A DNA stretch of 35,112 nt from Gammaproteobacteria bacterium TMED226 (lineage in GTDB: Bacteria; Pseudomonadota; Gammaproteobacteria; Magnimaribacterales; D2472), in NCBI GenBank assembly GCA_002169105.1, contig NHJX01000013.1, positions 1 through 35,112 of the forward strand. The letters are read 5' to 3'. The notes beneath the pieces were generated by a model. It had not been told where the DNA came from. It made no database searches and was given only the letters and a program-made list of their open reading frames with translations. Shown in pieces: positions 1 to 35,112 of the stretch. The translations under genes were made by a program, and so were the position numbers. How positions within the stretch are numbered: the stretch's first letter is position 1; each line of letters opens with the position of its first letter.

Positions 1-8
1 CCGACCAA

Positions 9-85
<77 letters not shown>

Positions 86-97
86 TTTTTTATATAT

Positions 98-1030
98 ATG
101 TACAGAATTGCAGCCTTATATAAATTTACGAAAATTTTGGATCCATTAAAGCTCCATAAAGAAATCCGTATTCAATTAAAAAGACTTTGTATTCATGGAA
201 CAATATTAGTTAGCAATGAAGGTATCAATGGAACAATTTCTTCTTCAAGAAATAAAAATCTTTCTTTAGCAATCAATTACATTAAAGGTGTTAAAGGTTT
301 TAATGATTTAGATATCAAATTTTCTTCTTCAGATAAAAATCCATTTGTAAGACTTAAGGTTAAATTAAAAAAAGAGATTGTGACTATTGGAGATAAATCC
401 ATAGATCCAACTTTAACAGTTGGGGAATATGTTGAGCCAAAAGATTGGAATAAACTTATTGACGATGAAAATACCATCATTATTGATACAAGGAATAACT
501 ATGAATATTCTATTGGAACATTTAGAGGTTCTTTAAATCCTAAAACAAATAAATTTAGAGAATTCCCTAAATGGATAAATAATCAAAAATTTACTTCTAA
601 AGAAAAAAAAGATAAAAATATAGCAATGTTTTGTACCGGCGGCATTAGATGTGAAAAAGCATCTTCTTTATTGAAGAAAGAAGGTTTTAAGAATGTATAT
701 CATCTTAAAGGAGGTATCTTAAAATATTTTGAATCTGTTCCAGAGAACAATAGCAGGTGGGAGGGTGAATGTTTTGTATTTGATGACAGAGTTTCAGTTA
801 AGCATAATTTGTCTAAAGGCACGTATGATATGTGCCATGGATGCAGAATGCCAATAACTGATAATGATAAAGAGTCCAAAAAATATATTCGTGGTGTTTC
901 ATGTCCAAATTGTTTTGATGAAACTACAGAAGAGCAAAAATCAAGATATATGAGTAGACAAAAACAAGTTGATTTAGCTAAAGAGAGGAAGCAAAAACAT
1001 ATCGGACCCAAAGAAGGAGTTATTGACTAA
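98..1030 (+). CDS. trhO: tRNA uridine(34) hydroxylase, rhodanese family (TrhO/YceA)
   Basis: TrhO uses oxygen to hydroxylate U34 in several tRNAs, giving ho5U, a precursor of cmo5U/mcmo5U wobble bases; it acts in the cytoplasm. The 310-residue protein starts MYRIAALYKF, as in the family. It has an N-terminal YceA-type alpha/beta domain (about 1-95) and a rhodanese domain (about 115-215) with the catalytic loop CTGGIRCEK, nucleophile Cys179. The C-terminal region has paired cysteines (CHGCR about residue 247, then SCPNC). These features and the length match YceA/TrhO rather than a plain sulfurtransferase. It sits directly behind tRNA-Arg and 5 nt ahead of a GST-like gene, so the two proteins are probably co-transcribed. 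The family and reaction are well established; activity here is by homology. Confidence 0.93.
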   Translation: MYRIAALYKFTKILDPLKLHKEIRIQLKRLCIHGTILVSNEGINGTISSSRNKNLSLAINYIKGVKGFNDLDIKFSSSDKNPFVRLKVKLKKEIVTIGDKSIDPTLTVGEYVEPKDWNKLIDDENTIIIDTRNNYEYSIGTFRGSLNPKTNKFREFPKWINNQKFTSKEKKDKNIAMFCTGGIRCEKASSLLKKEGFKNVYHLKGGILKYFESVPENNSRWEGECFVFDDRVSVKHNLSKGTYDMCHGCRMPITDNDKESKKYIRGVSCPNCFDETTEEQKSRYMSRQKQVDLAKERKQKHIGPKEGVID

Positions 1031-1035
1031 ATTTT

Positions 1036-1689
1036 ATGAAAGATCCTATCCTGTATTCATTTAAAAGGTGCCCATACGCAATGCGTGCAAGAATGGCATT
1101 AAAACTAGCAAATATTAAATGTGAAATCAGAGAGATTAGATTAAACAACAAACCAGATCATATGCTTAAAGTTTCACCAAAAGGAACAGTGCCAATTCTA
1201 ATTTTGGACAATAAAGTTATTGATGAAAGCATGGATATCATTAACTGGGCTCTAAATAAAGTTGATGTTTTTAAAGGAAATATAGAACAAGATAAGGTTA
1301 ATCTTACCAAGGAACTAGTAACTATTTTTGATGATAAGTTTAAATATCATCTAGATAGGTATAAGTACTCAACTAGATATAAAGATGCAAATCTAGAATT
1401 TCATAGAAGTGAATGTCTTGAAATTCTTTATCATTTAGAGAGCGTAATTTCTAATAAAAAATGGTGTTTTGGAGATAAAATAAATAAACTAGATATTTCA
1501 ATTTTACCTTTTATAAGGCAGTTTAGAATAGCTAGCCCTAGTTGGTTTGATTCTCAAAAACAAATCTCAAACGTTCAGAAAATTCTTAAAAATTTTTTAG
1601 ACTCTAAATTATTTAAAGAAGTAATGCATGTTTATGAAGTCTGGGAAGAGGAGTCAGCTTTGGTTTATTTTCCTCCAAACAATCTATAG
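1036..1689 (+). CDS. glutathione S-transferase-like protein with glutaredoxin-type N-terminus
   Basis: This 217-residue soluble protein has an N-terminal thioredoxin fold with CPYAMR at 12-17, the cis-proline segment GTVPIL at 50-55 and the glutathione-contacting Glu-Ser pair at 64-65. A helical GST-C domain follows. The CPxx motif puts it near the omega/YibF/GrxB-like GSTs, where the cysteine can form a mixed disulfide with glutathione; it is monothiol here (CPYA). Substrate is unknown; deglutathionylation or dehalogenase-type chemistry is possible but not shown. It begins 5 nt after trhO and is probably translated from the same mRNA. Its last 6 bp overlap the end of the convergent glutamate dehydrogenase gene. 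Confidence 0.82.
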   Translation: MKDPILYSFKRCPYAMRARMALKLANIKCEIREIRLNNKPDHMLKVSPKGTVPILILDNKVIDESMDIINWALNKVDVFKGNIEQDKVNLTKELVTIFDDKFKYHLDRYKYSTRYKDANLEFHRSECLEILYHLESVISNKKWCFGDKINKLDISILPFIRQFRIASPSWFDSQKQISNVQKILKNFLDSKLFKEVMHVYEVWEEESALVYFPPNNL

Positions 1690-3084
1690 ACCAATAAAAT
1701 CATATGAAAGTGCTATTTTATCTATAGCAACTTTAAAAGCTGCAGTTCTGAAGTCAGGTATCTTTTTAGTCTTCAAAAACTCTTTTTTTACGCTTTGGAA
1801 TCCGTCAATCATCATGTCATCTAGCCCAGACCTAATAAGATCAATTTCTTCAATGTCATCCATAAAACTAGACTTATATTTATTTGGCATAGATTTTCCT
1901 GTCATAGCCTCAATAGCTTCAATCAAATTATTTATTTGTAATTGATTCTTTCTTTTTTCAAGTCTTCCAAATCTGATGTGCCTTATGTTTTTTACCCATT
2001 CAAAATAACTAACCGCAACACCACCTCCGTTTGCGAGAATGTCTGGAATAACAAATATATTTTTTCTATTTAAAATTTGATTACCTTTATAGCTAATAGG
2101 CCCATTTGCAGCCTCCACAATCAATCTTGCATTTATATCACCAGCATTTTTTTCAGTTATTACATTTTCACGTGCAGCTGGAATTAAAATATCACATGGC
2201 CGTTTAAGCAATAGAGTTGAATCTTTAATAAATGTAGCCTTAGGATAGTTTTCAAATGATTTATGTTTAGTAAAGTACTTTTTTGCATGTTCAACATTAA
2301 TTCCATCTTCGTTAAAAATCCCACCATTAAATTCAGATATCCCTATCAATTTAACGTTATCGTCTTCAGTTAAAAATTTTGATAGGTGGTAGCCAACATT
2401 TCCTAAGCCTTGAAGGATGAATGTTTTGGTAGATAAATCCTCATCTAATTTTACTAATTTTAGAAGATCTGGATTTTTAAAGAATTCTCTAACAATATAT
2501 TGAACACCTCTTCCAGTTGCTTCTTCTCTTCCAACAAGACCATTCTTACTTGGAGGTTTGCCAGTCACACAAGCTGCACCATTGATATCTGCAGGATGTA
2601 TTTTTCTATACTCATCTGCGATCCAAGCCATTTCTCTTGAAGAAGTTCCTATATCAGGTGCAGGTACATTCATGGAGGGACTTATAAGGTCTCTTTTTAT
2701 TAGTTCTTGTGCAAACCTTCTTGTAATTTTCTCTAATTCACGTTTTTCCCACATAGATGGATCAATTTTAAGCCCGCCTTTTGATCCCCCATAAGGAACA
2801 TTGATAATTGCGCATTTATAAGACATTAAGGCTGCAAGTGCCTCAACTTCTTCTGCATGAGTATCTAAATCAAATCTTATCCCGCCCTTAGTTGGTTCCA
2901 TATGTTCAGAGTGAACAGATCTCCACCCTTCAAATGTAAAGATTTCTCCTCTAAGTCTGACCCCAAATCTAACAGTATAGGTAGAATTACAAGTAATTAT
3001 TTTATTAGATAAACCTGCTGACAAATCTGTAAACTTAAGAGCTTTGTTTACGTATTTAGTTGTATCAGAAAGAAAATTATTCAT
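1684..3084 (-). CDS. Glu/Leu/Phe/Val dehydrogenase family, probable glutamate dehydrogenase
   Basis: The enzyme catalyses reversible NAD(P)-dependent oxidative deamination of glutamate to 2-oxoglutarate and ammonia, in the cytoplasm. At 466 residues it has the expected two-domain form. The catalytic region NVPYGGSKGGL (95-105) carries Lys102, PAPDIGT carries Asp144, and the Rossmann motif GLGNVG is at 226-231. The C-terminal segment VEAANGP...ILANGGGVAVSYFEW is typical of glutamate rather than leucine or phenylalanine dehydrogenases. Cofactor preference cannot be read with confidence. It is monocistronic, divergent from tRNA-His across 88 bp and convergent with the GST-like gene. It may feed glutamate released by the peptidases elsewhere in the window into central metabolism, but that link is inferred. 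Confidence 0.9.
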   Translation of the reverse strand: MNNFLSDTTKYVNKALKFTDLSAGLSNKIITCNSTYTVRFGVRLRGEIFTFEGWRSVHSEHMEPTKGGIRFDLDTHAEEVEALAALMSYKCAIINVPYGGSKGGLKIDPSMWEKRELEKITRRFAQELIKRDLISPSMNVPAPDIGTSSREMAWIADEYRKIHPADINGAACVTGKPPSKNGLVGREEATGRGVQYIVREFFKNPDLLKLVKLDEDLSTKTFILQGLGNVGYHLSKFLTEDDNVKLIGISEFNGGIFNEDGINVEHAKKYFTKHKSFENYPKATFIKDSTLLLKRPCDILIPAARENVITEKNAGDINARLIVEAANGPISYKGNQILNRKNIFVIPDILANGGGVAVSYFEWVKNIRHIRFGRLEKRKNQLQINNLIEAIEAMTGKSMPNKYKSSFMDDIEEIDLIRSGLDDMMIDGFQSVKKEFLKTKKIPDFRTAAFKVAIDKIALSYDFIGL

Positions 3085-3132
3085 TATTAGATTACTCCTC
3101 TAATAAATAATACATCAGCTACAACAAAAAAA

Positions 3133-3160
3133 TAGATAATAATTTTTTTTAAACTATAAT
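3133..3160 (+). promoter_or_regulatory. Promoter of tRNA-His (and probably tig)
   Basis: A consensus -10 hexamer TATAAT lies at 3155-3160, 12 nt before the tRNA 5' end, with a weak -35 TAGATA at 3133-3138 (16-bp spacer, 4 of 6 matches). The position fits transcription starting just before the tRNA. No terminator separates the tRNA from tig, so this promoter may also drive the chaperone-protease genes. Confidence 0.6.
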
Positions 3161-3172
3161 ACCGAATCTTGT

Positions 3173-3250
3173 GGCGGGCGTAGCTCAGTTGGTTAGAGCG
3201 CTGGATTGTGGCTCCGGAGGCCGTGGGTTCGAACCCCATCGCTCGCCCCA
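3173..3250 (+). tRNA. tRNA-His (anticodon GTG)
   Basis: The acceptor GCGGGCG (3174-3180) pairs with CGCTCGC (3240-3246). G3173 is the extra G-1 and pairs with discriminator C3247, the histidine identity pair. CCA is encoded at 3248-3250. The anticodon stem CTGGA/TCCGG surrounds the loop TTGTGGC with anticodon GTG at 3208-3210. The T arm has GGTTCGAACCC. The tig start codon follows 30 nt later without a hairpin terminator. Confidence 0.97.
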
Positions 3251-3280
3251 TTTACAAGATAAGAGTAATGAGCAATAAAA

Positions 3281-4582
3281 ATGAAAATAAAAATTAAAAA
3301 ATTAAAAGATTTAGAACAAAAAATAACAATATCTATACCTGTAGAAGATTATGAAAAAAAATTTGATACTAAAATTAATAATATAAAAACTAAAGCAAAA
3401 ATTGATGGATTCAGAAAGGGCAATGTGCCGAGCGATGTGCTTGAGCAAAGATATGGTCAGTCAATCCATGCTGAAGTAGTAAATGAACTTATTCAAGAAT
3501 CATATCCAAAGGCAATTTCTGAAAAAAAAATAAGCCCCGCCTCTTCTCCGAAAGTTACTATTGATTCTGAAGATCCAAAAAAACCACTTTTATACTCAGC
3601 AATAATAGAAGCCTTTCCTGAAATAAAGCCTAAATTTTCAAGATGGACCAGTTATGAAGAATTTAGCATTGAGATTGAAGATAATGATATAGATAAGGCT
3701 ATTGCAGATATATTAAGAAGATATGGTGAATGGAAAGATGTTTCTAGAAAGGCGCAATTAGATGATCAAGTGGTTATAGACTTCTTGGGAACAATTGATG
3801 GTAAAGAATTTGAAGGAAATTCAGCAAAAGACTTTAAGTTGATACTAGGAAGTAAATCTATGATTCCTGGATTTGAAGATGGAATGTTAGGAAAGAAACC
3901 ATCAAAATTTAAAATTAATTGCAATTTCCCAGATGATTATTTCAAAAAAGATTTAGCAGGCGTTAATGCTGTTTTTGAGATTGATCTAAAAAATGTTCAA
4001 GAAATTACTGAAGCAATAGTAAATAAAGATTTATTTGAAAAGCTACAAATGGAAGTTAAAGATGAGTCTGAATTCACTGAAGAAATTATTAAAAGAATGA
4101 ACAATGAAATAGAAGTTCAAGAAAAAGAACTTACAAAAGAATCCATTTATGAGACTTTATTGAAAACAAATGCTTTTAAGGCCCCTAAATCTACTGTAAG
4201 TGAGCAAGCTGATTTGATGAGAAAAGATGCATTAATGAGAATAGGACATAGTGAGGAGAATGCCGGAGATGACTTATTCCCAATGGAAACTTTTATGGAA
4301 AAAGCAGAAAAAAGAGTCAGATTAGACCTGTTATTTGCTGAAATGATAAAACATTTTGAACTATCTGTTAGTAAAGAGCAGATTGATAATTTCATTAATG
4401 ATGAATCAAAGAGATATAAGGACCCTGACCAATACAAAAAATGGATTTCAGGCCAGCCCCAACAGCTTGAGCAATTTAGAATGGTTGTTTTAGAGCAGCA
4501 ACTGGTTGAAAAATTAGAAAATGTCCTTAAATCTAAGAAGAAAGTGATAAAATTTTCTGAACTAGCTAATAAGCAGGTATAA
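3281..4582 (+). CDS. tig: Trigger factor, ribosome-associated chaperone and prolyl isomerase
   Basis: Trigger factor binds the ribosome exit tunnel through L23 and shields nascent chains. The 433-residue length matches the family. The ribosome-binding signature GFRKGNVP includes Phe44-Arg45-Lys46. An FKBP-type PPIase domain spans about 160-245 (DQVVIDFLGTIDG, LGSKSMIPGFEDGMLG), and a helical C-terminal chaperone domain follows to about 425. The chosen ATG gives the standard N-terminus; an ATG at 3268 is in another frame and closes quickly. It is followed 3 nt later by clpP, the usual tig-clpP-clpX order. It probably shares the transcript that begins at tRNA-His. Confidence 0.97.
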   Translation: MKIKIKKLKDLEQKITISIPVEDYEKKFDTKINNIKTKAKIDGFRKGNVPSDVLEQRYGQSIHAEVVNELIQESYPKAISEKKISPASSPKVTIDSEDPKKPLLYSAIIEAFPEIKPKFSRWTSYEEFSIEIEDNDIDKAIADILRRYGEWKDVSRKAQLDDQVVIDFLGTIDGKEFEGNSAKDFKLILGSKSMIPGFEDGMLGKKPSKFKINCNFPDDYFKKDLAGVNAVFEIDLKNVQEITEAIVNKDLFEKLQMEVKDESEFTEEIIKRMNNEIEVQEKELTKESIYETLLKTNAFKAPKSTVSEQADLMRKDALMRIGHSEENAGDDLFPMETFMEKAEKRVRLDLLFAEMIKHFELSVSKEQIDNFINDESKRYKDPDQYKKWISGQPQQLEQFRMVVLEQQLVEKLENVLKSKKKVIKFSELANKQV

Positions 4583-4585
4583 ATT

Positions 4586-5188
4586 ATGACAGACATTCAT
4601 TCAGCTTTAATTCCAATGGTGATTGAACAAACTCCTAGAGGTGAAAGGTCATTTGATATTTATTCAAGACTTTTAAAAGAAAGGGTTATCTTTTTATCAG
4701 GACCAATTGATGATTATATTTCAAATCTTGTTGTAGCTCAGTTGCTTTTTTTAGAATCAGAAAACCCTGAGAAAGATATTTCAATATATATCAATTCACC
4801 AGGCGGGAGTATTTCTGCAGGGTTAGCAATATACGACACAATGCAATTTGTTACTCCTTCTATTTCAACTCTTTGTATTGGCCAAGCTGCTAGCATGGGA
4901 GCTTTATTGCTTGCAGGAGGAGATAAGAAAAAAAGATTTGCATTACCTAACTCAAGGATCATGATTCACCAACCATTAGGAGGTTTTCAAGGCCAAGCAT
5001 CTGATTTTGAGATTCATGCCAAAGAAATACTTCACATGAAAAAAATTGTAAATGAGATTCTTGCAAAACATACAGGCCAAACCATAAAGAAAATTGAAAA
5101 AGACACTGATAGAGATAACTTCCTTGATGCTGAATCAGCGAAGTCATATGGAATTGTAGATAGTATATTAGATCAAAGAGGCTTGTAA
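4586..5188 (+). CDS. clpP: ATP-dependent Clp protease proteolytic subunit
   Basis: ClpP is the tetradecameric serine protease barrel that degrades substrates unfolded by ClpX or ClpA. The 200-residue protein shows the catalytic triad Ser103 (QAASMGA), His128 (MIHQP) and Asp177 (TDRDNFL). The spacings of 25 and 49 residues equal those of E. coli ClpP. The oxyanion-hole segment SPGGS is at 71-75. The short N-terminal leader before the conserved core suggests the usual self-processed propeptide. It lies 3 nt after tig and 1 nt before clpX, so expression is almost certainly coupled. Confidence 0.98.
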
Positions 5189-5189
5189 T

Positions 5190-6446
5190 ATGGTAGATGA
5201 AACAGTATCAGATAAATTAACGTGTTCTTTTTGTGGAAAATTACAAACTGAAGTAAAAAAATTAATTGCTGGTCCAAGTGTCTATATTTGTAATGAGTGC
5301 GTTGATCTTTGTAATGAAATTATTGAAGAAGAAGTTAAGGTTGATGAACAAGCTCCATATGACCATCTATTATCTCCATTAGAAATATTCTCCCAACTTG
5401 ATGATTATGTTATAGGTCAAGAAAAGGCAAAGAAAGTATTATCTGTAGCTGTATACAACCATTATAAGAGACTTAAAAAAGCCAAATCAAACAATAATGT
5501 AGAACTTCAAAAGAGTAATGTATTGCTATTAGGCCCAACAGGCAGTGGAAAAACACTTTTAGCACAAACTTTAGCAAAAATACTAAATGTTCCATTTGCT
5601 ATAGCAGATGCAACAACTCTTACAGAAGCAGGATACGTAGGTGAAGATGTCGAAAATATTATTCAGAAACTTCTTCAAAAAGCAGACCATGATCCAGAGA
5701 GAGCTGAATTAGGTATAGTCTATATTGATGAAATAGATAAGATAGCTAGAAAGTCTGACAATCCCTCTATAACTCGTGATGTTTCTGGTGAAGGTGTTCA
5801 ACAGGCATTATTGAAATTAATTGAAGGGACTGTTGCTTCAATTCCACCTCAAGGTGGAAGAAAACATCCTCAAGGAGAGTTTGTACAGATCGATACATCA
5901 AATATCTTATTTATTTGTGGTGGCGCTTTTTCTGGTCTTGATAAAGTAATTGATCTTAGAACTAATAATGTTGGAATTGGATTTAGCGCTGATGTAGATT
6001 CAAAATCTAATTCAAAGCCACTAAATAAAAATATTGATAATCTAGAGCCTGAAGATTTAGTTAAGTATGGCTTAATACCTGAATTTGTAGGGCGACTGCC
6101 AGTTATATCAAATTTACATGAGCTTGATGAAGATGCTTTGGTAAGAATTTTAAAGGAACCAAAGAATGCATTAGTGAATCAATATAAGCATTTATTTGAA
6201 ATTGATAATGTAGAGCTATCATTCAGGGATGAAGCTTTAAAAGAAATTGCTAAACAAGCTATTAAAAGGAAAACTGGAGCAAGGGGCCTCAGGTCAATTA
6301 TGGAAGAGCTCTTAATGGAAACAATGTTTGGTCTTCCTAATGAAGAATTGGAAAAAGTTATAATTGATGAAAAGACTGTAATATCAAAAACTGACCCTAT
6401 TAAGCTTCTAAAAACAAAATCTAAAAAAACATCTACTGGTAATTGA
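5190..6446 (+). CDS. clpX: Clp protease ATPase subunit ClpX
   Basis: ClpX is the hexameric AAA+ unfoldase that recognises tagged substrates (for example ssrA) and feeds ClpP. The 418-residue protein has the N-terminal C4 zinc-binding domain (Cys12, Cys15, Cys34, Cys37). Walker A is GPTGSGKT (115-122), the pore-1 loop GYVG is at 148-151, Walker B is IVYIDE (176-181) and the RKH loop is at 224-226. The ClpP-docking tripeptide IGF is at 263-265, and sensor 2 is GARGLR near the C-terminus. Everything needed for the ClpXP complex is intact. It follows clpP by one base. No other ClpP partner lies in the window. Confidence 0.98.
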
Positions 6447-6476
6447 TATTTATCTTATTATCCCTATATTAACTCT

Positions 6477-8873
6477 ATGAGTGATATTAAATCGGATTTG
6501 CCATTAATCCCCTTAAGAGATGTTGTTGTTTTTCCAGGAATTGTTACAACTTTGTTTGTAGGACGACCTAAATCTGTTGAGGCTTTAAATGTTGCAATGG
6601 CATCAAATAAAAAACTTGTTCTTGTAAGTCAAAAAGATGCTTCATTGGAAGATCCGCAAATTAATGACTTATATAAATTTGCTTCTATCAGCAATTTACT
6701 CCAATTGATAAAGTTACCTGACGGAACTATGAAGGTATTAGTTGAAGGTGATAAGAGATGCTTAATTGAAAAAGTTATTGAAAAAGATTTATATACTATT
6801 GCAAGAGTCTCTGAAGCAAATGTTTCATCTTTAAAAGATAGCGAGTCAAAAAACCTTATAAGATTAATTAAAGCAAAATTTGAAGATTACATAGCTATTA
6901 CAAAAAGAATACCCCCTGAAATAGTGTCAACTGTCGACTCGCTAGATGACTTATCAAGACTATTAGACACCATAACTGGACACCTTCCTTTAGAGACATC
7001 AAAAAAACAAGAAATTCTAGAGACTATTGATCTAAAAGCTAGATCAGAAAAAGTTTTAACATTTATAGAATCTCAGTTAGATGTTGTAGATGTTGAGAAA
7101 AAGGTAAGAGATAGAGTTAAAAAACAAATGGAAAAATCTCAGAGAGAATATTACTTGAATGAGCAAATTAAAGCTGCTCAAAAAGAACTTGGAGAAATTG
7201 GCGAAGAAGGTGATGAGTTAGAGAATTTAGAAAAGAAAATTCATGAAGTTGGCATGACAAAAGAAGCTCTAAAAAAAGCAAAAAGTGAATTTGCTAAATT
7301 TAAACATATGGCTCCTTCATCAGCAGAAGCTTCGGTAGTAAGAACTTATTTAGACTGTTTAGTTGACGTTCCATGGAAAAAGAAATCAAAAATAAAATCA
7401 GATATAAAAGCATCTATGAAGATTTTAGAAGAAGATCATTATGGACTTGAGGAAGTAAAAGAAAGAATTGTTGAATATTTAGCAGTTCAAAAAAGAGTAA
7501 AGAAAATGAAAGCTCCAGTCTTATGTTTGGTTGGGCCTCCTGGAGTTGGTAAAACCTCGTTAGGAGAATCAATAGCTAGAGCTACAAACAGAAAATTTGC
7601 AAGAATGTCTTTAGGCGGAGTTAGAGATGAATCTGAAATAAGGGGACATAGGAGAACTTATATAGGATCGATGCCTGGAAAGATAGTTCAAAAACTTTCA
7701 AAGGTTGGTGTTAAAAACCCATTATTTTTATTGGATGAGATTGATAAGATTGGAATGGATCATAGAGGTGATCCAGCTTCTGCTTTGCTTGAGGTCCTTG
7801 ATCCAGAACAGAACAATACATTCAGCGATCATTACCTTGAAGTAGATTACGATTTATCTGAGGTTATGTTTGTTTGTACGGCAAACAGTCTAAATATTCC
7901 AACCCCATTACTAGATAGAATGGAAATAATTCGAATACCTGGTTACATCGAAGATGAAAAAATTAATATTGCAGATAAATATTTGTTACCAAAACAAATG
8001 AAACGTAACGGAGTTAAAGAAACAGAAATAAAACTTAACAAAAATGTAATTCTTTCATTGATAAGATATTACACCAGAGAAGCAGGCGTAAGAGGGCTTG
8101 AAAGACAAATTGCAAAAATTTTAAGAAAAGTTGTCAAAGAAAGACTAATAGATAACAAAACCATGTCATCACCAACCACAATAAATACTAAAAACCTTGA
8201 GAATTATTCAGGAGTTAAGAAGTATAAATATGGTGTTGCAGAAAAAGATAATGCTGTTGGTCAGGTTACTGGTCTTGCTTGGACTGAAGTTGGAGGAGAA
8301 TTATTAACTATTGAAGCTTCACACATAGATGGAAAAGGTAGGGTAATTAAGACTGGTTCATTGGGTGATGTGATGCAAGAATCAATTCAGGCCGCTTTAA
8401 CAGTAGTGAGATCTAGAGCGGAATCGTTAGGAATTAAAGCTGATTTTTATGAAAAATATGATGTCCATATTCATGTTCCTGAGGGTGCAACTCCAAAAGA
8501 CGGACCAAGCGCAGGTGGTGCAATGGCTATCTCTTTGATATCTATTTTTACAGGTATACCCGTTAAGGCAGATACAGCCATGACAGGAGAAATAACACTA
8601 AGAGGTCAGATATTAAAAATTGGAGGCCTTAAAGAGAAGCTATTGGCTGCAAAAAGAGGTGGTATTAAGAATGTAATTATTCCAAAAGAAAACGAGCCAG
8701 ATCTTCAAGAAATTCCCGATCAAATTACTAAATCTCTTAACATTATTCCAGTTGAATGGATCGATGAAGTAATTTCATCAGCACTTGTTGAAGAACCAAC
8801 ACCAATTTCAAAAAAAGTTAAAACACAAAAAGGTAAAAGCTCATCAAAATCTGATAGCAAGCAAACTCACTAA
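6477..8873 (+). CDS. lon: ATP-dependent protease Lon (LonA type)
   Basis: Lon degrades misfolded and regulatory proteins in the cytoplasm. The 798-residue protein has the N-terminal substrate-binding LAN domain (starts about 10, LPLIPLRDVVVFPG) and a helical region about 190-270. The AAA+ module has Walker A GPPGVGKT (353-360) and Walker B PLFLLDEIDK. The protease domain has the Ser678/Lys721 dyad (GPSAGGA; LKEKLLAAK). The order and numbering track E. coli Lon closely. The C-terminus ends in a Lys/Ser-rich tail of about 25 residues beyond the usual fold. It begins 30 nt after clpX; no clear heat-shock promoter was identified in that gap, so read-through from clpX is likely. Confidence 0.98.
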   Translation: MSDIKSDLPLIPLRDVVVFPGIVTTLFVGRPKSVEALNVAMASNKKLVLVSQKDASLEDPQINDLYKFASISNLLQLIKLPDGTMKVLVEGDKRCLIEKVIEKDLYTIARVSEANVSSLKDSESKNLIRLIKAKFEDYIAITKRIPPEIVSTVDSLDDLSRLLDTITGHLPLETSKKQEILETIDLKARSEKVLTFIESQLDVVDVEKKVRDRVKKQMEKSQREYYLNEQIKAAQKELGEIGEEGDELENLEKKIHEVGMTKEALKKAKSEFAKFKHMAPSSAEASVVRTYLDCLVDVPWKKKSKIKSDIKASMKILEEDHYGLEEVKERIVEYLAVQKRVKKMKAPVLCLVGPPGVGKTSLGESIARATNRKFARMSLGGVRDESEIRGHRRTYIGSMPGKIVQKLSKVGVKNPLFLLDEIDKIGMDHRGDPASALLEVLDPEQNNTFSDHYLEVDYDLSEVMFVCTANSLNIPTPLLDRMEIIRIPGYIEDEKINIADKYLLPKQMKRNGVKETEIKLNKNVILSLIRYYTREAGVRGLERQIAKILRKVVKERLIDNKTMSSPTTINTKNLENYSGVKKYKYGVAEKDNAVGQVTGLAWTEVGGELLTIEASHIDGKGRVIKTGSLGDVMQESIQAALTVVRSRAESLGIKADFYEKYDVHIHVPEGATPKDGPSAGGAMAISLISIFTGIPVKADTAMTGEITLRGQILKIGGLKEKLLAAKRGGIKNVIIPKENEPDLQEIPDQITKSLNIIPVEWIDEVISSALVEEPTPISKKVKTQKGKSSSKSDSKQTH

Positions 8874-8887
8874 AACCCTTTATTTAC

Positions 8888-8919
8888 TTGACTTTTAACA
8901 CTAAAAAGCTTTTGATATA
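8888..8919 (+). promoter_or_regulatory. Candidate hupB promoter
   Basis: The 86-bp lon-hupB gap contains TTGACT at 8888-8893 (5 of 6 to the -35 consensus) and, after 17 bp, TTTGAT at 8911-8916 (4 of 6), running into GATATA. This would start transcription about 35 bp before the hupB ATG. The assignment is by eye only. Confidence 0.45.
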
Positions 8920-8945
8920 GGGGTATTTATTAAATAAATTATCAT

Positions 8946-8952
8946 AGAGGAG
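8946..8952 (+). promoter_or_regulatory. Strong Shine-Dalgarno of hupB
   Basis: AGAGGAG lies 7 nt before the hupB ATG. Many genes in this window have no recognisable Shine-Dalgarno, so this near-perfect one fits very high expression of HU. Confidence 0.8.
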
Positions 8953-8959
8953 TTTAAAT

Positions 8960-9247
8960 ATGAATAAATCAGATTTAGTTGACGCCGTTGCAGGAAGTGC
9001 TGATATGTCAAAAGCAGAAGCAGGTCGAGCTGTTGAAGCAGTTTTAGATGGCATTTCAGGTGCATTACACAACGGTGATTCTGTTTCATTGGTTGGATTT
9101 GGAACTTTTAGTGTCAGACACAGAAAAGCAAGAGATGGTAGAAATCCTGCTACAAAGCAGTCAATGCATATACCAGCGTCTAACGTACCAGGCTTTAAAG
9201 CTGGTAAAGCTTTAAAAGATACTGTTAAAGCTGGTAACCCAGCATAA
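8960..9247 (+). CDS. hupB: DNA-binding protein HU (beta-type)
   Basis: HU is the small dimeric nucleoid protein that bends DNA non-specifically. The 95-residue product starts MNKSDLVDAVA and has the core GFGTFSVRHRKAR. The beta-arm motif GRNPAT carries the intercalating Pro63, and the C-terminal helix is FKAGKALKDTV. A short tail (KAGNPA) makes it about five residues longer than the typical 90. The position between lon and ppiD is the conserved hupB context, which is why the beta symbol is used. It has its own probable promoter, a strong Shine-Dalgarno and a hairpin terminator, so it looks like an independent high-expression unit. Confidence 0.97.
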   Translation: MNKSDLVDAVAGSADMSKAEAGRAVEAVLDGISGALHNGDSVSLVGFGTFSVRHRKARDGRNPATKQSMHIPASNVPGFKAGKALKDTVKAGNPA

Positions 9248-9263
9248 GTTTAGTTACTTTTGT

Positions 9264-9291
9264 AAAAGGGTGCTTACGCACCCTTTTTTTT
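9264..9291 (+). terminator. Rho-independent terminator after hupB
   Basis: The inverted repeat AAAAGGGTGC (9264-9273), loop TTAC, GCACCCTTTT (9278-9287) is a 10-bp stem running into an uninterrupted T tract. It lies 17 nt after the hupB stop and separates hupB from ppiD. Confidence 0.93.
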
Positions 9292-9310
9292 AATCTATAA
9301 TAACGCCACT

Positions 9311-11185
9311 ATGATGGAATCACTTAGAAATTTTCTTACAGGCCCAACTCTAATTTTTGTTATTCTAATTTGTGCTTTACCTTTTGTTTTTCTCGGAACC
9401 TCTTCTATAGGTTCAGTTTTTGGTGGCTCTTTTGGCACCATAAATGGAGAAGATGTTTCAGAAGCAGATCTTAATATAGCTTCCAATACAGCCCTTCAAA
9501 GATTTAAGAGTGCTTATGGAAATGATTTTGATTTTGATATGCTAGATGAGGATGTTAGGGCTGAATCTATTAAGCAAGAATTAATAGTACAGAAAGTTTT
9601 ACAATCTGGTGCAAGGTCCTTGGGCTTTATCAATAAAAACACAATTAATGATGCAAAAAAACAGATTGTTCAAAATCCTCAATTTCAAGTTAATGGAATG
9701 TTTGATGAAAATGTATATGAAGCTCAAGTGAACTCTCTTAATTACACTAAGGAAGATTATATTGATTTGATGACAAACCTTATAGCATCAGAACTATATC
9801 GAAGCTCTTTAAATTCATTGAGTTTTGCTACTGATCATGAAATTTTCGAGCTTACGAATCTGCTAGAAAAAACTTCTGATATTAACTATATTAAGATTAG
9901 TTTTGATGGTCTAAAAAAAGAACTTGTAAATACCATGGAAGAACTAAATGAATATTACAATAACAATCAATACTTATTTTATTCAAGCGAAAAAAGAAAT
10001 TTTAAATATATCGTTTTAGATCAAGCTAATTATAAAAATAACATAGAGGTACCGCAGGAGTACCTTGCAACAAGATATGAAGATTATTTATCAAAATTTG
10101 AAAATAGTGCTCAAACTAGAATTTCTCATATCATGATTGAAAAGACTAGCTACGAATCAACACAATTAGCCTTAGAAAGGATTAAGGAAGTTGAAGAACT
10201 TTTAAATGCTGGAAACAATTTTTCTGAATTAGCAGGAATATATAGTGAAGATATTATTACAAAAGATATAGGTGGTGATCTTGATTATTTTGAAAAAGAT
10301 ATTTTTCCGGTTGAATTTGATCTTGGTATAAAAGATCTCAAATTAAATGAGATTAGTGAGATTATTGAATTAGAAGATACTTTTCATATTTTAAAAGTTA
10401 CTGAAATCAATATCCAAGAACCATTACCCGAAAATCAAATTAAAGATGAGTTAGCAAATGAACTAATAGAAACAGAATCATTGGCATTGATGATGGATGA
10501 CTTTAATGCAACAGAAGAAATGATTTTTGATAATTCTTCAATTGAAGATATTGCTGACAAGCTATCTAAAGAAGTTTTGATCTCTGAGTTTTACACTTCA
10601 AATAATTATAATTTTGATATTAGCAGTCAAGAAGTTAAAGAGTTCTTATTTTCAATTGATTCTCAAGTTAATGAATCCATTGTAATAGAGCTAGATGAAA
10701 AAGTTATCGTTATGTCTATTAGTACCATCATAGAGCCTTCTTTACAACCATATGAAATAGTGGCTGAAACTGTTGCAGATCTTCTTTCTGAATCAAAATC
10801 ACTTGAAAAGCTTGCTCTAATGGAAAATGAATTAAAGTCAATTGAAGACCCAGATGATAAACAGATTTTTATTGATGCTTATAATTATGTTTCAAGTGAT
10901 GTTTTTATTGATGTAAAGCGAAATTCATCTCTTCTGCCGAGTGAAGTATTGAATGAAGTCTTTAAGAATATTCCTGGTACTGTTATCAATGTCGATGCTA
11001 ATAATGGTGATAAGTATATTGTCGAAATAAATAATTTTACCAACCCAGCAGAATCAGACATTACTGCAATCTTAGATCAATATAGATCTTTTAGTGAAGA
11101 AAGGATGTCATCTAAGATGTCAGAAATAATCAATGAAGATGCCTTTGAATCAGCTCGAGTAAACTTAACCAATCTTGCATTTTAG
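9311..11185 (+). CDS. ppiD: Peptidyl-prolyl isomerase PpiD-like periplasmic folding factor
   Basis: PpiD is an inner-membrane-anchored periplasmic chaperone near the Sec translocon. The 624-residue protein has one N-terminal membrane segment (about 12-28, hydrophobic PTLIFVILICALPFVF). A SurA-N-like helical region follows, then a parvulin domain at about 268-362 (RISHIMIEK, FSELAGIYSED, GGDLDYFEKD), then a long C-terminal region. Length and layout match PpiD, and the lon-hupB-ppiD order is conserved. Whether the parvulin domain is catalytically active is uncertain, as in E. coli PpiD. Two adjacent ATGs (9311 and 9314) could serve as the start. The downstream oppA-like gene begins 10 nt after the stop. 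Confidence 0.92.
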   Translation: MMESLRNFLTGPTLIFVILICALPFVFLGTSSIGSVFGGSFGTINGEDVSEADLNIASNTALQRFKSAYGNDFDFDMLDEDVRAESIKQELIVQKVLQSGARSLGFINKNTINDAKKQIVQNPQFQVNGMFDENVYEAQVNSLNYTKEDYIDLMTNLIASELYRSSLNSLSFATDHEIFELTNLLEKTSDINYIKISFDGLKKELVNTMEELNEYYNNNQYLFYSSEKRNFKYIVLDQANYKNNIEVPQEYLATRYEDYLSKFENSAQTRISHIMIEKTSYESTQLALERIKEVEELLNAGNNFSELAGIYSEDIITKDIGGDLDYFEKDIFPVEFDLGIKDLKLNEISEIIELEDTFHILKVTEINIQEPLPENQIKDELANELIETESLALMMDDFNATEEMIFDNSSIEDIADKLSKEVLISEFYTSNNYNFDISSQEVKEFLFSIDSQVNESIVIELDEKVIVMSISTIIEPSLQPYEIVAETVADLLSESKSLEKLALMENELKSIEDPDDKQIFIDAYNYVSSDVFIDVKRNSSLLPSEVLNEVFKNIPGTVINVDANNGDKYIVEINNFTNPAESDITAILDQYRSFSEERMSSKMSEIINEDAFESARVNLTNLAF

Positions 11186-11189
11186 GAAG
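11184..11189 (+). promoter_or_regulatory. Shine-Dalgarno that sets the oppA-like start
   Basis: AGGAAG overlaps the ppiD stop codon and lies 6 nt before ATG 11196. It favours that ATG over the in-frame ATG at 11175, which would overlap ppiD and add seven residues ahead of the signal peptide. Confidence 0.7.
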
Positions 11190-11195
11190 ACTTTT

Positions 11196-12908
11196 ATGTA
11201 TAAAAAAATAATTTTGATGCCCTTAGCTTTAATTTTCTTCTATGGCTGTTCACAGAATATCTCTCCGGTTGATTCCGCAATTGAGTCTGGAATATTTCAT
11301 TTTGGAAATGGTTCTGAGCCTCAGGGTATTGACCCTCATATTGTTACCGGCGTGCCTGAGCACCATCTTTTAATCTCTCTATGTGAAGGGTTAACTATTG
11401 CCAACCCAAATGGCGGAGCTAATCTCCCTGGTGTTGCAGAATCTTGGACAATTAGCGAGGATGGAAAAGAATATATCTTTTATTTAAATAAAAATGCTAA
11501 ATGGTCAAATGGTGAAGTTATGACTGCCGATGACTTTGTTTGGTCATGGATGAGAATACTTACTGCGAGCTTAGGATCACAATATCCAGATATGCTTTAC
11601 TATTTAGAAGGAGCCGAGGAATATCATACATGGGTAAGTAAAGAGGATCTTAACTCCATGCTGGCTAATGAGTTATCAAATGACGCAGATCCTGAAATAG
11701 TATTTTCTATAGAACAATCTCTTATGAATCACAAACCAAAACCTTTATTTGATACTGTTGGCGTTAAAGCGATTGACGAACATACACTAAAAGTTAATCT
11801 TAAGAGTCCTACGCCTTTTTTCCTTGGACTTTTAAGTCATTACAGCACTTGGCCAGCTCATAAAGAGACAGTATTAAAATTTGGTGAGATAGATGATAGA
11901 AATGGCGAGTGGACGAGACCAGGTAACTTTGTTTGTAATGGACCGTTTCAATTAAAATCATGGGAATTAAATAATAAAATTGTTGTAGAAAAGAACCCCC
12001 ATTACTGGGACTCTTCTAAAGTCAGACTTAATGAGATGCATTTCTACCCTGTATCAAATGTTATGACTGAAGATAGAATGTTCAGAGCCGGTCAGCTCCA
12101 TTTAACCTCAACATTACCATCTCAAAAATGTCCAATTTATATTGAAGAAAATAACCCTGACTTAAGAATTGATCCATACATGGGACAATACTTTTATCGT
12201 TTGAATATTAATAATCCAGCTTTACAAGATGTGAGAGTTCGTAAAGCCTTAGCTTATACAATAAATAGAAAACTTATAGTTGAAAAAGTTACAAAATGCG
12301 GTCAAATTCCTGCTTATTCATTTACTCCACCTGGTTCAAATGGATATTATCCTGATACAGAAATACCGTTTGACCCTGAGCTTGCAAAACAATTAATGAT
12401 GGATGCTGGATATTCTGATTCTAACCCTTTTCCAAAAATTGAAATTTTATTTAATACAAATGAAGACCATAGAAAAATCGCTTTAGCTATTCAACAAATG
12501 TGGCAACAAAATCTTGGTATTGAAGTGGAACTAGTTAATCAGGATTGGAAAGTTTATCTTAGTAGAGAAATGGTTGGAGATTTTCAAGTCTCAAGAGCTG
12601 GATGGATAGGTGACTATGAGGATCCAAATACCTTTTTAGATTTAATGCGCCCTAATAGGGGTAATAATAAAACTGGCTGGGAAGATGCAAATTATGATGC
12701 AATTATGAAAAAAGCAAACTCTACAAATAATCAAGAAGAAAGATATGAGTTGCTAAATCAAGCTGAGGAATTGCTTATTGATAATATGCCAATAATTCCC
12801 TTATATACTTATGTAAGAGCTTATCAATTATCTCCAGATGTTAAAGGATACAGCCCTCATATATTAGATCATCATCATCCAAAATTTATTTATTTAGAAA
12901 GAGATTAA
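11196..12908 (+). CDS. Peptide ABC transporter substrate-binding lipoprotein (OppA family)
   Basis: This 570-residue protein belongs to SBP family 5, which binds oligopeptides and related ligands in the periplasm. It begins with a lipoprotein-type signal (MYKKIILMPLALIFFYGC), with Cys18 as the likely lipidated residue; the lipobox FYGC is imperfect. Family hallmarks are the opening GNGSEPQGIDPH, the segment LKSPTPFF, and the C-terminal hinge region DWKVYLSREMVGDFQVSRAGW. Overall it resembles E. coli OppA/MppA more than DppA. The start was placed at 11196 because of the Shine-Dalgarno and the signal peptide. Two permease genes follow at 6 nt and with an ATGA overlap. Exact ligand is unknown. 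Confidence 0.88.
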   Translation: MYKKIILMPLALIFFYGCSQNISPVDSAIESGIFHFGNGSEPQGIDPHIVTGVPEHHLLISLCEGLTIANPNGGANLPGVAESWTISEDGKEYIFYLNKNAKWSNGEVMTADDFVWSWMRILTASLGSQYPDMLYYLEGAEEYHTWVSKEDLNSMLANELSNDADPEIVFSIEQSLMNHKPKPLFDTVGVKAIDEHTLKVNLKSPTPFFLGLLSHYSTWPAHKETVLKFGEIDDRNGEWTRPGNFVCNGPFQLKSWELNNKIVVEKNPHYWDSSKVRLNEMHFYPVSNVMTEDRMFRAGQLHLTSTLPSQKCPIYIEENNPDLRIDPYMGQYFYRLNINNPALQDVRVRKALAYTINRKLIVEKVTKCGQIPAYSFTPPGSNGYYPDTEIPFDPELAKQLMMDAGYSDSNPFPKIEILFNTNEDHRKIALAIQQMWQQNLGIEVELVNQDWKVYLSREMVGDFQVSRAGWIGDYEDPNTFLDLMRPNRGNNKTGWEDANYDAIMKKANSTNNQEERYELLNQAEELLIDNMPIIPLYTYVRAYQLSPDVKGYSPHILDHHHPKFIYLERD

Positions 12909-12914
12909 TTTCGC

Positions 12915-13838
12915 ATGCTAGCGATTTTTATTAAAAGAATATTATTAGCGATACCAGTTATATTTGCAGTTGCAAGTATTACATTTTTTTTAATCAAACT
13001 AGCGCCTGGTGGTCCTTTTGATGCAGATAAAGCTGTCTCACCTCAAGTTTTAAAAAATTTAAATGAAGCCTATAACTTAGATGCTACAAACTGGGAACAA
13101 TATATCGATTATATGACAAACCTTGCTCAAGGAGACTTAGGACCATCTTTTAGATTCCCAGGAAGATCTGTAACAGAAATGATTACAACAGGGTTGCCTG
13201 TTACTTTTGAATTAGCATTTTATGCAATATTAATTGCGCTTTTCATGGGAGTCTTTTCAGGAGTTTTAGCAGCCTTGAAAAGAAATACGATGTTTGATTT
13301 TATTCCTATGGCTATAGCTATGATTGGTATATGTGTTCCTACATTTTTAATGGGACCATTGTTAGTATTAATTTTTGGCATTAATTTAGAAATTCTTCCT
13401 GTTTCAGGTTGGGGACAATTACCTGGTGACAAAATTTTACCTTCTCTTACCCTTGGCTTTGCATATGCTGCATATATAGCAAGATTGAGCAGAGGCGGAA
13501 TGTTAGAAGTATTGAATCAAGATTTTATAAGAACCGCTAGAGCAAAAGGCCTTACTGAAAAGATGGTAGTCATCAAGCATGCAATGCAGGGTGGATTAAT
13601 ACCAGTTGTTTCTTTTTTAGGACCTGCAATAGCTGGTCTTCTTGCAGGCTCATTTGTAGTTGAAACAATTTTTCAGATTCCTGGTCTAGGAAGGTTTTAT
13701 GTTGAAGCAGCGTTCAATAGGGACTATACGATGATTTTGGGTACAACAATATTTTTTTCAGCAATGATTGTTTTCTTTAACCTGCTATCAGATCTTGCTG
13801 CGTTATGGTTAAACCCAAGATCAAGGGACGCTTCATGA
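12915..13838 (+). CDS. oppB: Peptide ABC transporter permease (OppB family)
   Basis: This is one half of the membrane channel of the importer. The 307-residue protein has the OppB layout: an N-terminal membrane helix (about 10-28), a periplasmic segment ending GDLGPSFRFPG, then five hydrophobic helices. The ATPase-coupling EAA loop is RTARAKGLTEKMVVIKHAM (about 210-228), and the last part is the typical GxFVVETIFQIPGLG segment. It begins 6 nt after the binding-protein gene, and its TGA stop overlaps the next start as ATGA. The symbol is used for the family; the transported peptide class is not known. Confidence 0.92.
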   Translation: MLAIFIKRILLAIPVIFAVASITFFLIKLAPGGPFDADKAVSPQVLKNLNEAYNLDATNWEQYIDYMTNLAQGDLGPSFRFPGRSVTEMITTGLPVTFELAFYAILIALFMGVFSGVLAALKRNTMFDFIPMAIAMIGICVPTFLMGPLLVLIFGINLEILPVSGWGQLPGDKILPSLTLGFAYAAYIARLSRGGMLEVLNQDFIRTARAKGLTEKMVVIKHAMQGGLIPVVSFLGPAIAGLLAGSFVVETIFQIPGLGRFYVEAAFNRDYTMILGTTIFFSAMIVFFNLLSDLAALWLNPRSRDAS

Positions 13839-14683
13839 ACAATTCTCTTTGGTCAGATGCGATTCATAGACTTACCCGAAACAAGGCAGCCATGCTTGGT
13901 GCATTTATACTTATTTTATTGATAATTGTAGCAGCGCTCGCACCATGGATTGCCCCTTATTCATATTCATATCAGGATTTAAATCTTGGAGCCAGTCCTC
14001 CATCTGCAGACCACTTACTAGGTACGGACGTTTTAGGTAGAGATTTATTAAGCAGGATTTTATATGGAGCAAGAATTTCACTATTAGTCGGTTTTGTTGC
14101 AACAGGAGTTGCTTTGGTTATTGGTGTGTCGTGGGGAATTATTGCTGGTTATGCAGGTGGAAAAGTTGATTCAATAATGATGAGGATTGTAGATGTACTT
14201 TATGGACTTCCTTTTATTATTTTTATAATTCTTCTAATGGTAATCTTTGGAAGAAATCTATGGTTGCTTTTTGGTGCAATTGGAGCTGTAGAGTGGTTAA
14301 CAATGGCAAGAATAGTAAGAGCTCAGGTAATAGGTTTAAAAAATCAAGAATTTGTTTTAGCAGCAAAAGCAATGGGAGTTTCAAATCTATCAATGTTTAG
14401 AAGACACCTATTACCGAATATCCTTGGACCTATTGCCGTTTATGCAACATTAACTATTCCTCAAGTTATGCTTTTAGAGGGGTTTTTAAGTTTTCTTGGT
14501 CTTGGAATTCAACCCCCTATGAGTAGCTGGGGTACTTTAATAAAGGATGGTGTTGAGTCTATGGAAGAGTATAGCTGGTTACTTATTTATCCTGGTATAA
14601 CTTTTACCATAACGCTTTTTGCTTTAAATTTTTTTGGGGACGGGCTAAGAGATGCGCTGGATCCAAAAACCACGGATGGCTAA
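13835..14683 (+). CDS. oppC: Peptide ABC transporter permease (OppC family)
   Basis: The second channel subunit, 282 residues from the start chosen here. It has the OppC opening SLWSDAIHRLTRNKAAMLGAF, the conserved HLLGTDVLGRDLLSRILYGAR, and the EAA loop FVLAAKAMGVSNLSMFRRHLLPN. The last motif is FLSFLGLGIQPPMSSWG. The ATG at 13835 overlaps the oppB stop (ATGA) and has AGGGA 6 nt upstream. The longer frame from 13805 would put ten extra residues inside oppB and is less likely. No oppD or oppF ATPase gene follows; the next gene is convergent and overlaps the last 4 bp. The ATPases must therefore be encoded elsewhere or shared with another importer. Confidence 0.92.
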   Translation: MNNSLWSDAIHRLTRNKAAMLGAFILILLIIVAALAPWIAPYSYSYQDLNLGASPPSADHLLGTDVLGRDLLSRILYGARISLLVGFVATGVALVIGVSWGIIAGYAGGKVDSIMMRIVDVLYGLPFIIFIILLMVIFGRNLWLLFGAIGAVEWLTMARIVRAQVIGLKNQEFVLAAKAMGVSNLSMFRRHLLPNILGPIAVYATLTIPQVMLLEGFLSFLGLGIQPPMSSWGTLIKDGVESMEEYSWLLIYPGITFTITLFALNFFGDGLRDALDPKTTDG

Positions 14684-16155
14684 AAAGCCCTAATGGCTAT
14701 CTTTATTATCTGACCAGGCATTAAAGTTTCATCATTAAATTCATTAATCTCTTTAATACTTTTGATTGTTACATCAAATAAATCTGATATTTTATATAGA
14801 TTATCACCTTGCTTAACTGAGTAAAGTATTGTTCTCTTTTTAGATTCAATATTTCTATGAATATTTTTATTGCCTATTGTAAGTTGTTGCCCTAACTGCA
14901 AGTATGAATCTTCATCAATCGAATTCATTCTTGCAAGATCTCTAACCTCAAGATTATAGTCCTTAGCTATTTTCCATAGAGTGTCTCCCTCAGATACAAT
15001 ATGCATCTCATATGGAATAAAATTATTAGACTTGGTTTTACTTAACGGAATAAGCAAAGTTGAATCAATAGATAGAACGTCAGTGTATAAATAGTTTATT
15101 TCTTTAATAATATTCACCTCAGTATCATATTTAGATGCCAAAGCCCAAAGACTGTCTCCTGATTGAACTATATGAGAAATCCAATTTATTTGATTGGAGT
15201 CTGTAAATGGATTTTCATCAGTTTGAAACAAATAATATTTTTCAATTGGAATATAAAAGATGCTTTGATCTTTAGGAGCAGATGCCCATTTTGTATAACC
15301 AGCATTTAGCTTATATAAAAGCTCTGGTTTAATATTTAAAAACTCACTTAAAGTGAGTATTTCAACTTGACCTGGTATAGATATTTTTTTTACAACTGGG
15401 GCGTTCGGTATTTTGGGAAGTTGAACTTCATATTTATTTGAATTAAAAACTAACTCTTTTAATGCAATATATTTGGGTACATATTCTTTAGTTTGAGTTG
15501 GTAAATTAAGTGACCAAAAATCTGTTTCAAGTCCTCTTCGTTTATTTTGATTTATTTTTCTATCCAATAAGGTTGGACCAGCATTGTAAGCTGCAAGGGT
15601 TAAATAAATATCCTCATCAAATCTTTCATATAAATACTTTAAATAACCTACAGCCGCTTCTGTTGATATAAATGGATCATGTCTATCTTCACTCCACCAT
15701 GTCTTGTTTAGTTCAAATAACCTTCCTGTTCTTGGCATGAATTGCCACATGCCAACTGCACCTGAGGAAGATATTGAGAAAGGATCATAATTGCTTTCAA
15801 TGTAAGGTATAAGTGATAACTCAAGAGGTAGATTCTCTTTTTGCAACTCATCTATTACAAAATAAATGAAATAATATGAATCATTTAAATATTCTTTAAA
15901 TTTATCAATATCCTTTAGATGTAGATTCATATGAAAAAGAATTTGTTCATTAAGAATAATCTCATTTTTAGAATAATTATTAATTAATATGTAACTCCAA
16001 ATATCTGCATATGTTTCAGGAATTATTTCAGAGGTATTATTATCTGCTAGAACAGGAGTTGAACTCTTGGTGGGAATATCTTCCAATATTTCAATTTGCT
16101 GACAACCAACAAAGACAATTAGAATTAAAAAAATATTTAAAAGTTGTCTTTCCAT
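14680..16155 (-). CDS. mltD: Membrane-bound lytic murein transglycosylase D with three LysM domains
   Basis: MltD cleaves peptidoglycan between MurNAc and GlcNAc, forming 1,6-anhydroMurNAc, from the periplasmic face of the outer membrane. The 491-residue protein starts with a lipoprotein signal ending VFVGC (Cys18). The SLT domain has catalytic Glu120 (IPYIESNYDPFS), then GAVGMWQFMP and AAYNAGP (about 188-194). Three LysM peptidoglycan-binding repeats lie at about 328-371, 385-428 and 445-488, each beginning with xIVxxGDxLW or a close variant. The start codon lies inside the end of gloB (19-bp overlap), so the two are translated from one mRNA. E. coli also has mltD next to gloB. The 3' end overlaps oppC by 4 bp. 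Confidence 0.94.
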   Translation of the reverse strand: MERQLLNIFLILIVFVGCQQIEILEDIPTKSSTPVLADNNTSEIIPETYADIWSYILINNYSKNEIILNEQILFHMNLHLKDIDKFKEYLNDSYYFIYFVIDELQKENLPLELSLIPYIESNYDPFSISSSGAVGMWQFMPRTGRLFELNKTWWSEDRHDPFISTEAAVGYLKYLYERFDEDIYLTLAAYNAGPTLLDRKINQNKRRGLETDFWSLNLPTQTKEYVPKYIALKELVFNSNKYEVQLPKIPNAPVVKKISIPGQVEILTLSEFLNIKPELLYKLNAGYTKWASAPKDQSIFYIPIEKYYLFQTDENPFTDSNQINWISHIVQSGDSLWALASKYDTEVNIIKEINYLYTDVLSIDSTLLIPLSKTKSNNFIPYEMHIVSEGDTLWKIAKDYNLEVRDLARMNSIDEDSYLQLGQQLTIGNKNIHRNIESKKRTILYSVKQGDNLYKISDLFDVTIKSIKEINEFNDETLMPGQIIKIAIRAF

Positions 16156-16901
16156 TTTCTTAACGCTGTGAATGTTTCTAATTCATTTCCTTCAATACCA
16201 AACTCCTTTTTTATTTTATTTTTTATAAAGGGATCATTGCATCTAAGAAATGGATTTACCTTAAATTCTTTATCTATAGTAGTTGGAAGGGAGGGTGTGC
16301 TAGATTTGGACAGTTCTAAAATATGCTTATATTCATCCATTAGATATTTATTTTGAATATCTACTTCTAATGCAAATTTTAAATTAGATAAAGTGTATTC
16401 ATGCCCACAATAGACTTTTGTATTTGAAGGAAGGCTTGATAGCTTCTTTAAACTATTAAACATTTGTTCATAAGTACCCTCAAAAACTCGACCACATCCA
16501 CCAGCAAAAAGAGAGTCTCCACAAAAAAGAATTGGATTATTGTCATTGAAAGCATAAAAAGCGATATGATCTAGAGTATGACCGGGAATTTCGATGACTT
16601 CGAAGTCAATTCCTAGAACACTTATTTGATCTAAATCCTTAACCCTTTTATTTATTTCGATAATATTATTTTCAGGACCGTATACATCAACTAACTTTTT
16701 ATTTATTAGATCACCTAAGCCGCTTGTGTGGTCAAAATGATGGTGAGTAATCAATACGCCTTGAAGATTAATTTTATCTTTGTCGATAAGATCCAAGATT
16801 TTAACTGCCTCACCTGGATCAACAACTATTGACCCTTCATTAGTTGTTAGTAACCAAATATAATTATCACTAAATGCTTTTATAGGATTTACACTAAACA
16901 T
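16137..16901 (-). CDS. gloB: Hydroxyacylglutathione hydrolase (glyoxalase II)
   Basis: GloB hydrolyses S-lactoylglutathione to lactate and glutathione, the second step of methylglyoxal detoxification in the cytoplasm. The 254-residue protein has a metallo-beta-lactamase fold with THHHFDH (His53, His55, Asp57, His58), then His108 (PGHTLDH), Asp129 (FCGDSLFAGGCGR) and His167 (CGHEYT). These are the full binuclear metal set. The C-terminal glutathione-binding part, ending near NPFLRCNDP, marks glyoxalase II rather than a generic hydrolase. It overlaps mltD downstream. Its start codon is 22 bp from that of the divergent rnhA, so the two promoters must overlap each other or the coding regions. Confidence 0.95.
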   Translation of the reverse strand: MFSVNPIKAFSDNYIWLLTTNEGSIVVDPGEAVKILDLIDKDKINLQGVLITHHHFDHTSGLGDLINKKLVDVYGPENNIIEINKRVKDLDQISVLGIDFEVIEIPGHTLDHIAFYAFNDNNPILFCGDSLFAGGCGRVFEGTYEQMFNSLKKLSSLPSNTKVYCGHEYTLSNLKFALEVDIQNKYLMDEYKHILELSKSSTPSLPTTIDKEFKVNPFLRCNDPFIKNKIKKEFGIEGNELETFTALRKWKDNF

Positions 16902-16923
16902 ATGCAGATTCTAATTTAATTTT

Positions 16924-17355
16924 ATGAAAACAGTAAATATTTATACCGATGGTGCATGCAGAGGAAATCCAGGTGATGGTGGCTGGGGCGTTCTTATTGA
17001 GTATGAAAATATTTCCAAAGAATATTTTGGTGGAAGCAAAAATACAACTAATAATAAAATGGAACTAAAAGCTGCCATTGAGGGGCTTAAAGTTTTAAAT
17101 GAATCTTGTCTAGTTCACATAACAACTGATTCAAAATATGTAATGCAGGGGATTACTTTGTGGATAGATAATTGGAAAAAAAATAACTGGAAAAATTCAT
17201 CAAAGAAAGATGTCAAAAATAAAGACTTATGGGTTGAACTGGATGAATATGTTTCCAAACATAATGTAAAATGGCATTGGGTTAAAGGTCATTCAGGACA
17301 TAGACAAAATGAAATAGCTGACCTTCTAGCCAATAAAGGTATAGATAATTTATAA
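16924..17355 (+). CDS. rnhA: Ribonuclease HI
   Basis: RNase HI degrades the RNA strand of RNA-DNA hybrids. The 143-residue protein has the four metal-binding carboxylates Asp9 (IYTDGACRGNPG), Glu47 (NNKMELKAA), Asp69 (TTDSKYV) and Asp133 (NEIADLLA), each offset by one from E. coli RnhA. The basic handle region (NWKKNNWKNSSKKDVKNKDLW) is present. It is the first gene of a tight rnhA-dnaQ-gltX run: dnaQ begins one base after its stop. The gloB/rnhA/dnaQ neighbourhood is conserved in E. coli. Confidence 0.97.
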   Translation: MKTVNIYTDGACRGNPGDGGWGVLIEYENISKEYFGGSKNTTNNKMELKAAIEGLKVLNESCLVHITTDSKYVMQGITLWIDNWKKNNWKNSSKKDVKNKDLWVELDEYVSKHNVKWHWVKGHSGHRQNEIADLLANKGIDNL

Positions 17356-17356
17356 G

Positions 17357-18073
17357 ATGGCTAAGAAATATATTGTACTTGATACAGAAACTACAGGTCT
17401 TGAAGTCAAACAAGGTCATAGAGTTATTGAAATTGGAGCAGTTCTACTAAATGATAGAAAAAAATCTGAAGAAAATTTCCATTCTTACTTAAACCCATCA
17501 AGACTTATCGACGAGGAGGCGTCTAAGGTTCACGGAATTATGAATGTGGATTTAGAAAATAGCCCTTCTTTTGATAAAATTGCAGATGAGTTTGTTGAAT
17601 TTATAGATGGTGCAACCTTGGTCATTCATAACGCTCCTTTTGATTTAGGTTTTCTAAATAATGAACTTCAATTAGCATCAACAAGCTATCCAAAAATTGA
17701 AGATATATGCGAAGTTGAAGATTCTTTACTCATTGCACGAGATAAATTTCCTAGTCAAAAAAATTCATTAGACGCTCTTGCTAAACGTTTTGATATATCT
17801 GGATATGATAGAAGTTTTCATGGGGCTTTGCTTGATGCAAATATTTTGGCAGATGTCTTTGTTCAACTTACTGGAGGACAAAGTAAATTTGAATTTATGA
17901 CAAATGGAAATACTTTTGCAGATGATGAATCTTCTTCTGTGGAAATTGATGAAAACTTGTTAAAAGATCTTAAAAAAATTAATGCATCAAAAGATGATTT
18001 AAAATCCCATGAAACAAAGCTCGTTGAAATAGAAGAAAAACACAAAATCAAGACTATATGGAGAAAGTTTTAA
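17357..18073 (+). CDS. dnaQ: DNA polymerase III epsilon subunit, 3'-5' proofreading exonuclease
   Basis: DnaQ is the proofreading exonuclease of the replicase. The 238-residue protein carries the DEDDh set Asp9-Glu11 (LDTETTGL), Asp96 (HNAPFDLGFL), His155 and Asp160 (FHGALLDANIL). A C-terminal extension after about residue 185 would reach the alpha subunit and ends in a basic, Trp-containing stretch (IKTIWRKF). A QxxLxF-like clamp-binding motif was not clearly found. It sits one base after rnhA, and its TAA stop overlaps the gltX ATG as TAATG, so translation is probably coupled. Confidence 0.95.
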   Translation: MAKKYIVLDTETTGLEVKQGHRVIEIGAVLLNDRKKSEENFHSYLNPSRLIDEEASKVHGIMNVDLENSPSFDKIADEFVEFIDGATLVIHNAPFDLGFLNNELQLASTSYPKIEDICEVEDSLLIARDKFPSQKNSLDALAKRFDISGYDRSFHGALLDANILADVFVQLTGGQSKFEFMTNGNTFADDESSSVEIDENLLKDLKKINASKDDLKSHETKLVEIEEKHKIKTIWRKF

Positions 18074-19467
18074 TGAAACAAGTAATTACAAGATTTGCTC
18101 CTAGTCCAACTGGAACATTGCATATAGGTGGTGTCAGAACAGCTCTATTTAATTATGTTTATGCTAAACAAAATAATGGTCTGTTTTTGGTAAGAATTGA
18201 AGATACTGACAGAGACCGTTCCACAAAGGAATATGAAAAAAATATACTAAATAATCTAGAGTCCATAGGACTCAAACCAGATGAAAAACCTATTAATCAG
18301 TCTGAAAGAAATGAGATTTATTTAAAAGCTGCACAAAAAATAATTGAATCAGGTAATGCCTATTGGTGTGACTGTTCAACAGAAACATTAGATGAAATGC
18401 GAAGAGATCAGGCTAAAGCTGGAAAGAAACCGATGTATGACGGCCGAAGCAGAAATCTTGGTCTTAAACAATCTGAAAAAACGGTCTTAAGGTTAGCAAC
18501 ACCTTTAGACGGTGATATTGTTGTAAATGACATTATTCGTGGTGAAGTAAAATTTAAGAATAGCGAGTTGGATGATCTTATTTTATTAAGAAGTGATGGA
18601 ACACCAACTTACCATTTGTGTAATGTCGTTGATGACTTTGAACAAAATGTGACCACAGTTATAAGAGGAGAAGATCACTTAAGTAATACACCACGCCAAA
18701 TCCATATTCAAAATGCTCTAGGCTATCCTGATTTAGAGTATGCTCATCTTCCTTTAGTTCTTGGGGCAGATAAAAAAAGACTTTCAAAAAGACATGCTGC
18801 TACAAGTTTAGAAGAATACAGAGACCAAGGATATTTAGATTCTGCAATAATAAATACCCTATCAAGACTTGGCTGGTCCAAGGGTGAGAAAGAAGTTTTT
18901 TATCTGGAAGATTTAATTAAAGATTTTGATATAAACGAAGTTCAAAAAGCTGGAGCAATTTTTGATATAACAAAGCTTGATTGGTTGAATTCACAACATT
19001 TATCAAACCTGAAGCTCGATGATTTTAAAAATGTTTTAAAACCATTTCTTAATAAGATCGATATAGATATAGATGGTCATTCAAATACAGATTTGTTAAT
19101 TAATGCAATGAAGTCATCAGAAAATACATTATCTGGCATTGCTAAATCATTAATACCATATTACAAAGATGGAATAACTTATGATGAGAAGGCCATCAGT
19201 AAGTTTTTATCTAATAATAGTTCTATTATTGAAGATATTAGAAACTTATTATCTAACTTAGACGATTGGAATGAATCTGCCCTAGATTCAGCATTAGGAA
19301 CTTATCAGAGTGATAATAATTTATCAATTCCTAAAGTAAATCAGCCAATAAGAATAGCGCTTACTGGATCAACTAAATCACCTTCTTTAGGCCTTACATT
19401 AGCTATTTTTGGTAAAGATAAATCTCTGGAGAGAATTGAAGATTTAATAGACCATTTATCAACTTAA
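18073..19467 (+). CDS. gltX: Glutamyl-tRNA synthetase
   Basis: GltX charges tRNA-Glu with glutamate. It is a class I synthetase with the HIGH-type motif in APSPTGTLHIGG and the KMSKS-type motif KKRLSKRHA. The start at 18073 (464 residues, MKQVITRFAPSPTG) is preferred because it forms a TAATG overlap with dnaQ, has GGAG 9 nt upstream and gives the normal N-terminus. ATG 18058 would add five residues and overlap dnaQ by 16 nt. The zinc-site region retains CDC near residue 99 but reads YDGRSRNL where the E. coli enzyme has a Cys and His pair, so zinc is probably not bound. It could also glutamylate tRNA-Gln if no GlnRS exists; that cannot be judged here. Confidence 0.95.
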   Translation: MKQVITRFAPSPTGTLHIGGVRTALFNYVYAKQNNGLFLVRIEDTDRDRSTKEYEKNILNNLESIGLKPDEKPINQSERNEIYLKAAQKIIESGNAYWCDCSTETLDEMRRDQAKAGKKPMYDGRSRNLGLKQSEKTVLRLATPLDGDIVVNDIIRGEVKFKNSELDDLILLRSDGTPTYHLCNVVDDFEQNVTTVIRGEDHLSNTPRQIHIQNALGYPDLEYAHLPLVLGADKKRLSKRHAATSLEEYRDQGYLDSAIINTLSRLGWSKGEKEVFYLEDLIKDFDINEVQKAGAIFDITKLDWLNSQHLSNLKLDDFKNVLKPFLNKIDIDIDGHSNTDLLINAMKSSENTLSGIAKSLIPYYKDGITYDEKAISKFLSNNSSIIEDIRNLLSNLDDWNESALDSALGTYQSDNNLSIPKVNQPIRIALTGSTKSPSLGLTLAIFGKDKSLERIEDLIDHLST

Positions 19468-19505
19468 TCATATATATAGGTTTTTTTTATACCTTATAAA
19501 ATATC

Positions 19506-19523
19506 CTACAAATGTAGACATTT
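19506..19523 (+). promoter_or_regulatory. Nested palindrome over the -35 region of the first receptor gene
   Basis: Two overlapping perfect dyads share bases here: CTACA-AA-TGTAG (19506-19517) and AAATGT-AG-ACATTT (19510-19523). The second covers the -35 hexamer TAGACA. Position and symmetry suggest an operator for a dimeric regulator. The core AAATGTAGA recurs upstream of the second receptor gene at 30191-30199. No regulator gene lies nearby, so the factor is unknown. Confidence 0.45.
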
Positions 19524-19544
19524 TCTTGCTCAAAAGCCTATAAT
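19515..19544 (+). promoter_or_regulatory. Sigma70-type promoter of the first TonB-dependent receptor
   Basis: TAGACA (19515-19520, 5 of 6 to TTGACA) and a perfect TATAAT (19539-19544) are separated by 18 bp. The start would fall near 19551, leaving a leader of about 30 nt before ATG 19582. It is the best promoter match seen by eye in the window. Confidence 0.7.
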
Positions 19545-19570
19545 AATTACACATATAATACATTTCATTT

Positions 19571-19576
19571 GGGGGA
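19571..19576 (+). promoter_or_regulatory. Shine-Dalgarno of the first receptor gene
   Basis: GGGGGA lies 5 nt before ATG 19582 and supports that start, which also gives a clean signal peptide. Confidence 0.65.
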
Positions 19577-19581
19577 TACAT

Positions 19582-22503
19582 ATGAAAAATATAAATTATT
19601 TATTTTCTTTATTATTTTTGTTGCCTGTTGCAATTTTTGCTCAAGAAAGTTCTGAGGAAAATGTAGAAGAAATTGTTGTAGTTGGTTCTCAAATTAAAGG
19701 AGCATCAATTACTGGAGCGCTTCCTGTTACTGTTATTTCTTCTGAAGATATTGATATCTTAGGCGTTGAAGATGGTACAGAATTATTAGAAAACATGACT
19801 GAACAAGGTCTTAATTACTTTACAGAAGCTGAATCAGATTCAGGTGGTGTTAATTCAGCAAGAGGTGATGTTGGAGCTTACAACATAAGAAATATGGGTG
19901 TAGGTAATACATTGATCTTATTAAATGGAAGAAGACTAGTTAATAACGCTGGGTATCAGACTGAGTTACTAGGTGGAGACTATGTTCCAACAATGAGTGT
20001 TAACTCTAATTTAATACCTACTATGGGCCTTGATCGTGTTGAGGTTCTAAAAGATGGTGCATCAGCCATATACGGAGCTGACGCTGTTGCAGGTGTTGTT
20101 AATAATGTTTTAAAGACAGATTATGAAGGTTTTGAGATTGCTTTGAGAAATCAAGGTTATGACAATTTTAGTGCTGTTGATGACAGAATTACTCTTAAAT
20201 GGGGTAAAGACATGAATGGTGGCAAAACCAATATATCTCTTATGTATGATTTTTATGATAGAGATGGTATTGCAGCAGCTGAAGATCCAAGATGGGGGGA
20301 CTCAGATCATAGAAAATGGATTCCTGCAGATTCTTTATGGGCTGGAGATACATCTTTTAGAAATTTATATTCTGGTAAATGGGCGCAGTTAGATATGCGT
20401 GGAAGGACTGGGTACTCTGATAGTGCAGGTGAAATGCAAATTATCCCAATTGCTGATCCAAGATGTGCAAGATCTGATTCAAAAGATACTGGTTACGGTA
20501 CCTGTTTAGCTGTTGATACAACATCAATGGCAAATGGTGAATATTATATTAATCCAGGACAATTCAGAGATTACAGAGGAGAACTTGAAAGAAGTAACTT
20601 ATTTGTTTTTGTAAATCATGAATTAGATGGCGGCTCAGAATTTTTTGCTGAAATCGGTTCTTACAATTCTGAATATATGCGTCATAAAGAACCAGCAGGT
20701 GACTTTAGCACAGCATTGCTTGAATTAGGCCCTAACTATTACTGGGCTAATGCTATAGGTTTATCAGCAGATAATTCTTCATCTAATAAGGCTGTAAGAA
20801 TTGATAACTGGAGACCAGATATTGGTCCTAGAATCATCAATGTTGAAAAAGAAACGTATAGATATTTATTTGGTTTCAGAGGAACCATGGATTCTGGCTG
20901 GGACTGGGAAACAGCTGTTTTACATTCTAAGGCTATTTCAGAAGATTTAACTGAAAATAGACTATCAAATTCTTTATTACAAGCTGGTTTAAATGACTCA
21001 ACTTCAAGCGCAATTAATATTTTCTCTGCTGATGTTAAAACAGCCTTAGCACCAGCTATTGTTGATGTGTCTAGAAATGATACTAGTGAGTTAAATACAT
21101 TTGACTTTAAAATGACAAACCCAGAAGTATTCAATATGCCAGCAGGACCTGTCGGCATGTTGGTTGGTTTTGAATATCGTTCAGAATCTTATTCGGACGA
21201 TAGAGATCCAAGATTAGATGGTACGATTCAGTTTCAATCTGCTGTAACTGGTTTAGGATTCCCATTTGTGGGTGATGTTCTTGGCTCAAGTCCAACTGTG
21301 GATACTTCAGCAAAAAGATCTACTAATTCTGTTTTTGCAGAAATGGTCATGCCTTTAACAAATAAAATGGAGGCTCAATTTGCTATGAGGCATGAGGATC
21401 CAGATGACACTAAATCTTCAACAGTATGGAAAGCTGCTTTAGGTTGGGAAATTGCTAATGATGTTTTGCTTAGAGGTTCTAAATCAACATCATTTAGAGT
21501 TCCAAACTTAATACAAGCTAATCAATTATACGTAACAAGAAGTGGTAACGTTGATGATGCAGTTGGTGAATTTGTTGGTGCAAATGATCCATTAGACGAT
21601 AGATACCAAATTCAAAGTTATAGAATAGGTAATCCAGAATTATTACCAGAAGAATCTGATAATACTTCTTGGGGTTTTGTTTGGACTCCAAGCAATATTG
21701 AAGGTCTTACAGTAACATGGGATGACTGGAGAATTGAGAAAGATAATACAATTGTTCTTTTTGGAAGAACAAATGCAATGGTAGCTGATCTCGTTGCTCG
21801 AATTAATTATGGTCCTGACAATTGTGGTGGTTATAACAATCCTGCAATCATAAGAGATCAAAATCCTGGATATACATCAGCTGAAATTGCAAAATTTGCA
21901 GCAGCTGGAATTTGTCCTGCAGGGGAGGCGTTTACAATTTATGATGAATATACCAACGCCGCAACAAGATCTATAGCAGGCCAAGATATTGGTATCTATT
22001 ATGATATCTCAACTGAGGTTGGTGATTTCAATATAACAGTTAATCATTCTGAGACTACTGAATTTGAACAGAAACCAACAAATGCATATCAGGCATTAGT
22101 TGATGCTCAGGCATCAGGAGTAATACCTTTTGACATAACCTTTGCTGGTTTTGGAAATCTTGCTGGTCTTGACGGAAACTATGTTGAAAAAACTAGTGTT
22201 AAGTTTAACTACAGAGTAGGAGACTTAGGTGTGCAATTATCTAGCCTAAGAAAAGGCGAGTTTTATCACAGTAGTGAAACCAGATCAGATGGCACGAGAT
22301 ATGTTATACCTAGTATGACGACTGTGAATGCTTCAGTTTATTATTGGTTTGATATTGGAGATCAAAAGGCCAGAGTTAAATTCGCAGTGAAAAACTTAGA
22401 AGACGAAAGGGCTCCATTGGCTGATAGATTCTATGGTTTCTTCGCAGATGCTCATCAAGATTATGGTAGAAACTTTTATCTTGATATAAAAGTTAAATTT
22501 TAA
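19582..22503 (+). CDS. TonB-dependent outer-membrane receptor
   Basis: This is an energised outer-membrane transporter of 973 residues. It has a signal peptide (hydrophobic to about residue 20, likely cleavage after IFA), then a TonB box EIVVVGS (30-36). A plug domain follows with LILLNGRRLV and VEVLKDGASAIYGADAVAGVVNN cut short by KTDYEG. A 22-strand-type barrel ends in the terminal Phe of YLDIKVKF. The long plug-proximal loops and the plug style resemble the large receptors common in Alteromonadales, Sphingomonads and SAR86, whose substrates are mostly unknown. The next genes, a DASS-type transporter and a gamma-glutamyltransferase, hint at an organic-acid or gamma-glutamyl substrate. It has its own promoter and terminator. 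Confidence 0.93.
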   Translation: MKNINYLFSLLFLLPVAIFAQESSEENVEEIVVVGSQIKGASITGALPVTVISSEDIDILGVEDGTELLENMTEQGLNYFTEAESDSGGVNSARGDVGAYNIRNMGVGNTLILLNGRRLVNNAGYQTELLGGDYVPTMSVNSNLIPTMGLDRVEVLKDGASAIYGADAVAGVVNNVLKTDYEGFEIALRNQGYDNFSAVDDRITLKWGKDMNGGKTNISLMYDFYDRDGIAAAEDPRWGDSDHRKWIPADSLWAGDTSFRNLYSGKWAQLDMRGRTGYSDSAGEMQIIPIADPRCARSDSKDTGYGTCLAVDTTSMANGEYYINPGQFRDYRGELERSNLFVFVNHELDGGSEFFAEIGSYNSEYMRHKEPAGDFSTALLELGPNYYWANAIGLSADNSSSNKAVRIDNWRPDIGPRIINVEKETYRYLFGFRGTMDSGWDWETAVLHSKAISEDLTENRLSNSLLQAGLNDSTSSAINIFSADVKTALAPAIVDVSRNDTSELNTFDFKMTNPEVFNMPAGPVGMLVGFEYRSESYSDDRDPRLDGTIQFQSAVTGLGFPFVGDVLGSSPTVDTSAKRSTNSVFAEMVMPLTNKMEAQFAMRHEDPDDTKSSTVWKAALGWEIANDVLLRGSKSTSFRVPNLIQANQLYVTRSGNVDDAVGEFVGANDPLDDRYQIQSYRIGNPELLPEESDNTSWGFVWTPSNIEGLTVTWDDWRIEKDNTIVLFGRTNAMVADLVARINYGPDNCGGYNNPAIIRDQNPGYTSAEIAKFAAAGICPAGEAFTIYDEYTNAATRSIAGQDIGIYYDISTEVGDFNITVNHSETTEFEQKPTNAYQALVDAQASGVIPFDITFAGFGNLAGLDGNYVEKTSVKFNYRVGDLGVQLSSLRKGEFYHSSETRSDGTRYVIPSMTTVNASVYYWFDIGDQKARVKFAVKNLEDERAPLADRFYGFFADAHQDYGRNFYLDIKVKF

Positions 22504-22520
22504 TTAAACTTTATATACAA

Positions 22521-22546
22521 AAGGGAGTTTATAACTCCCTTTTTTT
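22521..22546 (+). terminator. Rho-independent terminator after the first receptor gene
   Basis: AAGGGAGTT (22521-22529), loop TAT, AACTCCCTT (22533-22541) forms a 9-bp stem with a run of seven T. It lies 17 nt after the stop and separates the receptor from the DASS transporter gene, which starts 24 nt further on. Confidence 0.9.
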
Positions 22547-22569
22547 ATGAAAAAATATTAGTATAAGAT

Positions 22570-24072
22570 ATGCCAGCATATAAAAATAAAGGTTTTTTCA
22601 TAGGCTTAGTTGCTTTTACATTAATAGTATTATGCGGTATCTATGATTTTATTCCATCTAGCTTGGCGGCATTAGATGGCAAGGAATTTGATAATAATTC
22701 TAAATCTGTAGATAGCAAATCTGCTTGGTTTGTTTTGGCTGTTTTAATTTTAATGGCAATCTGGTGGGCGACTGAAGCTCTTCCGGTTGCTGTTACTTCA
22801 CTATTACCATTGGCATTATTTCCATTATTAGATATTACAAGTTTTCAATCTGCTGCTGATCCATATGCTAATAAAAATATTTATTTATTTCTTGGTGGGT
22901 TTATTTTGGCACTTGGTATTGAAAGCTCTGGCTTGCATAAAAGAATGGCTTTAAAAATGATTATTGCAATTGGATCAAGTGGCCCAAAACTAATAGCTGG
23001 TTTTATGATAGTGGCTGCTTTAATTAGCATGTTTGTTATGAATACATCTACAACTTTAATGTTGTTACCAATTGGTTTGGCAGTGTGTGCAGTCATTGGC
23101 TCAACCATACCTAATATTTCTGATCAGCAAAAAAAATATTTTGATACTGCGCTTTTAATAGGAATCGCTTATGCAGCAACAATTGGAGGAATGTCAACAA
23201 TCATCGGAACAGCTCCGAACTTAGTTTTCGTTACCTACATGGAAGTTGAACACAATATTGAAATAGACTTTTTAAATTGGATGAAGTTAGGCATTCCAGT
23301 TGCTATTGTCATGTTGACTTTTGCATGGTTAATTTTAACTAAATTAGTTTTTCCAATGAGCTTTGCAGCAACAAATGAAACAAAATACAAACTTAATCAA
23401 ATGCTTAATGATCTTGGACCTTTGAATAAAGATGAAATAAAAATCTCATTAATTTTTTCACTTGCAGTGATTTCTTGGATGACAAGCAGAATAATAAGAG
23501 AAAAATTTGGTATTGGCTTAGAAGATGCAGGAGTAGCAATTATTATTGCCATCTTATTATTTACCATTCCTTCATCATCGAATAAGTCTCAGGATTTAAT
23601 GCAGTGGGATAAAACTTCTAAATTACCCTGGGGATTACTTATTTTATTTGGTGGTGGATTGTCATTAGCAGCACAGGTCTCAAGCTCAGGTCTTGGCATA
23701 TGGATCGGTGAGGGATTAACTGTTCTCAAATTAGTACATCCTATAATCTTGATCTTCGCTGTTGCAACTATGATAATTTTTTTAACTGAAGTGACTAGTA
23801 ACGTTGCGACAACAAGTACATTCCTTCCTGTCATAGGGGCATTAGCTTTAGCTATCGGAGTGATGCCTGTTTCTCTTGCAATTCCAGTATGTTTAGCAGC
23901 TAGCTGCGCATTTATGCTTCCGGTGGCAACTCCTCCAAATGCTATAGTTTATGGATCAGGTAAATTCACTATTGCCACAATGATGAAAGCTGGATTCTTT
24001 CTAAATCTAGTTGGCATTTTAATAGTAACTTTGTTCTCATATTATCTAGCACCAATAATTTTTACTCAATGA
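22570..24072 (+). CDS. SLC13/DASS family sodium-coupled anion (dicarboxylate-type) transporter
   Basis: A 500-residue inner-membrane protein with about 11 hydrophobic segments and no signal peptide. DASS family features are the early IWWATEALPVAVTSLLPLALFP (64-85, two halves), the first substrate/sodium motif MNTSTTLMLLP (157-167) and the second EVTSNVATTSTFLP (about 407-420). The region ends with VATPPNAIVYGSG, also typical. Members import succinate, citrate, sulfate or similar anions with sodium. Which anion cannot be read from sequence. The TGA stop overlaps the start of the gamma-glutamyltransferase gene as ATGA, so the two are translationally coupled. This suggests the transporter takes up a product of that enzyme, or acts on a related substrate. 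Confidence 0.9.
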   Translation: MPAYKNKGFFIGLVAFTLIVLCGIYDFIPSSLAALDGKEFDNNSKSVDSKSAWFVLAVLILMAIWWATEALPVAVTSLLPLALFPLLDITSFQSAADPYANKNIYLFLGGFILALGIESSGLHKRMALKMIIAIGSSGPKLIAGFMIVAALISMFVMNTSTTLMLLPIGLAVCAVIGSTIPNISDQQKKYFDTALLIGIAYAATIGGMSTIIGTAPNLVFVTYMEVEHNIEIDFLNWMKLGIPVAIVMLTFAWLILTKLVFPMSFAATNETKYKLNQMLNDLGPLNKDEIKISLIFSLAVISWMTSRIIREKFGIGLEDAGVAIIIAILLFTIPSSSNKSQDLMQWDKTSKLPWGLLILFGGGLSLAAQVSSSGLGIWIGEGLTVLKLVHPIILIFAVATMIIFLTEVTSNVATTSTFLPVIGALALAIGVMPVSLAIPVCLAASCAFMLPVATPPNAIVYGSGKFTIATMMKAGFFLNLVGILIVTLFSYYLAPIIFTQ

Positions 24073-25799
24073 AACTATTTTATATATTTATTTTTTTCGC
24101 ACTAAATTTAAATGCTCAACAAAGTTATATTGATTATTTGTCTCCATATCATCCCGTAGTTAGTAACTCCGGAATGGTTGTATCACAAAATAATTTCTCT
24201 TCCGATATTGGTGTAGAGATTCTTAGTAAAGGAGGTAATGCAATTGATGCAGCTGTTGCAGTAGGTTTTTCACTTGCGATAACTTTACCAAGAGCTGGGA
24301 ATCTTGGTGGAGGCGGCTTTATGTTGGTTTACCTTAAAGAAAAAGATGAAATCTTTTATATAGATTATAGAAGCAAGTCCCCCTTAAATTCCTCAATTGA
24401 TAATATTTTTAATCTAAATGGTAAAAATATTAATCCAAAAGATTTTACTAATGATATGTTTAATACAACACGATATGGATATAAGGCACCAGCAATTCCA
24501 GGAACAGTTGCAGGATTATTAGAAGCCCATGAAAAGTTTGGATCTTTACCACTTGAGGAAGTTTTAGCACCTGTGATAAGGCAAGCAAGAGAAGGAATAT
24601 TAGTTTCTTATGATCTAGAAAAAGCTATTGAAGATACACATCAGCTTAAGAAAGATCCAGAATCTCTAAAGATTTATTTTAAAAATGGAAGCGCAATAAA
24701 AGAAAATTCAATTTTTAAAAGACCGGACTTAGAAAAAACATTTAAGCTCATAGCATCTAATGGAAAGGATGGTTTTTACAAAGGAGATATTGCTAAAGCA
24801 ATAGTAAAAGCAATGAATGAAAATGATGGATTATTTTCATTAACTGATTTTGAAAACTATAAAGTGCAAATTAGCGAACCAATTGTCGCTTCTTATAGAG
24901 GTAATTTGGTTTTCACAGCTGGACCTCCATCAGGCGGAGGGATAACCCTTCTAACAGCTTTAAATATATTAAGTTTTTTTGATTTACAAAAGTTTAATAA
25001 AGATTCAGCTATCACATATCATTTGATTTCTGAGGCTCTTAGAAGAGGTCATAATAATAGATCACACTTTGTAGGTGATCCTGACTATTTTGATGTTCCA
25101 ATAAATCAGTTATTATCAAAAAAAAGAACAATGGAGCTTGCTAAGACCATTGATATTAAAAAAGCTTCTAAATCTACGGTTGTAAAACCTTTAGAGCTTA
25201 TAAAAGAAAGCAGGGATACAACTCATTTTTCAATAATAGATAAAGAAGGTAATGCAGTTTCTAATACTTATACTCTTGGTTACTCATTTGGCTCAGGAGT
25301 AACTATTCCCAACACTGGTATTTTAATGAATAATCAGATGAATAATTTTGCCTATAGATATGGAGACAAAAATATAAGGGGTAGAGGAGCAAGCACAGGA
25401 AATAGATTTGAGGCAGGAAAAAGCCCAATGAGTACTATGGCGCCAACTATGATTTTTGATAAAGAGGGTGATCTTATGATGATAACAGGATCTCCAGGAG
25501 GCTCTTTAATACCTGCAGCAATATTAAGAGTTATTACTGGCGTAATCGATTTTGACTTGGATATAGGTGAAGCAACTATGTTGCCAAGAGTTCATAAAGA
25601 TTGGCCAACTACTGGTATATTGTATGAGAGGACATTAAATTCTGATGTTGTAAGAATTATAAATAAAAATATCGGTCATAAAATGACACCTGAACACACA
25701 ATGGGAAGCACACAAAGTATTCATATTATTGATCAAATTAATTATGGATTTGCTGACCTTAGAAGACCTAACGCATCTGTCTCTGTTCAATCTAATTAA
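24069..25799 (+). CDS. ggt: Gamma-glutamyltransferase/hydrolase, periplasmic
   Basis: GGT is an Ntn-hydrolase that cleaves gamma-glutamyl bonds, for example in glutathione, releasing glutamate or transferring it. The 576-residue precursor has a signal peptide (MKLFYIFIFFALNLNAQQ, cleavage about residue 16-18). The self-cleavage site is at Asp383/Thr384 in DTTHFSI, where Thr384 becomes the N-terminal nucleophile of the small subunit. Substrate-binding motifs are LGGGGF (large subunit), YTLGYSFGSG, LMNNQMNNF, SPMSTMAPT, TGSPGGS and MGSTQSIH. All key elements are intact. It is coupled to the upstream DASS transporter by ATGA, and its last 8 bp overlap the convergent M20 gene. Confidence 0.95.
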   Translation: MKLFYIFIFFALNLNAQQSYIDYLSPYHPVVSNSGMVVSQNNFSSDIGVEILSKGGNAIDAAVAVGFSLAITLPRAGNLGGGGFMLVYLKEKDEIFYIDYRSKSPLNSSIDNIFNLNGKNINPKDFTNDMFNTTRYGYKAPAIPGTVAGLLEAHEKFGSLPLEEVLAPVIRQAREGILVSYDLEKAIEDTHQLKKDPESLKIYFKNGSAIKENSIFKRPDLEKTFKLIASNGKDGFYKGDIAKAIVKAMNENDGLFSLTDFENYKVQISEPIVASYRGNLVFTAGPPSGGGITLLTALNILSFFDLQKFNKDSAITYHLISEALRRGHNNRSHFVGDPDYFDVPINQLLSKKRTMELAKTIDIKKASKSTVVKPLELIKESRDTTHFSIIDKEGNAVSNTYTLGYSFGSGVTIPNTGILMNNQMNNFAYRYGDKNIRGRGASTGNRFEAGKSPMSTMAPTMIFDKEGDLMMITGSPGGSLIPAAILRVITGVIDFDLDIGEATMLPRVHKDWPTTGILYERTLNSDVVRIINKNIGHKMTPEHTMGSTQSIHIIDQINYGFADLRRPNASVSVQSN

Positions 25800-27237
25800 C
25801 TTTTCTATAGTCTAAAGGAGGCTCTCTATCACCTAATAATGGTTTGTATTGAAAATCATTTCCTACACGTGATTTAAGTTCATTTTTTGAATCTATAATA
25901 ATTGATGGATTGCTAAAAATTTCAACAGCACTTTTTGCTAAAGTTTTTGCCGCTAGTTCGGCTCCTTTTAATCCTATAGAAGTTCCACCTGAAGCAACCG
26001 CTTGCCAAGAATGTGATGCAGTTCCTGGAACCCATGTGGCAGTTCTTAAGCCCGCAGTTGGTACATTCCAACTAACATCCCCTACATCTGTTGATCCATA
26101 ACCATGAGATGTTTTAAACGGCCTTACTAATTCTTGAGATCCTATTTCGTTATCAGGCTCAAAGAAAGTAGTGTATATCTCAGATGCATATTCATTTTCA
26201 TAACCATCGTAAGTGATTCCTCCTAAATTTTTTAAGTTCCCATGTACAACTTTTTGCAATGTATCATTTGGTAACAAAGAAAAATTTCCATGCATCACCT
26301 CATATGTCATTTTTGTATCTGTTCCCATAGCAGCTCCAGAAGCGGTATTTACGACTCTTGCAAACAAGTCTTCTACAATCGACATTTTTGGATGTCTTAC
26401 ATAGTAATAAACTTCAGCAAGATCAGGCACAACGTTAGGAGCAAGTCCACCCTTAGTAATTACATAATGAATTCTAGACTCTTGAGGTATATGCTCTCTC
26501 ATCATATTCACCATATGATTCATAGCTTCAACTCCATCAAGCGCGGATCTTCCTTGTTCAGGAGAGCCTGCTGCATGAGCAGATATACCATTAAAAGTAA
26601 ATTTAGCAGATTTATTAGAATTTGATGTTCTTGAATTTGCACTGTTTGCATCATCGGGATGCCAATGAAGAACAATATCAACGTCATTAAATAAACCTTC
26701 TCTAACCATATAAACTTTGCCCGAACCACCTTCCTCAGCTGGTGTTCCATAAAATCTTATTGTTCCTGGAATATTGTTTTTAATTATCCATTCTTTTACC
26801 GACACTGCAGCCCATGCAGATGCTGCACCAAATAAGTGATGACCACATGCATGTCCAGCTCCTGTAGGGTTATCTAAAACTTCTTTAAATGGTGAAGTTG
26901 TTTGTGCTAATCCGGGAAGGGCATCAAACTCTCCAAGGATTCCAATGACTGGACCACCATTATTAAATTCTGCAATGAACGCAGAGGGTATTCCAGCAAC
27001 ACCCTTTTTAATAGTGAAGCCAGCATCTTCAAGAGAGCTTGCTAATAAACTAGAACTTTGTTCTTCCTGATAACCTAGCTCAGCATAGTTCCATATTTCT
27101 AATGCTACATTTTGAAATTTTGTTTTGTGTGATTCTATGCTTTCCAAAACGTCATCACTTAAAATATTATTGCTTAATAATATTAAAATTAATGCACTAA
27201 TTGATTGTTTGCGAAATAAACTTTTTTTTCTACCCAT
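25792..27237 (-). CDS. Exported M20-family amidohydrolase, AbgB-like
   Basis: This 481-residue metallopeptidase resembles AbgB, the B subunit of p-aminobenzoyl-glutamate hydrolase, and related N-acyl amino acid amidohydrolases. Metal-site motifs are GHACGHHLFG, PAEEGGSGK and LHWHPDD. The dimerisation domain has SAHAAGSPEQGRSALDG, and the family signature STDVGDVSW...TWVPGTASHSWQ closes the catalytic domain. Unlike cytoplasmic AbgB it starts with a signal-like segment: basic GRKKSLFRK, then hydrophobic SALILILLSNN, with possible cleavage before DDVLES. No in-frame downstream start would keep this segment. The signal-coding part overlaps the thiolase-like gene by 49 bp. No AbgA partner lies in the window. 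Substrate is uncertain. Confidence 0.87.
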   Translation of the reverse strand: MGRKKSLFRKQSISALILILLSNNILSDDVLESIESHKTKFQNVALEIWNYAELGYQEEQSSSLLASSLEDAGFTIKKGVAGIPSAFIAEFNNGGPVIGILGEFDALPGLAQTTSPFKEVLDNPTGAGHACGHHLFGAASAWAAVSVKEWIIKNNIPGTIRFYGTPAEEGGSGKVYMVREGLFNDVDIVLHWHPDDANSANSRTSNSNKSAKFTFNGISAHAAGSPEQGRSALDGVEAMNHMVNMMREHIPQESRIHYVITKGGLAPNVVPDLAEVYYYVRHPKMSIVEDLFARVVNTASGAAMGTDTKMTYEVMHGNFSLLPNDTLQKVVHGNLKNLGGITYDGYENEYASEIYTTFFEPDNEIGSQELVRPFKTSHGYGSTDVGDVSWNVPTAGLRTATWVPGTASHSWQAVASGGTSIGLKGAELAAKTLAKSAVEIFSNPSIIIDSKNELKSRVGNDFQYKPLLGDREPPLDYRKVN

Positions 27238-28637
27238 TCTTTTTTCTCCATTGACCTAATAATAGATTCATCAGATGAAGTAATCAATTTTCTTTTACCA
27301 TCATCACAATCTATGAACATTATTGATACAGGTTTATTGTTCTTATTTATTATTGTATAACCAATAATTTTTCCATAACCTTCTTCTAATGAAGATATTT
27401 CAATAGGCTGCTCAATTTGCATAGCATTATTTGTAAAATCTTTGTGTATGAAATCTATTGCAGGTTTTTTTGACCATAAAGCATATGACTGCTTAGTCAT
27501 CATTCCAGAAACCCCTGTTACAATACCTACTTTATTATTATCTTCTCTGATTTTTGAAATCATTTTAATTGTTGAATGAATTACAAAGCTATTTAAAGGT
27601 CCTCCCGCAAATGGCATCCCCCCTGTAATTGTCATTTCCTTATTTTTTTTTAAATTAAGTGATTTTGCAAACATTGAAACAGCAACTGGAAAGCAACTAT
27701 AAAGGTCATATAGGTTGGGTGTAATATTATTTAATTCACAGATTTTTAATATAAATTCTGCAGCTAATTTCATTCCACACGGGTTAATTAAATTGGGTCT
27801 CTGTAGGGTAGCAATCATATGATTTGTTTCAGATGAGGCAAGAGGATAAACTCTTTTGCTAAATGGAATATCTAATTCATCAGCAACTTCATCAGAACAA
27901 ATGATCATTGCACAGGACTGATTTACATTCCAAGAGGTGCAGTGATATTTATTATAAGGAAATGCTTGCAATGGATTATCTTTACTCTTAATTAAAATCT
28001 CTTTTGAATTAAGAGACTTATCTCTCCATGCATCTTTGTTATTAGATGCTATTTTAGAAAAATCTGAATAGATATTTGCAATCTCTCTATGGTATTCATC
28101 AAAGCTCTTGTTTGATGATGAGCGCAGCGCACTTTCTAAAATCGCATAATAGCCAACTGCCATTAATCCAAGTACATCCTCCTCAACTTTAAGATGTAAA
28201 TCATCTTTAGCTTTTATATAGAAGTCGGGGTTGGTAGTTAGCTTAGTCTCTTCAAAGGTCTGGTTTTCTATGTCGCTTCGTAGTATTTTATATCTAGCCT
28301 CACCACCAAGAATTAATCCTGCTTTAATTTTTCCTTTTACTATTTTATTACAAGTAGAGTTGATTAAATTTTGTTGCAGCACTCCTATTTTAGTAACGCT
28401 AGTTTTAATATCTTTTATTCCGTTATTGTCAGCAACCCATCTAGCAGGATCTCTATAACGCCAAAAACCTTTTGGAACTTGAACTTCATCAATATATTGT
28501 TTTATTTTTTGATTTCCAGAGTCATTGACAGCAACTTTGAAAGCCTTGTCCATTAAGATAAGAGCTTCATCCAACTCATTAAAATTTGCTTTTTGTTGAT
28601 AAGTGCCAATACCAACAACAACTGGTCTATTTTTCAT
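27189..28637 (-). CDS. Thiolase-like / acetyl-CoA acetyltransferase-family protein
   Basis: A 482-residue protein of the large acetyl-CoA acetyltransferase/SCP2-thiolase group, with a thiolase fold to about residue 380 and a C-terminal OB-like extension (about 400-470). Recognisable segments are VVVGIGTYQQ at the N-terminus, AGLILGGEARY (about 106-116), LYSCFPVAVSMFAKSLNL (about 314-331), and TITGGMPFAGGPLNSFVIHS. The usual nucleophile Cys followed by a small-residue pair before the GGAE segment is not seen; NSTCNKI is the nearest. It may therefore be a non-classical thiolase with a different chemistry. Substrate is unknown. It lies 4 nt after the methyltransferase and overlaps the M20 gene, so it belongs to the fabI operon. 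Confidence 0.75.
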   Translation of the reverse strand: MKNRPVVVGIGTYQQKANFNELDEALILMDKAFKVAVNDSGNQKIKQYIDEVQVPKGFWRYRDPARWVADNNGIKDIKTSVTKIGVLQQNLINSTCNKIVKGKIKAGLILGGEARYKILRSDIENQTFEETKLTTNPDFYIKAKDDLHLKVEEDVLGLMAVGYYAILESALRSSSNKSFDEYHREIANIYSDFSKIASNNKDAWRDKSLNSKEILIKSKDNPLQAFPYNKYHCTSWNVNQSCAMIICSDEVADELDIPFSKRVYPLASSETNHMIATLQRPNLINPCGMKLAAEFILKICELNNITPNLYDLYSCFPVAVSMFAKSLNLKKNKEMTITGGMPFAGGPLNSFVIHSTIKMISKIREDNNKVGIVTGVSGMMTKQSYALWSKKPAIDFIHKDFTNNAMQIEQPIEISSLEEGYGKIIGYTIINKNNKPVSIMFIDCDDGKRKLITSSDESIIRSMEKKEWVEKKVYFANNQLVH

Positions 28638-28641
28638 TAAT

Positions 28642-29265
28642 TTATATAGACGCGAAGCCCCAATAGTTATAGCCTACAATTTTTGGTGTGCTTGGAAGGT
28701 ACATTTGTTCTAGGTTGTGAACTTTGAATCCAGCTTTGAGTAATAGATCTGGTATATCCCTGTTGATGTTACAACCTCCAAATAATTTGCCCCAAATAGG
28801 ATTGATTCTATTTTGCCATTTCGATACTGAATAGTCTGGAGCAAGACCATGTTCGCAAAATAGGATATTAGCATCTGGCTTCATTACTCTTTTGATCTCA
28901 TTAAAAGAATCATCAATTTTTTCAATTGAGCATAATGTGTAGGTAATCAGTACAGTATCTACAGAATTTGATTTTAATTTAATCTCTTCTGCACCATTAA
29001 TTAAAAAATCTATATTAATATCAAATTCTAAAGCATTTTTGATAGCTATATCACAAAGTTCAGCAGATGGATCAAGCCCATATATCTTATCTATATTTGA
29101 AAGATTGTAATGAGGTAAATTTAGGCCTGAGCCTATGCCTACCTCAAGAACTGTACCAGCAGCATGAGGAACTATTTTATCTCTTTGATATTTTATTGGT
29201 TTTGTTGAACAACAGACATCCAAAAGCTTAGGAAGAACATATTTGTCATAAGCTTTCTTAATCAT
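28642..29265 (-). CDS. Class I SAM-dependent methyltransferase, METTL7/UbiE-like
   Basis: A 207-residue cytoplasmic methyltransferase. The SAM-binding motif I is [16 protein letters not shown], motif II is GLDPS, and [25 protein letters not shown] contains the acidic adenine-binding part and motif IV. The C-terminal half ([29 protein letters not shown] cut as two pieces, LLKAGF) closely resembles the METTL7/TMT1 type, whose animal members methylate alkyl thiols. Bacterial members are mostly uncharacterised; a lipid or thiol substrate would be a guess. The ATG overlaps the fabI stop (ATGA), so the pair is coupled. Confidence 0.82.
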
Positions 29266-30050
29266 TCTTCAATATCATCTAAAGGCATTGCAGCAATATT
29301 AAAGCCAGCGTCTACGTAAGTTATTTCACCAGTAATACCACTTGCATAATCAGAGCACAAAAAAGCAGCAACATTTCCAACTTCTTCTGCTGTTATAGTT
29401 CTTCCAAGCGGCGCTCTTTTTGAATGTTGACTTAACATTTTTCTAAAATTCTTAACACCTGAAGCAGCCAATGTTTTTATAGGACCTGCAGAAATAGCAT
29501 TCACTCTTACATTATCTCTTCCCATTGAAGCTGCAAGAAATCTCGTGTTGGCCTCTAAGCTTGCTTTGGCAAGTCCCATAACATTGTAATTTGGGAGTGT
29601 TTGAGTAGACCCTAAATAGGTTAGGGTGAGGAGAGCTGAATTATCATTCAGCATAGGTTTTGCTTCTCTTGCCATTGCAGTAAAGCTATAAGAGCTAATA
29701 TCATGAGCAATTTTAAAACCTTCTCTATTAGTGACATCAACAAAATTTCCTTCCAACTGGTCTGCTGGCGCGTAACCTATTGAATGAATAAATCCATCAA
29801 ATTTTTCCCATCTTTTACTCAACTTATTAAAAGATGATTGAATAGAATCATCGTTCGATACGTCGCATTCTATTAAAATATCAGATCCACATGATTCTGC
29901 TATAGGTCCTAAATTCTTTAAAAGTCGCTCATTTTGATATGTGAAAGCTAATTCTGCGCCTTCTCGATGCATAGCATGAGCAATTCCTGCTGCAATTGAA
30001 TATTTATTTGCAAGCCCAGATATCAAAAATTTTTTATTTTTTAGTAACAT
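29262..30050 (-). CDS. fabI: Enoyl-[acyl-carrier-protein] reductase (FabI)
   Basis: FabI performs the last reduction of fatty-acid elongation (NADH-dependent in most members). From ATG 30050 the product has 262 residues, exactly the usual length, and starts [24 protein letters not shown], whose first 20 residues fit the family. The active site is Tyr145-(x9)-Tyr155-(x6)-Lys162 ([22 protein letters not shown]). The triclosan-contact region reads IGYAPADQL, with Tyr in place of the usual Phe after the conserved Gly92. A longer frame to 30137 would add 29 residues ahead of the conserved start and is rejected. It heads a four-gene minus-strand unit: fabI, methyltransferase, thiolase-like, M20. 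Confidence 0.95.
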
Positions 30051-30235
30051 TTTTATTAAATTGTTGGTTTTATATCCATATTGTAAGAGAAAAATACCTA
30101 AATAAATAAATTTATATAGACTTTTGAGTTTATACAAATGGAAACTATTGATATAAAAAATACTTATATTTAATTATAAATAATGAACAAAAATGTAGAT
30201 TTCTTATAAGAACTCTGAAACAATAGGATTCATAA

Positions 30236-30262
30236 CGTGTTTAGCACGCATTAAAACGTGCT
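30236..30262 (+). promoter_or_regulatory. Alternative hairpins in the leader of the second receptor gene
   Basis: Three complementary arms occur in a row: CGTG (30236-30239), CACG (30245-30248) and CGTG (30257-30260). The middle arm can pair with either neighbour; the downstream pairing AGCACG/CGTGCT (30243-30248 with 30257-30262) is the stronger. No T run follows, so it is not a terminator. It could be an operator or a mutually exclusive RNA switch. Purely by-eye evidence. Confidence 0.4.
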
Positions 30263-30286
30263 TTCATAAATATTAATCGAACTTAC

Positions 30287-30292
30287 AGGGGA
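30287..30292 (+). promoter_or_regulatory. Shine-Dalgarno of the second receptor gene
   Basis: AGGGGA lies 5 nt before ATG 30298, similar to the GGGGGA of the first receptor gene. It supports this start. Confidence 0.65.
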
Positions 30293-30297
30293 ATTGT

Positions 30298-33111
30298 ATG
30301 TTTAATAAAGAGAATTATTTATTTGCAGTTCTTGCGCTTTCTTTCGGCTTATTTAATGCTGATTTGGTTGCACAAGAAGAAGCTGCAGATAATGTAGAAG
30401 AGGTTGTTATAACCGGCTCTAGAATAAAGAGAAAATCTTTAAATAGTGCTGCACAGGTTTCAACAATCACCAGTGAGGATATTGATGCATCTTCAGCTCT
30501 AATGACTGCTGACGTATTAAGAAACTCAATTTATAACTCTTTTGGATCAAGTGGACCGACAGCTGGTAGTAGCGCTATGGGTAACGCAACAGTCAGTGTT
30601 AGAGGTTTAGGATCTAGTAGAACATTAATACTCATGGATGGAAGAAGAATGCCTGGTTCACCTCATCTTGGTGGATCTGGAGCTGTTAATATCAATATGA
30701 TACCAACTGTTGCAGTTGATCGGATTGAGATTCTAGCTGATGGCGCTTCATCTGTGTATGGGTCTGATGCTATAGCTGGTGTTATTAACGTTATAACTAA
30801 AAAAGGTTTCGACGGAATGGAATTTAATTTCAGACGTGGTGATAGAGACCGTGATGATGGTGAAGAAAACTCAGTATCATTTATCTATGGTGCAACAAAC
30901 GATAAAGGTTATGTAACTATTATGGTTGAGCATGATGAAAGAGATGAAATTTATCTCAAAGATAGATGGTATACAAAAGCTAGCATTAATGACAAAAACG
31001 GTGACGGAGTGGTTGACTTGTACAACGAAACTTATGGTTTAAGTTGGTATTCAAGAAATTTAGCTGATCCAGTTACTGGAGACATTATGGCTACACCAAC
31101 ATGTCCTGGTTCACAAGATAACCCAACTGATGGGTGGTGGGGACCTAACTTTGGTGGTGCTGCTTTCGGTCAAGGAGCGACTTCAACACCTTCAAATGGT
31201 GGTCCTGCAAGAGGAATCTGCGGATTTGCTTGGGCTGACATCATGGTACAAGATGCTGCTACTTTCAGAGACAGCATTACAACAAACATTGATTACGAGA
31301 TTAATGACAAAATTAGCTTGTACTCTAGAATTAATTACTTAAGAAACGAATCAACAGGTAGATATGCTCCTCCTGCTGCTAGATACCCTAGTATTGCAGT
31401 TGGCGACGCAGCTAACCCTTATGACGTTCCTGTGACTGGTTACTGGAGATGGACTGAAATTGGTAACCGTGGTATGCACCAAGTGGACCAAGGTACAGAC
31501 GCAGTATTTGAATTAACTTATAAAGTTAATGACGATGTTGAAGTTGTCTATGGTACTCAAATTAATAAATTCTATGGCGTAGACATTGGTAGATACTACC
31601 TAAGTTATGCAGGTTTAGATTCAAATAATCTAAATAATGAACCATTTGGTTCTGCTGCAGGTGCTGCTGCCATGAGTTCAACTACATTAGTTGAATACAC
31701 AAACCATTATGAAAAGAATGATGTAGTCGTGCAAATCGATAATATTATGGATTTACCTGGTGGTTCAGTATCAGCTTTATTCGGTATTGAGAATTTTGAA
31801 AATAGATACTCAGCTGAATATGATAAGCATTCAGAAAATGGCTTAGTTGGTGGTTCTGCTGGTAACTCAGGTGCTGGTATTAGAGAAGTTGATTCAGTAT
31901 TTGGTGAAGTATTATTCCCAGTAATGGATAACTTGGAAATAACAGCTTCATTTAGATCTGATGATTATTCAGATGTTGGTGAAAGTGATTCATTTAAATT
32001 AGGTGCCTTATGGACTCCAATGGCTGGAACTATTGTTAAACTTAACACTGGTGATGGTTTCAGAGCTCCAACAATGGACAACCTATATGGTGCAACTACT
32101 TTTAGTGCTAACACTGTTTATGACTACAAAGCTTGTGCTGCTGCAGGAACTTCTGCTGCTGATTGTGCTTCAAAGCAAGTATCAACATTAATTAAAGCTA
32201 ATCCAAATCTAGGCGCTGAATCTTCTGAAGGATTCACAATGAGCGTTGAACAAGATATGGGTATGCTGGTTGATGCTCTTGAAGGTTTACAAGTAAGATT
32301 CGATTATTATGAAATAACTATTACTGATGCTATTGCAAGTATTTCTACACAAGACGTAATGTGGAATGACTTTGTAGGCGGAAGTGCACTTTCAAATAAT
32401 GTAACATTCTTTAACGCTGCTGGTATTGCTGGTGACGGAACTGCTGCTGGAGCACCTACTGGAACTGGTGTTGTTGGTGATGCATGTCCTGCAGGCTCTA
32501 CTTATGTAAGAAGAGAAGGTAATGATTCTTCAATCTATGTTATTAGATCATGTGCTAACGGTCGTGTTGACTATGTTGGTGCTGGATTTACTAACGTTGG
32601 TGAAATCGAAGTAGTTGGTTATGATTTATTCGTAAATTACACTAGAGACGTTGGTCCTGGTGTTATGAATGTATCTTTAGACTACACTGAAATGGATGAG
32701 TACAATACTGATTCATTCACAGGTAGCTCTCAAAAAACTAACAACGTTGGTTTTGAAGGAACACCTTCAACAAGAAATAACCTTAGCCTTTCATATGCTT
32801 GGGATATTTACAGCGTTGCTTTAACACAAAGAAACATTGGTGATTACAGATTAAGTCAGGATGCTGAAAAGGATTCTGCTGGTAACCCAACTGGTGGAAT
32901 TGTTAAAGCTGGTGGCACACAGGATGAGTACAGCGCAATGGACCTACAAATCAAAGCTGATTTAGGTAAATATGGTGTTGTTACTTACGGTATGCTTAAT
33001 GTTGAGGATGAAGATCCTTTACCAAATGCTAATGGAGACAGAGATGCGTATCTAGGTCTTTATAGTAACCAAGGACTTATTTCTTATCTAAAATGGAATG
33101 TTAAATTCTAA
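30298..33111 (+). CDS. TonB-dependent outer-membrane receptor, probably highly expressed
   Basis: A 937-residue outer-membrane transporter. It has a signal peptide (hydrophobic to about residue 24, likely cleavage after LVA), a TonB box EVVITGSRIKR (35-45), a plug domain with LILMDGRRMPGS and IEILADGASSVYGSDAIAGVINV, and a barrel that ends in the terminal Phe of YLKWNVKF. Two extracellular-looking loops carry cysteine pairs (about residues 605-622 and 728-753). From about 31,000 onward C-ending codons (aac, ttc, gac, tac) are far more frequent than in neighbouring genes, as expected for a strongly expressed protein. It shares the DNA motif AAATGTAGA with the first receptor gene. A stable terminator follows. 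Substrate is not evident. Confidence 0.94.
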   Translation: MFNKENYLFAVLALSFGLFNADLVAQEEAADNVEEVVITGSRIKRKSLNSAAQVSTITSEDIDASSALMTADVLRNSIYNSFGSSGPTAGSSAMGNATVSVRGLGSSRTLILMDGRRMPGSPHLGGSGAVNINMIPTVAVDRIEILADGASSVYGSDAIAGVINVITKKGFDGMEFNFRRGDRDRDDGEENSVSFIYGATNDKGYVTIMVEHDERDEIYLKDRWYTKASINDKNGDGVVDLYNETYGLSWYSRNLADPVTGDIMATPTCPGSQDNPTDGWWGPNFGGAAFGQGATSTPSNGGPARGICGFAWADIMVQDAATFRDSITTNIDYEINDKISLYSRINYLRNESTGRYAPPAARYPSIAVGDAANPYDVPVTGYWRWTEIGNRGMHQVDQGTDAVFELTYKVNDDVEVVYGTQINKFYGVDIGRYYLSYAGLDSNNLNNEPFGSAAGAAAMSSTTLVEYTNHYEKNDVVVQIDNIMDLPGGSVSALFGIENFENRYSAEYDKHSENGLVGGSAGNSGAGIREVDSVFGEVLFPVMDNLEITASFRSDDYSDVGESDSFKLGALWTPMAGTIVKLNTGDGFRAPTMDNLYGATTFSANTVYDYKACAAAGTSAADCASKQVSTLIKANPNLGAESSEGFTMSVEQDMGMLVDALEGLQVRFDYYEITITDAIASISTQDVMWNDFVGGSALSNNVTFFNAAGIAGDGTAAGAPTGTGVVGDACPAGSTYVRREGNDSSIYVIRSCANGRVDYVGAGFTNVGEIEVVGYDLFVNYTRDVGPGVMNVSLDYTEMDEYNTDSFTGSSQKTNNVGFEGTPSTRNNLSLSYAWDIYSVALTQRNIGDYRLSQDAEKDSAGNPTGGIVKAGGTQDEYSAMDLQIKADLGKYGVVTYGMLNVEDEDPLPNANGDRDAYLGLYSNQGLISYLKWNVKF

Positions 33112-33130
33112 TTAGATATTGATTAATATT

Positions 33131-33158
33131 AAAAGGCCGGTCTTACCGGCCTTTTTTT
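33131..33158 (+). terminator. Rho-independent terminator after the second receptor gene
   Basis: AAAAGGCCGG (33131-33140), loop TCTTA, CCGGCCTTTT (33146-33155) forms a GC-rich 10-bp stem, the strongest hairpin in the window, with a T run to 33158. It lies 20 nt after the stop. Confidence 0.95.
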
Positions 33159-33185
33159 ATGACATTGATTTAAGTACAATAATCT

Positions 33186-33713
33186 ATGCGCTACATTCAA
33201 AAAATATTAATTTTAATCTTTTTCACCAACCTTGCTTATACAGATATAACAGATAGCTGTTATACAAAAATGATTCAGATTATGAAACCCTCGTACCCAA
33301 GAACTAATTATCAAGGATATGCTGAAGTTAAATTTAATATAAATAAATATGGAACTGTTGAAAATGTAAGGATCATTAGTTCTGATTGCGCAATTGCAAG
33401 AGATGATGATAAAAATATTATCTTTAAAAGATGTCCATTCTTTAAATCGAATGCGGTTGCTGCAGCAAAATACCTAAAGTTTAAGCCTCCGGTCGATAGT
33501 CTTGGTAATGCTTGTGAAATCAAAGGCAAAACTCATAAATATAAATTCTCAAGATTTAAAATTGATGGAGATGATTTTTTACTAAGAGAAGATATTAAAA
33601 AAAGAACGATGGATACTAATTTTTATATGAATTCTGATTTAGCCTCCGATTCATTTATGTCAAATAAACAAGAGGCTAATCAAGGGCTTCCATTAGAGAA
33701 ACCAAGAAAATAA
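33186..33713 (+). CDS. Small exported protein with a TonB C-terminal-like domain
   Basis: The 175-residue product starts with a signal peptide (MRYIQKILILIFFTNLAYT). A domain resembling the C-terminal domain of TonB follows (about 35-105): PSYPRTNYQGYAEVKFNI, then KYGTVENVRIISSD, and VAAAKYLKFKPPVD. It lacks the membrane anchor and Pro-rich spacer of a true TonB energy transducer, so it is probably free in the periplasm. Four cysteines (25, 68, 83, 110) could form two disulfides. The C-terminal 45 residues are charged and unlike known domains. Its place directly after a receptor gene suggests a role in receptor function, for example as an accessory or competitor for the TonB box. That is inference only. 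Confidence 0.75.
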   Translation: MRYIQKILILIFFTNLAYTDITDSCYTKMIQIMKPSYPRTNYQGYAEVKFNINKYGTVENVRIISSDCAIARDDDKNIIFKRCPFFKSNAVAAAKYLKFKPPVDSLGNACEIKGKTHKYKFSRFKIDGDDFLLREDIKKRTMDTNFYMNSDLASDSFMSNKQEANQGLPLEKPRK

Positions 33714-33849
33714 AGTGATAACATTTAAAAAATTTAAAGTTAGTTTTTATAAAAAGATATTTGCATATTTCTCGAAAGTGTCAATTTTTTTTATGAATAT
33801 TTATATAAAATCTCAAATTAAAAAATCCTAAATCCTCATATATTATTTT

Positions 33850-34815
33850 ATGAAGTTACTCTTAATAATTTTATTGCTAACTCCTAATATTATTTTAGGT
33901 GAATATCAAAATACTAATGGTAAAGCTTTAAAAAAACCATTTAGTGATATGGTTAAATGGATACGGATGGAAAATGAAACTGTTGTTTCATCAATTGATG
34001 TATCTGCCCAGTGGAAAGATATTAATCTTACAACAGATAATAATTATGTTATTTGGATTGGCCACTCCACTTTTTTAATTAAAACAAATGGAATTACAAT
34101 ATTAACTGATCCAGTTTTTTCTGACAGAGCATCGCCATTTAAAAATATAGGACCTCAAAGATTAATTCCGCCCGCAATTAATTTACAGGATCTTCCAAAA
34201 ATTGACTTTGTTACTGTGAGCCATAATCACTATGATCATTTAGATATTTCTTCAATTAAAGAAATATCTAAACTTAATCCTGAGATAACTATTTTAATTC
34301 CAGCAGGTGATTTAAAGCTTTTTAATAGAAAGGGTATTAAGAATGCATATGAGTTTGAGTGGTGGCAGTCATATAGCTCAAAGGACGTTACATTTACCTT
34401 TACTCCTGTCCAACATTGGTCTAAACGAGGCTTGTTTGATAGAAATAAAAGCCTATGGGGTGGTTGGTATATAAAGCATAAAGACTACTCTTTATATCAT
34501 GCAGGAGATACAGGTTACTCTAAAGATTTCATTGAGACAAAAAATAGACTTGGGTCTCCAAAATATGCATTTATTCCTATTGGTGCCTATGACCCTGAAT
34601 GGTTTATGTCAGAAAGTCATGTCAATCCCGAAGATGCTGTCCAAATCATGATAGACCTAGAAGCAGAGCATAGCTTTGGAATGCACTGGGGAACATTTAA
34701 ATTAACAGATGAAGACACTTTAGAACCTCCGATAAGACTTAATGAAGCAGTGAAGGCTTCTAATATTAAAAGCTTTAAATCACTTATACCAGGAGAAGTA
34801 ATAAATCTTAACTGA
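33850..34815 (+). CDS. Exported metallo-beta-lactamase-fold hydrolase, NAPE-PLD-like
   Basis: A 321-residue MBL-fold protein with a signal peptide (MKLLLIILLLTPNIILGEYQ, cleavage near residue 17-18). The motif SHNHYDHLD gives His125, His127, Asp129 and His130; HAGDTGYS and GMHWGTF supply the remaining metal ligands. The segments VIWIGHSTFLIKTNG, LTDPVFSDRASPF and GPQRLIPPA are characteristic of the NAPE-PLD/RomA-like group, whose members hydrolyse phospholipid head-group bonds or unknown phosphodiesters. A periplasmic phospholipase D-type activity is plausible but not shown. It is separated from the TonB-C gene by 136 bp of AT-rich sequence without visible features. Confidence 0.85.
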   Translation: MKLLLIILLLTPNIILGEYQNTNGKALKKPFSDMVKWIRMENETVVSSIDVSAQWKDINLTTDNNYVIWIGHSTFLIKTNGITILTDPVFSDRASPFKNIGPQRLIPPAINLQDLPKIDFVTVSHNHYDHLDISSIKEISKLNPEITILIPAGDLKLFNRKGIKNAYEFEWWQSYSSKDVTFTFTPVQHWSKRGLFDRNKSLWGGWYIKHKDYSLYHAGDTGYSKDFIETKNRLGSPKYAFIPIGAYDPEWFMSESHVNPEDAVQIMIDLEAEHSFGMHWGTFKLTDEDTLEPPIRLNEAVKASNIKSFKSLIPGEVINLN

Positions 34816-34860
34816 TTTAATTTACTTAAAAAATATAGTTAGGTAACATGATATTTCTTT

Positions 34861-34936
34861 GGGGCTATAGCTCAGCTGGGAGAGCGTCAGCGTGGCACGT
34901 TGAAGGTCGTCGGTTCGATCCCGACTAGCTCCACCA
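34861..34936 (+). tRNA. tRNA-Ala (anticodon GGC)
   Basis: The acceptor GGGGCTA (34861-34867) pairs with TAGCTCC, including the G3:T70 wobble that identifies alanine tRNAs; the discriminator A and CCA end at 34936. The anticodon stem TCAGC/GTTGA encloses loop GTGGCAC with anticodon GGC. The loop starts with G at position 32, where a pyrimidine is usual. The T arm GTCGG/CCGAC is intact. Confidence 0.95.
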
Positions 34937-34938
34937 AT

Positions 34939-35049
34939 TTAATTAATTATTTCAAAATATCGAAACACTGACCATAAAGAAAAATAAACAATAGCACTAA
35001 GCAATAGACCAATGATCATTGTTGATAATTTTGTTAAATACTTTTTCAT
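34939..35049 (-). CDS. Possible 36-residue single-pass membrane peptide
   Basis: A short minus-strand frame downstream of tRNA-Ala encodes MKKYLTKLST followed by a hydrophobic stretch (MIIGLLLSAIVYFSLW) and an end RYFEIIN. The basic N-terminus, single hydrophobic segment and charged tail are what a small inner-membrane protein looks like. I recognise no family. No Shine-Dalgarno is visible and AT-rich DNA gives such frames by chance, so it is tentative. The stop lies 2 bp from the end of the tRNA gene. Confidence 0.35.
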   Translation of the reverse strand: MKKYLTKLSTMIIGLLLSAIVYFSLWSVFRYFEIIN

Positions 35050-35112
35050 AATAATTATTTATAACTATACAATCTATTATATGAATTATTTGATCATATC
35101 TAACTTTTTATA

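Follow-up and report, generated by a model that had tools for sequence, protein, structure and literature searches.

A SAR86 gene unit joining a TonB-dependent receptor and an SLC13-type transporter to a GGT-family enzyme with an altered acyl-donor pocket

The window, that is, the whole 35,112-nucleotide stretch of DNA analysed here, comes from a SAR86 genome (contig NHJX01000013.1) and carries on its plus strand three consecutive genes: a TonB-dependent receptor (TBDR) of 973 aa with a PF07715 plug and a PF00593 barrel (19582..22503), which is the first gene of the unit; a DASS/SLC13-type anion transporter of 500 aa (22570..24072); and an Ntn hydrolase of the GGT family with an altered acyl-donor pocket (24069..25799), hereafter GGT1. 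A terminator-like RNA hairpin, AAAGGGAG...CTCCCTTTTTT, lies between the first two (22519..22546, plus strand), and the last two share an ATGA overlap. On the minus strand, an AbgB-like M20 amidohydrolase (25792..27237) converges on the unit as a neighbour outside its core and joins a run of thiolase-like, methyltransferase and FabI genes (27189..30137, minus strand), identified by profile matches and gene maps. A glutamate dehydrogenase with ELFV domains is encoded further away (1684-3084, minus strand). The gene order, the translational coupling of DASS and GGT, the signal-like N-termini of GGT1 and M20 and the glutamate dehydrogenase had all been pointed out in the initial annotation, and all were found again at these positions; judged by eye from the sequence, TBDR has a signal-like N-terminus as well. 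Across SAR86 the genes keep both their order and their pairing, so the arrangement of the locus is not due to chance.

When SAR86 relatives are considered, DASS lies immediately 5' of GGT1 in 77 of the 80 testable loci (76 plus genome G017), and in three loci (G001, G042 and G053) the TBDR adjoins GGT1 with DASS elsewhere in the genome. If the starts of the longest open reading frames are used, the stop and start codons overlap in 47 of 76 junctions, 0-30 bases separate them in 28, and a single junction exceeds 30 bases. A TBDR stands 5' of DASS in all 68 testable relatives, directly in 48 and with one alpha/beta-hydrolase-like gene in between in 20. Among 107 SAR86-family genomes, mostly incomplete and, as relatives, not independent, GGT1 and DASS occur together in 83 and are both missing from 17; GGT1 occurs without DASS in three (G020 and G075, where it lies at contig ends, and G102, with a partial GGT1 only) and DASS without GGT1 in four, G043 among them. 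These counts may miss broken copies, and genomes with a weak or partial best GGT match and no GGT1 row (G013, G016, G079, G089 and G105 among them) were scored as having no GGT1. Part of the clade has the TBDR-DASS-GGT1 block flipped as a single piece between gltX and the M20 gene. Receptor, GGT-family enzyme and transporter thus form one conserved unit, and the expected co-occurrence of the DASS-GGT pair with the receptor holds; a unit conserved to this degree (77/80 and 68/68) gives good grounds for the earlier proposal of a route in which cleavage would take place in the periplasm.

The predicted structure of the receptor (AlphaFold, pLDDT 77.5) is a generic TBDR fold whose best match is BtuB (VIA-align Z 30.6), and it is about equally close to BtuB, Cir, PirA, ChuA, FoxA, FepA and others (Z 27-31 among the 50 matches listed; likewise with Foldseek). 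Near-equal matches to so many receptors say nothing of the ligand, and a ligand assignment from structure was therefore dropped. The hairpin that follows the receptor gene has a folding z-score of -4.03, a value as low as which was reached by none of 200 shuffles, and is present in all 48 relatives with the TBDR directly before DASS. Its 9-bp stem is paired in 99.3% of cells, and the loop-closing pair (C-G in 26, U-A in 20) is the only one that co-varies. Although the gene row had been described correctly before, this conserved element between receptor and transporter had been overlooked; being terminator-like and placed after the TBDR, it argues against one even transcript.

The transporter scores well above the curated cut-off of its family (TIGR00785, 292.3 bits against 198.6), and its closest solved relatives are human NaCT (265 bits), SLC13A2 (246) and NaDC3 (229), followed by VcINDY and SLC13A1 (215). 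Of its two substrate motifs, the first reads MNT instead of SNT and the second SNV, as in NaCT, with the asparagine kept in both. Motif 1 begins with MNT in 121 of 121 SAR86 rows (some genomes being counted twice), whereas 34 other rows have TNT (22), MNT (8) or SNT (4). DASS proteins are described in passages of PMC7553777 as importers of di- and tricarboxylates; judging from the SLC13A1 match, this one may also, or instead, carry an anion such as sulfate.

GGT1 belongs to the GGT family by score (TIGR00066, 465.9 bits against a cut-off of 357.85; PF01019, 482.6 bits) and is 38% identical to E. coli GGT. A new observation is that SAR86 has two kinds of GGT, the DASS-linked GGT1 with its altered alpha-amino site and an unlinked paralogue, GGT2, the latter type being encoded in this genome as well; a tree built from a subset (68 rows) separates the two into clades with 100/100 support. 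The catalytic machinery of GGT1 is retained: T384 (codon 25218..25220, plus strand), equivalent to E. coli T391, the autoprocessing and catalytic nucleophile, is Thr in 83/83 sequences, both oxyanion glycines are Gly in 83/83, and the TT pair and these glycines are invariant across 25 aligned GGT1 sequences, in which mean column identity is 70%. The alpha-carboxylate site is largely retained too, with R101 (codon 24369..24371, plus strand; E. coli R114, the carboxylate binder) kept as Arg in 82 of 83 and Lys in one, the first of the two serines (Ser462) kept, and S463 replaced by Thr in 83 of 85. It is the alpha-amino site that departs from the family. G404 (codon 25278..25280, plus strand) takes the place of E. 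coli N411, part of both the alpha-amino site and the lid gate, and is Gly in 85/85 GGT1 sequences; in the stretch Q423-N426 (codons 25335..25346, plus strand; E. coli Q430-D433), Gln is as in E. coli and D433 has become Asn. Positions 411/430/433 therefore read G/Q/N in 85 of 85 GGT1 but N/E/D in 18 of 18 GGT2; compared with E. coli GGT, two of the three differ and Q430 is shared, so that of the alpha-amino-binding residues of the family, N/E411, Q/E430 and D433, GGT1 has Q430 alone. Of the 110 columns with a conservation of 95% or more in GGT1 as well as in GGT2, 19 show a fixed difference, and these include all three. In addition, Tyr at lid position 444 remains in only 1 of 85, and the position matching D386 of Pseudomonas nitroreducens GGT (PnGGT), placed by counting the same distance from the catalytic Thr, is Ser in 85/85.

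A scan of 369 genomes of the class returned 28 new GGT loci, and 26 of these have the N/E/D pocket. One GGT (genome G118, locus L232) has G/L/N and its genome has no DASS match at a 1e-80 cut-off, so a pocket change of the G/-/N type is not tied to DASS everywhere. The listed fold matches of the GGT1 model (pLDDT 74.9) are GGT-family chains; the model was left out of the pocket argument because residues 404-408, 431-434 and 436-443 fall below 50.

Substitutions of the same kind have been described for other GGTs. According to passages of PMC8062742, through which Suzuki 2004 and Yamada 2008 are cited, E. coli GGT D433N loses transpeptidation and gains glutaryl-7-ACA acylase activity, the B. 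subtilis variant E423Y/E442Q/D445N has this acylase activity raised 963-fold, and an N411-Y444 gate exists. Passages of PMC11421214 report that P. nitroreducens GGT acts on glutaryl and sulfobutanoyl amides when it carries D406N, and that changing D386 to Asn or Ser improves the cleavage of glutaryl-leucine. E. coli S463T is listed as 40% less active, which weighs against the uptake unit proposed next.

Building on the observed gene order, coupling, block conservation, fixed pocket change and normal-pocket paralogue in the same genome, we propose localisation, activity, substrate and product transport as follows. The TBDR would take up, through the outer membrane, a conjugate of an acid and an amine joined by an amide bond; secreted GGT1, with its changed acyl-donor pocket, would cleave the amide in the periplasm; and the NaCT-like DASS, translationally coupled to GGT1, would import the freed acid, probably with Na+. 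Since the catalytic Thr, the carboxylate Arg and the first Ser are kept while the alpha-amino positions are changed, this acid would most likely be a glutaryl-like moiety of dicarboxylate type in which the alpha-ammonium group is missing or not free, and not gamma-glutamate itself. We put forward this SAR86 uptake unit tentatively, at a little short of an even chance. Glutarate catabolism through CsiD, one glutarate route, was dropped as support, as none of 107 genomes has a match over the family cut-off and the 14 weak matches are nearly all short and C-terminal.

Gamma-glutamyl compounds, the substrates favoured in the initial annotation, are weakened as candidates by the three alpha-amino positions separating GGT1 from GGT2, and it is nevertheless important to consider what speaks for them. 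GGT1 might be an ordinary periplasmic hydrolase of glutathione and gamma-Glu peptides, with glutamate or another acidic product being imported and feeding the glutamate dehydrogenase of the window. Its GGT score far over the cut-off, its intact catalytic Thr and its largely retained carboxylate site are in line with this, as is the statement, in passages of PMC11582366, that SAR86 converts glutathione to cysteine via ggt. Moreover, E. coli D433N retains 82% of its hydrolysis (PMC8062742), so Asn alone leaves gamma-glutamyl substrates possible. Against this reading, which we consider unlikely but worth keeping in sight, stand the amino site changed in every GGT1, the second GGT with a normal site in both genome and clade, and the transporter, whose closest relatives of solved structure are SLC13 carriers of di/tricarboxylates and anions.

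The M20 hydrolase bears on a further reading. Its family score is high (TIGR01891, 246.4 bits against 153.75), and its earlier label as AbgB-like is borne out by 39% identity to E. coli AbgB over 472 aa (E 3.8e-109), compared with 26% to AbgA over 314 aa. It had also been proposed as a second core enzyme, and this part does not stand: its start overlaps the end of the thiolase-like gene within a minus-strand run FabI-methyltransferase-thiolase-M20, which had been overlooked, it stays outside the inverting block, and of the 86 genomes with GGT1, 18 gave no M20 match, some of these 18 being incomplete. The expected co-occurrence with the DASS-GGT pair is thus true in part: the M20 gene sits beside the unit at 60 of 80 loci and is absent from its place between retained flanks in G010, G080 and G088, for instance. 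GGT1 could nonetheless cut gamma-glutamyl bonds whose alpha-amine is acylated, as in folate polyglutamates or the gamma-D-Glu of peptidoglycan peptides, where G404 and the changed lid would fit an N-substituent and, together with M20, could amount to a folate-fragment route. At the gate described in PMC8062742, Gly in place of N411 and a missing lid Tyr would make room on the amine side, and the likeness and proximity of M20 agree with such a route; its absence from those 18 genomes does not, nor does the lack of an AbgA-like partner, no second M20 appearing in those genes of the window to which Pfam was applied. We hold this reading to be quite improbable.

Still less probable is a reading of GGT1 as a paralogue that is not processed or has no activity and is retained for another reason. 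The precedent is Bgh1 of H. bilis, a GGT paralogue with matching D-to-N and S463T-type changes which, according to passages of PMC3279353, is unprocessed and without GGT activity, acylase activity not having been found. In Bgh1, a Gly-to-Ser change falls, by numbering, on an oxyanion glycine, unlike GGT1, which keeps this residue along with an invariant TT pair and a mean column identity of 70%, and which was counted as present in 86 of the 107 genomes although most of these are incomplete. Finally, that the genes are mere neighbours in an inherited order is hardly credible: gene order around the locus is shared among SAR86 genomes for many kilobases, but the block inverts whole, the DASS-GGT1 coupling persists, unlike the presence of the M20, thiolase-like and methyltransferase genes, which varies, and other bacteria place a TBDR next to DASS together with other hydrolases.

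Outside SAR86, a TBDR directly precedes DASS in 12 of 28 named loci, with these other hydrolases present. In 20 further loci of the class (L261-L280), no TBDR homologue was found directly 5' of DASS, L265 having one three genes off; a general TBDR-DASS rule is thereby ruled out, and only certain DASS lineages have the module. A tree of DASS sequences places the TBDR-linked members from Alteromonadaceae, Woeseiaceae and Maricaulaceae in one 26-row branch (99/97), which includes some unlinked members, and those of SAR86 in another. Among the matches listed, G137 alone has DASS adjacent to GGT outside SAR86, in the same order, and a SAR92 locus (L109) reads DASS-TBDR-GGT-GGT, one GGT having a normal pocket and the other being very divergent. 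In its widest form, the proposal would be that a natural dicarboxylate-monoamide hydrolase found throughout SAR86, derived from GGT by replacement of the amine pocket and encoded as one unit with a TonB receptor and an importer of the SLC13 type, makes up an unrecognised periplasmic route for a common marine amide conjugate, that equating ggt with glutathione use would then be wrong for one of the two SAR86 ggt kinds, and that TBDR, NaCT-like DASS and an exchangeable hydrolase (GGT, Amidohydro_3, M14, DUF4886 or alpha/beta-hydrolase) form a general acid-conjugate uptake module of marine Proteobacteria; we regard this as conceivable, yet rather doubtful. No title on the TBDR-DASS-GGT1 set appeared among the matches listed from open-licence PMC papers.

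SAR86 is among the most abundant bacteria of the surface ocean, with many details still obscure (PMC11582366). Should the proposed SAR86 unit be right, a gene read as glutathione breakdown would mark a different substrate in a very common ocean bacterium, and the change made by engineers of glutaryl-amide hydrolases would be fixed in a natural clade. The unit is also a genome-encoded and testable clue to what may be a common dissolved organic compound.

When set beside known systems, GGT1 shares with E. coli GGT (MEROPS T03) the fold, catalytic Thr, oxyanion glycines, carboxylate Arg, Ser462, Q430 and a signal-like N-terminus, and differs from it by the replacement of N411, D433 and lid Tyr444, mostly also of S463, and by its linkage to TBDR and DASS. 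Asn at the D433 position, present in 85/85 GGT1, is shared with class IV cephalosporin (glutaryl-7-ACA) acylases, GGT D433N and PnGGT D406N (PMC8062742 and PMC11421214). Gln at position 430 corresponds to the E442Q variant of B. subtilis; in contrast to the engineered glutaryl acylases, GGT1 is natural, clade-wide and has Gly at 411, the class IV acylases being compared by described feature. A more distant GGT-fold relative (24%) is HpxW of the purine pathway, a GGT-family member of solved structure (5hft) named an oxamate amidohydrolase. Going by its name only, the substrate of HpxW is a dicarboxylic monoamide without an alpha-amine (PMC12625717). Among SLC13/DASS Na+ cotransporters, NaCT, NaDC1 and VcINDY are the closest solved relatives of the transporter, NaCT sharing SNV while motif 1 of SAR86 is MNT. 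In H. pylori, periplasmic cleavage of the GGT type is reportedly coupled to import of the product. The pairing of H. pylori GGT with a glutamate importer is known from a title cited in PMC3279353; in SAR86, by comparison, the unit itself encodes the importer, which is of the SLC13 type, and the substrate would come in through a TBDR.

The nearest named loci to the window belong to SAR86 cluster bacteria, which places it in a SAR86-type genome, its own assembly comprising 775,625 bases at 63% completeness. ORF and family searches recover the genes of the initial annotation where it had put them: a TonB-dependent receptor (TBDR; 19582-22503, forward strand), a DASS transporter of the SLC13 type (22570-24072, forward strand), a γ-glutamyltransferase (GGT; 24069-25799, forward strand), whose start does overlap the DASS stop as ATGA, a convergent M20 amidohydrolase (25792-27237, reverse strand) and, elsewhere in the window, a glutamate dehydrogenase (1684-3084). 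The signal-like N-termini of receptor, GGT and M20 protein were judged by eye from sequence only. About 5 kb upstream, an OppA-like binding protein and two OppB/C-type permeases form a peptide ABC importer (11175-14683); the OppA model gives this binding protein a better score than the glutathione GsiB model does, but neither score reaches the cut-off.

SAR86 GGTs form two lineages, one DASS-linked (GGT1) and one unlinked (GGT2). In a 68-row tree, GGT1 makes up a clade of 20 rows with 100/100 support, separate from GGT2 and from all further GGTs sampled. A GGT-centred survey covered the 82 full-length matches to this GGT listed besides the window, at 53% identity or more, of which two loci start at the GGT and 80 are testable. 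The next upstream gene on the same strand is DASS in 76 of these, and in 77 when G017 is added, where the ORF rule missed the transporter and a separate search puts it (774-2126) just before the GGT (2144-3826); in the exceptions (G001, G042, G053) a TBDR immediately precedes the GGT and DASS lies elsewhere in the genome. With starts taken from the longest ORF, a choice prone to exaggerate overlap, the end of DASS runs into the GGT start in 47/76 loci and is at most 30 bases away from it in 28/76. Wherever enough DNA is available (68/68 loci), a TBDR is found upstream of DASS, 48 times directly and 20 times with one α/β-hydrolase-like gene (ABH) between. Some members of the clade carry the entire TBDR-(ABH)-DASS-GGT block, a LysR gene included in some cases, in inverted orientation between gltX and M20 (L053, L054, L055, L056, L058, L060, L062, L064, L069, L080); this subgroup carries an extra EthD-like gene after the GGT. 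Among 107 family genomes, which are related and non-independent, so that Fisher values on them yield no chance probabilities, by our count 83 have both GGT1 and DASS, three GGT1 without DASS (G020 and G075, at contig ends, and G102, with a partial GGT1), four DASS without GGT1 (G012, G016, G043, G070; two of these matches partial) and 17 neither. Receptor, GGT and DASS thus form a conserved unit, and the proposed uptake route is well supported for these three.

The same does not hold for the M20 protein (39% identical to E. coli AbgB over 472 residues, 26% to AbgA over 314), which had been counted among the route's enzymes. It was found in 68 of 86 GGT1 genomes and in two without GGT1. Because it sits in a separate minus-strand run, with its start overlapping the 3′ end of a thiolase-like gene, and because it is missing in place, flanks present, in G010, G080 and G088, where the DASS-GGT1 pair is kept, it is ruled out as a core part and is better described as a frequent neighbour.

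Between TBDR and DASS lies a strong terminator-like hairpin followed by T residues (22519-22546; z-score in the window -4.03). It recurs in 48/48 relatives with TBDR directly before DASS, with a conserved GGGAG/CTCCC core and a nine-pair stem in which 99.3% of cells are paired; co-variation is confined to the loop-closing pair, C-G (26) versus U-A (20). Each of the six SAR86 genomes searched has just 1-3 sites of this exact form, and a simple terminator scan did not include it among the sites listed. The hairpin reads as a terminator that would reduce DASS-GGT expression relative to the receptor, and would thereby qualify the description of TBDR-DASS-GGT as an operon.

The GGT1 pocket bears on the substrate. 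In the sections consulted of PMC8062742, Arg114 together with Ser462 and Ser463 (E. coli numbering) holds the donor α-carboxylate, and the α-amine is bound by B. subtilis Glu423, Glu442 and Asp445, equivalent to E. coli 411, 430 and 433. GGT1 keeps catalytic Thr391 and both oxyanion glycines (83/83), Arg114 and Ser462 (82/83 each). At 411/430/433, however, it has Gly/Gln/Asn in 85/85 sequences, against Asn/Glu/Asp in 18/18 GGT2; E. coli GGT also has Gln430, whereas the 411 and 433 residues differ from both. In 110 alignment columns each of the two lineages is conserved to 95% or more; 19 of these show fixed differences, among them all three amino-site columns (chance about 0.0045 by simple arithmetic, if columns are independent) and position 463 (Thr in 83/85 GGT1). 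The lid residue Tyr444, which the same sections report to bond Asn411, is Tyr in 1/85 GGT1 and 1/18 GGT2, the remaining GGT2 having Phe. Among 28 new GGT loci from a 369-genome class sample, 26 have N/E/D; the others are a SAR86-order relative (L213, G/Q/N) and L232 (G/L/N). The latter lies outside SAR86, in G118, a genome with no DASS match at 1e-80.

Comparable changes have been engineered. The consulted sections of PMC8062742 state that in E. coli GGT the D433N exchange removes transpeptidation, leaves 82% of hydrolysis intact and confers glutaryl-7-ACA acylase activity, that class IV acylases have Asn at this position, and that B. subtilis E423Y/E442Q/D445N achieves a 963-fold gain. Those of PMC11421214 describe P. 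nitroreducens GGT D406N as hydrolysing glutaryl and sulfobutanoyl amides, and D386 replaced by Asn or Ser as improving glutaryl-leucine cleavage; GGT1 has Asn and Ser, respectively, at these positions (85/85). The best solved relative of the DASS protein is human NaCT, followed by SLC13A2, NaDC3, VcINDY and SLC13A1, and members of the DASS family take up di- and tricarboxylates (PMC7553777, in part). A pocket without an amine grip next to a dicarboxylate-type importer suggests that GGT1 would free an acid without a free α-amine, which DASS would import, a tentative explanation that falls just short of probable. Of the γ-glutamyl proposal, the observed genes and their order are confirmed and the route is well supported with M20 left out, but the substrate reading should shift towards an acid amide lacking a free α-amine.

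Alternatively, Gly411 and the changed lid could admit γ-glutamyl groups that are N-acylated, for instance those of folate polyglutamates or peptidoglycan peptides, and the DASS cargo may also be sulfate or another anion. It also counts against the preferred explanation that CsiD, one glutarate route, was over the cut-off in none of the 107 family genomes. Asn433 alone does not exclude ordinary γ-glutamyl hydrolysis, since E. coli D433N does not abolish it, and the SAR86 isolate paper interprets ggt as glutathione use, the two ggt kinds not being told apart in its consulted sections (PMC11582366). A loss of activity is a further, unlikely option: E. coli S463T is credited with a 40% activity loss (PMC8062742, in part), and H. 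bilis Bgh1, with matching D-to-N and S-to-T changes, is described as unprocessed and as showing neither GGT nor acylase activity (PMC3279353, in part), though it has an additional Gly-to-Ser change that GGT1 lacks.

Beyond SAR86, a TBDR directly precedes DASS in 12 of 28 named loci, with other hydrolases adjoining the pair. Woeseiaceae-like loci carry an Amidohydro_3 protein, presumably D-aminoacylase-like, together with an M14-family protein (L086, L089, L096, L097) or without one (L090), Glaciecola/Paraglaciecola loci (L099, L107, L108, L110, L111) a DUF4886 protein, which we take to be SGNH-like, several also with M14, and NOR5-3 L112 all three; a Maricaulaceae genome (L094) has TBDR-ABH-DASS. 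Amidohydro_3 and M14 proteins occur together in L086, L089, L096, L097, L101 and L112, and the scanned M14 member (L099) also matches a succinylglutamate desuccinylase/aspartoacylase model. In SAR92 L109 (8517-18065), a fumarase/adenylosuccinate-lyase-type gene is followed by DASS-TBDR-GGT-GGT in a row, the first GGT-family gene being extremely divergent; a gene from the same cluster as this lyase-type gene is found close to DASS in both Maricaulis L102 and Maricaulis L105. In Woeseiaceae and relatives there is also a DASS directly followed by a pyridoxamine-phosphate-oxidase-like gene (L084, L085, L088, L091, L095, L098, L100, L106, L261). Since no TBDR was detected directly upstream in any of 20 further DASS loci of the class, the gene orders indicate that the combination of receptor, acid importer and exchangeable hydrolase recurs as a module in certain DASS lineages and is no general rule. 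The SAR86 unit is a new variant made of known families.
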